40,118 bases of DNA. It comes from a virus. The stretch is from the IMG/VR virus record IMGVR_UViG_3300030106_003896, positions 1 to 40,118 of that record. The stretch is one strand, 5' to 3'. The stretch's first letter is position 1; each line of letters opens with the position of its first letter. The position numbers and the translations under genes were made by a program. The notes below the pieces were generated by a model. It was not told the origin of the DNA. It did not search any database and worked only from the letters and a program-made list of their open reading frames with translations. This document shows, one piece after another, positions 1 to 40,118 of the stretch.

Positions 1-38
1 TTAAAAACACTATACCTGTCAACACTTATTTTAATTAC

Positions 39-272
39 TTGTTGAATACTACATTCTATGATTATATTACCGCCATGGAATTAGAACCTCGTATAGAAGT
101 ACTTGATTTAGGACCTGCGATAGATTATTTAAAGAGTCTATCAAAGAAGTTCATTGATACTGGTGACCACCAATACATGATGGAAATACTAATGGTCATA
201 GATGAGATGGATACCCCGGTATTAATAGACTTTGTTGCTGGTCCTAACCCTGAGATTGAAGCTCAAGCTTAA
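39..272 (+). CDS. hypothetical small acidic protein, 5' end uncertain
   Basis: I do not recognise this protein of at most 77 residues. It is acidic and probably helical, with a central Met/Ile-rich helix (YMMEILMVIDEMD). The start is unresolved: TTG codons lie at 39 and 42, the first ATG is at 75, and none has a Shine-Dalgarno sequence. The reading frame stays open back to the left edge of the window, so the gene could be cut by the window end. Its TAA shares one base with the ATG of the terminase-like gene (TAATG), so the two are probably translationally coupled and belong to the packaging operon. Confidence 0.6.
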   Translation: MLNTTFYDYITAMELEPRIEVLDLGPAIDYLKSLSKKFIDTGDHQYMMEILMVIDEMDTPVLIDFVAGPNPEIEAQA

Positions 273-997
273 TGTATCTTAAGACAATCAAAGGCGTAGA
301 TTATCATTTATTTGATAATGAGCAAGAGTTTCGTAAAAAATACCCCAAAGAAAAGATTAACACTGACTGGCGCACTGCAGAAGAAGGCGAATGGACCATT
401 ACTGACGATGGACAGATACTTAGTATAATCAAAAAAAGCACTATCAATAGCACTGCTTATAAAGGCAAACAGACAGTTGTTAAAACATTACTAGGTCTCA
501 AGTATACAAATGGTAAGCAAAAGCTAGAAGGAGACCCTGCTAAGGATATTAACCGTTTTGGTAGTGGTAGACATAAATATATAACTGAAAAAGAAAGATA
601 CTTTGCCAAGTTAGTTGCGCAGGGTGTAGACAAAAAGGATGCATATATACATTCGTTTGATACTAACAACGAGGAATATGCTCTTGAAAGGGCGAGGATA
701 CTATTAAGACAAAAGAGGATTAGAACATTGGTCAATAAAGAAATCGAAGAAATATTAGATGACCTTGGTATCAGTAAGACATATCTACTAGAACAAGCAA
801 AAGATATAGTAGACAAGAAAGATGCTAGGGATTCTGATAAACTAAGAGCACTAGAAACACTAATGAAGATAGCAGGACTATTGTCTACAGAAAAGAAAAC
901 AGAATCATTAGCATTGATACAGGAGTTCAAAGGTTTTTCTAGGGATAAGTTAAAAGCATTTGAAACCGGACTATTAGAAGGAAGTGCTTCTCAATAG
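272..997 (+). CDS. terS: putative terminase small subunit
   Basis: This 241-residue protein probably recognises phage DNA for packaging and hands it to the large terminase. Residues about 104-160 form a helix-rich, helix-turn-helix-like region (TEKERYFAKLVAQGVDKKDA, then an Arg/Lys-rich helix), the pattern seen in many small terminases. A further helix with SKTYLLEQAKDIV follows near residue 168. The N-terminal 70 residues carry a GEWTITDDGQIL segment that I associate with phage small terminases, from memory only. Position supports the call: it starts the operon and lies 1.4 kb before the large terminase. There is no catalytic motif to confirm it, so the assignment rests on fold pattern and location. 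Confidence 0.55.
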   Translation: MYLKTIKGVDYHLFDNEQEFRKKYPKEKINTDWRTAEEGEWTITDDGQILSIIKKSTINSTAYKGKQTVVKTLLGLKYTNGKQKLEGDPAKDINRFGSGRHKYITEKERYFAKLVAQGVDKKDAYIHSFDTNNEEYALERARILLRQKRIRTLVNKEIEEILDDLGISKTYLLEQAKDIVDKKDARDSDKLRALETLMKIAGLLSTEKKTESLALIQEFKGFSRDKLKAFETGLLEGSASQ

Positions 998-1065
998 ATA
1001 CTGGTGTTACCCTAAACAAGTTAAATGGGGTAATATAACCTATAACATACGATTAGAGGTACAAC

Positions 1066-1227
1066 ATGGCAGTTAAAAGAGTAAAAGCCCCCGCTGGTCA
1101 TCACTGGATGAAGAAAGGCAAGAACCAGTACAAGCTTATGAAACATAGTGGCAAGTTTGTAAAACACAAAGGTGCAAGCCTTACTGCTTCTTTTGAAGTA
1201 CAAAAAGTACACAAAGCTAAAAAGTAA
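1066..1227 (+). CDS. small basic protein, 53 aa
   Basis: This 53-residue protein is rich in Lys and His and has almost no acidic residues (one Glu). The ATG follows a TTAGAGGTACAAC leader that carries an AGAGG ribosome site, and the TAA shares a base with the next ATG (TAATG). It is the first of six consecutive tiny basic genes placed between the two terminase genes. I do not recognise a family. The charge suggests nucleic-acid binding, possibly a packaged or DNA-compacting protein, but that is inference from composition. Confidence 0.7.
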   Translation: MAVKRVKAPAGHHWMKKGKNQYKLMKHSGKFVKHKGASLTASFEVQKVHKAKK

Positions 1228-1457
1228 TGGCTAGAAAATTTAAAAAAGTACCTAAGACTAAAAGAGGCGTACCTAAAAAGTACGTTAGAGGTGCTAAAAG
1301 CCCTTCTGCCCAAGAATCTGAGATTATTGAGACTAGAAAGCTGTATGCTGCTGGTCAACTAACTCCAGCTATGATGGACAGAATATCTAAAGAAAGGAGT
1401 CAAAGTGCCCGCAAAAAGAAAAAGCGCAAGACCAAAAGCAAAAACTCCAAGCGGTAA
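1227..1457 (+). CDS. small basic protein, 76 aa
   Basis: This 76-residue protein has a basic N-terminus, a short neutral helical middle (SAQESEIIETRKLYAAGQLT) and a C-terminal tail made almost only of Lys, Arg and Ser. The start is set by the TAATG junction with the previous gene. Its last 53 bases also encode the start of the next gene in another frame, so one A-rich stretch gives a basic tail here and a basic head there. Function is unknown. Neighbours suggest a virion or packaging role. Confidence 0.75.
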   Translation: MARKFKKVPKTKRGVPKKYVRGAKSPSAQESEIIETRKLYAAGQLTPAMMDRISKERSQSARKKKKRKTKSKNSKR

Positions 1458-1704
1458 AGCTGGAGTCGTAGCAAAATATTCTAAAAGCTCAGGTATATCT
1501 AAGTCTACCCTAAACAAGGTCTACTCTCGTGGTTTGGGGGCGTACTATTCGCAGGGTAGTAGACCCGGTGTTTCCGCACATCAATGGGCTGCTGGTAGAG
1601 TAAGAAGCTTTGCAACTGGCAAGGGTGGAGCAAGAAAAGCAGATTCAGACCTTATCCGTGGTGGTAAAAAGAAAAAGACTACGACCAGACGCAAAAAGCG
1701 ATGA
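1405..1704 (+). CDS. small basic protein, DUF5824-like
   Basis: This 99-residue basic protein begins with GTG, preceded by AAAGGAG at 1392-1398, which fixes the start inside the upstream gene. The middle holds the pattern SGISKSTLNKVYSRGLGAYY, then HQWAAGRVRSFATG and KADSDLI, which I recall as the DUF5824 family of phage and plasmid proteins (from memory, not searched). Both termini are Lys/Arg-rich. It overlaps the next gene by ATGA. The biochemical role is not known; the gene sits among other basic proteins next to the packaging genes. Confidence 0.8.
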   Translation: MPAKRKSARPKAKTPSGKAGVVAKYSKSSGISKSTLNKVYSRGLGAYYSQGSRPGVSAHQWAAGRVRSFATGKGGARKADSDLIRGGKKKKTTTRRKKR

Positions 1705-2000
1705 GAAAAAGAAAAGACCCTAAAAAGGGCACCGGTAAGAAACCAAAGGGCTCAGGTCGTAGACTATATACCGATGAGAACCCCAAGGATACCGTTAGAA
1801 TCAAATATGCTACTCCAGCTGATGCTAGAGCTACCGTAGCAAAAGTAAAGCGCATTAAGAAGCCATTTGCTAGGAAAATTCAAATATTAACTGTTATGGA
1901 ACAAAGGGCTAAGGTAGCCGGTAAAACAACTCAGGCTAATATAGCCAAAGCAGGTAAAGTAGCGATAAGGAAATCACATGGCAAGAAAAAAAGACCCTAG
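1701..2000 (+). CDS. small basic protein, conserved phage type
   Basis: This 99-residue protein has a flexible basic N-terminus followed by GRRLYTDENPKDTVRIKYAT and a helical ATVAKVKRIKKPFARKIQIL segment, then a second helix EQRAKVAGKTTQANIAKAGK. I recall related small phage proteins with the same YTDENPKDTVRIK core but no established function. It is coupled to its neighbours by ATGA at the start and a 23-base overlap at the end. The conserved core makes it a real folded protein, not just a basic tail. Confidence 0.75.
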   Translation: MRKRKDPKKGTGKKPKGSGRRLYTDENPKDTVRIKYATPADARATVAKVKRIKKPFARKIQILTVMEQRAKVAGKTTQANIAKAGKVAIRKSHGKKKRP

Positions 2001-2268
2001 ACTTGCAAGAGCAGGGGTAACTGGATTTAACAAACCCAAGAGAACACCCGGTCATCCCACCAAATCACACATAGTGGTTGCTAAAGAAGGTGACAAGATT
2101 AAGACCATACGTTTTGGACAACAAGGTGCTAAGACCGCTGGTAAGCCAAAGAAGGGTGAATCACGTGCTACCACTATGAAAAGAAAGTCATTCAAAGCAC
2201 GTCATAGAAAAAATATAGCAAAGGGTAAAATGTCTGCAGCATTCTGGGCAGATAAAGTCAAGTGGTAA
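1978..2268 (+). CDS. small basic protein with conserved IRFGQQGAKT core
   Basis: This 96-residue protein carries the pattern FNKPKRTPGHPTKSHIVVAK, then IKTIRFGQQGAKTAG, and ends KARHRKNIAKGKMSAAFWADKVKW. I recognise this as a conserved phage and plasmid family with no known function; such proteins often occur near packaging or head genes. The C-terminal segment with its two Trp residues is the most conserved part in my memory. It overlaps the previous gene by 23 bases and shares one base with the next start (TAATG). Confidence 0.75.
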   Translation: MARKKDPRLARAGVTGFNKPKRTPGHPTKSHIVVAKEGDKIKTIRFGQQGAKTAGKPKKGESRATTMKRKSFKARHRKNIAKGKMSAAFWADKVKW

Positions 2269-2426
2269 TGTCTAAGCCTCGTAATAGAAGAGTAAACAAA
2301 AAGATATCCAAGTTAGTTGACGAAGGATATCCCATGTATCAAGCAGTTGCTATTGCTTTAAGTATGGAAGAAAAGAAAAGATTAGGACCCAAGGGTGGGT
2401 ATAGAAGAGCTAAAGCAAAAAAATAG
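2268..2426 (+). CDS. small basic protein, 52 aa
   Basis: This 52-residue basic protein starts at the TAATG junction and ends inside the large terminase gene (32-base overlap). It contains a short helix-turn pattern, KKISKLVDEGYPMYQAVAIA followed by LSMEEKKRLGPKGG, which resembles the small helical proteins often found before large terminases. I cannot assign a function. Because its stop lies just after the terminase GTG, its translation probably helps ribosomes reach the terminase start. Confidence 0.65.
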   Translation: MSKPRNRRVNKKISKLVDEGYPMYQAVAIALSMEEKKRLGPKGGYRRAKAKK

Positions 2427-4011
2427 TTTTAACATTAACCCTTCGCCAGAAGAAATGGCAAGAAAAGACGAGGTATTGCACAAAGCATATAATGACCTTG
2501 TTTACTTTGGTAGAGCTTTTCTACCTAATGACTTCTTAAACAAAAGCACATCTCCCTCCTATCACTACGATGTATCTAAAAAATTAATATCAACCAAGCC
2601 CGGTGAGCGTATCTGTATCATACTTCCACGGGGCTTTGGTAAATCTATCCTTTCTAAATCTGCTATTATGCACAAGCTTTGTTTTTCAGGTGAGGATACA
2701 CAAAATTTTATAGCATGGGTATCAGAAGAACAAGGACAATCAATAGACCACCTAAAATATATCAGACACCATCTAGAGACAAACAAGACAATCAAATATT
2801 ACTTTGGTAATATGGATGGAGGCTCAGTGGGAAAAAGATGGACTGAAAAGGATTTAGTTACCCCCAAAGGTGACAGGATTATAGCCAAAGGCACCAGCCA
2901 AAGGCTTCGTGGTAGAGCTGAGGTAGATGTTCGATACACTGGCATCATTCTTGATGACTTTGAATCAGAACTAAACACAAGGACACCAGAAAGACGTGCA
3001 GACATCAAGAGGTGGGTGGTATCAACGATTTATCCGGCTTTGGAAGAATCCCCGGGTAAGGAAGGCTGGATATGGCTTTCTGGCACGATTGTGCACTTTG
3101 ATAGCTTCCTGCAAATGACATACGATGGATATAACAAAGCAAAGGAAGATAATCGCAGTTATCCTTGGCAGGTATTTTTCAAGCGTGCAATAGAGGATGG
3201 TCAGCCTATTTGGAAGGAACAGTTCCCACTTTCTAAGTTAAATGCAAAGAAAAGAGAGTTTATAGAAGCGGGACTTGTAAACAAGTTTGCTCAGGAGTAC
3301 ATGAATGATGCTAGAGATATATCCAATGCGTCATTTAAGATAGATAGGATACAATACTTTTCTGGTGAGAGAAAGTATATCAATGGATTTAATTACATAG
3401 CAGAGCACGATGAGATGATACCTATTAATCTTTACATAGGGGTAGACCTTGCAGCGACAGCTAGTGAGACCTCTGACTATCAGGTAATACTGGTCATGGG
3501 TATAGATTCACGCTCTAATCGTTATGTCTTAGAATATTTTAGAGAACGTATCCCTACCTTTGATGTGCCGCAAAAGATTATAGACTTAGCAAAGAAATAC
3601 AATCCAGTTAAAAGGGTTACAATAGAAACAGTGGCAGCACAAGAGATGGTTAGAGACATGGTAACTCGTATGAGTGCGCAGGAAAAGCGATTGATGCCCG
3701 GTATCTTCAAAGGTGTTAAGCCACCCGGTAGAATTAAGAAGGCAGATAGGCTAGAAACAACACTAGGACCTATTGTCAACTCAAAGAAGTTATATATACG
3801 TAGAGAGATGACAGAGATAGTAGATGAGTTCTTTGAACACCCAAAACCTAGGAACGATGATATTATGGATGCTCTTTATTATGCGGATTACTTTGCAAGA
3901 GCGCCTAAGTCAGCTGCTACACCAAAAGAAGGATTTAAAGGTGGAAAGAGAAAAGAAAGTCTATTCCCAAAGTTAAAAAAGTATAATTGGATGACAGGGG
4001 CAAGAACATAA
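2395..4011 (+). CDS. terL: terminase large subunit (packaging ATPase-nuclease)
   Basis: This is the DNA-packaging motor and headful or cos nuclease, 538 residues and full length for the family. The ATPase domain shows a Walker A-like PRGFGKS at residues 78-84, Walker B IILDD at 184-188 followed by Glu190, and a coupling motif SGT at 229-231. The RNase H-like nuclease domain shows the three acidic positions: GVD at residue 351, IE at 411, and NDDIMDA around 488-492. The listed start is GTG inside the upstream gene without a clear ribosome site; an ATG at 2455 (residue 21) is a possible alternative and leaves all motifs intact. Packaging partners are the small-terminase-like gene and the portal. 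Confidence 0.95.
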   Translation: MGIEELKQKNSFNINPSPEEMARKDEVLHKAYNDLVYFGRAFLPNDFLNKSTSPSYHYDVSKKLISTKPGERICIILPRGFGKSILSKSAIMHKLCFSGEDTQNFIAWVSEEQGQSIDHLKYIRHHLETNKTIKYYFGNMDGGSVGKRWTEKDLVTPKGDRIIAKGTSQRLRGRAEVDVRYTGIILDDFESELNTRTPERRADIKRWVVSTIYPALEESPGKEGWIWLSGTIVHFDSFLQMTYDGYNKAKEDNRSYPWQVFFKRAIEDGQPIWKEQFPLSKLNAKKREFIEAGLVNKFAQEYMNDARDISNASFKIDRIQYFSGERKYINGFNYIAEHDEMIPINLYIGVDLAATASETSDYQVILVMGIDSRSNRYVLEYFRERIPTFDVPQKIIDLAKKYNPVKRVTIETVAAQEMVRDMVTRMSAQEKRLMPGIFKGVKPPGRIKKADRLETTLGPIVNSKKLYIRREMTEIVDEFFEHPKPRNDDIMDALYYADYFARAPKSAATPKEGFKGGKRKESLFPKLKKYNWMTGART

Positions 4012-4020
4012 AATAAACTA

Positions 4021-4049
4021 TTGTTAGTTACAATATTTATTTTTATATT
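4021..4049 (+). promoter_or_regulatory. candidate sigma-70-type promoter before the virion genes
   Basis: In the 91-base gap after the large terminase, TTGTTA at 4021-4026 is followed after exactly 17 bases by TATATT at 4044-4049. A second -10-like TACAAT lies at 4071-4076 without a good -35. This is the widest gap between the terminase and the virion genes, so a promoter for the 802-residue protein and portal is plausible. AT-rich sequence makes chance matches common. Confidence 0.35.
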
Positions 4050-4102
4050 CTCCCGATAGAAGATTTCTGTTACAATAATTAAGCTATAGGACCACATACC
4101 AA

Positions 4103-6511
4103 ATGGCAAATAGAAGCAGAATGATGTTTCCAGACTCAGGCTTAGTAGTCGGACCATCCCATAGTGACGGAGGAGTTTATGCTTCTGTTGCTAACGGTCC
4201 CGATGTAGAACTAGAAGGCGGAGAGTTCATTATCAATAAAGAGGCTACTGAGGACTTCTTGCCTCTCATCAAGCAAATCAACGATATCGGAAGGATGGAA
4301 CAGATGAACAACGCTGATAACGCTCAAAACGCTCATAGTGCCATAGATGCACTTATTGCCAGTGCCAGCACCAAGATGATGCCCGGAGGAGGCATGGTCG
4401 AACCCAAGACCCCAATGTACCAAGAAGGTGGAGTCTTGAATATAACAGGATACGACCCAAGACAAGAAGAAACCTTTACTAGATTACAACTACCATCAAG
4501 CTCTGGTAGAAGAGGTTTGTTGGGAGTTATAAATAATGCAATACTTAAAAATAGATTAGAAAAGCAAGCAGAGCTTTTAGGTTCTTCTTTAAACCCAGAA
4601 GAAAGTAGCGTTCTTCCAAGGGTAAGCTTGCAAACTCCAGATGGTAATAAGGGCAATTTTGGAGTTACTGTTTCAAAGCCTGTATTAAAATCTCAATTTA
4701 AGGGCTCAGACGCAGAGCAAATGGAAAAACTTTCAGAGCTAGACAATCTACAAAATAGACCTGAAATGCAAAACATAATGCAAGCCTTAGAAAAAAGAGC
4801 ACAACAACCTAATAATATATTTGACTTGTTAAGAAGTCTAGCTCCAGAAAAGCAACAAGGCGGTATGATACAATACCAAAAAGGCGGAAATGTAGAAGGA
4901 ATTGATGTAAAGGAAAAAAATGGTAAATTTTCTGCACAGGCAATTATATCAGTGCCTGCAAGTATGGTTGGCGATGAAGGTGGTAGAAGATACTACTTAT
5001 CTTCACCTCAAACTTCTTCAGGACGGCAGAATGCAATGACAAAAGCCGAAATGAATGCTCGCAGAAAAATGGCTTACACACCAGAGGACTCTATACCTGC
5101 CGCTCTAGCCGAAGAATACTTTGATAGACAAAACAAAAAATCACCACTAGGATTTTTGCAGGGATTGTTAAATAGGGAACAGGGTGGTATGATACAATAT
5201 GAAGAAGGTGGTCCTCTTCATAGCCGTAGAATGTTTAACCAAGGTACTGGTTTTGATAAGAAAAAGTCTGACTTAAATAAAGATGGTAAGATATCTGAGT
5301 ATGAAAAGAAAAGAGGAATGGCTATTGCTAAGTCAATGAAGAATCAAATGCAGATGGGTGGTATGATTGGTATGCAACAACCCATGATGCAAAGACCTAT
5401 GAATCCAGCTATGAACCTTAGCCCTATGCAAAGAATGGGTAACAATATGCCACCAATGATGTATCAAGAGGGTGGTAAAGTGTCTCAAGAAGATGTTTTA
5501 AAAATGGTTGATTCTTTATACAGCGATGTAGAAAATCCTTTTACTAGAGAGTTATTATTTCAAACTGACCCTGATATGAAAGATATGCCGGGTAGAGTAA
5601 ATCCAATGAGAGCACTATTAGAAGCTTTGACTACGCAAAGAGCTACAAGAGATGGTGGTAGATTTAAAAGCATGATGGGTAGATACAAGCTAGATGATAG
5701 CCCAAAACCTAGAGGTATTGACGAACTGTTAAGTAATATTAACTTACAAAGCATGATGCAAGAAGCTAGACCCAGTAGGGAAGGAAGAGACCAGTCTCAA
5801 GTAGTGCAAGATAATCTTGCTAGACGAATAGGCTCTAGCTCTGATATACAAACACCAAATGATTTAGTTAGATACCTTACGACTGCTAGACCAGCTTTTC
5901 AGGTTAGTAGTCCTGAAGATAACGACAATGTAGAAAACTTTTTTAAGATGATAGAGAATATAGATGCTGTTCCTAAGTCTAGAAAATCAATGCAAATGGG
6001 TGGACAGGTACAGCTTAGAAAGCAAGCTGAGATGAGAAAAGAGCCAAAAGAAAAAATGAATGTAATATTTCCATTTATAAATGAAATGCCTTTTCTTTAC
6101 CCAAATTTTCAAGGTCCACTCAGCCCCTCTCAAAGCGAGAGCTTAAATAAGTTCTTAAAACAATTAGAAGAAGAAAAGGAAAAGCAACCAAAAAAGCTTA
6201 TGGCTCAAGAAGGTGGTATGATTTCTGATAACAATTTGATGGGAGCTATGGCTAACGATAGGAGAGTAGCAGCATTGCAACCAGATGTTTATTCTTCTAA
6301 GATGGAAAATGGAATGACAGTTAAGCAAAAGATGATGGTGCCAAAATTAGCAGAAGCAATTCTTCCTGTATATGGGGTTGAGACTCCTTTGTCTAAAAGA
6401 CAAAGCTCTATGTTAAAGAAAAATGCAGTTAGTCCAAGTGCTTTAAATCCAAACGTAAAAGGGCTTGTCAATAGATTATTAGTACAAAGGCTAGCAAACG
6501 AGACCACTTAA
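4103..6511 (+). CDS. putative virion protein with QxGG repeats and an EF-hand-like loop
   Basis: This 802-residue protein lies between the large terminase and the portal. It opens with a GPSHSDGGV...ELEGGEFIINKEAT segment (residues 17-49), a pattern I recall from phage virion proteins. A short motif of the form Q-x-GG-hydrophobic recurs about nine times along the chain (for example QEGG near residues 107-110, QQGGMIQYQKGG near 251, EQGGMIQYEEGG near 358, YQEGGKV near 452, AQEGGMI near 700). Residues 390-401 read DLNKDGKISEYE, a good 12-residue EF-hand calcium loop. Long, Met- and Gln-rich, low-complexity stretches lie between. Function is unknown; an internal or head-assembly protein is likely from position. 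The ATG follows CTATAGGACC at a reasonable distance. Confidence 0.75.
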   Translation: MANRSRMMFPDSGLVVGPSHSDGGVYASVANGPDVELEGGEFIINKEATEDFLPLIKQINDIGRMEQMNNADNAQNAHSAIDALIASASTKMMPGGGMVEPKTPMYQEGGVLNITGYDPRQEETFTRLQLPSSSGRRGLLGVINNAILKNRLEKQAELLGSSLNPEESSVLPRVSLQTPDGNKGNFGVTVSKPVLKSQFKGSDAEQMEKLSELDNLQNRPEMQNIMQALEKRAQQPNNIFDLLRSLAPEKQQGGMIQYQKGGNVEGIDVKEKNGKFSAQAIISVPASMVGDEGGRRYYLSSPQTSSGRQNAMTKAEMNARRKMAYTPEDSIPAALAEEYFDRQNKKSPLGFLQGLLNREQGGMIQYEEGGPLHSRRMFNQGTGFDKKKSDLNKDGKISEYEKKRGMAIAKSMKNQMQMGGMIGMQQPMMQRPMNPAMNLSPMQRMGNNMPPMMYQEGGKVSQEDVLKMVDSLYSDVENPFTRELLFQTDPDMKDMPGRVNPMRALLEALTTQRATRDGGRFKSMMGRYKLDDSPKPRGIDELLSNINLQSMMQEARPSREGRDQSQVVQDNLARRIGSSSDIQTPNDLVRYLTTARPAFQVSSPEDNDNVENFFKMIENIDAVPKSRKSMQMGGQVQLRKQAEMRKEPKEKMNVIFPFINEMPFLYPNFQGPLSPSQSESLNKFLKQLEEEKEKQPKKLMAQEGGMISDNNLMGAMANDRRVAALQPDVYSSKMENGMTVKQKMMVPKLAEAILPVYGVETPLSKRQSSMLKKNAVSPSALNPNVKGLVNRLLVQRLANETT

Positions 6512-8529
6512 TGGTATTAGAAAAAGATAAAAGAGCAGATTATAACCAAGAACTATATCGTAGATATAGAGATGCTAGAAAAAGCTGGGATACCGAAGCT
6601 CGTTTTGATATAGATTTTTTTCATGGTAACCACTACACTACAGAAGAAGTAGATGAGTTACAATCAAGAAACCAAGCTGATGTGCCAATGGATAGGATTG
6701 GACCAGCTATTGAAAAATTTAAAGCTGTTTTAACTTCACGTTCTCCAGCATTTACCATGACACCTAGAGAAGATTCTGATGTAAAGATTGCTTCTCTATG
6801 GAGAGTTATCATGGGATATATCTGGGGTAACTCAAATGGTGATTATCAGTTAAAGCACGCAATACATGACTACGCTACAACAGGGTTAGGTTACTTGTAT
6901 GCGTATGTAGATGCAGAGTCAGATTTTGGTAGAGGTGATGTCAAGTTCACTTATGTAAATCCCTTTCGAGTATATGCCTCTCCTAACACCCGAAATCGTT
7001 GGTTTGATGATGCTGAAAGTATTATTCTTTCCACGATACTAACCGGTGAACAGGTCGTCAACCTCTACCCTGAATTAGGAGAACAAGAAGACCCAGAGAC
7101 AGGGGAGATGCAAGTTGGCATTATACAGGATTTAGAAACTTATCTTGAAGAAGACTATCCTGATGCAATGAATGCTAACAATAAAAAGATATTTACTCCG
7201 TCCGAGGTTAAAGATTTAGACTATTACGAAAGACAGAAGTATCAGATATTAGAAAGATTTTACAAAGTCAAAGTTAGTTTTTACCGTATCATAGATATGC
7301 AGAACGGTGAAGAAGTAATTTTGAGTGAACCTGAGTATGCAGAGTTTATTGAGAACAATAGAGAACAGATAGAAGCAGGTCAATACGAAGTCATACCAGT
7401 AAGACAAACTAGAGTAAAGGTTTGCGCTAGTATCGGTCAAGTAGTTCTTTATGAGACTATCTTGAACACCGACCACTATCCTATCATACCTTTTCCAAAT
7501 GTATTCACAGAAAGCCCTTACCCAAAGTCAGATGTATCAAGGGCAAGACCTATGCAAAGGCTTTTAAATAAATTATGGTCATTAGCACTATCACACGCAC
7601 AAGCATCCGGAGGATTAAAGCTATTAGTTCCATTAGGGAGTGTAGAAGACCTTGGTCAACTAGAAAGAGACTGGGCAAATCCAAACGCAGTCATAGAAGT
7701 AGACAGCACACAAGGTGAGCCACATTTTCCAGCACCTCAGCCGTTATCTTCTGAGTTTTACAGACTAATACAGCAGTGTGAGTTCTATATTGACTTTACA
7801 TTTGGATTGCCTGAGATGATGCACGGCTTTGCTGAGAAAGCACCAGAAACAGTAAGAGCCACAGAAAGAATGATATCTTTAGGTTCAGAAAGACCAAAGT
7901 CAAAACTACGAGATATAGAGTTTAGCATTAATAGACTAGGACAGGTATTGTATAACCTATCCAAGGGTCACTATACATATAAAAAGATTTTTAGGCTCAA
8001 CGAAGCCAACAATGATATTACAGAAGCAACTATCAATATGTACGATAAAAAGGTAGGAGCAATACTAGATATCAAAAAAGAAAAACATAATTTACAACAG
8101 CATGACGTCAGGATTGAGCCCGGGTCTACGCTACCAACCAACAAGTATGCAGAGCTTGGTGTATACATGGAGGCGTTTAGAATGGGTATCGTAGATAGAA
8201 CAGAGGTTCTTAAAAAGAATCCTGAGATATTTGACAAGGAAGGTGTAATGAGAAGAACAGAAGAAAGACAGTTATTACAGAGACAGATTGCTGCAATGAC
8301 CGAGCAAATTAAGAATTTGGAGGGTGACCTCCAGACTGCCCAAAGGGAGTCCATAAGTGATAGAAAGAAAGTCGAAGTCGAGAAATTCAAGACTAGATTG
8401 AAAGATATCTCTGCGGACGCCAAAGCTGATAGACGAGTTCAACTAAACAACCTACAATCTAAGGTGAAGCTCGAAGCGGAGAAATTAGCGAATGTTAGAA
8501 AAGACGCTAGTTCTGCTCCTGAAGCTTAG
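6511..8529 (+). CDS. portal protein
   Basis: This 672-residue protein is the dodecameric ring at the packaging vertex. Its length fits P22-like portals of podoviruses. Near the N-terminus it has the usual ARKSWDTEARFDIDFFHGNHY and a later VPMDRIGPAIEKFKAVLTSR segment, matching the portal pattern in which conserved N-terminal helices lead to an R-P/x-D-x-V core. The middle (WFDDAESIILSTIL, VKVSFYRIIDM, FGLPEMMHG) fits the wing and stem regions. The C-terminal 90 residues form a Glu/Lys/Gln-rich coiled coil, as expected for a barrel or a scaffold contact. It is joined to the previous gene by TAATG and followed directly by the scaffold gene. Confidence 0.9.
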   Translation: MVLEKDKRADYNQELYRRYRDARKSWDTEARFDIDFFHGNHYTTEEVDELQSRNQADVPMDRIGPAIEKFKAVLTSRSPAFTMTPREDSDVKIASLWRVIMGYIWGNSNGDYQLKHAIHDYATTGLGYLYAYVDAESDFGRGDVKFTYVNPFRVYASPNTRNRWFDDAESIILSTILTGEQVVNLYPELGEQEDPETGEMQVGIIQDLETYLEEDYPDAMNANNKKIFTPSEVKDLDYYERQKYQILERFYKVKVSFYRIIDMQNGEEVILSEPEYAEFIENNREQIEAGQYEVIPVRQTRVKVCASIGQVVLYETILNTDHYPIIPFPNVFTESPYPKSDVSRARPMQRLLNKLWSLALSHAQASGGLKLLVPLGSVEDLGQLERDWANPNAVIEVDSTQGEPHFPAPQPLSSEFYRLIQQCEFYIDFTFGLPEMMHGFAEKAPETVRATERMISLGSERPKSKLRDIEFSINRLGQVLYNLSKGHYTYKKIFRLNEANNDITEATINMYDKKVGAILDIKKEKHNLQQHDVRIEPGSTLPTNKYAELGVYMEAFRMGIVDRTEVLKKNPEIFDKEGVMRRTEERQLLQRQIAAMTEQIKNLEGDLQTAQRESISDRKKVEVEKFKTRLKDISADAKADRRVQLNNLQSKVKLEAEKLANVRKDASSAPEA

Positions 8530-8549
8530 AGACATCTGAAAGGAATATA

Positions 8550-9383
8550 ATGGATAATCAACAAGTAGAGGCTACATCAACTGCTGACGGTTTGGTAGAT
8601 GGTGGCGCTGATATAGTACAAGAAGTACGAGAACAAACAGACGCTCAGTATGAGCAACAAGCTGACCAACCTGTAGAAGAGGCTGTAGATTACAGCGCTC
8701 CAGAGGTTAGCGTAGAAAGCGAAACAACTCCAGTAAACGAATGGGAGGTAGAAGCACGCAAGTTTCAATCTATGTATGATAAATCAACTGCAGAGAATGA
8801 AAAACTACGTAAGTTTGAACCTCTTGGACAATTACTAGAGCAAAGACCTGATTTGGTAAATATGCTTCAAGAAAATATCAACGCTCCACAGCAGCCACAA
8901 CAGCAACAACAACAAAGTCAACCGGGTCTGAAACCGGAAGACTTCAACCCTTGGGATGCGTATTACAGTCCAGAATCACCATCTTTTAAGTTCAGGCTAA
9001 ATCAAGAGATGCAGCTTGCCAAAGATGTCGTAGATAATGCGATGGCGCAACAAAAGAGACAGATGCAAGAAGAAATAACCTATAACAATACAGTCAATGA
9101 GCTTAGAAACACTTATAAGTTTTCGGATGGAGACGTTCAAGAGTTTATGGGGTTTGTTACTCAGCCCAAAGAATCTGTAGGGTTATCTAATCTTGTCAAG
9201 CTATTCAGAGATGTAAAAAACAAAGGTAACGCTCCAGAGACAGCCCAAGCAGTACAAAATGCCCAACAACAACCCAGAACAGCTGGGGTACTCCAAGGTG
9301 GTGCACAAAGTTCACCAAAGAGTGCAGAGAATCAAGTATGGGATAATATTGTAAATGCCGGGAGTCGTACTAGCGTCCTTTAA
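8550..9383 (+). CDS. putative capsid scaffolding protein
   Basis: This 277-residue protein sits exactly between portal and major capsid, the usual place of a scaffold. It is acidic and Gln-rich, with a poly-Gln tract near residues 113-123, a Glu-rich N-terminal third and predicted helices (FKFRLNQEMQLAKDVVDNAM, then QEEITYNNTVNELRNTYKF). There is no catalytic protease motif. The ATG follows GAAAGGAATATA, a good ribosome site. Scaffolds diverge fast, so the call rests on composition and gene order. Confidence 0.8.
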   Translation: MDNQQVEATSTADGLVDGGADIVQEVREQTDAQYEQQADQPVEEAVDYSAPEVSVESETTPVNEWEVEARKFQSMYDKSTAENEKLRKFEPLGQLLEQRPDLVNMLQENINAPQQPQQQQQQSQPGLKPEDFNPWDAYYSPESPSFKFRLNQEMQLAKDVVDNAMAQQKRQMQEEITYNNTVNELRNTYKFSDGDVQEFMGFVTQPKESVGLSNLVKLFRDVKNKGNAPETAQAVQNAQQQPRTAGVLQGGAQSSPKSAENQVWDNIVNAGSRTSVL

Positions 9384-9410
9384 TTAATCACATAATGGAA
9401 GGAATGACAA

Positions 9411-10769
9411 ATGGCAACATTTAATAATCCTCATCCCCTTAAGGTTGGAGACCCCGGTGCAGTTATAGACAGCACGATTCCTTCGAGACGACTGTTTAAC
9501 TTTAGTGATAGAGTAGCAGACCTCGCTCCAGAAGAATCGCCGTTTTTTGTATACTTATCCAAGGTAGCCAAAGTCCCTACGGATGACCCACAGTTTAGAT
9601 GGTTGAAAGACAGAAACAAGATTGATATGACAGATAGAAGTTTCCGTTTAGCAGCCGCTCATACTGTACCAGCTGCAGGCAGTACATTAACTTATACTGT
9701 TGAAACTGCAGGAACTTCACAAGGCTCAGTAGACTTTCTAATTAAAGGAATGGTCTTTGCTGTTGGCGAAACTAACGCCTCAACAAACGAGCCAGAAACC
9801 GCAATCGTTAGAATCGAAAGCGCTCCAATAGATGCCGGAGACACAAGCACATTTACTGGTCGTACAATATCTGCAGCAACTGGTTCAACCACTTCTGCTG
9901 CTGACCAGACTTTATGTACTATTATCGGTAGTGCATTTGAAGAAGGAACTGGTTCTCCAGACTCTTTCTCAAAGCATTTAGATAATGGTGTCGGATACTG
10001 TCAAATCTTTAAAACCTCTTGTGAGTTAACTAACACAGCAAGAGCTACTGTATATCGTGGATATGCTAGTGAGTTTGATAGAATCTGGAACTTAAAGTTA
10101 CGTGAGCACAAAGTTGACATTGAAAGAGCTATGCTCTTTGGTCAAGGTGGTGTTGTAAATGGTATCTCTTACTCTGACGGTATTGTAGGAAGTATTATTA
10201 AGAACTCACAGTCACAGATTAAAGATAATGCTCAGTTAGATTACACAGAAGATAAAGCATTCTTCTCAACTCGTACAGACGCACAGTTTACTTACGATGC
10301 GTTACTTGCTGATTTAGAAGTTGTTTTTGACCCTGCACGTGGTGGAGCTGGCGCAAAACTTGCGTTGTGTTCATTACCTGTAATCACATTCTTTAACAAG
10401 ATGGCAAGCTCTAATACTTTCTTATCTTCAGTACACTCTGCTGCTAATCCTTTAATGTCACAAGAGAAAGGTTCTTTTGGACATAAAGTGGTCAAGGTAG
10501 AAACTATTCACGGTGACCTAACCCTAGTAAAAGAGCCCCTATTTAGAGGTTTTGCTGCTGGGTTCATGGCTATGGTTGACTTGGACCAAGTTGCTTACAG
10601 ACCTTTGATTGGTAACGGTGTAAACAGAGACACACACATTATGACTAATGTGCAGTCTGCTGATGAAGACCTACGTAAAGATATGGTATTGACTGAAGCT
10701 GGTTTAGAAGTTTCTTTACCAGAAGCACACGCATTGTTCAACTTTGAATCTGCTTACACAGCACCATAA
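9411..10769 (+). CDS. major capsid protein
   Basis: This 452-residue protein should form the icosahedral shell. It resembles the HK97-fold capsid proteins of the phage SU10/DUF5309 type as I remember them: an N-terminal RRLFNFSDRVADLAPEESPF segment, a beta-rich insertion (residues about 80-170), then YCQIFKTSCELTNTARATVY and the long spine-helix segment FDRIWNLKLREHKVDIERAM, ending with HIMTNVQ and a short C-terminal strand. Position after the scaffold and a strong ribosome site (GGAAGGAATGACAA before the ATG) support it. No search was possible, so the subfamily is less certain than the role. Confidence 0.9.
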   Translation: MATFNNPHPLKVGDPGAVIDSTIPSRRLFNFSDRVADLAPEESPFFVYLSKVAKVPTDDPQFRWLKDRNKIDMTDRSFRLAAAHTVPAAGSTLTYTVETAGTSQGSVDFLIKGMVFAVGETNASTNEPETAIVRIESAPIDAGDTSTFTGRTISAATGSTTSAADQTLCTIIGSAFEEGTGSPDSFSKHLDNGVGYCQIFKTSCELTNTARATVYRGYASEFDRIWNLKLREHKVDIERAMLFGQGGVVNGISYSDGIVGSIIKNSQSQIKDNAQLDYTEDKAFFSTRTDAQFTYDALLADLEVVFDPARGGAGAKLALCSLPVITFFNKMASSNTFLSSVHSAANPLMSQEKGSFGHKVVKVETIHGDLTLVKEPLFRGFAAGFMAMVDLDQVAYRPLIGNGVNRDTHIMTNVQSADEDLRKDMVLTEAGLEVSLPEAHALFNFESAYTAP

Positions 10770-10787
10770 TCTAGGAGGTAATGAATA

Positions 10788-11219
10788 ATGAGAGCCGCAA
10801 CAAGAGAAAAGAATAGTGGTAAAGGTGGATTTCTACAAAAGATAGAACCAATCACCGTAGCTCGTACACTAACAGCCGCTGATAGTGGTAAGGTCTTCAT
10901 GCTGAGTTCAGCAGGTGGAGCTTACTCTGTCACATTGCCAACTGCCGCATCCGGAGTTGATGGTATCCACTACAAATTTATTGTAGAGGAAGAGACCCCA
11001 ACAGGAGCTATTACTATAGCTGCAGGTAGTGCAATCATTAGCTTAGTAATGAAAGACCCCGGTGGTGACGCTTCTAATTCTACAGCAGGTACGCAAGTAT
11101 CTAACATCGTAATTGGTACTTCAGCACAAAAAGGCGATTACATTAATATAATGTACGCTGGTGGTGAATATCTTGCAGAAGCGATGTCAGGTATTAATGA
11201 CGCATTAACCACTTCATAA
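10788..11219 (+). CDS. putative head decoration or stabilisation protein
   Basis: This 143-residue protein follows the capsid gene with a near-perfect ribosome site (TAGGAGGTAATGAATA). It is beta-rich, with the pattern RTLTAADSGKVFMLSSAGG, SVTLPTAASGVDGIHYKFIV and GDYINIMYAGGEY that I have seen in small phage virion proteins expressed after the capsid. A capsid-decorating trimer is the likely role from size, fold pattern and position. The same beta motif also occurs in tail-fibre tips, so a fibre-related role is the alternative. Confidence 0.7.
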   Translation: MRAATREKNSGKGGFLQKIEPITVARTLTAADSGKVFMLSSAGGAYSVTLPTAASGVDGIHYKFIVEEETPTGAITIAAGSAIISLVMKDPGGDASNSTAGTQVSNIVIGTSAQKGDYINIMYAGGEYLAEAMSGINDALTTS

Positions 11220-11254
11220 CCCTAAACAATACGGGTAACAGACTTGGATTCTGT

Positions 11255-11281
11255 GGGGGTTACTGAGAAAGAGTAGCCCCC
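11255..11281 (+). terminator. strong hairpin after the capsid genes
   Basis: GGGGGTTACT at 11255-11264 pairs with AGTAGCCCCC at 11272-11281 across a 7-base loop (GAGAAAG), giving ten pairs with one G-U wobble. No U-tract follows, so it is not a textbook terminator. It may instead protect the 3' end of the capsid messages or partly stop transcription before the less abundant connector genes. Confidence 0.6.
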
Positions 11282-11313
11282 GAACATCCTAAAAATTTAA
11301 AACAGGAGTAATT

Positions 11314-11517
11314 ATGGCTGCTTATGGTAATTTAAAAGTAAAAGTTATGATACATCCCGGTAACCCCGGAGAAGAAGATGGTGCAGTAGGAACTATGGCA
11401 AGGGATATCAAGGATTACATAGCTACTTTAGATTCTACTAATAATGAAGTTTTATCTATCACGCATACACAATTAAATGGTGATAGAATTATGACATTAA
11501 TTGTTGGAGGAACTTAA
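11314..11517 (+). CDS. hypothetical protein, 67 aa
   Basis: This 67-residue protein is not recognised. It reads as a small alpha/beta or beta protein with a strand (LKVKVMIHPG), an acidic middle helix (AVGTMARDIKDYIATLD) and two closing strands (EVLSITHTQL, RIMTLIVGG). The start has a clear ribosome site (ACAGGAGTAATT). It lies after the hairpin and is coupled by TAATG to the zinc-ribbon gene. Position among capsid and connector genes suggests a virion or assembly role. Confidence 0.7.
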   Translation: MAAYGNLKVKVMIHPGNPGEEDGAVGTMARDIKDYIATLDSTNNEVLSITHTQLNGDRIMTLIVGGT

Positions 11518-11732
11518 TGCGTTGTCAGCATTGTAAAGCTGAGAATGAAGGTGGATGGTTTTATTGTAGAGAGTGTGGAAAAAGAGCGCACGCTCCTAGA
11601 TATAGTACAGCCACAATTATAAGAGATAGTCGTTTTGCAACTGCAATACGCAAGGACCTTATTAACTTTAAAACAATGTCTATGGCAGAGGACATAGAGT
11701 CAAAGGGAGGAGAAATAAGTGGCAACGTTTGA
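11517..11732 (+). CDS. zinc-ribbon protein, 71 aa
   Basis: The first 20 residues form a complete zinc ribbon: Cys3-x2-Cys6 and Cys17-x2-Cys20, with Trp14 and Tyr16 between. The remaining 50 residues are helical and amphipathic, with no further motif. Such small ribbons can bind nucleic acid or a protein partner; nothing here says which. It is coupled to the previous gene by TAATG, and its last 14 bases overlap the next gene. A zinc ribbon in the middle of the head-assembly genes is unusual. Confidence 0.75.
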   Translation: MRCQHCKAENEGGWFYCRECGKRAHAPRYSTATIIRDSRFATAIRKDLINFKTMSMAEDIESKGGEISGNV

Positions 11733-12729
11733 AGCGCAAGTTGAAGCCTTGACCAGCCTTTCTATTGACGGTAGTAGTTCTCCGACACAGACAGAGCTTA
11801 CGCAGTTCTTAACTGATGGGGCTGCTGAGGTTATAAACAGTATGCCTAGAAAGTTAAAATTTTTATGCGCAACAGAAGACACTTTTACTAGCACAGCCGT
11901 TGGAAGTGAGTCCGAAACATTGGAATCAGGTCAAATATTGCAAGTAACCAGAAATGACGGAACTATAGAACAGCCGTGCAGGGAGGTACCTGCAGTTCTA
12001 AGAGGAAGGGCTAGTGACTCAGACGATATGATAGCAGCTACAACCACTGACCCAGTGTATTATGTTTATAACGGAAAAATTAATTCTTTACCTGCGTCTG
12101 GTAATTGTAAATACTTAGAAGTAAACAATCCTGCAGTAGCGTTTGGAGACTCATCTGTAAGTAACTTCCCTGATGAGTATGAGTATTTGATACCTCTTTA
12201 TGCTTCTGTAAAATCATTACAAAATGCTTTAGCAGATAGAGCTTCTAATAGTGACATAACTACAGCAATAACAGCAGTTAAAAGCGCTGTTGAGGCAGCT
12301 GCAACCACGATAGCAAGTTTTACATCTACGACAGAGTCAGTGTTTGGAGATGAAGATACTTTTTTAACAGATAACTCTCAGCTTACAAGGGTAAAGGATG
12401 CCTTGGACAAAGCTCAAGAAACTATGACAGGGAACCTTCCAAGCTCAACTACAGACGCTAGAGGAGCTCAAGAGAATGAAGATATTGAGTTAGTCACTTC
12501 TGCTCTTAATATAGCACAAACAGAAATACAAAGAGCACAAGTGCACCTATCTGAGTGGAACGCTATTGGGGATATGAGAATAAAACAAGTGCAAGTAAAT
12601 CTTAGCAAAATGGATGGATATATTAAAGAAGTGCAAACAAGACTTTCAATTATAGGTTTTTTAGAAAGACAACAAGCAAAGTTGCAGGCTGACTATGAAA
12701 AAGGTATACAGATTATGAGGGGCGCATAA
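11719..12729 (+). CDS. putative virion structural protein (connector region)
   Basis: This 336-residue protein starts at GTG 11719 after a very good ribosome site (GGGAGGAGAAATAA). The N-terminal 60 residues (LTQFLTDGAAEVINSMPRKL, then LKFLCATEDTFTS) resemble the start of head-tail adaptor-type proteins that carry an AA-x-EVI/NRLP helix. Residues about 170-336 are mostly long helices with heptad spacing, including IKQVQVNLSKMDGYIKEVQT near the end. It probably forms an elongated oligomer in the neck or tail. No enzymatic motif is visible. Confidence 0.65.
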   Translation: MATFEAQVEALTSLSIDGSSSPTQTELTQFLTDGAAEVINSMPRKLKFLCATEDTFTSTAVGSESETLESGQILQVTRNDGTIEQPCREVPAVLRGRASDSDDMIAATTTDPVYYVYNGKINSLPASGNCKYLEVNNPAVAFGDSSVSNFPDEYEYLIPLYASVKSLQNALADRASNSDITTAITAVKSAVEAAATTIASFTSTTESVFGDEDTFLTDNSQLTRVKDALDKAQETMTGNLPSSTTDARGAQENEDIELVTSALNIAQTEIQRAQVHLSEWNAIGDMRIKQVQVNLSKMDGYIKEVQTRLSIIGFLERQQAKLQADYEKGIQIMRGA

Positions 12730-12998
12730 TGGCATTGACACTGGTAAACCTGAACACGTCACCATCTGCTACATTGGTAACGTTAAATACTAGCCCTAGC
12801 TCAACGCTTGTAAACTTAAATACATCTCCGAGCGCTACGCTAGTAAATCTCAACACAAGTCCTAGCTCCACTTTACTTGCTTTAAACACTAGCCCTAGTG
12901 CAATACTATCTGGCTCTTGGGCAGGCGTAGCTAGTAACTGGGAATCCGAAGCTAAAACTTGGAAACAAATAGGTATGCTTGGAAAGGACTCTGACTAA
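12729..12998 (+). CDS. short protein of five 11-residue LNTSPS repeats plus a Trp-heptad tail
   Basis: Residues 8-62 of this 89-residue protein are five perfect-length 11-residue repeats beginning LNTSPS, with the seventh residue alternating Ala, Ser, Ala, Ser, Ala. The C-terminal tail has Trp64, Trp71 and Trp78 exactly seven residues apart, with Asn70 before and Glu72 after the middle one. A repeat of this kind could build a beta-solenoid or a polyproline-like rod. The codons differ between copies although the residues do not. It is joined by TAATG on both sides within the connector genes. Function is unknown; a virion part is likely. Confidence 0.8.
   Translation: MALTLVNLNTSPSATLVTLNTSPSSTLVNLNTSPSATLVNLNTSPSSTLLALNTSPSAILSGSWAGVASNWESEAKTWKQIGMLGKDSD
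12750..12914 (+). repeat. five 33-bp coding repeats with scrambled codons
   Basis: The five units begin at 12750, 12783, 12816, 12849 and 12882. The Leu-Asn-Thr-Ser-Pro-Ser residues are constant, yet Ser is written tca, tct, agc and agt, Thr acg, act and aca, and Leu ctg, tta and ctc across copies. This points to old duplication followed by selection on protein sequence, not to recent DNA slippage. Confidence 0.85.
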
Positions 12999-13306
12999 TG
13001 GCTGTTATAAGCTTAACTGTAAAGAAGATTATATCTAGAGTAAGACAGGCTTTTCCAGATGCGCCTGAAACTTATATTTTAAACTTGATAAACGAAGCAT
13101 TGGTGGAGATGGGCAAGTACAATACAAAGGTTGAATATGCAAAACTCACCACAGTGGCAAATCAACAGTGGTATACTCTTAGCGACAGCAACGCTGGTGT
13201 AGAAATAAACAAAGTATATCGTGTTGACTTTATGGATTCAGACGGAACATACGTAAAGATACCAAGACTTTTAGATAACGAAATACCAACAATGGATATA
13301 GACTAA
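12998..13306 (+). CDS. putative head-tail connector protein, N-terminal part
   Basis: This 102-residue protein begins with a helical pattern, VKKIISRVRQAFPDAPETYI and LNLINEALVEMGKYN, followed by beta strands around WYTLSDSNAGVEINKVYRVDFMD. I recall this order of elements from adaptor-type connector proteins of short-tailed phages, where it is often followed directly by the segment that here forms the next gene. The two genes are joined by TAATG. They may be two halves of a protein that is single in relatives. Confidence 0.65.
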   Translation: MAVISLTVKKIISRVRQAFPDAPETYILNLINEALVEMGKYNTKVEYAKLTTVANQQWYTLSDSNAGVEINKVYRVDFMDSDGTYVKIPRLLDNEIPTMDID

Positions 13307-13737
13307 TGGCAAGCACATACAATTACCCAGAAGATTATATTACATGGTTTATAAAAGGCAATCATTTAGCAGTAGTTACACTGAAAGGTGATTCAGAAGG
13401 AACATATCACAGTAAGTATGGGCAATACAAACCTATCGATGAAGCGGTTACTAACGGACTGTTATTACATTATTATGCAGAGCCTAATGCTGTCACAGCG
13501 ATTACTGACACCCCAGATGTGGATAATGTGTTTCATACGGCTATTGTGGATTATGTAAAAGCAAGATTATATCAAGATAGAGCAGGGAGAACAAACGATG
13601 GTGGAGTTGCAAGTGTAAGTTTAAACCTTGCACAACTACACGAGAATAAATTTAGCGAATCAGTAAAAAGAAATGGAATGCAGAAGCGAGACAAGACTGG
13701 TGGACCACGCAGAGTCTTGATGGCTGACTTTACATAA
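13306..13737 (+). CDS. putative head-tail connector protein, C-terminal part
   Basis: This 143-residue protein begins with beta strands (DYITWFIKGNHLAVVTLKG) and a turn region, and ends with helices (VFHTAIVDYVKARLYQDRAG, then SLNLAQLHENKFSESVKRNG) and a basic tail. The HTAIVDYVKARLYQDRAG helix is typical of the C-terminal half of phage adaptor proteins in my experience. It is joined to the preceding gene by TAATG. The split is clean, with intact starts and stops, so this looks like a stable two-gene form rather than a sequencing error. Confidence 0.65.
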   Translation: MASTYNYPEDYITWFIKGNHLAVVTLKGDSEGTYHSKYGQYKPIDEAVTNGLLLHYYAEPNAVTAITDTPDVDNVFHTAIVDYVKARLYQDRAGRTNDGGVASVSLNLAQLHENKFSESVKRNGMQKRDKTGGPRRVLMADFT

Positions 13738-13750
13738 CAAGGAAAATATT

Positions 13751-14812
13751 ATGGCAGATATCAGAAAATTTCAAACACATGAGGTGCTCAACAAGGTTTT
13801 AAATACTGGTGAGGACGCTCTAAAGGTTGACATTGATAACGTAACGCTGACTACAGAAGGTGGGGACGTTGCAATAGATGTAGCCTTAGACAAAGCAAAT
13901 GATACTATCACTGTATTCTCTAATACCGCCAAAGATGGTAGCGGCACTAGCTATGTTCCTTTAGTAGATAGTGATGGACATTTACAAGTAGATACTGTTT
14001 CTGCAGCTCTACCAAGTGGGGCGGCTACTGAAGCAAAGCAAGATGTTATTGAAACTACTCTTACTGCAATAGAAACAGATGCTGCGGCGATAGAGACACT
14101 GTTAACAGGTATTGACGCTGACACTAATGCAATTAAGGTTGATGCTGCTGCAATAGAGGTCTTAATAACATCAACTAACTCTAAGATAGATACATTTGAT
14201 GCTGTATTAGATAATATACTAGCAAAAAACACTGAAATAGATACAGTATTAGACAATATAAAAGTAGATACAGAAGCTATAGAAACTGCCGTAGAGCTAT
14301 TGGATAATGCTGTTGATGGTAACTATTTAAATGTGAATGCCAACATAGCAGGTACAGATATAGTGGGAGGAGCAGGTGCTGTAGCCTCTGGCGTTCAAAG
14401 AGTCACATTGGCATCTGATGACCCTGCAGTAACAGATTTAGCAGCCATTGAGGTCTTGTTAACTGCTGCAAATGTAGACCACGCTGCTAACGAGGTATTG
14501 CTTACTACTATTGATTCTGATACTAATAACATAAAGACTGCAACAGAAGCATCTCAAGCAGCTTTAGAAAAAATGTTATATGGAACTGCACTAGCCGTTA
14601 CTGCAGTTAGTGGGGGTTCTGACCATAATTTAGGTTCTACTTTTGAAGCTTTTTATATAGGCGTAGGCGGCGATATAAGTTTAGACCTAGCCTCTAGCGG
14701 GTCAAACATAGTATTTAAAAATGTAGCCAGTGGTCAGCTATTACCTATAAGAGCTGCAACTGTAAACGCAACAGGAACAACCGCTACTAACATTGTAGCA
14801 TTGAAAGCTTGA
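13751..14812 (+). CDS. putative trimeric coiled-coil tail or fibre protein
   Basis: This 353-residue protein has a beta-rich N-terminus (residues 20-90), a long Ala/Asp/Ile/Thr-rich region (about 90-270) with repeated phrases such as AAAIETLLTGIDADTNAIK and DAAAIEVLITS, and a compact beta-rich C-terminus. The middle fits a coiled coil with heptad-like spacing. The phrase GVQRVTLASDDPAV near residue 217 recurs in phage tail proteins in my memory. The C-terminal 75 residues are a small beta domain that may cap the stalk. A fibre or spike attached to the neck or tail is the likely role. The ribosome site is AAGGAAAATATT. Confidence 0.7.
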   Translation: MADIRKFQTHEVLNKVLNTGEDALKVDIDNVTLTTEGGDVAIDVALDKANDTITVFSNTAKDGSGTSYVPLVDSDGHLQVDTVSAALPSGAATEAKQDVIETTLTAIETDAAAIETLLTGIDADTNAIKVDAAAIEVLITSTNSKIDTFDAVLDNILAKNTEIDTVLDNIKVDTEAIETAVELLDNAVDGNYLNVNANIAGTDIVGGAGAVASGVQRVTLASDDPAVTDLAAIEVLLTAANVDHAANEVLLTTIDSDTNNIKTATEASQAALEKMLYGTALAVTAVSGGSDHNLGSTFEAFYIGVGGDISLDLASSGSNIVFKNVASGQLLPIRAATVNATGTTATNIVALKA

Positions 14813-14813
14813 T

Positions 14814-14936
14814 ATGCCCTTAGGATGGAAAAGAACTGGACTAAACTTTTTAAAGTCAATATATGACGTTATTTGGAACATTACCCGACTTAACTGGGAA
14901 GAAGACAATGTTAAGTGGGAAGAACATACAGGATAA
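14814..14936 (+). CDS. 40-residue protein with a Trp-heptad motif
   Basis: This short frame fills the 130-base gap between two fibre-type genes. It encodes 40 residues with Trp21, Trp28 and Trp35 spaced by seven, Asn27 before and Glu29 after the middle Trp. That is the same W-x6-W-E-x5-W arrangement as the C-terminus of the LNTSPS-repeat protein at 12729. The start lies one base past the upstream stop, and no strong ribosome site precedes it, so coupling is needed. Five Trp in 40 residues argues against chance. Confidence 0.6.
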   Translation: MPLGWKRTGLNFLKSIYDVIWNITRLNWEEDNVKWEEHTG

Positions 14937-14942
14937 AAAATT

Positions 14943-16583
14943 ATGGCAGATTTATCAGGACAAACTATAGCATCGAGTTACGAACAGTTATTATCACTGC
15001 CTGATGGTGGAGGTAATGCAAATACATTAGTAGCTGTAACCGATGGAGATGGGGGCACAACATTTGGAATAAAATTAGCTACTAATAAAGTAGAGATTAT
15101 ACCGGGTTCTAATGATGCGAATGCTTTCGAGGTATCACAAGCAGATGGTACAGCAGTATTAACAGTAAATACAAGCACAGCAGGAGCAACGATTACTGGA
15201 GTGCTTAATGTATTTGGAGGAGGAAGTGATGCCTCAACAAGTGCAAACGCTTATGCTGATAATTTAGTTATAAGAGGTTCTAATGATAGTAATGGCTCTG
15301 GAATTACAATATTTTCTGAAGATGATGAATTTGGTACTCTTTATTTTGGTCGTGGTGGAAGTGGGGCTGATGCATATAGAGGATATGTTCAGTATAGTCA
15401 TAGTGCAGATGAATTACAATTAGGCTCTGATGGTTCGACAAGATTAATTATTAATGATGCTGGAACTGTCTCAGTAGGTTCTATTGCTGATGAGGGTAAT
15501 GCAATAATTACCAATGGTGCTGATGCTGGTAGATACGACGTATTAACTATTCAAGAAAATGGAAATGATAGGTGGGAACTTTCTTTTGAGGGAAATGGCT
15601 CTACTAATTCTTTAACCTTTGGTTCAAATGTATCTGAGCAAAATATAGCAAATGGTGGTGTTCTGACACTTTTACCAGATGGTCAGGTGGGTATAGGCTG
15701 TAGTCCAGATAGTAAATTAAAAATTCAAGAAAATACAAATGGTGATAATGTTGCTTTTTCAATGAGAGCTTTTAATGATTCTGGTACTGGTAAAGCTGTA
15801 ACATTCACTCTTGACCCAGATGACGAGTCATTGACACTTACAAATCTTGCATCTTTTAAAATTGACCAAGCAAGTACTGGTCAGTTTGGCAATACTGCAT
15901 TGCAAACAGTAGATGGTGGTGATAATGGTGGTGTAAATATAGAACATGGTGCTGGAGATGGTAGAATAAGGGTTGCATCTGCTGGAAGTTTTAGAACAGA
16001 ATATTTAGCAAATCAACTTAAAGCAAACGCTAATGGATACGATATAAGAACAACAGATAGCCAAAACGTAACAATAAGTACAAACAACTCAACGAGAATG
16101 ACTGTTGCTGGTAGCAATGGAGATGTAACTGTAAATGCTTTACTTGTTGCTGGTAGTGGTGTTGCTATTGGGGGTACTGGTTCGGCTAATACCTTAGATG
16201 ATTATGAGGAGGGAAGCTACACACCAACCAGCGTCACAGATAGTTTGACATTTTCATCCGCAACAGGTAATTATACAAAGATTGGTAGATTATGTTTTGT
16301 AAGAATAGCTGTTACATATCCGACCACGACTGGTTCACATTTAGCAACACCAAGAATATCTTTACCTTTTACTGCAATAAGTGATGGTGTTAATCCGATT
16401 GCAAATGTATTTCCACCACACGACGATGGTGCAACCAATGCAGCAAATGGATTTATTGGTAGACCGAATGGTAATCAGGCATTCGTAGAATTAATTAGAA
16501 AAAAAGAGGGTTCTGACGCCGATAACTCGGATTTGAGTGGTGTTTCGGTGGCGGTAACTCTATGGTTTACAACAACAACTTAA
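14943..16583 (+). CDS. tail fibre or receptor-binding protein
   Basis: This 546-residue protein is rich in Gly, Asn, Asp, Ser and Thr, and reads as successive beta strands typical of a trimeric fibre shaft. The N-terminal MADLSGQTIASSYEQLLSLP segment and the phrase DGDGGTTFGIKLATNKVEII match the attachment end of phage fibres I have seen. The C-terminal 130 residues start LDDYEEGSYTPT, followed by YTKIGRLCFVRIAVTYP, the common receptor-facing tip module of marine and enteric phage fibres. It likely determines host binding. No chaperone or autoproteolytic motif is visible. Confidence 0.85.
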   Translation: MADLSGQTIASSYEQLLSLPDGGGNANTLVAVTDGDGGTTFGIKLATNKVEIIPGSNDANAFEVSQADGTAVLTVNTSTAGATITGVLNVFGGGSDASTSANAYADNLVIRGSNDSNGSGITIFSEDDEFGTLYFGRGGSGADAYRGYVQYSHSADELQLGSDGSTRLIINDAGTVSVGSIADEGNAIITNGADAGRYDVLTIQENGNDRWELSFEGNGSTNSLTFGSNVSEQNIANGGVLTLLPDGQVGIGCSPDSKLKIQENTNGDNVAFSMRAFNDSGTGKAVTFTLDPDDESLTLTNLASFKIDQASTGQFGNTALQTVDGGDNGGVNIEHGAGDGRIRVASAGSFRTEYLANQLKANANGYDIRTTDSQNVTISTNNSTRMTVAGSNGDVTVNALLVAGSGVAIGGTGSANTLDDYEEGSYTPTSVTDSLTFSSATGNYTKIGRLCFVRIAVTYPTTTGSHLATPRISLPFTAISDGVNPIANVFPPHDDGATNAANGFIGRPNGNQAFVELIRKKEGSDADNSDLSGVSVAVTLWFTTTT

Positions 16584-16600
16584 AATAGAAAGATAAACAA

Positions 16601-16852
16601 ATGGCGTTAACAAAAGAAACCATACAAGACAAATTTGAAATTGTAACTGAATACAAACATATTCAAGTAAGAACTGCTACAATTATAAAAGATAATGGCG
16701 TAGAAATTTCAAGGTCATTTGATAGAAAGGTGTTGACACCAGACTTAGATATTTCAAATGAATCAGATGAAATAAAAGGAATTGCAAACGTAGTTTGGAC
16801 AGATGAAGTAAAAACATCTTGGGCAGAGTTTACAGATAATGGAGAAGAATAA
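16601..16852 (+). CDS. conserved phage hypothetical protein, 83 aa
   Basis: This 83-residue protein follows the fibre gene. It has a KFEIVTEYKHIQVRTATIIK strand pair, a GVEISRSFDRKVLTPD segment and an acidic C-terminus containing VVWTDEVKTSWAEF. I recall similar short proteins after fibre genes in marine phages, with no proven function. A fibre-linked or assembly role is possible from position. The ribosome site (AGAAAGATAAACAA) is acceptable. Confidence 0.7.
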   Translation: MALTKETIQDKFEIVTEYKHIQVRTATIIKDNGVEISRSFDRKVLTPDLDISNESDEIKGIANVVWTDEVKTSWAEFTDNGEE

Positions 16853-16853
16853 A

Positions 16854-17102
16854 ATGATAAATTATAAATCATTAAAATCATCAAACTCAATATCATTAGC
16901 AAAAGATAGTGATACAAATAAAATTACTTTAACCAAAAAATGTTTTGACATAAACACTGGTAAAGCAATAGATGACATAGTAACAGAAATTCAACTAAAG
17001 TCAATTGAAAATGATATTGCTAATTATAAAAATCAAGTTACTAAATTAGAAGAAAAAATTGCTGATTGGGAAGAACTAGAAAAAGACATAAAAGCATTAT
17101 AA
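16854..17102 (+). CDS. coiled-coil hypothetical protein, 82 aa
   Basis: I chose ATG 16854 because GGAG at 16841-16844 lies nine bases before it; an in-frame ATG at 16839 has no such site. The 82-residue product has an N-terminal beta-like half and a C-terminal coiled coil (IQLKSIENDIANYKNQVTKL, then EEKIADWEELEKDI). It may oligomerise. The family is unknown. It is coupled to a Cys-rich micro-ORF at its stop (TAATG). Confidence 0.65.
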   Translation: MINYKSLKSSNSISLAKDSDTNKITLTKKCFDINTGKAIDDIVTEIQLKSIENDIANYKNQVTKLEEKIADWEELEKDIKAL

Positions 17103-17146
17103 TGAATAATTGTGAATGTTGTTGTTGTTGTTGTAAAGATGAATGA
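17102..17146 (+). CDS. 14-residue Cys-cluster micro-ORF
   Basis: The frame opens with ATG sharing its A with the previous stop (TAATG) and encodes MNNCECCCCCCKDE, seven Cys in 14 residues, ending at a TGA inside the next gene. The coupling at both ends fits a translated frame. The repeated TGT triplets could also be simple-sequence DNA, and a peptide this short cannot be tested by codon use. If made, it could bind metal or be lipidated or disulphide-linked. Confidence 0.35.
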   Translation: MNNCECCCCCCKDE

Positions 17147-17366
17147 GACTATTAAAAATTTTTTTAGAAGAACTGGTGAGTTTTATAATGGTGTTATTGT
17201 TGCTTTGCTGTTTGTGTGTGTATTCGCTTGGGCTTGCAATGATATTTATTTCGGAAAAAGTCAGAGGGAAATTGAAGAAGAATTAATGCGCTCTATCTTT
17301 GAGGTAGACTCGTTAATAATGGACATAAAGATAACGCTAGGAGATTCTAGTATAATACAAAAATAG
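17139..17366 (+). CDS. single-pass membrane protein, 75 aa
   Basis: I chose ATG 17139 over the GTG at 17112, which would add an implausible run of six Val. The 75-residue product has a basic N-terminus, one membrane helix at about residues 18-33 (GVIVALLFVCVFAWAC) and a charged, helical C-terminal half. The topology is like that of an inner-membrane spanin or an anti-holin, and it lies just before holin-like genes, but no signature confirms either. It overlaps the Cys micro-ORF by 8 bases. Confidence 0.65.
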   Translation: MNETIKNFFRRTGEFYNGVIVALLFVCVFAWACNDIYFGKSQREIEEELMRSIFEVDSLIMDIKITLGDSSIIQK

Positions 17367-17375
17367 GAGTATAAA

Positions 17376-17594
17376 ATGGCAAACAAAGAAAACAAAGCTG
17401 TTTTAAAAATAGACGATAACGAATATCTGGTTGAAGACATGAATAACGAGCAGAAAGCTCTATACAATCATTTAGCTGATATTACAAGAAAGATAGAGAC
17501 CATGTCGTTTAACTTAGAGCAATTGCAATTCGGAAAGGGAGCTTTCGTCAACGCTCTTAAAGAATCCTTATCAAAGGAGAAAGAAGAAAAGTAA
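17376..17594 (+). CDS. small protein, possibly DUF6447-like
   Basis: This 72-residue protein has a short beta N-terminus (VLKIDDNEYLVEDM) and two helices, EQKALYNHLADITRKIETMS and LEQLQFGKGAFVNALKESL. I recall this layout (a hydrophobic IDG/D-x-x-Y start, then a paired helix with Leu-Gln-x-x-x-x-A-x-x-x-A-L-x-E) as DUF6447, from memory only. Its ribosome site (ATAGGAGTATAAA) is strong. The gene lies between two membrane-protein genes in the lysis-like cluster. The role is unknown. Confidence 0.65.
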   Translation: MANKENKAVLKIDDNEYLVEDMNNEQKALYNHLADITRKIETMSFNLEQLQFGKGAFVNALKESLSKEKEEK

Positions 17595-17897
17595 ATGTTA
17601 GAAACGTATGCTGAATACGGAGCAATGGGTGTGGTCATAGTTTTGTTTGGCTATATGGTGTTAAATCTAATGTCAAGCCAGAAAGCGCAGAACGAAGACT
17701 TAGATGATATTAGACAGGCTAACGCAAAGCTAGAAACAAAGATGGGAAATGTGGAAAGCATAGTTTTAAAGATGTTGGACCGCTGGAACAAGTCGGATGA
17801 GACAAGTCAAAGGCACAGGGAAGCGATAGTATCAGAGTTAAATGATGTGACCGATGACTTGTCTTATATAAAGGGAAGGATGAACGGTAAAGGATGA
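17595..17897 (+). CDS. putative holin-like membrane protein with coiled-coil tail
   Basis: This 100-residue protein has a single hydrophobic helix near residues 8-26 (YGAMGVVIVLFGYMVLNLM), then a Gln/Glu/Lys-rich helical tail with heptad spacing to the end. This layout resembles BhlA/UviB-type holins, which are short with one N-terminal membrane helix. The position just before another membrane gene and near an endolysin supports lysis. The alternative is a membrane-anchored virion or exclusion protein. Its stop lies inside the next gene (ATGATGA). Confidence 0.6.
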   Translation: MLETYAEYGAMGVVIVLFGYMVLNLMSSQKAQNEDLDDIRQANAKLETKMGNVESIVLKMLDRWNKSDETSQRHREAIVSELNDVTDDLSYIKGRMNGKG

Positions 17898-18046
17898 TGA
17901 GTGACACCCTAAAAGCAGTAGGCAACGGGACAATAGGAGTAAGTGTTTGGTGGGTAAATCTGCCAATGATAATACAGACAATGGTATCGGTGGCAACATT
18001 GATATACATTATAATCAAAATAACAAAAGAGGTTAAAGGAGCATAA
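17894..18046 (+). CDS. small hydrophobic membrane protein, possible second holin
   Basis: This 50-residue protein has an amphipathic N-terminus (SDTLKAVGNGTIGVSVWW), one strongly hydrophobic helix at about residues 24-43 and a short basic tail, as in small class II or III holins. ATG 17894 overlaps the upstream stop, and ATG 17897 is an equally possible start. Two consecutive small membrane proteins next to an endolysin are typical of holin/anti-holin pairs. Confidence 0.6.
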   Translation: MMSDTLKAVGNGTIGVSVWWVNLPMIIQTMVSVATLIYIIIKITKEVKGA

Positions 18047-18047
18047 A

Positions 18048-18182
18048 ATGCCATATCATAAGAAAAAGAAAATGGGTCACGGTGGTAAAGTCAAAAAGAA
18101 AATGGGCGGTGGCATGGTAAAGAAAAAGATGATGAAGGGTGGAATGGTCAAGAAGAAAAAAACTATGAGAAAGAAGAAGTAA
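18048..18182 (+). CDS. 44-residue Lys/Met/Gly-rich protein
   Basis: Of 44 residues, 19 are Lys, 8 Met and 8 Gly. The chain repeats the block K-x2-3-G-G-M-V-K. The ATG comes one base after the upstream stop, with AAAGGAG eight bases before it. Similar Lys-Gly-Met micro-proteins appear in marine phages, and the GGM-hydrophobic block resembles the QxGG motif of the 802-residue protein. Possible roles are DNA or membrane binding, or a virion part; nothing here decides. Confidence 0.6.
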   Translation: MPYHKKKKMGHGGKVKKKMGGGMVKKKMMKGGMVKKKKTMRKKK

Positions 18183-18183
18183 A

Positions 18184-18411
18184 ATGAATTTAAAAGAAAT
18201 GTTAATAGAAGCTGCTGAATTACAAGCTGACGCAATTAAGAATAAAATGGTAGACCAACTTGGCTCCGATGATATGGCTCAGAAGATAGCTACCAAGATT
18301 AATGAAAAAATTGACATACCTTTTGTGTCAGAAGAAAAAGAGCAGATATTCTTTGAGAAGTGCGTTGATATTGTTACCGACTTACTAGAAGGTATCATTA
18401 AGGGAAAGTAA
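18184..18411 (+). CDS. hypothetical helical protein, 75 aa
   Basis: This 75-residue protein appears all-helical and acidic, with LKEMLIEAAELQADAIKNKM, then AQKIATKINEKIDIP and EKCVDIVTDLLEGIIKG. There is no membrane segment and no metal site. Its last base is the first base of the endolysin start codon (TAATG), so the two are coupled. From its place between the membrane genes and the endolysin, a lysis accessory role is conceivable. The family is unknown. Confidence 0.65.
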   Translation: MNLKEMLIEAAELQADAIKNKMVDQLGSDDMAQKIATKINEKIDIPFVSEEKEQIFFEKCVDIVTDLLEGIIKGK

Positions 18412-18803
18412 TGCCGAGGTTCAGCAAAAGAAGTTTAAGTAGATTGGAGACTTGTGATGAGCGATTACAGGAACTATTTAAAGAAGTTGTTAAGAGATTC
18501 GACTGCACCATCATTGAAGGTCATAGGGGCAAGGAAAGACAGAACGAAGCATACAGAAAAGGGAACAGCAAAGTTAAGTACCCAAATGGAAAGCACAATA
18601 AATTACCTAGCATTGCTGTCGATGTTGCTCCTTATCCTATTGACTGGTCTGACCGTGATAGGTTTCACTATTTTGGCGGATATGTTATAGGTATTGCACA
18701 GCAGATGGGATTAAACATTCGTTGGGGTGGAGATTGGGACCAAGATACCAAGACCAAGGACAATCGATTTGATGACCTCGTACACTTTGAGATTAAGCAA
18801 TAA
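18411..18803 (+). CDS. endolysin, M15-type peptidase (VanY/L-Ala-D-Glu class)
   Basis: This 130-residue protein probably cuts a peptide bond of the cell wall stem peptide at lysis. It shows the M15 metal site: His62 in GKHNKLPSIAVD, Asp71 in SIAVDVAP, and His125 in the closing DDLVHFE motif with the likely catalytic Asp122. A substrate-facing TIIEGHRGKERQNEAY segment lies at residues 33-48. Length is that of the catalytic domain alone, without a wall-binding domain or signal peptide, so a holin is needed; holin-like genes lie upstream. Confidence 0.88.
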   Translation: MPRFSKRSLSRLETCDERLQELFKEVVKRFDCTIIEGHRGKERQNEAYRKGNSKVKYPNGKHNKLPSIAVDVAPYPIDWSDRDRFHYFGGYVIGIAQQMGLNIRWGGDWDQDTKTKDNRFDDLVHFEIKQ

Positions 18804-21379
18804 TGCCAAAACAGTTTTACAAACTTAATGACTTTAGTGGCGGTATTAATAAACTTAGGGATGCAAGAGATATTGCCCCTAACGAGCTCGTTCAGGCAGA
18901 TAATATACAGCTAGACAGAGTTGGTAAAGTAAGAACATCATTGGATATAAAAAGCGGTGGAGGCGGGATTATAGGTCAAGGCTCTATTTACCCCGGTGGA
19001 GGGCTTTACTACTTTGAGTCTGATAGAGAGGGAAGCGCCAATGCAAGAGATTCTGGAGAAACATGGACAATAGATGTAGACGCACTAACAGGAGAAGTAA
19101 ACTTATCCGGTTCTCTGTCTGGGAGTCAGAATGCTGTAGCTGACTTAGGAAACCCTACTAAAATGACCACACCAGCAGGGACTGTCAGTCTTAGCGGTTT
19201 TAATCACACTAGCTCAACATTACCATATAAAGATTACTTTTCAGCGGGTGATTATTTAGCGGTAACTAATCTTGATAATGTCAGCATAGACGGAGTATCT
19301 ACTGATGTTAACAATAGGATTATAAAGGTAAGTAGCGTTAGCGCTGGCATTGCTCTAAATACCTTCCAAGTACATGGCAGTTCAGCTGGACAAGCCCCGG
19401 TTTATCAAAAATTAATTAGAGGCGTGTTCTTTTCAGCCGATGACACAGTGCGCATAGCTGATGGGTCTTTGTCTACTGGAACAAGAAGAAAACAAAGAGG
19501 TTACATAAAACAAACTCATTTTAAAGACGCTGGGGACGCTAAAGATGAGTATGATAATTGGTTCTCTAATGACTGTGATTTGTCTCCTCCTACAGATATT
19601 GTTATTCATGCCTCTAGCTACCCCTCCGCTGGTGCTGGCTTCCATTTAAACATAACAACACCAGCGACAACAAGTGATATAGTAGGACAATTCGCTGCAA
19701 AAACATACCAGATTGCAGGTTCTTTTATTTACAAAGGAGACCAAGAATCAAAACTATATGTTCCTTCTTCCGCTAATGAATTTACCACTGCTTCTGGTGA
19801 TTATGTAGATGTTGATGTTAATGCTTCACCTGCTTACGATGAAAGAATTACGGGTGCTAGAATATATATAAAACCTAGCGGAACAAATGAACCTTGGTCT
19901 TTGCTTTTGGATATAGACTTAAGAGATGGATGCAGAACAGGGCTAGATGATGTGCATAAACCTTGGGCTATCGGAAGTGGAGCAACGGAGGCTGGATGTG
20001 ATACATTAATATTGACATCTGAAAATTTAGAAACATACACAATCTTAAATGGCTTTTCTCCAAGTGAGTTTTCTATAACGCTATCCGAAAATGGCGAAAA
20101 CTACAAGGATGCCGTGATAGCAAACAGAAGGGTTTTTATTTGCAATGTATCCATGTTAGATGAAAATGCACCATCTTTCACTGACAATACTTGTGACTAT
20201 AATAACGACCCAACAATTACGATGGATAGCACGTCTAACATAAAGGTTGGCATGAGCGTTTCTGGTACAGGCATACCTACTGGAGCAACGGTAATAGAAG
20301 TTACAAGCGCTACTACCTTTGAATTGTCAGCATCTACCACTGGAGGCTCTGTTACAAACGGAACCCTTACTTTTAGCAATATAGTCAAAAGGATGAGGGA
20401 TAGGATAATGTTTACTCCTCCTAATAAGTTTGAGACATTTCCACGCAGTTTTTTTATCGATGTGGTCAGGGGTGATTCTGATGAGTATACAGCTTTAGCT
20501 ACTTATGGTGATAGACTTTTTGCATACAAACAATACACTCTTTATATAATAAACGTAGGCTCACCGTCTCCTTCTAATTGGTTTTTAGAATCAACAGAAA
20601 GAAAAAAGGGCGTGACAGATAAAGCCTGTGTTTACGCTAGTGATGATGGAATTTTTTGGGCAAATCAATACGGTGCTTTTGTTTTTGATGGTTCAAGGAT
20701 AGTAAACCTTCTTGATGGAAAACTAACAGAAGATGACTTTTCTTCAATAGACCATGTTGTTTATGATAGCTCTACTCGTTCTATGTATTGCTTTCCAAAA
20801 ATTCTCTCACAGGGGAGTGAGGTAATAAATACCGGCGCTACAAGTGGGATAGTTGATGCGTTTGTATATAATTTTAACGCTAAGGCATGGAGTAAGATTA
20901 CATACGGACTTGGTAGTTACCATGATTTTGCGCTTAGTAATTTTATTCAACCTTCGGGTGGATTATTGTCTGTTAAAAGAAAATCAGCCCTTACTTCATC
21001 AAGCACAATAAGAACTGAGGGTTTTAGTTCAAATACACCTAGTTCAAGAAACACTGGCAAAATAGTTATGATAACCAAAGATATTGACTTTGGTGAGCCC
21101 GGAAGAATTAAAAAAATATACAGTGTAAGAATAACATACAAAAGCTCCGCTGCACAAACTCAGCCTATTCTGTTTGCTACTAACGGTGGGTCTTCTTTTA
21201 CTGCTTTGACAGGTAATTTTGCCAATACAAGCGCTTTTGATGTGTTGGTTGCTACTCCTAGCTCGCCTATAGAGTGCCAAAGTTTACAGTTAAAAATTAC
21301 AAATGCTTCAGCTGCTGGCACTATAGAGATAAATGACATATCTATTGAGTACAGAAACATATATAAGAGAGTGACATGA
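18803..21379 (+). CDS. putative tail nozzle or tube protein
   Basis: This 858-residue protein opens with the FSGGINKLRDARDIAPNELV and ADNIQLDRVGKVRT pattern typical of beta-propeller-like tail tube or nozzle proteins (T7 gp12/P22 gp10 class, by memory). Residues about 465-520 hold an Ig-like insert (SNIKVGMSVSGTGIPTGATV). The remainder is beta-strand rich with conserved-looking phrases FIDVVRGDSDEYTALATYGD and RLFAYKQYTLYIINVG. It probably forms the DNA exit tube of the tail. It is coupled to the endolysin by TAATG. Confidence 0.75.
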   Translation: MPKQFYKLNDFSGGINKLRDARDIAPNELVQADNIQLDRVGKVRTSLDIKSGGGGIIGQGSIYPGGGLYYFESDREGSANARDSGETWTIDVDALTGEVNLSGSLSGSQNAVADLGNPTKMTTPAGTVSLSGFNHTSSTLPYKDYFSAGDYLAVTNLDNVSIDGVSTDVNNRIIKVSSVSAGIALNTFQVHGSSAGQAPVYQKLIRGVFFSADDTVRIADGSLSTGTRRKQRGYIKQTHFKDAGDAKDEYDNWFSNDCDLSPPTDIVIHASSYPSAGAGFHLNITTPATTSDIVGQFAAKTYQIAGSFIYKGDQESKLYVPSSANEFTTASGDYVDVDVNASPAYDERITGARIYIKPSGTNEPWSLLLDIDLRDGCRTGLDDVHKPWAIGSGATEAGCDTLILTSENLETYTILNGFSPSEFSITLSENGENYKDAVIANRRVFICNVSMLDENAPSFTDNTCDYNNDPTITMDSTSNIKVGMSVSGTGIPTGATVIEVTSATTFELSASTTGGSVTNGTLTFSNIVKRMRDRIMFTPPNKFETFPRSFFIDVVRGDSDEYTALATYGDRLFAYKQYTLYIINVGSPSPSNWFLESTERKKGVTDKACVYASDDGIFWANQYGAFVFDGSRIVNLLDGKLTEDDFSSIDHVVYDSSTRSMYCFPKILSQGSEVINTGATSGIVDAFVYNFNAKAWSKITYGLGSYHDFALSNFIQPSGGLLSVKRKSALTSSSTIRTEGFSSNTPSSRNTGKIVMITKDIDFGEPGRIKKIYSVRITYKSSAAQTQPILFATNGGSSFTALTGNFANTSAFDVLVATPSSPIECQSLQLKITNASAAGTIEINDISIEYRNIYKRVT

Positions 21380-21579
21380 GTTTAACTGATACTAGACTCA
21401 GAAGATTAGAGCAAACCAAGCGTACTGAGGTGGCGCCATCTAGACAACAACCATCGATAAGTGAGATGGCAGATGGAGACGAAAGGCTAGTGCTTGCAGG
21501 TGGTAATAAATTAAGGATTTATAGAAAAGCATTTGGTAAATTATTCTATATAGAATTTGAAAGTATAAGAGGTACTTGA
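21376..21579 (+). CDS. hypothetical protein, 67 aa
   Basis: This 67-residue protein overlaps the tube gene by ATGA. It has a charged N-terminal half (TRLRRLEQTKRTEV) and a C-terminal beta motif (ISEMADGDERLVLAGGNKLR, then IYRKAFGKLFYIEFE). I recall similar small proteins between tube and ejection genes in short-tailed marine phages. It may be a small tail adaptor; there is no direct evidence. Confidence 0.65.
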   Translation: MSLTDTRLRRLEQTKRTEVAPSRQQPSISEMADGDERLVLAGGNKLRIYRKAFGKLFYIEFESIRGT

Positions 21580-21580
21580 T

Positions 21581-23263
21581 ATGGCAAACAGTTTAATGGA
21601 ACTATACGGTGGCGGAATGACAGGTAGACCTACCAACTATCAATTAGGTGGTAGAATCGCTCGTTCTAACCTAGAAAGAGCCGTGTCTAGAGAAACTAGG
21701 GCTTTAAAAGAAGCGCAAGAAGAGGCGGCTAAGAAAAAACAAAAAGCCAGTGCTCTAGGTCAAATAGGCTCAATAGCTGGTGGTGCTATAGGTTCTATTT
21801 TTGGACCTGTAGGAACAGGGATTGGAGCTGCTCTGGGTAGCCAGCTAGGGCAAAGCACATATCAAGGTACAGATGTTGGTGAGGGGCGCTTTCTAACTCA
21901 AGACAGGCAAGCCGTACAGGAAGGTGTTGATGAATTTAAAGAAGGTATGCTAGGAAGGTCTGCCATAGCTGGGCTTCAAGCTGCTATTATGCCAGAATTT
22001 TACAAAGGAGTTGGAAAGTTCGCTGGCGACTTAGCAGGTGGCATAGCTGATAAAGGGTTAGGATTCCTTCGTGGTAGATTTCAAACACCAGTAGGGGAGT
22101 TAACAAAAGGCAGTGAAATATTTATGAAAGATGCGACAGCTGCAGGGGTAAACCCTTTTCAAGATGCTATAAATCAACTTCAATCTGCGACCTCATCCGT
22201 AAGTGGTCCTCCCGCCAACCCCTTTACAAAAAGCGTAATAGACTCTGCAACAAACCAAGGTGAGATGAGCTTTGGACAAGCATTTAGACAGGCTTTAGAT
22301 GAAGGTGGATTGGGAAGTACATTCACATTTCAGGGTAATCCATATCTTGTAGAATTTGCTGATAGAGATATGGGTGCGATGTCCAGCAGAAGAGGTGGCG
22401 GTCTAATAAATATGATGCAAGAATTTCAGGTTGGAGGATTAGTCGAAGAAGAACCTAATCCTTTCGGTAATCCACCAGTATTGCCTACCCTGCCTAGTGG
22501 TATGGGTCCAATGCCCGTTACCCCAACCGGAGGAGGAACTGATATTGCAACTACAACAGGTAGAGTTGGAGCGGGTTCAATCGCTGATACATTTGACCAG
22601 ATGGGTGGCGACACTTCTTTGTCAGCCGGTGTAGGGACAGGCGATATGAGAGATGTAGTGGTATCTGGAGGGATGAGCGGACTAGAAAAACAAGAAGGCT
22701 CTGGTAGCGTAACACAAGGTGGAGGTTCTGTAAGTGACGGAACACTTGTAAGGGGTGTTTTTGATAGAGTAGTAGACCCGGGAGATGTCCAATTTGACGC
22801 TACAGATGATAGCACCGATGGAAGTGCCCTTTTATCTCAAATGGAGATACAAGATATACAGGGCGGAGGTCCGGGTGGTTTAGGTCAGGTAGGTGGATAT
22901 GGAACAGCTATAGGAGCACAGTCTGCCCTTAGTCAGTTAGGAATGCAAGACATAGCGAACGACCCAAGATTACAGGAATATCTCAGCGAACTACCTCAGT
23001 TTAGTCAAGGCTATAGGCAGCAGTTTCAAGACATTCAAAGAGGAGCTAGGCAAAATTTAGCAAACTTATATGCACAACAAAGAATGGGTGGAACAGGTCT
23101 TGGAATAGGAACCGGAGGACAGCAGTTTCAACAGCAATTATCTGGTCTAACAGGTGACGTTGCGCAAAGAAGACGTGGCGTAGTAGAAGGTTTCCAATCT
23201 GATTTACTTAGCGCAATAGGAGATATTGAAAGAATGGGTCAATTTGAGTTTGGCTCAGTATAA
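21581..23263 (+). CDS. putative internal virion (ejection) protein with glycine zipper
   Basis: This 560-residue protein has an Ala/Lys-rich helix (residues 30-57) followed by a glycine-zipper membrane-like segment at 59-90 (GQIGSIAGGAIGSIFGPVGT and on). Such segments are found in DNA-ejection proteins that enter the host membrane. The QxGG-hydrophobic motif of the 802-residue protein appears twice (YQLGGRI at 20-26, FQVGGLV near 286). Residues 290-450 are Gly/Thr/Pro-rich and flexible, and the C-terminus is a Gln-rich helix pair. It is followed by two more probable internal proteins, which fits a three-part ejection set. Confidence 0.7.
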   Translation: MANSLMELYGGGMTGRPTNYQLGGRIARSNLERAVSRETRALKEAQEEAAKKKQKASALGQIGSIAGGAIGSIFGPVGTGIGAALGSQLGQSTYQGTDVGEGRFLTQDRQAVQEGVDEFKEGMLGRSAIAGLQAAIMPEFYKGVGKFAGDLAGGIADKGLGFLRGRFQTPVGELTKGSEIFMKDATAAGVNPFQDAINQLQSATSSVSGPPANPFTKSVIDSATNQGEMSFGQAFRQALDEGGLGSTFTFQGNPYLVEFADRDMGAMSSRRGGGLINMMQEFQVGGLVEEEPNPFGNPPVLPTLPSGMGPMPVTPTGGGTDIATTTGRVGAGSIADTFDQMGGDTSLSAGVGTGDMRDVVVSGGMSGLEKQEGSGSVTQGGGSVSDGTLVRGVFDRVVDPGDVQFDATDDSTDGSALLSQMEIQDIQGGGPGGLGQVGGYGTAIGAQSALSQLGMQDIANDPRLQEYLSELPQFSQGYRQQFQDIQRGARQNLANLYAQQRMGGTGLGIGTGGQQFQQQLSGLTGDVAQRRRGVVEGFQSDLLSAIGDIERMGQFEFGSV

Positions 23264-23277
23264 AGTAGAGGATTACA

Positions 23278-24303
23278 ATGGCAAACGGTAATGTAGAACA
23301 ATTAGCAAACTTCTTAAATCAACTTCCTCAACTCATGCAGAGAAGAAGAAGTCTAGATTTGGATGAAAGAAGGCTTGATTTATTTGAAGAGCAACAAAGA
23401 AACACTATTGAGAACCAACAAAGGATTAGGGAAGAGAATAGAAAGACTCAATCCTTGCGGGAGTTTACCACGCTTTATAACTCTCTAGAAGGCTCACCTG
23501 ATGCAAGGGCTATACTGTTAAAACAACACCCTTATATGAAAAATAATCCACAAATAGCAGAAACTTTTGAGCGTGAAATAGAAGCCAAAGAACTGTTATC
23601 GCAACAAGTAAACTCTTTGTTTGGCATGAAGCCTGAGGACGGAATTTTAACTGCGAGAACTTTAAGTAAAAGTAAATACGTTAACCCAGACCAGTTAAAA
23701 ACTATTCGAGAATATATTAGTGAGTCAGAAGATAAGCTAACAACAAGCTTAGATGAAATTAAAAATACTGCAGCTTATCAAAACTATATCATTGCTGGTA
23801 AGAGATACAATGCCCTCGCTGCTAATCCCCCCGCATTGCAAGGTGAGATGGGCGAATATCGGGCAAAGCTAGACCGTGCACTTGATGATTTAACAACGTC
23901 TTTCAGAGAAGCCCAAGTACAGGCAAAAGGAATGGAAAACGTAGGTGCATTTCCGAAGCCGCCTTCACCTGCAGGCACGGGAACAGGCACTGGAACAGGC
24001 GCTGAGACTGGGGCGGGCGCAGGAGTTAAGACAGAAACCGGAACAGGTGCACCGACCAAATCTTTAGACCAGCCGTCACTTGACGATGAAAATGATTTAG
24101 AGCTTATTATAAAAGATATCTACGATGAAGATGATGCTCCTTTAGGTGGCATAGACACAACTAATCCGTTTACTATGTCAATAATAAATCCTATGAATTT
24201 AGGAGAGAATCAAAACCCAAATATAACTATAGATTTAAGAGATAATCCCGAACAAGCTAGGTCTCAATTCCTACAAAGAAACTCTGGCTCACCGGATAAT
24301 TAA
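23278..24303 (+). CDS. putative internal virion protein, coiled-coil
   Basis: This 341-residue protein has an Arg/Glu/Gln-rich N-terminal coiled coil (residues 10-60), a helical middle and a flexible GTG/GAG-repeat linker near residues 228-250, then an acidic C-terminal tail. The linker is nearly a simple DNA repeat (ggaacaggc units). There is no enzyme motif. The place between two ejection-type genes suggests the middle member of an internal virion set. The ribosome site is AGAGGATTACA. Confidence 0.65.
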   Translation: MANGNVEQLANFLNQLPQLMQRRRSLDLDERRLDLFEEQQRNTIENQQRIREENRKTQSLREFTTLYNSLEGSPDARAILLKQHPYMKNNPQIAETFEREIEAKELLSQQVNSLFGMKPEDGILTARTLSKSKYVNPDQLKTIREYISESEDKLTTSLDEIKNTAAYQNYIIAGKRYNALAANPPALQGEMGEYRAKLDRALDDLTTSFREAQVQAKGMENVGAFPKPPSPAGTGTGTGTGAETGAGAGVKTETGTGAPTKSLDQPSLDDENDLELIIKDIYDEDDAPLGGIDTTNPFTMSIINPMNLGENQNPNITIDLRDNPEQARSQFLQRNSGSPDN

Positions 24304-24308
24304 AAATT

Positions 24309-27300
24309 ATGCCGATTACTGAGATAGATAGAAAACTCTTTGATGATGTTTTTTATGATACTCCTGAGCTAAAAAGAGAGGTATCTAAAAGTAAATTATA
24401 TGGAGTCGTTCCGGGTGACTGGCTCCCTAACTGGATAAAACAAGGTTACAACAACAGCATAGAGGGCATGGCTAGGCAAGTTTACGATGGAAAGCCTGTT
24501 TTTAAAGTAGACGAAGACTATGACCCGGGGATAGTAGAAGATGTTCTTGCTACAGTTATGAGCTTTGCTACCCCAACTGACGCAGCTACGTTGCTCTTAG
24601 GTGGAGGTCTTGGGGGAGCTGCGGTAAAAAAATTCGCAACTAAAAACCTAACTGCTGAGTTTGCCAGAAGACAGGCTGTTAAGTCTGGTTTAGAAAAGAC
24701 AGCTGCAGCTAGACTTGTAAAACAAGCAACCCCAAAAGTAATGAACACGGCTAGAGCTAGAGCTGTTACAGGAGCAACCCAGCTGGGTTTTTATTCTGGA
24801 TTAGCTTCGTCTTTAGGTCAAGAAATAACTGATGGCGACATTGATTTTGTTAAAACCTTAAAAGATTCAGCAAAAGGAGCTGCTCTTGGAGCCTTAACAG
24901 GAGCAACCGCAGTAAAGACAAACCAATACGCTGTAACAAACAATCTAACACCTAAGCAAACAGTAGCTTTGCAAAAAACAGCAGAAATAGGCGTATTTGG
25001 AACTACGCAACCCTTGTTAGAAGGAAGTCTTCCGTCTGCTCAAGATTATGTGCACGCTGCTGGAGTGATAGGAGGCTTGACTTTAAAATCAAAACTAACA
25101 AAAGGTTTATCAAAAGCTCCGGTAGACAAAATTAGACAATATGAAGCCCGTCAAGAACTTAGAAGAGCGGCAAGAAAAGAGGCAGAACAAAACGCAAGCA
25201 GAAAAAGACTGCAAGAAACTTGGACAAATGGCAAAAAAGAAGTTAAAATACTTTCTGATTGGCAAGGAGACCACGCCAGAGATACGCACATAAAAATACA
25301 AGATATCAAAACAAACGAAATAAGTCAGATAAACAGAAAAGAGTTTTTTCAAACAGGTAATTATAGAAGAGCAAAGGATAGTTTTGGAAATGATTTTGCT
25401 ACAGGAATAAGAAAAAAAATATTTGGTTTAAAAAGCAAGCTAAACATAAGTGACAAAGATTTTAAAGAGATGGTAGATAGAGCTAGTGGTAAAGAATATT
25501 CACTGAAAAAAAGCGGTAAAAAAGGTAGGCAGTACAGAACAAACTATCAGGTTTTAAACAACGAAGGAAGAAACAAACTTCTTATATCACTTGAGACAAA
25601 ACAAAAAACAAATCAGGTAATAAGTGACTACAATAAAAGCGGTATAGAAGTAAACAATACTACTGGTGGCTCTCTCTTAAAGCAGTCTATACCTGAAAGA
25701 TTCTACAATGCAATAACAGGGAGAGTGAAAGCCGCAGCAAAAAAAGCAGAGTTTACTTATTTACCTGTCGATAAGGTCATTGACAATCCCATAGGCAGAA
25801 GAATAATTAAAACAATAAACGATTTAGACTTGACTAACGCTACCTTGTTTACAAGACTAAACGACAGACTTGCAAATGCAACATACACGGCAAGAGATGG
25901 CAAGAAATATACGTTCCAAGACTTAGCATCTCAGGAGTTAATAAAGGGCGTAAAGGGAGGTATCAAGTCTGGATTTAATAGAAAAAAACTAAGGCAGGAA
26001 CTTGCTGATGATTTAGAGTCAACGAATCCAAAAGACATAAGAAATACCAAAGAAATTAGAGACGTATTAAATCTTACCTATCGAGCTTCCAAAAGAGCAG
26101 GTATAGATGTAGCGCCTTTTTTGGATAATTACTTTCCAAAAGTAATAAAACCCAAGATACTAAAGAAAATATATGACGATATAGATAGGTTTGTTACTAC
26201 AGACCCTTATGGAAATGCCCAAGATACAGAGTTAAAACCTAGCATTATTAGAAACCTTGAGATAGCCATGCGCACTGGTCGCTTTTCTGACGAAACAGTC
26301 AGCGCAATAAACCACATTGTAGCGCTAAAGCTTAATCAAAGACAGCAGGGTACAGTAAGGACCAGACCATTGTCTCGCTCTGAGCAAATGGGAGAGGCTT
26401 TCCAAATACTAAAAAATCAGATTCACAGCGAAAGAGTCGTTACTAATAAAATGCTAGAGAAAGCTAGGAAAGATTTTATCTTGCCAAAAGAGTTCTACGA
26501 AAGAGATGCCGGTTTAGTTCTTACAAACTACCTATCTCAAGCTTCTAAAAGAATGTCTTACGTGAAGCACGCAGGTGCAAATGGAGAAAGAGTATTTGAC
26601 AGGCTAAACGCATTACGAAAGCAACCCGGAGGAGCTAGACAGGCTGAGATTCTAGAAAAAGCTTTTAACGCACAAACCGGTCTCATTGAAACAGATTTAA
26701 AATATAACTGGAATCCAAGAGCAAAGACAATCTTAAACGAATTTGTGAATGTAAATGTTGCTACTAAAATAGGATTAGGTTTTGCTACCATCCCTAATCT
26801 TACACAAAGTTTTATTTCTACAGCACTATCACTTGGCTACGCTCCAATGTTCAAAGGTACATATAAAGCTTTAACAGATAAGAATTATAGAAGAGATATT
26901 AAAAAATATTCTGGAGCCGGTCTTCTAGAGTTGAATCAAATAATATTAGGCTTTCAACCATTAGCAAGTAGCCCTCTTTCTAAATTGGCAAACGTACTCA
27001 CTACTGCCTCTGGATTCCAAGGTATCAACAAGATTAACAAACTTATATCTGCATTCTCAGCACACGAGGCTGCTTTACAGTGGCAAAGACTAGCTACTTC
27101 TAAACCGACAACAGCAAGGCAAGTTGCCAGAAGAAACTTTGCTATACAGAATTTAAGAAGGATGGGCATTACAAATCCCACTAAGAAAATTACTATAAAA
27201 AACTCAGCTAAAGCTATGTATGAGTTTTCAAGAGACGCACAGCTACAGAGAAATGTTTTAAGAGAGCCAAGCTTTTTTAACACCCCTAAGTTCCAACCCT

Positions 27301-28070
27301 TTTTATTATTTAAAAGGTTTGCTTATAGGCAGGCAGATTTGATAATCAGAGAAGCTAATAAGGCTTATGAACAAAAGAATATGGCTTTTTTATTTAGGCT
27401 TGGTATGGCTGGAATGTTTGGTGGTACTTTCGTGAACTGGGCTAAAGATGCCTTGACTAAACATATCATAGGTGTCAACGTATATGACGATAGCTACAGC
27501 TTTGCAATAGATGGCGTGAACTACACTACTAAAGACTTTATAGAAGGTATAGGCGCTGTAGGTGCTCTCGGTTATATATCAGATATTATAGCCTCAGAAA
27601 GTAAGTGGAGAGCCTTGGAGTTTGCTTTAAAACCTGTATTAATTAAAGACGCTGAAACATTATACACAGCTGTGCAAAAAGTATCTAAAGATATTGAAGA
27701 GATAGGCTTTAATTCAATCACAGCACAACGCTCTGCAAAATATTTTCAACCTCTTCTAGGGGCTAGTGCAAGAAGAGTATTAAGAACTTTTGAAACGCCC
27801 AAACAAAGAAGCGACTATAGGAGAACAAGACTGGGTGTCATAAAGAAAGAAATATTTGATAGTATGCTTGATGGTGACGATGCGAGAGTGAAAAGAATAA
27901 TACTAAACTGGAACAACACTTTTCCAGAAAGACCTTTAACGCAGGATGACTTATCACCTTCCCAAATAAACAGATACTTAGAAAGAAAATATCTTAGAAA
28001 AGAATTAGAGTTTGAAAACAAATTACCTAAAAGAAAAAAGAGACCAATTTTTAACGAAAAACTTTATTAA
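24309..28070 (+). CDS. large internal virion (DNA ejection) protein
   Basis: At 1253 residues this is the largest protein of the window. Residues about 85-105 form an Ala/Gly-rich hydrophobic segment (AATLLLGGGLGGAA), and a second such region lies near 1035-1110 (LGMAGMFGGTFVNWAK and GIGAVGALGYISDIIA). Between are long helical, Lys/Arg-rich stretches. This plan fits the large ejection proteins of podoviruses (T7 gp16 class in size and place). I see no lytic transglycosylase motif, unlike T7 gp16. It is the last late gene and overlaps the opposite-strand gene by 3 bases. Confidence 0.75.
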   Translation: MPITEIDRKLFDDVFYDTPELKREVSKSKLYGVVPGDWLPNWIKQGYNNSIEGMARQVYDGKPVFKVDEDYDPGIVEDVLATVMSFATPTDAATLLLGGGLGGAAVKKFATKNLTAEFARRQAVKSGLEKTAAARLVKQATPKVMNTARARAVTGATQLGFYSGLASSLGQEITDGDIDFVKTLKDSAKGAALGALTGATAVKTNQYAVTNNLTPKQTVALQKTAEIGVFGTTQPLLEGSLPSAQDYVHAAGVIGGLTLKSKLTKGLSKAPVDKIRQYEARQELRRAARKEAEQNASRKRLQETWTNGKKEVKILSDWQGDHARDTHIKIQDIKTNEISQINRKEFFQTGNYRRAKDSFGNDFATGIRKKIFGLKSKLNISDKDFKEMVDRASGKEYSLKKSGKKGRQYRTNYQVLNNEGRNKLLISLETKQKTNQVISDYNKSGIEVNNTTGGSLLKQSIPERFYNAITGRVKAAAKKAEFTYLPVDKVIDNPIGRRIIKTINDLDLTNATLFTRLNDRLANATYTARDGKKYTFQDLASQELIKGVKGGIKSGFNRKKLRQELADDLESTNPKDIRNTKEIRDVLNLTYRASKRAGIDVAPFLDNYFPKVIKPKILKKIYDDIDRFVTTDPYGNAQDTELKPSIIRNLEIAMRTGRFSDETVSAINHIVALKLNQRQQGTVRTRPLSRSEQMGEAFQILKNQIHSERVVTNKMLEKARKDFILPKEFYERDAGLVLTNYLSQASKRMSYVKHAGANGERVFDRLNALRKQPGGARQAEILEKAFNAQTGLIETDLKYNWNPRAKTILNEFVNVNVATKIGLGFATIPNLTQSFISTALSLGYAPMFKGTYKALTDKNYRRDIKKYSGAGLLELNQIILGFQPLASSPLSKLANVLTTASGFQGINKINKLISAFSAHEAALQWQRLATSKPTTARQVARRNFAIQNLRRMGITNPTKKITIKNSAKAMYEFSRDAQLQRNVLREPSFFNTPKFQPFLLFKRFAYRQADLIIREANKAYEQKNMAFLFRLGMAGMFGGTFVNWAKDALTKHIIGVNVYDDSYSFAIDGVNYTTKDFIEGIGAVGALGYISDIIASESKWRALEFALKPVLIKDAETLYTAVQKVSKDIEEIGFNSITAQRSAKYFQPLLGASARRVLRTFETPKQRSDYRRTRLGVIKKEIFDSMLDGDDARVKRIILNWNNTFPERPLTQDDLSPSQINRYLERKYLRKELEFENKLPKRKKRPIFNEKLY

Positions 28071-28375
28071 TAATAAGTAACTTTCATCCTGTGCATCTTG
28101 CTAGGATTCAGAGCGTAGTATTCATTCTTCTTTTGCTTCTTAAATTTAGCCTGTTCTTTCTTCTCCATTTCAAGCCAACACTTTTCTAGCGAATCTACTC
28201 TTGTTTCATAACCTGTTATCATTCCACAATGTAAATAGTTTGTAGAATTATAGCTGTCTGTCATAGGATTCCAGTTTGATTCTCCGCACATTGCGCACTT
28301 AGAATCTATCAAAGGGCATTTTATGAACAATGTTTTACTTTCTGTATTTTTTTGTAAACTTGTAGACAAAAACAC
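28067..28375 (-). CDS. hypothetical Cys-containing protein, 102 aa
   Basis: This 102-residue protein is the last early gene and meets the late module tail to tail. It has CAMCGESNW at residues 28-36, Cys20 and Cys50 nearby, and Cys66 beyond, which could make a zinc site. The rest is a charged helix rich in Lys and Glu with a basic end. I do not recognise the family. The ATG has no clear ribosome site, so a later start cannot be excluded. The overlap of stop codons with the 1253-residue gene leaves no room for a terminator between the modules. Confidence 0.55.
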   Translation of the reverse strand: MFLSTSLQKNTESKTLFIKCPLIDSKCAMCGESNWNPMTDSYNSTNYLHCGMITGYETRVDSLEKCWLEMEKKEQAKFKKQKKNEYYALNPSKMHRMKVTYY

Positions 28376-28432
28376 CCCCTAATTTAGCTTATATGACGAT
28401 AAAAATAATATTTTGATACAATATATAGCTGT

Positions 28433-28456
28433 GGGGGATAATGCGAAATTACCCCC
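28433..28456 (-). other. GC-rich hairpin between early genes
   Basis: Reading along the + strand, GGGGG, one bulged A and TAAT pair with ATTA and CCCCC across a GCGAA loop, nine pairs in all. It stands in a 106-base gap otherwise rich in A and T. There is no U-run on either side, so termination is uncertain; it may stabilise or process the early message. Confidence 0.5.
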
Positions 28457-28481
28457 GTTACAGCCTTTATTCAAGCTTTTT

Positions 28482-28706
28482 CTAAAAAGGGTCGTCATTA
28501 CTCTTTTTATTGCCGAATTTCTCTGATGGTTCCTTAAAACTCATGTAAAAATACTCATCACCCTTCTGAGTTTTCTTTCTCCACATAGCGAACTCCATTA
28601 AGCTATCCCCAACCTTACCCTTTCCTGTGAAATCTGGTTGGTTCTCACCGCTTTTCTTTCCGTTAAAAAATACCGTAGCAGTATTTGGTTTATGTTCAAA
28701 TGCCAT
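28482..28706 (-). CDS. DUF736-like small protein
   Basis: I chose the ATG at 28706 because AAAGGAG lies seven bases before it; a longer frame to 28784 has no ribosome site. The 74-residue product has TATVFFNGKKSGENQPDFTG, then KVGDSLMEFAMWRKKTQKGD and EYFYMSFKEP. This order (short strand, NQPDFTG turn, strand, W-K-x, GDEYFYMSFK) resembles DUF736 and similar SSB-like small proteins of phages and plasmids. The role is unproven. It sits among DNA-processing genes. Confidence 0.6.
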   Translation of the reverse strand: MAFEHKPNTATVFFNGKKSGENQPDFTGKGKVGDSLMEFAMWRKKTQKGDEYFYMSFKEPSEKFGNKKSNDDPF

Positions 28707-28731
28707 TCTTGGCTCCTTTCGTTTGTTAATT

Positions 28732-28818
28732 TTTAGCGGGCTACTTTTACGCCACAGATTGTTCAAAGTTTTAGTTAGCGCCAACCAACTTTTTCTTTTG
28801 CTAATCTCCCCCGCTAAA
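28732..28818 (-). other. structured leader before the DUF736-like gene
   Basis: TTTAGCGGG at 28732-28740 and CCCGCTAAA at 28810-28818 are perfect 9-base inverted arms enclosing 69 bases, and a smaller TTAGC/GCTAA pair lies inside. The outer arm overlaps the stop codon of the upstream gene. The message can therefore fold into one domain between the two genes. No protein frame of note lies here. Confidence 0.45.
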
Positions 28819-29176
28819 TCTTCTCTTTACTAAGCGACACTAAAAACAGATAGTGTTCTAGTGGGACCACCATAAACGGCGCTCCTCTATCTTCTCGTAT
28901 CACCACGCCCACTTCTTCTTTTTCTGGCTTTACCCAAGTCGCAATAGACTTTCTTCTCTTGCATCCGTAGTAGTTACCTTCAATCTCTATGTCACCCATC
29001 TCATGTTGCGCTCCACCTCTGTCTCGATTGAAAGCCTCTAGTTTAAATTCTTTAGCTAGATTTACTGCTTGCCTTTGTAGCTCTGCTCCTCTTTGACGGT
29101 TTCTTCTTCCCCGTCTCTGATTCTCTTTTTTCTTGGTCTTCTTGTAAGTATTTTGTGAATTTTTCGACATCGCCAT
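28814..29176 (-). CDS. Hjc-like nuclease fold, catalytic Glu apparently replaced
   Basis: This 120-residue protein resembles Holliday-junction-resolvase-type PD-(D/E)xK proteins: RGAELQRQAVN at 29-39, then RDRGGAQHEMGDIEI (51-65) with Asp62, followed by a strand ending GCKRRKS (71-77). The family usually has E-x-K in that strand; here it is Gly71-Cys72-Lys73. A single GAA-to-GGA change would explain this, so it may be inactive or use another residue. Lys- and Arg-rich residues 1-30 may bind DNA. Its first 125 bases overlap the upstream gene in another frame, and no usable later start exists. Confidence 0.6.
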   Translation of the reverse strand: MAMSKNSQNTYKKTKKKENQRRGRRNRQRGAELQRQAVNLAKEFKLEAFNRDRGGAQHEMGDIEIEGNYYGCKRRKSIATWVKPEKEEVGVVIREDRGAPFMVVPLEHYLFLVSLSKEKI

Positions 29177-29306
29177 TCCATATTATATAGTTTTCTAAAA
29201 GGGTCCTTACCATCCGCAGTTCTTGACCTAAGCCATACACTCTTTCAAACAAGTGTGTAATCTGCTTGTCTCTGTCTTTGTTATTGGTCTTGTGTTTATT
29301 CTTCAA
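29052..29306 (-). CDS. helical protein with basic tail, 84 aa
   Basis: This 84-residue protein has a helix pair (LFERVYGLGQELRMVRTLLE, then YIIWNGDVEKFTKYLQEDQE) and a Lys/Ser/Arg-rich tail. It overlaps the upstream gene by 4 bases and the downstream Hjc-like gene by 125. The tail and the head of the next protein are encoded by the same DNA in different frames. I recall similar helical small proteins in phages, function unknown. Codon coupling at its start argues for a real gene. Confidence 0.65.
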   Translation of the reverse strand: MKNKHKTNNKDRDKQITHLFERVYGLGQELRMVRTLLENYIIWNGDVEKFTKYLQEDQEKRESETGKKKPSKRSRATKASSKSS

Positions 29307-29887
29307 AGTATCTCCAACTTAATTTTTTTATCTACTTTTATACAATCTGGACAGATTTTAAAAAGTGTTTTAGATTGTGAAATATATGCGTAACCACAGT
29401 CTCTACATTTATACTCCCATTCTTTTCTATCATCCTCTGACTCAAATATAAATTTAGGATTTAGTAGTTCTTCAACCGGTAGCAGGATTAGACTAGAGCT
29501 AAAGTTATCTCCACCTTTTATATCTCTTTGTGGATGTCTCAAGTATTTACGACACATCTTCTTAAATACCTCTGTCTTTATAAAGATAGCTACGTTCTCG
29601 TTTTGCTTTTCATCTACCAGTACGTATGCAATATACTTGGCTTCTGTAACAGAGATTCCACTTGGCTTTCCATTATTGCTGTACTCTACAGCTATATTCC
29701 CTGTGTCCCAAGCTTTATAATCTTTCTTGAACTCTACAGTTTCTAGCATCTCTGCCCATTTATTTTCGGACAGCTTACCCTCCAAAAGGTTTACATCAAA
29801 CCGGTAGTCTGCACCTCCCTCGTCTCTTACCTGCTTGGTAATATCTTTTAGCTGTCCTTGATTCAAGATAACTTTAATCGCTTTCAT
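29303..29887 (-). CDS. putative PD-(D/E)xK-like nuclease with C-terminal zinc ribbon
   Basis: This 194-residue protein ends with a zinc ribbon, Cys161-x2-Cys164 and Cys179-x2-Cys182. Upstream, Asp61 and Glu68 in AWDTGNIAVEYSNNGKPSGI, then TEAKYIAYVL, match a nuclease-like core in which D, E and a following polar helix bind metal; I recall this D-x-G/N-x-x-x-E-x(6)-GKPSGI pattern from phage proteins of that fold. The acid at Glu47 could complete the site. Substrate is unknown, most likely DNA. It lies between an SSB-like gene cluster and the Hjc-like gene. Confidence 0.5.
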   Translation of the reverse strand: MKAIKVILNQGQLKDITKQVRDEGGADYRFDVNLLEGKLSENKWAEMLETVEFKKDYKAWDTGNIAVEYSNNGKPSGISVTEAKYIAYVLVDEKQNENVAIFIKTEVFKKMCRKYLRHPQRDIKGGDNFSSSLILLPVEELLNPKFIFESEDDRKEWEYKCRDCGYAYISQSKTLFKICPDCIKVDKKIKLEIL

Positions 29888-30071
29888 TAGTAGCCAGTGG
29901 GTTGGGACTTATTGCTTCTGAAGAACCAGAGCCAGACTCTTTGTACAAATCTAACTCTACGTGGAAACCTAATCGTTCTGCTTTTTTCGTTACCCATTCC
30001 ACAAAATCCCTGACATCCGCATCTGTCATATCATCTGTTGGCTTTATCTTTAGTTTGTTCCAGTGTATCAA
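29874..30071 (-). CDS. hypothetical protein, 65 aa
   Basis: This 65-residue protein has a short N-terminal strand (WNKLKIKP), one helix (DADVRDFVEWVTKKAERLGF) and a closing strand (HVELDLYKE), then a Ser/Gly/Asn-rich tail. It overlaps the SSB-like gene upstream by 4 bases and the nuclease-like gene downstream by 14. No family is recognised. The tight overlaps place it in the DNA-processing operon. Confidence 0.6.
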   Translation of the reverse strand: MIHWNKLKIKPTDDMTDADVRDFVEWVTKKAERLGFHVELDLYKESGSGSSEAISPNPLATNESD

Positions 30072-30523
30072 AACGGAACCTCCTCTATTTTCTTTTTAAG
30101 TATCGCTACTGGATAGCTTACGTTTGTGCCTTCTTTATTTATAAAGTTTTTATAACTTATTGCTACCATTACTTCTATGTTATTAAGCATACTTAACTGC
30201 AGGTATGGAAGTGATACTTTACCTCCGGTTTCTTTTTGTATGCCTAAAGTTTGGCAGAACTTTGCAAAGCCCCAGTTTCGGTTTGGCTTGAATTGATAGC
30301 CTTGTGCTTCCTTGTACCTGAAGAGACCGCTATCTTTTATCTCTGTTCCTTCGTAATCTGATTGTATTATACGATATATTGGTTTGAATACATCAGCTAT
30401 GAATCCCCCGCAACGCATATCTTTCATAACCTCTATGTCGCATATCATAGCTTTGTATTCACCGGCGGGAATACGAGAGCTCGCACTACCCCCAGTTGGT
30501 ATGTAGTAGGAGTCGCCGGACAT
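30068..30523 (-). CDS. putative single-stranded DNA-binding protein, DUF669-like
   Basis: This 151-residue protein is beta-rich with IPAGEYKAMICDIEVM, VFKPIYRIIQSDYEGTEIKD, then WGFAKFCQTLGI and NIEVMVAISYKNFINKEG. The opening GEYKA-x-I strand followed by a diversified binding face and a conserved K-x-F/W-x-x-F-C-x-x-L-G helix is what I know from DUF669/phage SSB-like proteins. It follows the Cas4-like nuclease by one gene, a common recombination pairing. No acidic C-terminal tail is present, unlike bacterial SSB. Confidence 0.5.
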   Translation of the reverse strand: MSGDSYYIPTGGSASSRIPAGEYKAMICDIEVMKDMRCGGFIADVFKPIYRIIQSDYEGTEIKDSGLFRYKEAQGYQFKPNRNWGFAKFCQTLGIQKETGGKVSLPYLQLSMLNNIEVMVAISYKNFINKEGTNVSYPVAILKKKIEEVPF

Positions 30524-30925
30524 TTACTTATAGGATTTTCTTATCTGTTGCATCTTATCTAAAGATGCCTGAAGATTATCCATTGTAATCTTGCCATCGG
30601 CTAACGCTTTTAAGACCTTATCTGAATCCTCTTGCTTAAGACCATCCATATCTAAATGAACCATCGCCTCTACAAACTTCTTGGTCCCCTCCTGTTCTGT
30701 CTCTAAGACTCTCTTGCATTGCTCTTTGTCCATGTATGGCTTTTTAACAACCGGTCTATCTGGCGGGCTATCCTCATCCACGCCGTTCATTACATATCCT
30801 ACAAACGCTTCTATCTTTCCTATCTCAGATGGTTTCAACATCTTACCCTGTTTGTACAATTCGAGTGCAAACCCATATCGCACCTTGCCTCTATTCACCT
30901 TATCCCAATCTACCTCTTGGTCCAT
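30524..30925 (-). CDS. hypothetical protein near recombination genes, 133 aa
   Basis: I chose ATG 30925 because GAAAGGG lies just before it; the frame extends further without a ribosome site. The 133-residue product begins DWDKVNRGKVRYGFALELYK and continues with a short helical region and a Lys/Asp-rich C-terminal half (LKALADGKITMDNLQASLDK). The W-x-x-VN-x-GKVR-x-G opening recurs beside SSB-like genes in phages, by memory. It lies between the Cas4-like and SSB-like genes and overlaps the former by 16 bases. No function is assigned. Confidence 0.6.
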   Translation of the reverse strand: MDQEVDWDKVNRGKVRYGFALELYKQGKMLKPSEIGKIEAFVGYVMNGVDEDSPPDRPVVKKPYMDKEQCKRVLETEQEGTKKFVEAMVHLDMDGLKQEDSDKVLKALADGKITMDNLQASLDKMQQIRKSYK

Positions 30926-31653
30926 TTGTTTTCCCTTTCTTGTATTCCTTTTATGCCACCACCACAAGGCTCGTAAAACGAGCAATATTTAGAGTTACAC
31001 TCCCAATCCTCTACTGGAGAGAACCCTTTCTCTATTGGTGGTAAGCCGTCCTTAAATAATTCTTGCACCTTTAACCAATACCTCTCTGCAATATCAATAT
31101 ACTTTCTTGGTACCTTTAACTCCTTGACACGTGAATTGTTCTTGTTGTAAAAGAGTAGTGCCATTTTATTTATCTTTATATTGTTTTCACGATAATAAAG
31201 CCCATAAGTTCCCAATTGAATTGCATAATTTTGCGGTGCCTCTTTACTTCCGTATCTGCCGAAGATGGATTGCCACTTGAAATCGTTACACGTTTTAATA
31301 TCGTACAATGCACCATCCTTTAAAATCATAGCATCTACGAAGCTGCGTACATTCAATCGTGGAATCAGAATCTCTGTCTCAATGTGAACCTCGTACCCAT
31401 TCTTCTTTGCATATCTTTCTAGTGCCTCTTGCATATCTCCGTGAACCAAGTCACCAAGTCTGAAGAGTCGCATCGTGTTAGAGTCTTTGTCTCCGGTCGG
31501 TAGCTTTTCTATCTGTGCATAGTAATGTTTACGCATACACAAACCCGCACCAGATGCGTGAAACCATTCGTCCTTACCTTCGTATCTGGCGTCATAGTTC
31601 TCGCCCTTGAGGTCCATGATGTAGTCATCGTATATTTTAAAAAGGTCTATCAT
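30910..31653 (-). CDS. Cas4-like Fe-S exonuclease (PD-(D/E)xK, RecB family)
   Basis: This 247-residue protein has the full Cas4-type layout. Four Cys suited to a 4Fe-4S cluster are Cys39 near the N-terminus and Cys219-x4-Cys224-x5-Cys230 at the C-terminus. The nuclease core shows His71 (GDLVH), Asp107 (FVDAMI), Asp118-Ile-Lys120 (YDIKT) and the QLGTY helix (Gln146, Tyr150). Such enzymes resect DNA ends and work with recombination or SSB proteins. No CRISPR array or cas1 is nearby, so a recombination or end-processing role is the likely one. Relatives are common in phages without CRISPR. Confidence 0.8.
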   Translation of the reverse strand: MIDLFKIYDDYIMDLKGENYDARYEGKDEWFHASGAGLCMRKHYYAQIEKLPTGDKDSNTMRLFRLGDLVHGDMQEALERYAKKNGYEVHIETEILIPRLNVRSFVDAMILKDGALYDIKTCNDFKWQSIFGRYGSKEAPQNYAIQLGTYGLYYRENNIKINKMALLFYNKNNSRVKELKVPRKYIDIAERYWLKVQELFKDGLPPIEKGFSPVEDWECNSKYCSFYEPCGGGIKGIQERENKWTKR

Positions 31654-31864
31654 CCATGTGTATAAGCATAGCTTTTATCTCTTCATCAGATATTTTCTGT
31701 ATATTGCTAGGCTTGACCCTTTTTACTTTCTTGAACTTTGCCCCGATTATCATAGAATCTACTATGTATCGTACAAGACGCTCTACAATATTGAGTGCAA
31801 GTACATTCACTTGTATGCCCTCATCGTGAAACATTTTTCTAATTGCAGTTTTATTTAACAACAT
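31637..31864 (-). CDS. candidate histone-fold protein, 75 aa
   Basis: I chose ATG 31864 because AGGAAAG precedes it; an ATG at 31918 would add a basic 18-residue tail and has no ribosome site. The 75-residue product reads as helix (NKTAIRKMFHDEG), short loop, long helix (VLALNIVERLVRYIVDSMII, continuing to about residue 45), then the loop KRVKPSNI and a last helix. The loop resembles the conserved R-K-T-I-K-A-E-D-I of archaeal histones, and total length is about right. The long helix is about four residues shorter than in HMfB. DNA binding is inferred; other helical folds are possible. Confidence 0.5.
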   Translation of the reverse strand: MLLNKTAIRKMFHDEGIQVNVLALNIVERLVRYIVDSMIIGAKFKKVKRVKPSNIQKISDEEIKAMLIHMDDRPF

Positions 31865-31920
31865 AATCTTTCCTAAATAATTGCTGATTCTTCCGGAATT
31901 TACACCGTTTCTTGCCATAT

Positions 31921-32151
31921 TCAAGCAGAAATGTCATTTTGTTTATCGTCTGCCCACTTATCTAGCTCGTTCAATTCATCACGAACATGGTCAGTTATGA
32001 TGCTTAGTCCCTTGTAAAGACCTGCTAAGTACATTGTATTTTCTGCGTACTGCAATGTACTATTCTTCAATAACAATTTCTTGTTAGCCTCCCGTATCCT
32101 TTTTATCTCGGCTTGTATCTGCTCTATAATCTTGTCGTAATTCGCTAACAC
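31921..32151 (-). CDS. helical hypothetical protein, 76 aa
   Basis: The start is GTG 32151, preceded by AGAAAGG at a good distance. The 76-residue product is almost all helix, with an N-terminal coiled-coil stretch (YDKIIEQIQAEIKRIREANK) and a second helix (LAGLYKGLSIITDHVRDELN). No motif or family is recognised. It lies directly before the histone-like gene and may be translated with it. Confidence 0.6.
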   Translation of the reverse strand: MLANYDKIIEQIQAEIKRIREANKKLLLKNSTLQYAENTMYLAGLYKGLSIITDHVRDELNELDKWADDKQNDISA

Positions 32152-32162
32152 TATTAACCTTT

Positions 32163-32270
32163 CTATATTATCTTACCGATAATGATTCCTATTATCATTC
32201 CTAAAATAAATTCTTTATTACGTTTACATTCATACACAAATAGTAAACATAAGTCTTTAAATATATTCAT
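32163..32270 (-). CDS. 35-residue membrane mini-protein with GxxxGxxxG
   Basis: This short frame fills the gap between two genes and encodes a charged N-terminal half followed by LGMIIGIIIGKII, a hydrophobic helix with Gly24, Gly28 and Gly32, the classic helix-packing motif. The only possible ribosome site (GAGG) is distant. The fit of frame to gap and the strong membrane pattern favour a real gene, for example a small inner-membrane early protein that alters host physiology, but it could be chance. Confidence 0.45.
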   Translation of the reverse strand: MNIFKDLCLLFVYECKRNKEFILGMIIGIIIGKII

Positions 32271-32275
32271 ACAAC

Positions 32276-32572
32276 TTAATCGTCCTCCGGTTCGGCATTC
32301 ATTGTTTCAACAGCAATAATATGGTCAACTGACATAACAATTTGAACCGGTGGGTCTTGTTCTTTTCCGTTAATTTCGTCGCACCAAAAACTAATTATTG
32401 CAGGAGCCTTGATGCGGGTGCCAATTCTATTATCATGTAATACTTTATAACCATGATAAAAGTCTATTGAAAAAACATTTCCGTTGGTTGCAAATATTTT
32501 ACCAAAATCGCCATTACGCAATCCAAAAACTGGATTGCTACTCATGTCTACTCTATCAGTATATGCATCCAT
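32276..32572 (-). CDS. hypothetical beta-rich protein, 98 aa
   Basis: This 98-residue protein has several strands (FGKIFATNGNVFSIDFYHGY, IKAPAIISFWCDEI, VQIVMSVDHIIAVET) and an acidic C-terminus. Its start lies two bases past the upstream stop. An internal ATG at 32545 would remove nine residues and is possible. I recognise no family. The layout, two sheets and an acidic end, would fit a small protein-binding or decoy protein, but nothing shows this directly. Confidence 0.6.
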   Translation of the reverse strand: MDAYTDRVDMSSNPVFGLRNGDFGKIFATNGNVFSIDFYHGYKVLHDNRIGTRIKAPAIISFWCDEINGKEQDPPVQIVMSVDHIIAVETMNAEPEDD

Positions 32573-32574
32573 TG

Positions 32575-32985
32575 TTATTTTGTTCCCTTCTTTTTTGTTT
32601 TTTTCTGTAGGTCGCTAATGTAATTATCTGTCAGTTTGAAGAAGTCACGTGACTCTTTATCAAAACCCTTGCCTTCTTCTTTTCGTTCCTTTATTAACGC
32701 ACCTAGCAGTAAACAATAATTACGTATATCTCTAAGCCTACCTTCTATTGGTTCGTTAGATGCTTCCGTACCCTGTAATACGTAGTTCCTTACACTATCC
32801 ATGTGCTTTAGTAAATACACCATCGCTACAAACTCCGGTTTACATTTGAGTCTTTCTCCAATTGATTTGAAGTTGGCAAGCTTGTCATCATCTGATACAG
32901 TATACTCGATTCCCTTCTTCTCCATCAGGTCTAGCTCTACCTTTGATTCGTTCCTAGCCCACTTAAAAAAATCCTTTACTAACAT
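32575..32985 (-). CDS. DUF1599/MazG-like nucleotide-associated protein
   Basis: This 136-residue protein has the pattern GIEYTVSDDDKLANFKSIGE, then KPEFVAMVYLLKHMDSVRNY and GRLRDIRNYCLLLGALI. I recall this D-x-L-x-NF ... KH-x-x-S/D ... DI-x-NY-x-x-L-L order from DUF1599 and nucleotide-modification-associated proteins, which resemble all-alpha NTP pyrophosphohydrolases. A role in nucleotide pools or base modification is inferred from that. The ribosome site is AAAGGGATAAT. Confidence 0.55.
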   Translation of the reverse strand: MLVKDFFKWARNESKVELDLMEKKGIEYTVSDDDKLANFKSIGERLKCKPEFVAMVYLLKHMDSVRNYVLQGTEASNEPIEGRLRDIRNYCLLLGALIKERKEEGKGFDKESRDFFKLTDNYISDLQKKTKKKGTK

Positions 32986-33023
32986 ATTATCCCTTTCTTG
33001 TTTATAAATCTTAAAGGAGAGAG

Positions 33024-33149
33024 GGGGGAGGTGCGTGATTAAAATACCTCCCCCGCTTTATCGCAGTGCTTACCAAAGGGAAATAAAGAGGAAGCGATGA
33101 ACTGACTTCCCGAAAAAAACCTTTGGCAATACAAACGTGCACTACGATA
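33024..33149 (-). ncRNA. structured RNA element in the early transcript
   Basis: Read as - strand RNA, bases 33149-33139 pair with 33069-33059 over 11 positions, and 33129-33120 pair with 33079-33070 over 10, with one G-U in each. On the + strand those two pairs become A-C mismatches. A smaller GGAAG/CUUCC stem sits inside, and a second hairpin (ACCTCCCCC at 33046-33054 with GGGGGAGGT at 33024-33032) follows after four bases. The 5' arm overlaps the stop of the upstream gene. It may be a regulatory leader for the gene at 32985 or a free small RNA. Confidence 0.6.
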
Positions 33150-33336
33150 TTAATCTTTCTGTTTCTGCTACGATAGCTGAGTAAACGTCATCTGGCTGTA
33201 CCTCGAAGCCTTCGCACTTTATATTCTCACAGCCCATTCCTAAATCTGACTGGTCTCCAGAATCTCCGAACTCCCACCAAACCAAAGTCTCATCACACTC
33301 TGGACATTGTACTGCTGTCTTGTCTCCACCTATCAT
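33142..33336 (-). CDS. zinc-ribbon protein, 64 aa
   Basis: This 64-residue protein has Cys11-x2-Cys14 and, after an acidic loop with two Trp, Cys36-x4-Cys41, giving a probable zinc site. The C-terminal third is an acidic helix. It overlaps the upstream gene by 4 bases (ATGA type). It is probably a small nucleic-acid- or protein-binding ribbon; the family is not recognised. Its last codons form part of the 5' arm of the structured RNA. Confidence 0.65.
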   Translation of the reverse strand: MIGGDKTAVQCPECDETLVWWEFGDSGDQSDLGMGCENIKCEGFEVQPDDVYSAIVAETERLIS

Positions 33337-33629
33337 AACTCACCTATATACCTTTCTGCTACTCTTTGCAAATGTTCATGCAAGTTACTAGCGATTGCGT
33401 TATTAATTTCTATCAACTCTCCGTACCTGTAATCATCTGGCACATTGTTCATCAACCACTTTGCCCTGTCTCCTATCTTCACTAATCTGTCTGCATCTTG
33501 TGGTATTACCTCACTTACAATCTTTTCAATGCCACGCTGTCTAAATCTAAAATCTTTTAAAGCTACTTTGTGTTTATCCATCTCTGCTTTCATCAGTCTT
33601 TCTAAGTATCTAACGCTGTTCTTGTTCAT
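33333..33629 (-). CDS. hypothetical helical protein, 98 aa
   Basis: This 98-residue protein seems mostly helical: RYLERLMKAEMDKHKVALKD, GIEKIVSEVIPQDADRLVKI, then IEINNAIASNLHEHLQRVAE. It is charged but balanced, with no Cys and no membrane helix. It overlaps both neighbours by 4 bases, so it is part of a three-gene coupled set starting at 33826. I recognise no family. Confidence 0.65.
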   Translation of the reverse strand: MNKNSVRYLERLMKAEMDKHKVALKDFRFRQRGIEKIVSEVIPQDADRLVKIGDRAKWLMNNVPDDYRYGELIEINNAIASNLHEHLQRVAERYIGEL

Positions 33630-33826
33630 GCTTCTGTCCTTAAATTTAAGAGCCCCTGTGGATTGTTCTCTTGCCTTAGTGCACCTTCAGGCAAGACCTC
33701 AGTTTTCTCTGAAGAGTCCAGACTGCCCAACACACATCTGAATACAGAGGCTCTCGTTAAAAGGGTATCAAGATAGGTTTCTAACACCCTGACAATTTCT
33801 GTCCTACTTTCAATAATGATACCCAT
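33626..33826 (-). CDS. small protein possibly made from a leaderless message
   Basis: I chose ATG 33826 (66 residues) because a promoter-like site lies just upstream: its -10 ends five bases before this ATG, so the message would start at or next to it. A longer frame to 33913 would include the promoter in coding sequence. A GTG at codon 14 is another possible start. The product has an N-terminal helix (SRTEIVRVLETYLDTLLTRA) and a flexible, charged C-terminus. The family is unknown. It overlaps the next gene by 4 bases. Confidence 0.5.
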   Translation of the reverse strand: MGIIIESRTEIVRVLETYLDTLLTRASVFRCVLGSLDSSEKTEVLPEGALRQENNPQGLLNLRTEA

Positions 33827-33830
33827 ACTC

Positions 33831-33861
33831 TTATAACTATTAAATTTCAATAAAGTTCCAA
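33831..33861 (-). promoter_or_regulatory. early promoter-like site G
   Basis: TTGGAA at 33861-33856, then 19 bases, then TTATAA at 33836-33831 (- strand). It has the same 31-bp layout as six other sites. It stands 4 bases before the chosen ATG of the 66-residue gene. Confidence 0.6.
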
Positions 33862-33952
33862 AATATTTTTTAGGGTATAAACTGATTATTGTTATTTGTG
33901 AAATTAACTTCAATTAATCAATACTACTTTAGTTGTGTCCATACCCTAAGCC

Positions 33953-34189
33953 TCATCCTAGAATATACTCAACGTAGTTCCTATTGTAAACTCCGAGCGT
34001 TATCAACCTTTTAACCCATATTCTGTCTGCCATTGTACTATCTATCTCTCCATCTTGATAAAAGTTTTCTGGTGCCCATTGAGGTTGTAGAATAATTTCT
34101 ATCTGCTCATCGTTTAATTTGTTAACATCATATCCGAACTCATCGAATATCTTTTTTTCGTAATCTCCTAACGATTCTTTTACGTTCAT
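33953..34189 (-). CDS. hypothetical acidic protein, 78 aa
   Basis: This 78-residue protein begins with helix VKESLGDYEKKIFDEFGYDV and continues LNDEQIEIILQPQWAPENFY, then a C-terminal helix with WVKRLITLGVYNRNYVEYIL. The ribosome site (GAAAGGGTAATAAAG) is good. I recognise no family. It is followed by a 126-base non-coding stretch that holds promoter-like site G. Confidence 0.65.
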   Translation of the reverse strand: MNVKESLGDYEKKIFDEFGYDVNKLNDEQIEIILQPQWAPENFYQDGEIDSTMADRIWVKRLITLGVYNRNYVEYILG

Positions 34190-34212
34190 CTTTATTACCC
34201 TTTCTATTTATA

Positions 34213-34473
34213 TTACAGAATCTCGGCGAAACATGGAGTGTACTTGCCAACGTAGGAACCGGCTACATTGTAGTAGAAGTGGTCATACGCATCTTCCTCT
34301 GATATTTCATGCTTCTCCATTAGTATCTCAATACATTTGTTCTTGTCATACAGAACTACTGCTTCGTGTCCGTGCCTCTCTACGATTCCCAAAATAGCAT
34401 CTCCAAATCCGTTTGCTACCATACAATCTGGGTAGTTCTCTGCAATAAAAGTTTTCTTATCTTCCGCATTCAT
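34213..34473 (-). CDS. conserved phage hypothetical protein, 86 aa
   Basis: This 86-residue protein has GFGDAILGIVERHGHEAVVL, YDKNKCIEILMEKH and EEDAYDHFYYNVAGSYVGKYTP. I recall the G-F-x-x-A-I-x-G ... V-x-YD-x-x-K/R-x-I-E ... A-x-E/D-x-F-x-x-N-x-x-G pattern as a widespread phage and bacterial hypothetical family. The role is unknown. It overlaps the HNH gene by 17 bases. Confidence 0.7.
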   Translation of the reverse strand: MNAEDKKTFIAENYPDCMVANGFGDAILGIVERHGHEAVVLYDKNKCIEILMEKHEISEEDAYDHFYYNVAGSYVGKYTPCFAEIL

Positions 34474-34942
34474 TTATAAAGTCCTCTATTTTTCTTTCCA
34501 TACATATCTGATAAAACATTCTGTTAGTCTCCTTCGCTGTTTTTATTTGGTGGCAATTCGCACATAACACCCTGCATTTCTTTGCCTCTTTCTCTAACTC
34601 TTCAATCGTTACTTTGTTCCGAAAAAGATTTGCCATGTTATCCGTCTTAATATATTTGCTCTTGTGGTCGAACTGCAAAGCCAATGGATTGCTCTCGCCA
34701 CATACTACGCACTGCCTGTCTAATAAATAATCGTACTTCCACTCGTATCTTTCACGCAAACCAAGATTATATTCATCAACTTTCTTCTTCCATTTATATC
34801 GCTTATTTCGAGCTAAAATCTTTTCTTTAGCCCCAAGTACCAAATGATAATTAATCGTTGATTTAGAGCATCTTAAGAGCTTAGAAATGGCATTGTAGCT
34901 ATATCCCTCGCCCCGTAGCTGATGTATCTTTTCACGTAGCAT
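34457..34942 (-). CDS. HNH endonuclease with N-terminal helix-turn-helix
   Basis: This 161-residue protein has an HTH of resolvase type at residues 1-40 (YSYNAISKLLRCSKSTINYH), a basic linker, and an HNH domain: Cys78-x2-Cys81, Phe91-Asp92-His93, then Cys127-x2-Cys130-His131 with Asn129. The Cys pairs bind zinc and Asp92/His93 with Asn129 and His131 make the nicking or cutting site. Such free-standing genes are typically homing endonucleases, here placed inside the early operon. No intron or split gene is visible around it. Promoter-like site I lies 34 bases upstream of the ATG; the ribosome site is TTAGGAAATATAA. Confidence 0.85.
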   Translation of the reverse strand: MLREKIHQLRGEGYSYNAISKLLRCSKSTINYHLVLGAKEKILARNKRYKWKKKVDEYNLGLRERYEWKYDYLLDRQCVVCGESNPLALQFDHKSKYIKTDNMANLFRNKVTIEELEKEAKKCRVLCANCHQIKTAKETNRMFYQICMERKIEDFINECGR

Positions 34943-34976
34943 TTATATTTCCTAATGTGCCGGTATCATGTACCAT

Positions 34977-35007
34977 AATATAAATAGTGGCATGACAAAA
35001 TGTCCAA
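34977..35007 (-). promoter_or_regulatory. early promoter-like site I
   Basis: TTGGAC at 35007-35002 and TATATT at 34982-34977 on the - strand, 19 bases apart, 34 bases before the HNH endonuclease ATG. The -35 box differs by one base from the other copies. Confidence 0.55.
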
Positions 35008-35034
35008 TACAATAATATGACCTTCTAAATCTTA

Positions 35035-35193
35035 TCATCTTGCAAAGTTAAGCCATTCGAGCTTAGTGCCTATAAAGAATCTTCTTTTCTTTCTATGCTT
35101 ACCTAAGTCCCATATCCTTAAATCGTAACCGTAAGGGTTTTGCTTTAATGCTTTCTTTGCCTCACGTAACGTCTGGTAATACTTTTTCATCAT
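35035..35193 (-). CDS. small basic conserved protein, 52 aa
   Basis: This 52-residue protein overlaps the upstream stop (ATGATGA) with a good AAGGTGGG site before its ATG at 35193. It has a helix YQTLREAKKALKQNPYGYDL, a basic turn with five Lys/Arg, and ends with RRFFIGTKLEWLNF. The alternation NP...IWDL...RRFFIGT-x-x-EWL is a pattern I recall from small phage proteins that lack a known role. It is basic and may bind nucleic acid. Confidence 0.6.
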   Translation of the reverse strand: MMKKYYQTLREAKKALKQNPYGYDLRIWDLGKHRKKRRFFIGTKLEWLNFAR

Positions 35194-35375
35194 CCCACCT
35201 TACTTTTATATTTATCATACTCAGCATTTCTTTCTTTCTCTGTGCTAAACCACTCAACACCTACAATATCTTCATCTAAATAATAATATATACCAAAAGG
35301 TTTATTATGGTCTATCATTCTTCTAACTTTAAGAGTAGCCTCGTTTTCCCAAAAAACTTTTTCGCATCTCTCCAT
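35190..35375 (-). CDS. hypothetical small protein, 61 aa
   Basis: This 61-residue protein has a helix with VFWENEATLKVRRMIDHNKP, a Tyr-rich strand (FGIYYYLDED) and IVGVEWFSTEKERNAEYDKY, which resembles the closing helix of small phage regulators. It follows the ADP-ribosyltransferase-like gene by one base, with GAGGAG before its ATG. The family is not recognised. Confidence 0.6.
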   Translation of the reverse strand: MERCEKVFWENEATLKVRRMIDHNKPFGIYYYLDEDIVGVEWFSTEKERNAEYDKYKSKVG

Positions 35376-35376
35376 T

Positions 35377-35784
35377 TTATAACTCCTCGTAGTCCATCCA
35401 TATCATAGAATCTGGATTGATTATAGCCTCTGACTCTTGTCTGGCATTTGTGAAGTACAATATGTTTTCCTTATCTATCTCGCCTTTCATAATGTATGGC
35501 GTACCTCCTAATCTACTGAATCGTAGGGCGAACATCTTTGCCACCTCCTCATTGGTTGTCCATGACGCCCCGAGTTGTGTGTCAAACTTCTCCTTCGCTA
35601 GTATGCCTCTGTAAAGCATGACCTCATCGGGTAGCTTGTCGTACATCTCTTGCGATTCTTCGTCTGTCTTTTGCTCTACCTCGCTGAAGAAGCCCATCAC
35701 CGCATCCCAACTCTTGAATATGTTTAGGGGAAACTCTGCGTCAACGTAGGCATCTATCCCCTTCTGTGCTAGTTCTCTGTTCAT
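35377..35784 (-). CDS. ADP-ribosyltransferase-like protein (R-S-E class)
   Basis: This 135-residue protein carries the three blocks of an Arg-specific ADP-ribosyltransferase: Arg59-Gly60 in VMLYRG, Ser74-Trp75-Thr76-Thr77 in the GASWTTNEEVAKMFA block, and Glu117-x-Glu119 in NARQESEAII. The order and spacing suit NAD-dependent transfer to an arginine of a host protein. Phages such as T4 use enzymes of this class on RNA polymerase and other host proteins, which is why this one may remodel the host early. I chose ATG 35784 from the AAAGGAC site; promoter-like site F ends 20 bases before it. Substrate is unknown. Confidence 0.7.
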   Translation of the reverse strand: MNRELAQKGIDAYVDAEFPLNIFKSWDAVMGFFSEVEQKTDEESQEMYDKLPDEVMLYRGILAKEKFDTQLGASWTTNEEVAKMFALRFSRLGGTPYIMKGEIDKENILYFTNARQESEAIINPDSMIWMDYEEL

Positions 35785-35804
35785 CTGTTGTCCTTTCTTT
35801 TCTT

Positions 35805-35835
35805 CTTTAACTCGGGAATACCTCAAAGGTTCCCC
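35805..35835 (-). promoter_or_regulatory. early promoter-like site F
   Basis: GGGGAA at 35835-35830 and TTAAAG at 35810-35805 on the - strand, 19 bases apart, in the gap before the ADP-ribosyltransferase-like gene. The -10 is weaker than in the other copies. Confidence 0.5.
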
Positions 35836-35842
35836 AGTTTTT

Positions 35843-36226
35843 TTACAACTCCGAATTAACATTGCAATATTTCTCGCCACTCTCCTTGAAGTACCGTTGA
35901 ACTTCCTTACCAAAGCAGTAGTCTGCGTAGTACTCAACGTCTTGACTTACCCACTCTGATTTGTAGTCCTCAATATGCTTAGACATATATTTGTGTAATT
36001 TCTCATTGTTATAGTAAGGCTCTTCTTCGAAAAACTTTTCTAGAATCGGTAGCCTATCTCCTAAGTCATTCTTTATAGACTCCATTCGGTTCTTGAATGT
36101 ATCATCATCACAGATTGTGTAATCTATACGTGTCTCATAACCTCCGAACTTTTCTGGAGTATCTGAGGATTGTACGCCGAACCACCATTTACCCTCTACG
36201 TCTCCATTGTAGAATCTGCCCATCAT
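35843..36226 (-). CDS. conserved phage hypothetical protein, GRFYNGDVEGKWWFG type
   Basis: Start codons ATG 36226 and 36223 both overlap the upstream stop; GAGGTGG before them fits. The product of about 127 residues begins MMGRFYNGDVEGKWWFGVQS, followed by SSDTPEKFGGYE and a long acidic helical part. I recall the GRFY-x-G-D-x-x-GKFWF/G-x-QSSD opening from phage and virus proteins without assigned function. The aromatic-rich start suggests a conserved binding face. It lies just upstream of the ADP-ribosyltransferase-like gene. Confidence 0.7.
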   Translation of the reverse strand: MMGRFYNGDVEGKWWFGVQSSDTPEKFGGYETRIDYTICDDDTFKNRMESIKNDLGDRLPILEKFFEEEPYYNNEKLHKYMSKHIEDYKSEWVSQDVEYYADYCFGKEVQRYFKESGEKYCNVNSEL

Positions 36227-36450
36227 TCCACCTCGCTTTCTGAACAAGCATCGCAGTAGTGAATCTCATCGTCTTGCTCGTCCTCTGTCCAACCCCAATC
36301 GTTGATTAAGGTCTTGGTTGTTTCTTTCCAACAATAGAAGCCATCTTCATCGCCGTAACTTCTATATCTTATCTCCATGTCAATCTTAATTGACTCGTTG
36401 CATCCCGTGCCGTCGCATCCGTACTCTTGTTGTGGTGTGTACATCGCCAT
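36223..36450 (-). CDS. Cys-rich small protein, 75 aa
   Basis: This 75-residue acidic protein has Cys12-x4-Cys17, Cys40 and the C-terminal Cys66-x2-Cys69, which could bind one zinc. The middle contains EIRYRSYGDEDGFYCWKET, giving a Trp/Tyr-rich face. The family is unknown. Promoter-like site B, with a perfect TATAAT, lies 21 bases before its ATG, and GAGAGGAAAC is a strong ribosome site. Confidence 0.65.
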   Translation of the reverse strand: MAMYTPQQEYGCDGTGCNESIKIDMEIRYRSYGDEDGFYCWKETTKTLINDWGWTEDEQDDEIHYCDACSESEVE

Positions 36451-36471
36451 GTTTGTTTCCTCTCTTTATTT

Positions 36472-36502
36472 ATTATACGCTTAAGTTTAATTAAAGTTCC
36501 AA
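36472..36502 (-). promoter_or_regulatory. early promoter-like site B (best copy)
   Basis: TTGGAA at 36502-36497 and a perfect TATAAT at 36477-36472 on the - strand, 19 bases apart, with GCG before the -10. It lies 21 bases upstream of the ATG at 36450. Confidence 0.65.
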
Positions 36503-36508
36503 ACTTTT

Positions 36509-36751
36509 TTATTTTATGGTGTTCAATTCTTTTTCCCAGAAAGAATCTTGTTCTATTTTTTCGATAGGCTTTCCGTAAAAATGTGAATTGAAATAGTTCC
36601 CTAGTTCATACATATTCCAATCTTTTTTATTACGCATCCAGCTTTGCAATAATGTTTCGATAAATTTTTGTCGCTCTTCATCGTCCATTTCATAAGCTAC
36701 AAATCTAGATAGCACATACATAAACCAATCTTTACTTATTTTTGTGTTCAT
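36509..36751 (-). CDS. hypothetical protein, 80 aa
   Basis: This 80-residue protein is helical with ISKDWFMYVLSRFVAYEMDD, FIETLLQSWMRNKKDWNMYE and a final SFWEKELNTIK. It is rich in Trp, Phe and Tyr for its size. The ribosome site (AAAGGGAAAAAG) is strong. I recognise no family. A 242-base leader, read from promoter-like site C, precedes it. Confidence 0.65.
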   Translation of the reverse strand: MNTKISKDWFMYVLSRFVAYEMDDEERQKFIETLLQSWMRNKKDWNMYELGNYFNSHFYGKPIEKIEQDSFWEKELNTIK

Positions 36752-36993
36752 CTTTTTCCCTTTGTTTTTGTTTTACAAATCTTCTAGGACGGGCAAAGAT
36801 TGAATCGATTAAACCATTTCCTGTTCATCTTTCCCTTGCGGGCAATCATCTTTCACGGGCTTAAGTTTAATGAGTGTCCCCCTTCTTAGGTTCTGCCCAC
36901 AGATAGTAAACTCTATCTACACTCGTGTTGTACCGAATCGACCCAGTAGGTTGTCAGTATCACACCCGTCCCAATTTTTAAATATCTTTTTCT
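36752..36993 (-). other. long untranslated leader, 242 bases
   Basis: No protein frame of normal length lies between promoter-like site C and the gene at 36751. It holds a small hairpin (AGATAG/CTATCT near 36900-36917), a degenerate copy of the promoter (GGGGAC with ATTAAACTTAAGC, shared with site B), and possible micro-ORFs of 21 codons or fewer. A long leader with a decayed promoter suggests regulation or a small RNA, not proven. Confidence 0.4.
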
Positions 36994-37024
36994 TTTATAC
37001 GCATCAATTATCTATTTGTTCCAA
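36994..37024 (-). promoter_or_regulatory. early promoter-like site C
   Basis: TTGGAA at 37024-37019 and TATAAA at 36999-36994 on the - strand, 19 bases apart. It overlaps the 3' end of the upstream gene, and the next start codon is 242 bases away. Confidence 0.55.
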
Positions 37025-37321
37025 ACTTTTTTTACTCTCTATAAACTCATAGTCGCCAACTACCAACCAACTCAAAGCATCGTTAATCATCTCCTTGTCA
37101 ATGCTTTTCTTATGTGGTTTGTTCCAATCTTTATGATGGACTTTCCCCTCTGCTAGTTGTTCCCAATCTATTTCACAATCTGTACAGATTCTGTCTTGGT
37201 AGTAACTTGTCACAAAGTGTTCTTCATTGTGGTGTATAGTTGCCACCCCTCCATCGTCTGTTCGTATTGTGATATCATCCTTATCTTCTGTAATAATCTC
37301 GTAAAAGATTTTTTCTTTCAT
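37004..37321 (-). CDS. hypothetical protein, 105 aa
   Basis: This 105-residue protein opens with strands (FYEIITEDKDDITIRTDDGG, VATIHHNEE) and has ICTDCEIDWEQL in the middle, with Cys46 and Cys49 as a possible half metal site. The C-terminal helix is NDALSWLVVGDYEFIESKKS. The family is unknown. The 3' end overlaps promoter-like site C. The ribosome site (AGAGAGATGAACT) is fair. Confidence 0.65.
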   Translation of the reverse strand: MKEKIFYEIITEDKDDITIRTDDGGVATIHHNEEHFVTSYYQDRICTDCEIDWEQLAEGKVHHKDWNKPHKKSIDKEMINDALSWLVVGDYEFIESKKSLEQIDN

Positions 37322-37366
37322 AGTTCATCTCTCTTTCTGTAGTTTATTTTTATTTCACAATCTGTA

Positions 37367-37774
37367 TTATATTGTGCATTCTTCTAATACTTTTTCTTCA
37401 AAGATTGATTCTTTCTCTCCGTAGAATAGCATATCATCTAACCACTGCACCCAATCCTCGGTGGTGTCTAGCTCTCGAACTGCACCATCAAACCAATCTT
37501 TATATCTGTATTCTATCCGTCCGTCACGATAGAAATTTATTTCATCACTTGGACCACCCCACGAAAGCTGATACCTAAAGTACCCTTCGTCTTGATTGTC
37601 AAATGTATCCTTCTCTACATAATCAAAGCATAATCCGTAGCTCTCCCACAATCCTAAATCTTCTACTGCATCTTCCCAGATATCGTCAACCTCCATATAC
37701 TTTCTAATATCGTTGGCTACTTTTTTTAGCTCGCCATCTATTAATTGTTCGCAAGTTTTTTGTTGTTCATCCAT
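37367..37774 (-). CDS. conserved phage hypothetical protein, LSWGGPSDE type
   Basis: This 135-residue protein holds YGLCFDYVEKDTFDNQDEGY and FRYQLSWGGPSDEINFYRDG, a sequence type I have seen as a widespread phage and bacterial hypothetical family, often with the core FDN-Q-x-E-GYFRYQLSWGGPSDEF. It then has IEYRYKDWFDGAVRELDTTE and an acidic end. The role is unknown. Promoter-like site E lies 22 bases before its ATG; the ribosome site is GAGAGGAAAC. Confidence 0.7.
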   Translation of the reverse strand: MDEQQKTCEQLIDGELKKVANDIRKYMEVDDIWEDAVEDLGLWESYGLCFDYVEKDTFDNQDEGYFRYQLSWGGPSDEINFYRDGRIEYRYKDWFDGAVRELDTTEDWVQWLDDMLFYGEKESIFEEKVLEECTI

Positions 37775-37796
37775 TTTTGTTTCCTCTCGTTTTTAC

Positions 37797-37827
37797 TTTA
37801 TACGTTTTATTATTTTAAAAGTTCCCA
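37797..37827 (-). promoter_or_regulatory. early promoter-like site E
   Basis: TGGGAA at 37827-37822 and TATAAA at 37802-37797 on the - strand, 19 bases apart, 22 bases before the ATG of the LSWGGPSDE-type gene. Confidence 0.55.
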
Positions 37828-37828
37828 A

Positions 37829-38008
37829 TTATTTTATTATTTTATATTCTGATTTATTTAATAGAATATCTCCACAAAATACCAAGCCCTTCTTTTTGTA
37901 ATCTGGTTGATTGTGAGCAATCACTGCATTGTATACTTTGTTTTTATCTAGTTTAATAACGGGGTAAGTTCCTAGTAATCTGTAATTTTCTTTTGGTTGT
38001 ATTTTCAT
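37829..38008 (-). CDS. small protein, 59 aa
   Basis: This 59-residue protein has AAAGG seven bases before its ATG at 38008. It reads KENYRLLGTYPVIKLDKNKV, YNAVIAHNQPDYKKKGLVFC and ends with Lys/Ile. It looks like a small beta protein with one Cys. The family is unknown. Its stop lies next to promoter-like site E. Confidence 0.6.
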   Translation of the reverse strand: MKIQPKENYRLLGTYPVIKLDKNKVYNAVIAHNQPDYKKKGLVFCGDILLNKSEYKIIK

Positions 38009-38089
38009 TGTATAACCTTTCTTATATTATGTAATCTAAATTTATAGGGGGCTAAGGAAAGGAAACCCTAACCCCCCTTTTACCCTTAA
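38009..38089 (-). other. imperfect G-rich hairpin between early genes
   Basis: In the 81-base gap, GGGGG at 38047-38051 and its continuation can pair with CCCTAACCCCC at 38065-38077, with two mismatches across an A/G-rich loop. On the - strand, TATAAATTTA follows, not a U-run. It may slow transcription or mark a message end. Nothing else is visible. Confidence 0.35.
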
Positions 38090-38371
38090 CTAATCTTTTT
38101 TATTGTACTTTTCATTTAGTCTCTGTCTTCTAGCTTGCAAGGTTCTAATTTGCAAATCAAGCTCTCTATCTTCTTTTTCAAAATCCACTCTCTTTCTTAT
38201 GTTCTTTTTCAAATACATTTGGTAAAAATCCCAAGTGTAGGATGAGCCTCGATAGTCTGCAAGGTCCTCACTTTCTACACTTTCTGCAGTCTGTATAATA
38301 TCTTCTATAAGGGCTTGAACGTTTGCTTCGCTTACTTCTACTTCTCTTTCTTCTGATATATTAAAAATCAT
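38090..38371 (-). CDS. hypothetical coiled-coil protein, 93 aa
   Basis: I chose ATG 38371 from the AAAGGAATTTTTAAA leader; the frame runs longer without a ribosome site and would include the promoter. The 93-residue product is acidic at the N-terminus (FNISEEREVEVSEANVQALI), then has YTWDFYQMYLKKNIRKRVDF, and ends in a basic coiled coil (LDLQIRTLQARRQRLNEKYN). The family is unknown. It is the first gene after the repeat region. Confidence 0.65.
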   Translation of the reverse strand: MIFNISEEREVEVSEANVQALIEDIIQTAESVESEDLADYRGSSYTWDFYQMYLKKNIRKRVDFEKEDRELDLQIRTLQARRQRLNEKYNKKD

Positions 38372-38399
38372 TTTAAAAATTCCTTTGCGTTTGTTGTAT

Positions 38400-38430
38400 T
38401 GTATACAAGATAAATAAAAAAAAGTTCCAA
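38400..38430 (-). promoter_or_regulatory. early promoter-like site A
   Basis: TTGGAA at 38430-38425 and TATACA at 38405-38400 on the - strand, 19 bases apart, 28 bases before the ATG at 38371. Confidence 0.55.
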
Positions 38431-38483
38431 AATAAATAAAATAATTCATTTGTCGGGGGTAGATTCGGGTATCTTATTTTCGC

Positions 38484-38560
38484 CAATATTAATATATTAT
38501 AATATTAATACTAATATATATAATATAAATAAAAGATATAATATTAATATATTACCTATG
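38484..38560. other. AT-only block, possible DNA unwinding element
   Basis: From 38485 to 38554 almost every base is A or T, and the 15-mer AATATTAATATATTA occurs twice (38485-38499 and 38540-38554), with a related copy near 38501. Such blocks next to iterons are typical of replication origins. Together with the five 13-mers this is the clearest candidate origin in the window. Confidence 0.45.
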
Positions 38561-38585
38561 AGCCCCTTATATTGTACAATCTGGC

Positions 38586-38716
38586 TAGTTACGTGAATTA
38601 TATTAATAAAATAGTAGCTACGTGAATATTCTATAATAAAAATAGATTTCACAATGCGTCTAGTATTTACGTGAATGTTATATTATAAAATATCTACGTG
38701 AATTACCTACGTGAAT
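38586..38716 (+). repeat. five direct 13-bp iteron-like repeats
   Basis: TANYTACGTGAAT occurs at 38586-38598, 38615-38627, 38664-38676, 38691-38703 and 38704-38716, all in the same orientation, the last two in perfect tandem. The nine bases TACGTGAAT are identical in all. Between the copies the DNA is AT-rich and not conserved. This is the pattern of protein-binding iterons, as in plasmid and phage origins or operator arrays. Confidence 0.8.
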
Positions 38717-38732
38717 GGATTATATAAAAAAA

Positions 38733-38767
38733 TATTAAAAAAAAGAAAACCCCCGATTTCTCGGGGG
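38733..38767 (-). terminator. rho-independent terminator
   Basis: Read on the - strand, CCCCCGA at 38767-38761 pairs with TCGGGGG at 38756-38750 across the loop GAAA (7 perfect pairs), followed by TTTTCTTTTTTTT. This is a textbook terminator for the transcript of the DUF932 gene and its partner, separating it from the iteron region. Confidence 0.9.
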
Positions 38768-38777
38768 CTGTCCTTAT

Positions 38778-38981
38778 CTAGTCTTGAGTCTGGTATTCAT
38801 AACTTTCTTCTAGCATCTTAAATATCAGCTCTTTAACAGCTACATCCTTTATCCAGTTCATCCTGTGAAACTTACCATTTTTAGTCATTTCAACTATTTT
38901 TATGGTATTGGTTACAGAAGACATAACATACTCTATAATGTAGACTTCATTGTCCATTTCGATAGTTTGTGTAAGGGTCAT
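38778..38981 (-). CDS. hypothetical protein, 67 aa
   Basis: I chose ATG 38981 (GAAGAG six bases before it); the longer frame overlaps the DUF932 gene without a ribosome site. The 67-residue protein begins MTLTQTIEMDNEVYIIEYVM and continues with strand SSVTNTIKIVEMTKNGKFHR and a helical acidic end. The beta-strand repeats suggest a small beta domain. It is the last gene before the terminator. The family is unknown. Confidence 0.6.
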   Translation of the reverse strand: MTLTQTIEMDNEVYIIEYVMSSVTNTIKIVEMTKNGKFHRMNWIKDVAVKELIFKMLEESYEYQTQD

Positions 38982-38998
38982 TTTATTCTCTTCTTTCT

Positions 38999-39016
38999 GG
39001 GGGGCTTGCGCCCCCC
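38999..39016 (-). other. perfect GC hairpin between DUF932 and next gene
   Basis: GGGGGGC at 38999-39005 pairs perfectly with GCCCCCC at 39010-39016 across TTGC (7 pairs). The next start codon follows 17 bases later with its own ribosome site, and no U-run is present. It may act as a processing or stability element between two genes of one message. Confidence 0.55.
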
Positions 39017-39030
39017 TTAGTTTAGTTATA

Positions 39031-39996
39031 TTATGAAACGTAGGCTTTTTCTCCAAAGTCAAGCATACCATCCACAAAGTGAGCATTATTGTCAAATACA
39101 GCCTTAGTTATCTTATCCTTGTGCCATAGGGTATTAGTACCCGCTTGCATAAGGTCCCATAAGCGTCCATCCTTGTATTCAGGCTTATTGTGAAACTTAT
39201 CTAAGATTTCACCGTAGCGTAGCGCTGGTAGCTTATTGATATGGTTTTTCCTGATGTCTGTCAGGGCTTCCATAGTCAAGGGGGCTTGTAGTTTACCGCA
39301 AGCATTTGCAAAGCTGTCCAGTCTTCTAACAATACCCTCACCCCTGAGAGTGGCAGTAGCTGTCATAATCTCCTGTTGCCAGTCAACATTAGACATAGTG
39401 TGAGCAAATGATTTGCCAATACCGTGTCTAGCTGACAGCATACCATTCTTACAGACTTGAATCATAAAGTCAATACGCCAGCCAGCTGGTGAGCTTTGGT
39501 CATAACTGTTAATCTCGGTAAATGTCAAATAAGCAACATCACCATTATTAAGTTCTCTTTGAATAGATTGAGTCCTGAAGACATTCTTGTAACGTTTACC
39601 GTCAAAGAATATCCTGTCATGTTCCCAGTCTAAGCCAGATTCATCTCTAATAATATTGCATTTATCATTGATAGCTTTATTCTTGATTAACAAATATTTA
39701 GGGCTTACAATTCCAGCCTCTAAATATTGTCCAGTATCTCTTTTAACTCTCACGTTACGGGCTCCGCTTTGAAAGCCGTCCGCATTCTCTAAAGGTAGAA
39801 CATCAATCTCACAAAATGGGTCAAATGTACCGCCATTAACATTTTGTGGAATGTCAACAGAATCTACAACAACAGCCTCTTTTGTAATGTTTGCTGGTTG
39901 TACGATTGGTTGAACTGGTATAATACCATTAGATTGTGAAATACCGTTAGATTGTGCACCGTTCATCATTTGTGCGTATTCATCATATTGGTTCAT
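39031..39996 (-). CDS. DUF932 (phage/plasmid-like) protein
   Basis: This 321-residue protein matches the DUF932 pattern as I know it: a flexible N-terminus (residues 1-50), then NVRVKRDTGQYLEAGIVSPK and YLLIKNKAINDKCNIIRDES, TFTEINSYDQSSPAGWRIDF, then VCKNGMLSARHGIGKSFAHT and a C-terminal helical part. DUF932 proteins occur in phages and plasmids and are often encoded near replication or anti-defence genes; their activity is not settled. It has an almost perfect ribosome site (TAGGAGGTTCAC). It is the first gene of the early direction, next to the iteron region on one side and the window end on the other. Confidence 0.85.
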   Translation of the reverse strand: MNQYDEYAQMMNGAQSNGISQSNGIIPVQPIVQPANITKEAVVVDSVDIPQNVNGGTFDPFCEIDVLPLENADGFQSGARNVRVKRDTGQYLEAGIVSPKYLLIKNKAINDKCNIIRDESGLDWEHDRIFFDGKRYKNVFRTQSIQRELNNGDVAYLTFTEINSYDQSSPAGWRIDFMIQVCKNGMLSARHGIGKSFAHTMSNVDWQQEIMTATATLRGEGIVRRLDSFANACGKLQAPLTMEALTDIRKNHINKLPALRYGEILDKFHNKPEYKDGRLWDLMQAGTNTLWHKDKITKAVFDNNAHFVDGMLDFGEKAYVS

Positions 39997-40118
39997 GTGA
40001 ACCTCCTATTGTTTATTATTAAGGGTTGAGAATAGTCACGGGTTGCATTCGAGAGACTTAGACCCGCTAACGCCCTCTATACGCTTACAGGCATTGGTAT
40101 AGTAGATTCACCAAGGGC
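39997..40118 (-). other. leader of the DUF932 gene, cut by the window end
   Basis: The 122 bases hold no protein frame of note. A short stem, GCCCT at 40072-40076 with AGGGC at 40114-40118, and an inner TTGGT/ACCAA pair are possible. If the ends of the sequence join, this is the divergent control region of the early and late modules. Confidence 0.35.

Follow-up and report, generated by a model that had tools for sequence, protein, structure and literature searches.

The window analysed here is the whole 40,118-nucleotide stretch of IMG/VR virus record IMGVR_UViG_3300030106_003896. It belongs to a phage family whose members are uncultured and, for the most part, probably marine. The early region lies on the minus strand and is made up of genes and short cassettes with promoter-like sites in front of them (Table 1). 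In 31 of 33 loci a TTGAC[AT] promoter-like site, P0 in the window, precedes DUF932. The ECF-like promoter of the DUF932-like gene, P1, reads GGAAC-N16-CATATA in three relatives (L012, L009 and L095); the window record misses about 400 bp where P1 falls. P2 was found at the same place in L095, L101, L102, L011 and L009, and distant loci repeatedly have a site behind DUF932, as the window has in P2. The gene at 37367..37774 was found behind three different upstream flanks. No SD and ATG lie near site 37022, which is followed by a foldable stretch without an ORF.

Table 1. Early-region features of the window, with scores of the sites against two matrices (see text)
Feature	Position	Strand	Matrix 1 (bits)	Matrix 2 (bits)	Remarks
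TTGACA box of sigma-70-like promoter P0	17..22	-			head of early region; -10 beyond record end
DUF932-like gene	39031..39996	-			first early gene; PF06067 match, below cut-off
ECF-like promoter P2	38401..38428	-	16.4	17.6	GGAACTTTTTTTTATTTATCTTGTATAC; 28 nt before ATG 38371; after DUF932-like gene
ECF-like promoter	37798..37825	-	25.3	19.9	GGAACTTTTAAAATAATAAAACGTATAA; 22 nt before ATG 37774
Accessory cassette gene, 135 aa	37367..37774	-			phrog_36747, no known function
ECF-like promoter	36995..37022	-	24.8	17.9	GGAACAAATAGATAATTGATGCGTATAA; in front of RNA-like cassette
RNA-like cassette without ORF	36781..36974	-			behind site 37022
ECF-like promoter	36473..36500	-	26.0	24.2	GGAACTTTAATTAAACTTAAGCGTATAA; 21 nt before ATG 36450
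Accessory cassette gene, 75 aa	36223..36450	-			behind site 36500
Weak member	35806..35833	-	5.5	12.0	GGAACCTTTGAGGTATTCCCGAGTTAAA; 20 nt before ATG 35784 of ART-like gene
ART-like gene, 135 aa	35380..35784	-			phrog_4776, no known function; YRG, SWTT, ESE kept in orthologue
Remnant	33832..33859	-	4.2	14.1	-35 half kept, -10 half lost

The original prediction described seven sites of one fixed geometry at 38430, 37827, 37024, 36502, 35835, 35007 and 33861, which we name sites 38428, 37825, 37022, 36500, 35833, 35005 and 33859. Its pattern of a box, exactly 18 further bases and a TATA-type -10 holds for the first four, which carry TATA[AC][AT], and fails for the other three; at 35835 and 33861 the fixed distance leads to TTAAAG and TTATAA instead of the -10 claimed there. 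Restated as a gap of 16 or 17 bases from GGAAC to the -10, the geometry stands, though not for all seven sites. Six of the seven had been placed close to a start codon; by eye, SD and ATG follow 20-28 bases downstream in four of the seven.

Matrix 1 was built from 19 sites of relatives with the window left out; it includes the orthologous sites of near relatives, and its sites were picked by a pattern fixing GGAAC and GTAT. Matrix 2 (23 sites, distant loci only) was meant to remove this orthologue and pattern bias. Over 200 shuffles of the early region the best matrix 1 score averaged 9.8 bits (highest 17.6), and the late region of the window holds nothing above 8.3 bits. With matrix 2, sites 38428, 37825, 37022 and 36500 took the top four places of the early strand, and the best score in 100 simulated regions averaged 10.0 bits (highest 20.9; 3 of 100 reached 16.4). 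Two other places were not counted, one inside the Cas4-like gene (31212) despite 13.3 and 15.4 bits with matrices 1 and 2, the other overlapping a start codon (32586) despite 15.3 and 10.9 bits. Since the former lies within a gene, a lone score of such size proves nothing. Exact GGAAC-N16-CGTATAA occurs three times in the window, on the early strand only; the six occurrences with up to two mismatches are not clearly above chance (shuffle mean 2.5; at least six in 9 of 100).

The remaining three sites differ in their fate. Site 35833 keeps its GGAAC wherever the gene occurs in near relatives (five: L096, L009, L095, L102 and L101), with CGTTAAA in L102; the distant L030 has GGAAC plus CATATAA. 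The place orthologous to 33859 holds an intact site with CGTTTAAG in L095, L009, L093 and L096, and its -10 half is lost in the window, L101 and L102. Site 35005 was rejected as a member, as it reads TTGGACA in place of GGAAC and scores 1.9 and -1.2 bits with matrices 1 and 2. Site 36500 was also found at its orthologue in L133. Thus four strong sites are left of the seven-member family, and it is these four that pass comparison with relatives, divergent flanks and shuffles; the other three do not fit as described.

Across relatives, the sites fall within a wider set than the one first described: judged by its sequence context, GGAACTT-N14/15-[CA]GT[AT][TA]AA is a promoter motif of the early strand. 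In 16 loci, counting L106 and L109, which are one record, and several near-identical loci, the early strand holds 85 CGTATA, and GGAAC stood upstream of 36 of them, at 16 bases in 34 cases and at 17 in two, with no pair at any other spacing from 10 to 24. On the other strand GGAAC stood upstream of none of 66. The exact form GGAAC-N16-CGTATA is missing from 8 of 24 records, including the fairly close L103 and L107, both fragments.

A DUF932 protein search returned 56 loci, of which 46 were used with copies kept (10 already in the set were omitted). In these, counts at spacings of 19-27 reach 42, probably owing to runs of AT that follow the -10. Reduction to 33 loci left 46 early-strand sites against none on the other strand. 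Dropping L160, first met by DNA pattern, and L147 and L151, which are near loci already in the set, gave 30 distinct, non-redundant distant loci. Here the box with [CA]GTAT[AT] at motif spacing was found 42 times on the early strand and never on the other (0.04 expected), 35 times at N16 and seven times at N17, with at least one site in 22 of the 30 loci; there were 14 further early-strand matches at spacings of 19, 23 and 29 after GGAACTT. An ATG lies 23-31 bases after the TATA of the -10, with an SD, in 29 of 41 sites, a set limited to those more than 170-200 nt from the ends of their loci.

IMG/VR was also scanned blind with DNA patterns, and the matches included the divergent phages L110, L124 and L120 of the same family. 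One scan gave 13 loci, five of which belong to the family (L108, L109, L110, L120 and L124). Eight loci (L119, L121-L123 and L125-L128, several of them mutual copies) were set aside as promoters, having by eye no SD and ATG behind the match. In L111, one of four loci from another scan, the match sits inside coding sequence.

We then compared the motif with known promoter classes. The -10 of sigma-70 promoters is TATAAT, in which the A of base 2 and the T of base 6 are strongly kept, and that of E. coli RpoE is of the GTCTAA type. In 47 sites picked blind to the -10, a set that takes in some non-promoter sites, the -10 columns are C29/A14, G38, T44, A33/T14, T35/A9, A37 and A31, followed by A18 C8 G8 T13. 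The best-kept bases are the G and T of 'CGT', while base 2 of a sigma-70 -10 would be A33/T14 and its last T is random. The sigma-70-type -10 of the original prediction is contradicted by these columns. Its view of the box as ECF-like and not TTGACA is borne out: the box is GGAAC, TTGACA sits at P0 instead, and the phage GGAACTT is identical to the -35 of RpoE (PMC8103513). AAC and CGT are the hallmark of ECF promoters (PMC8103513), and the B. subtilis SigW promoter is TGAAAC-N16,17-CGTA (PMC2375139). In the phages the AAC of the -35 is found in GGAAC, whose enrichment at constant spacing to CGTATA is confined to a single strand, the CGT of the -10 appears as C29, G38 and T44 of 47, and the spacing is 16-17 bases (34 + 2 sites in the 16 loci, 35 + 7 in the distant loci). 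The same arrangement of -35 AAC, -10 CGT and 16-17 spacing is shared by SigW, RpoE and S. coelicolor sigmaE, with the CGTA(T) of SigW nearest to the phage -10. Against an ECF reading count the departure of the phage GTATAA from the RpoE -10 towards SigW and the replacement of the C of CGT by A in 14 of 47 sites. Unlike ECF-sigma systems, the sites serve phage early genes, and have C or A as first -10 base, and no gene for a cognate sigma turned up in the phage records covered by the searches.

The flanks of the sites suggest exchange. Of 288 ends of homology blocks between relatives, which are interdependent because the pairs are reciprocal, 66 (22.9%) are no more than 10 nt away from a promoter, 4.7 times chance (null mean 4.9%), and 81 (28.1%) lie within 30 nt (null 8.7%). 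Only 14 (4.9%) fall inside the 28-bp site (null 2.9%, largest null 5.9%). Therefore, the ends adjoin the site and do not lie within it. In a crude comparison that has no null of its own, gene starts without a promoter gave 0.292. The 41 sites join 25 upstream and 28 downstream families in 35 combinations. From this enrichment, the sites seem to be joints for the exchange of accessory genes: recombination beside a common promoter would swap accessory genes with expression unbroken, because these genes carry the same short promoter. T4-type PeSLs (promoter early stem-loops) are likewise repeated early promoters at which genes are shuffled, as flank combinations and homology ends indicate here, but the phage promoter is ECF-like and has no general stem-loop. 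In 37 upstream stretches the mean z was -0.3, and z fell below -2 in one (L095 1364, -3.8), which rules out an upstream stem-loop as a general promoter part. The other strongest hairpins were at L101 2090 (z -1.9) and L102 3494 (z -1.8), with one in L133 by eye.

The original prediction was right to see an early promoter family, for which a host polymerase of unusual specificity is the probable reader. The ECF-like box, -10 and spacing, combined with profile searches in which Sigma70_r2 had no match at E ≤ 1 in 15, 7 and 18 records (33 distinct, many of them fragments), point to a host ECF sigma factor as the likeliest reader. The Sigma70_ECF profile had no match in 18 records. Comparison of sequences establishes the motif with its spacing and strand, its position ahead of SD and ATG, its deep conservation and the flanking homology breaks. 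On top of these we propose that host RNA polymerase with a host ECF sigma would read the GGAACTT / [CA]GT[AT][TA]AA sites and the housekeeping sigma would read P0, that each early cassette would be fired by its ECF-type promoter, and that the envelope stress of infection would perhaps boost these promoters. We hold the whole account, ECF-architecture early promoters read by a host ECF sigma, P0 by the housekeeping sigma, and gene swapping beside promoters, to be somewhat better than an even bet. In the search for a host, portal alignment and TerL pointed to no relative in 84,980 species genomes. Portal, TerL, MCP, Cas4, the 1253-aa protein and two DUF932 proteins led to no close isolate, the matches of TerL, portal and MCP being distant ones below 31% identity, and 15 loci held no tRNA.

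Alternatively, a very divergent ECF-like sigma or specificity factor of the phages' own could direct host polymerase, as gp36 of phiEco32 and gp47 of 7-11 do. Such phage sigmas exist and diverge quickly, and gp47 and gp36 share 15% identity (PMC8948821), so that a phage sigma might have diverged beyond the reach of Pfam profiles. The early proteins without known function that are common to the motif-bearing records compared would offer candidates, and with P0 ahead of P1 such a factor could be produced from P0 before P1 is used. The phiEco32 and 7-11 (GTAAtg-16-aCTA) systems likewise place promoters unlike sigma-70 on phage genes, but there the phage makes the sigma, which serves middle or late genes, whereas here no sigma gene was found and the sites, in the window confined to the early strand, serve early genes. 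The Sigma70_r2 and Sigma70_ECF searches gave no match in the records covered, many of them fragments, and region-4-like matches came down to the HTH of the HNH protein plus weak hits within two very long frames; we regard a phage sigma as unlikely. Somewhat less probable still is a sigma-70 reading, in which a MotA-like phage activator bound at GGAAC makes up for a weak -35. T4 middle promoters combine a MotA box with a sigma-70 -10, and in them too the -35 position is taken by a box other than TTGACA. TATA at 18 bases in many sites, an HTH+HNH phage protein conserved in near clades and P0 as a source of activator would suit this model, and three early proteins (28067-28375, 30527-30925 and 34457-34942) could be activators, having matches in all four distant motif-bearing records (partial for 34457-34942). 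However, unlike in T4, early genes are served and the -10 is wrong for sigma-70, with base 6 uninformative, T at base 2 in 14 of 47 sites and a G kept before the sigma-70-type -10 in 38 of 47. In general annotation scans, none of the early proteins of the window that were covered was annotated as MotA-like. DUF932 was rejected as a required activator because it was not found in the site-bearing records G002 (44 kb) and G022 (57 kb, looks chimeric) or in the site-bearing fragments G005, G010 and G024.

The clustering of homology ends beside the sites would also fit repressor operators or recombination targets that are not promoters, but the single orientation, the two half sites at fixed spacing, the SD and ATG at a near-constant distance and the ECF-like content make this very improbable. 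We give hardly any credence to the idea that the ADP-ribosyltransferase-like protein encoded behind site 35833 modifies the polymerase and so lets it read the sites. Arginine ADP-ribosyltransferases have an R-S-ExE pattern, and the protein has YRG, SWTT and ESE, but it has no Pfam family match and poor structure models, and its gene itself stands behind such a promoter. The original prediction raised a modified polymerase as one option; as the general cause this gene is dismissed because it was found only in near relatives and L030, and neither in 10 other motif-bearing record groups (several of them fragments) nor in four further distant records. N4-type hairpin promoters were considered because CCC and GGG surround the -10 in the L104-L106 sites, and were rejected because these are missing from most others.

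For early genes on stress-sigma-type promoters without a phage sigma we found no precedent in the open-licence literature searched. Returning to the host ECF sigma as reader, it is possible, if doubtful, that the early genes of this phage family, from the first onward, stand under a host extracytoplasmic stress sigma, that the envelope stress caused by infection helps to turn them on, and that the promoter is the common joint for exchange of accessory genes and of one RNA cassette. If true, phage gene expression would be tied to the stress state of the host, and the motif would locate early genes in many uncultured phages and predict a host trait, an ECF sigma reading GGAACTT / [CA]GTATAA. The promoters would then be a second case of gene-shuffling joints, beside the T4 PeSLs.

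Comparison with related uncultured phages bore out the original prediction that the box and its spacing would be conserved. Across 30 distant, non-redundant loci, GGAACTT-N14/15-[CA]GTAT[AT] is found 42 times on the early strand, spread over 22 loci, versus 0 times on the other strand; counts in 100 Markov simulations averaged 0.04 and did not exceed 1. Fourteen additional early-strand matches in these loci have other spacings, and the addition of three more loci brought the comparison to 46 versus 0. GGAAC stands upstream of 36 of the 85 early-strand CGTATA in 16 early-region loci (34 at 16 bases, 2 at 17, none at other spacings from 10 to 24), and of 0 of the 66 on the opposite strand. Exact GGAAC-N16-CGTATA is present in 16 of 24 records and the reversed pattern in 0 of 24; the eight records without it are L103, L107, L108 and L110 (the latter two with N17), L030 (CATATA), and L116-L118, phages that share just 43-44% of the Cas4-like protein and lack the motif.

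A protein alignment search with DUF932 fetched 56 loci, 46 of which were analysed (31-58% identity to the DUF932-like protein of the window). GGAAC-N18-TATA was counted 91 times on their early strand versus twice on the other, with recurrent sites upstream (P1, 139-525 bases) and downstream (from 355 bases on) of the DUF932 gene. Some of the loci with readable flanks have no upstream or downstream site, and L183 has none at all. Two DNA pattern scans of IMG/VR, amid coding-sequence matches, reached the divergent family members L110 (TerL 67%), L124 (TerL 69%, DUF932 39%) and L120 (TerL 76%, portal 71%). The box is also conserved while its flanks diverge, as predicted: between orthologues of the accessory 36450 gene and of the ADP-ribosyltransferase (ART)-like gene (~53-55% protein identity), GGAAC is retained at 5/5 bases and the -10 at 6/7 and 3/7, respectively, with only 19 and 20 of the upstream 60 bases identical. 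We are almost certain that this promoter family is real.

The single geometry initially ascribed to seven window sites holds for 38428, 37825, 37022 and 36500 (GGAAC, 18 bases, TATA[AC][AT]). It fails at 35833 and 33859, where TTAAAG and TTATAA occupy the -10 place, and at 35005, which lacks GGAAC and was rejected as a family member. The sites were scored with two matrices, one from 19 relatives' sites with orthologues from near relatives included (matrix 1), the other built solely on 23 sites in distant loci (matrix 2). For matrix 1, the best score per shuffle averaged 9.8 bits (highest 17.6) when the early region was dinucleotide-shuffled 200 times, and no place in the late region or on the opposite strand of the early region exceeded 8.3. 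With matrix 2, the same four sites are the top four places on the early strand (+ strand maximum 7.0); 100 simulated early regions had a mean best of 10.0 and a highest of 20.9, three reaching 16.4. A place within coding sequence (31212) scores 15.4 bits with matrix 2, which counts against single scores of that size. The four sites thus pass the proposed shuffle check by matrix, but the plain pattern with two mismatches allowed does not clearly exceed chance (6 found, a number reached by 9 of 100 shuffles).

Features of the window, with site scores in bits (sites named by the first G of GGAAC)
Feature	Position	Strand	Matrix 1	Matrix 2	Remarks
Site	38428	-	16.4	17.6	
Site	37825	-	25.3	19.9	
Site	37022	-	24.8	17.9	
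Site	36500	-	26.0	24.2	
Site	35833	-	5.5	12.0	
Site	35005	-	1.9	-1.2	
Site	33859	-	4.2	14.1	
ORF-less cassette	36781-36974	-			follows site 37022 (~195 bases); closed by GGACGGG/CCCGUCC
ART-like small protein	35380-35784	-			YRG, SWTT, ESE; phrog_4776 of unknown function
HTH_38 + HNH endonuclease protein	34457-34942	-			conserved in near clades
Early genes		-			DUF932-like, Cas4-like exonuclease, RusA-like, HTH+HNH, many small unknown genes
Late genes		+			terminase large subunit phrog_38, portal phrog_156, major head protein phrog_1328

Relatives explain the weak sites 35833 and 33859. Ahead of the ART-like gene, GGAAC is conserved in all five near relatives having the gene (L102 has CGTTAAA) and the distant L030 carries GGAAC-N16-CATATAA; in L093 the gene is mostly gone and GGAAC is absent. 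The position of 33859 reads GGAACTTTTTGAAACCTTGT[GA]CGTTTAAG in L095, L009, L093 and L096, and the window, L101 and L102 keep the -35 half alone.

The -10 had been assigned to the sigma-70 type, an assignment that we do not support, because its best-kept bases are those of the ECF hallmark CGT. Sites picked by GGAACTT and a downstream SD and ATG, with the -10 left free (110 sites, 47 non-redundant), gave C29/A14, G38, T44, A33/T14, T35/A9, A37 and A31, the G and T of CGT being best kept; the next column, T-7 in a sigma-70 promoter, was A18 C8 G8 T13. In the available text of the cited sources, AAC at -35 with CGT at -10 is the ECF hallmark and GGAACTT, identical to the phage -35, is that of Escherichia coli RpoE (PMC8103513); Bacillus subtilis SigW reads TGAAAC-N16,17-CGTA, extended to CGTAT (PMC2375139), and Streptomyces coelicolor sigmaE targets have a layout like the phage sites, mostly with CGTC (PMC6767563). 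The sites are probably of ECF type. The motifs described in the accessible part of PMC8948821, for the late promoters of the sigma-encoding phage 7-11 (GTAAtg-16-aCTA) and for phiEco32 gp36 (tAATGTAtA), both differ from the present one, and the open-licence papers searched yielded no promoter of this type in phages.

No close isolate of the phage, a virus record of 40,118 bases, was found among 50,697 phage records; its relatives are presumably largely of marine origin, judged by contig names. About 400 bases joining its end to its start (40118/1 junction) are missing and are present in L012, L009 and L095, where they hold TTGACAGGTATAGTGTTTTTACTATAAA (P0, sigma-70-like), an AT-rich stretch and GGAAC-N16-CATATA (P1), ~180 bases before the DUF932 gene. 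Of 33 loci, 31 have a TTGAC[AT] promoter-like site ahead of the DUF932 gene on the early strand and 2 have one on the opposite strand, the TTGAC part alone being informative in this AT-rich DNA. ECF-type sites come next, on the DUF932 gene and on variable accessory genes between the DUF932 and HNH genes. AT-rich stretches with many TAATATTA-like repeats (L012 ~9490-9650 and upstream of 11650; L095 upstream of 1364) separate P0 from P1 and the DUF932 gene from P2; they are conserved between relatives and are possibly a replication origin. The early region of L109 contains a gene (2867-3316) whose product we take to be peptide-deformylase-like. The 57-kb contig G022 (IMGVR_UViG_3300030098_005115) has two terminase, portal and head gene sets (3469-9518 and 43180-51197) and is either a chimera or two phages joined during assembly.

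The ORF-less cassette, found in three contigs besides the window, is 96-97% identical in L095, L009 (and L005). It is possibly a phage non-coding RNA; it had no Rfam match, fold z values of -1.8 and -1.9, and no compensatory changes in three sequences compared. The YRG, SWTT and ESE of the 35380-35784 protein resemble R-S-ExE, the pattern of arginine ADP-ribosyltransferases; no Pfam match was obtained, and both structure models were poor.

The promoters seem to be joints at which accessory genes are exchanged: 41 sites show 25 upstream flank families, 28 downstream families and 35 combinations. Window site 37825 and L009 5991 share the same upstream gene end with different cassettes behind, homology stopping at GGAAC, and three distinct upstream flanks precede the RNA-like cassette. 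Of the 288 homology-block ends in nine accessory regions, 66 (22.9%) fall within 10 nt of a promoter (null mean 4.9%, largest 8.7%), only 14 of the 288 inside the site itself. The T4-type PeSL comes closest as a precedent; it includes a stem-loop according to a citing paper (PMC4503421), whereas 37 stretches upstream of the phage sites fold with an average z of -0.3.

A phage factor made first from P0 could read these promoters, and P0 precedes P1. Three early proteins with matches in 4 of 4 distant records compared remain candidates for it. DUF932 was rejected as a required factor, being dispensable since it was not found in the record G002, and so was the ART-like gene, by its distribution among motif-bearing records. 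Sigma70_r2 (E<=1) matched nothing in sets of 15, 7 and 18 phage records (33 different records in all, many fragmentary), with controls matched in 11 of 14 genomes, and Sigma70_ECF nothing in 18; region-4-like matches were the HTH of the HNH protein (above cut-off in G002 only), besides weak matches in two very long frames. In relatives, the first early gene has an ECF-like site in front of it, as would fit a factor that the cell already contains. No host was found among 84,980 species genomes; we infer the reader, and mildly favour an ECF sigma supplied by the host as the full account.

Follow-up and report, generated by a model that had tools for sequence, protein, structure and literature searches.

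The genome analysed here carries, on balance probably, an accessory cassette consisting of a promoter and a single gene, the product of which would be a minimal R-S-E ADP-ribosyltransferase (ART) that, after infection, modifies a protein of the host. The stretch of DNA analysed, hereafter the window, is the IMG/VR virus record IMGVR_UViG_3300030106_003896 (40,118 bases). Since related contigs span the ends of the record, with about 400 bases in between, we take the genome to be nearly complete, and circularly permuted or circular. The plus strand carries genes for the terminase, a P22-like portal, and an SU10-like capsid (positions 2395-10769), and the minus strand carries many small genes; the phage is podovirus-like. 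At least 599 relatives of the terminase are present in IMG/VR, and we take the phage clade to be abundant and probably marine. A megablast search with window bases 1-25000 against phage records returned no match. The ART-like gene, P0001, and its predicted active-site codons are located as follows:

35377..35784, minus strand: ART-like gene P0001, 135 amino acids, with ATG at 35784-35782 and stop codon at 35379-35377
35792..35797, minus strand: AAAGGA, similar to a ribosome-binding site, 7 nt 5' of the ATG and invariant in six relatives
35608..35610, minus strand: codon of Arg59, part of Y-R-G, the predicted NAD-binding arginine of R-S-E, invariant in the alignments
35557..35565, minus strand: codons of Ser74-Trp75-Thr76, the predicted S of R-S-E on the second core strand, conserved in the family
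35428..35436, minus strand: codons of Glu117-Ser118-Glu119, the ExE motif, both glutamates invariant in every alignment

Translation of the minus strand placed R59, S74-W75-T76, and E117-S-E119 in the 135-residue open reading frame exactly where a first-pass annotation of this DNA had seen an R-S-E triad, with Glu119 as the predicted catalytic glutamate; the plus strand of 35377-35784 contains no open frame. Relatives of the gene were found at 96-99% identity in five contigs and at 55-56% in two more, and dN/dS values of 0.04-0.13, obtained with the five close relatives, revealed purifying selection. Diverged relatives, 11 to 13 in number and with 22-34% identity, are scattered over phages and plasmids, and nearly all of them are annotated as "hypothetical". 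The diverged phage relatives, identified by tblastn, belong to cluster-L mycobacteriophages, the Ruegeria phage RpAliso, and a Pseudomonas filamentous phage (the last at an E value of 0.08), and the plasmid relatives are from Mycolicibacterium, Selenomonas, Bacillus, Agrobacterium, Photobacterium, Paenibacillus, and Subdoligranulum. When 11 and 13 members were aligned, hardly any columns other than Y-R, S-W, A, F, and E-x-E were invariant; S74 and W75 are invariant in the family, and T76 is kept in all but one member. Judged from these alignments, the invariant columns are the active-site pattern of R-S-E ADP-ribosyltransferases. Because these columns are nearly the only ones to be invariant, and because the gene is under purifying selection, the presence of the active-site residues goes beyond chance.

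A profile of unknown function, PHROG 4776, matched residues 31-127 of P0001 with an E value of 9.4e-16, and was matched by all family members tested (11/11). Scans of P0001 against Pfam, NCBIfam, and PADLOC revealed nothing significant, and other members of the family gave chance-level matches only; a DRAT match of one member (E 0.16) was set aside. Searches of PDB sequences, with P0001 and with the family profile, returned chance matches only. Scans of genome contigs for close relatives revealed one Streptomyces locus; 246 genomes of the phylum to which this locus belongs contained two matches, and the family is therefore rare in that phylum. We conclude that the family is a scattered, unnamed, minimal branch of R-S-E ARTs, an assignment for which its occurrence, seen in sequence comparisons, in phages and on plasmids whose hosts are unrelated also argues. 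Since the plasmid relatives show that the family is not limited to phages, its function may exceed action on the host of the phage. An Agrobacterium plasmid contains two copies of an ART-domain gene (L017 and NZ_CP143887.1 119167-119460), with identical scores. On Selenomonas ruminantium pSRC1 (L023, 2764-6276), the ART relative adjoins, on the opposite strand, genes for NAD synthesis, namely nadE, pncB, an isochorismatase-family gene, and NUDIX.

An AlphaFold2 model of P0001, built with eight family sequences, had a mean pLDDT of 79.9 and a pTM of 0.74. In this model, R59 is located on strand 54-62, the first core strand, S74-W-T on strand 74-76, and E119 on strand 119-122, so that the layout expected of R-S-E enzymes (Arg on strand 1, S-x-[ST] on strand 2, and [EQ]-x-E on a late strand) is found on or beside the model strands. 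A Foldseek search of the model against the PDB placed PARP and cholera-toxin ARTs among the top matches, none of which was below an E value of 0.001. VIA-align was run on the Foldseek candidates, and 49 of the 50 best matches were recognised ART-fold proteins. The best match was Tpt1/KptA, with a Z of 7.2 (top values, rmsd 2.6 and 83 residues), and the list included diphtheria toxin (Z 6.4), TreX (5.7), TreTu (5.0), pertussis S1 (4.9), and PARPs (4.6-4.9); the sole non-ART protein among the 50 was 2aua, of unknown function (Z 5.0). Taken by itself, a Z under 8 could reflect a common arrangement; we read the model as an ART fold because the list is nearly pure and agrees with the conserved residues. 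The second model, that of a mycobacteriophage relative, had lower overall confidence; its C-terminal half gave largely the same list of ARTs, and a split beta-sheet ART core was predicted for both members.

When hhalign was used to compare the family profile with one built from T4 ModA/ModB relatives, the P value was 7e-5 and the probability 54-62%, over only 33-34 columns, while an unrelated control gave a P value of 0.36. The alignment places R59 on ModB R73 and S74 on ModB S99, and the ExE strand is outside the aligned columns. ModB modifies host arginines and increases burst size, and R73 is required for its activity (PMC10468400). The first-pass annotation had called P0001 ADP-ribosyltransferase-like and proposed a structure prediction and a search against ART families as a check. 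The predicted fold is ART-like in two members of the family and, together with the family-wide invariance of R-S-ExE and the Mod profile alignment, it supports this assignment well. Judged from the ExE motif, an arginine-type enzyme is plausible. Some enzymes with mainly NAD-cleaving activity also have ExE.

Upstream of the ART gene is a promoter-like site. This site and its surroundings include the following features:

35804..35835, minus strand: promoter-like site of the ART gene, GGGGAAC-N16-AGTTAAAGA, with conserved ends and a variable spacer
37825, 37022, and 36500 (strict) and 38428, 33859, and 35833 (weaker), minus strand: sites of the promoter-like family GGAAC-N16-CGTATAA
35377..35841, minus strand: putative cassette, promoter-like site and ART gene, with the phrog_33624 gene on one side and small downstream genes on the other
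35843..36226, minus strand: neighbour gene, phrog_33624, coding for a 127-amino acid MGRFYNGD protein of unknown function, which also occurs without ART

The site is composed of GGAAC (35833-35829), 16 nt, and AGTTAAAGA (35812-35804). In six relatives, both ends of GGGGAAC-N16-nGTTAAAG are fixed and the 16-nt spacer is largely variable; at the equivalent position in the diverged phages L069 and L111, a strict GGAAC-N16-CATATAAAG is present. The site in the window itself has a weak -10 half, GTTAAA instead of TATAA. These comparisons strengthen the earlier suggestion that the gene has a promoter-like site of its own. Three matches to the pattern GGAAC-N16-N[AG]TATAA, all on the early strand, were counted in the window, where 0.02 would be expected; a relaxed form has six matches, with 0.35 expected. 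Close relatives also have strict sites, as do more distant contigs, and most of these sites lie directly 5' of small open reading frames. The layout of the family is presumably ECF-sigma-like. The family is common to the phage clade, including phages that lack the ART (G006, G026, G022, L145, and L146, the last two within the stretch compared). In a very AT-rich, non-coding region at 38600-38730, TTCACGTA is present in five copies within about 120 bases, and several copies are soon followed by a TATAAT-like sequence; the repeats may form an origin or an array bound by a regulator.

One empty site was found. In the relative L137, window positions 35841-35192 are missing, and the flanks are 92% and 97% identical (L137 2280-2679 matches window 36241-35842, and L137 2680-3667 matches 35191-34204); the stop codon of the phrog_33624 gene is followed directly by the next downstream gene. 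A small open reading frame 3' of the ART gene (35190-35375) is missing in five ART-bearing relatives. Thus, L137 lacks both the ART gene and its promoter, the ART-bearing relatives lack the small open reading frame instead, and the gene and promoter behave as a unit. A profile search revealed no ART in the larger relatives G006 (44 kb) and G026 (42 kb). We conclude from these genome comparisons that the ART gene is an accessory cassette, dispensable, and not needed to recognise GGAAC-N16-CGTATAA promoters. Early timing of the gene is suggested by its strand and gene order only. In the region 36223-38371, small early genes are swapped between near-identical phages; each of the five ART-bearing contigs has both the ART and the MGRFYNGD gene.

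The first-pass annotation had combined the enzyme and the promoter family into a host-takeover step, possibly a change in promoter choice. If so, a T4 ModA/Alt-like enzyme would modify host RNA polymerase and shift it to the unusual promoters of the phage, a reading that agrees with the R-S-ExE signature shared with T4 Mod enzymes, with the profile alignment, and with the location of the promoter family on the strand of the ART gene. However, the ART-less phages listed above carry the same promoters, and L137 dispenses with the enzyme. The ART gene itself is located behind a member of the family, and the promoters must therefore be readable before the enzyme is made, unless it is packaged. A survey (PMC9503650) places 44% of phage ARTs in contexts that suggest head packaging. 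Here, the gene stands alone, on the opposite strand, and is not among the head genes; packaging into the virion, as with T4 Alt, is unlikely because the gene is far from them. We therefore consider polymerase modification of this kind very improbable, and the proposed change in promoter choice is not supported, given the ART-less relatives. A contribution to host takeover is possible, but not as a core step, since the gene is accessory (empty in L137 and absent from the larger relatives); an accessory gene is more readily explained by targets among defence proteins or conditional host factors than by a core takeover step.

A sharper form of our explanation, which we hold only tentatively, is that the enzyme ADP-ribosylates a host immune protein and is kept only where the defence is met. 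The clean presence or absence between near-identical phages, the separate promoter, the variable region of the early strand, and the patchy spread on phages and plasmids would all be expected, but PADLOC revealed no relation, and any accessory benefit fits the same pattern. More doubtful is an extension to the whole group, in which PHROG 4776 and its relatives would be undescribed compact arginine-type ARTs, exchanged by mobile elements (marine podovirus-like phages, mycobacteriophages, Bacillus and Selenomonas plasmids, and actinobacterial elements) as anti-defence against a common bacterial target. Toxins are common among ARTs, phage ART toxin-antitoxin pairs are reported in PMC9503650, and P0001 could be a toxin or NADase acting in superinfection exclusion or paired with the MGRFYNGD protein, whose gene adjoins the ART gene in close relatives and is near it in L069 and L111. 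Yet the MGRFYNGD gene occurs with no ART nearby in L137 and L144-L147, L069 and L111 have the two genes in the opposite order, with an extra gene between them in L111, and inspection of the neighbours of plasmid relatives revealed no common partner. No constant adjacent antitoxin gene was thus found; the MGRFYNGD protein was rejected as an antitoxin or obligate partner, because its gene occurs without the ART and in other orders, and we regard a toxin or NADase as unlikely. Little weight can be given to an ART-like fold without ADP-ribosylation catalysis: the protein is very short (135 amino acids), and the case for the fold comes from a predicted model with middling Z, but the catalytic triad is precisely what the family keeps invariant, and dN/dS is low.

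With an accessory cassette for a host-modifying ART as the preferred explanation, the ART gene would be read leftward after infection, together with other minus-strand genes. Arg59 and Ser74 would bind host NAD+, Glu119 would activate it, and Glu117 would orient the acceptor. The ADP-ribose would be transferred to an arginine of a host protein, another acceptor being less likely. The modified host factor, either a protein of host defence or a component of the machinery for gene expression, would be switched off; it would be relevant only in some hosts or conditions, and some close relatives could for this reason do without the ART. In this scheme, catalysis, the roles of single residues, arginine specificity, early timing, and action on a host factor are what we infer.

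According to PMC9503650, phage ARTs are rare in podoviruses (3%). T4 ModA and ModB are similar to P0001 in the succession [YW]RG, S-x-[TS], A..F, and ExE, and in being stand-alone phage proteins away from the head genes. They are longer (about 200 versus 135 amino acids), and are encoded by a modA-modB pair in a myovirus, whereas a single gene is found here, in a podovirus-like phage. The TreX and TreTu Rhs C-terminal ART toxins resemble the P0001 model as small single-domain ART folds (Z 5.7 and 5.0, 73-78 residues), but they are delivered toxins with dedicated immunity proteins, while P0001 has no delivery domain or obligate partner. AcrIF11 is an anti-CRISPR that is an ADP-ribosyltransferase; likened to P0001 by description only, it would serve as a model of defence being disabled by an ART that a phage carries as an accessory. 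The proteins of PHROG 4776 from cluster-L mycobacteriophages, such as LeBron and JoeDirt, have the same YRG, SWT, and ExE pattern as P0001; they are about 240 amino acids long, with an extra N-terminal helical half, while the 135-residue P0001 is nearly the catalytic domain alone. A likely biochemical activity is thereby assigned to an unnamed family that occurs both in well-studied cluster-L mycobacteriophages and in a phage clade that is abundant and probably marine. The natural pair of phages with and without the gene (the window type and L137), together with the mycobacteriophage relatives, makes its function directly testable.
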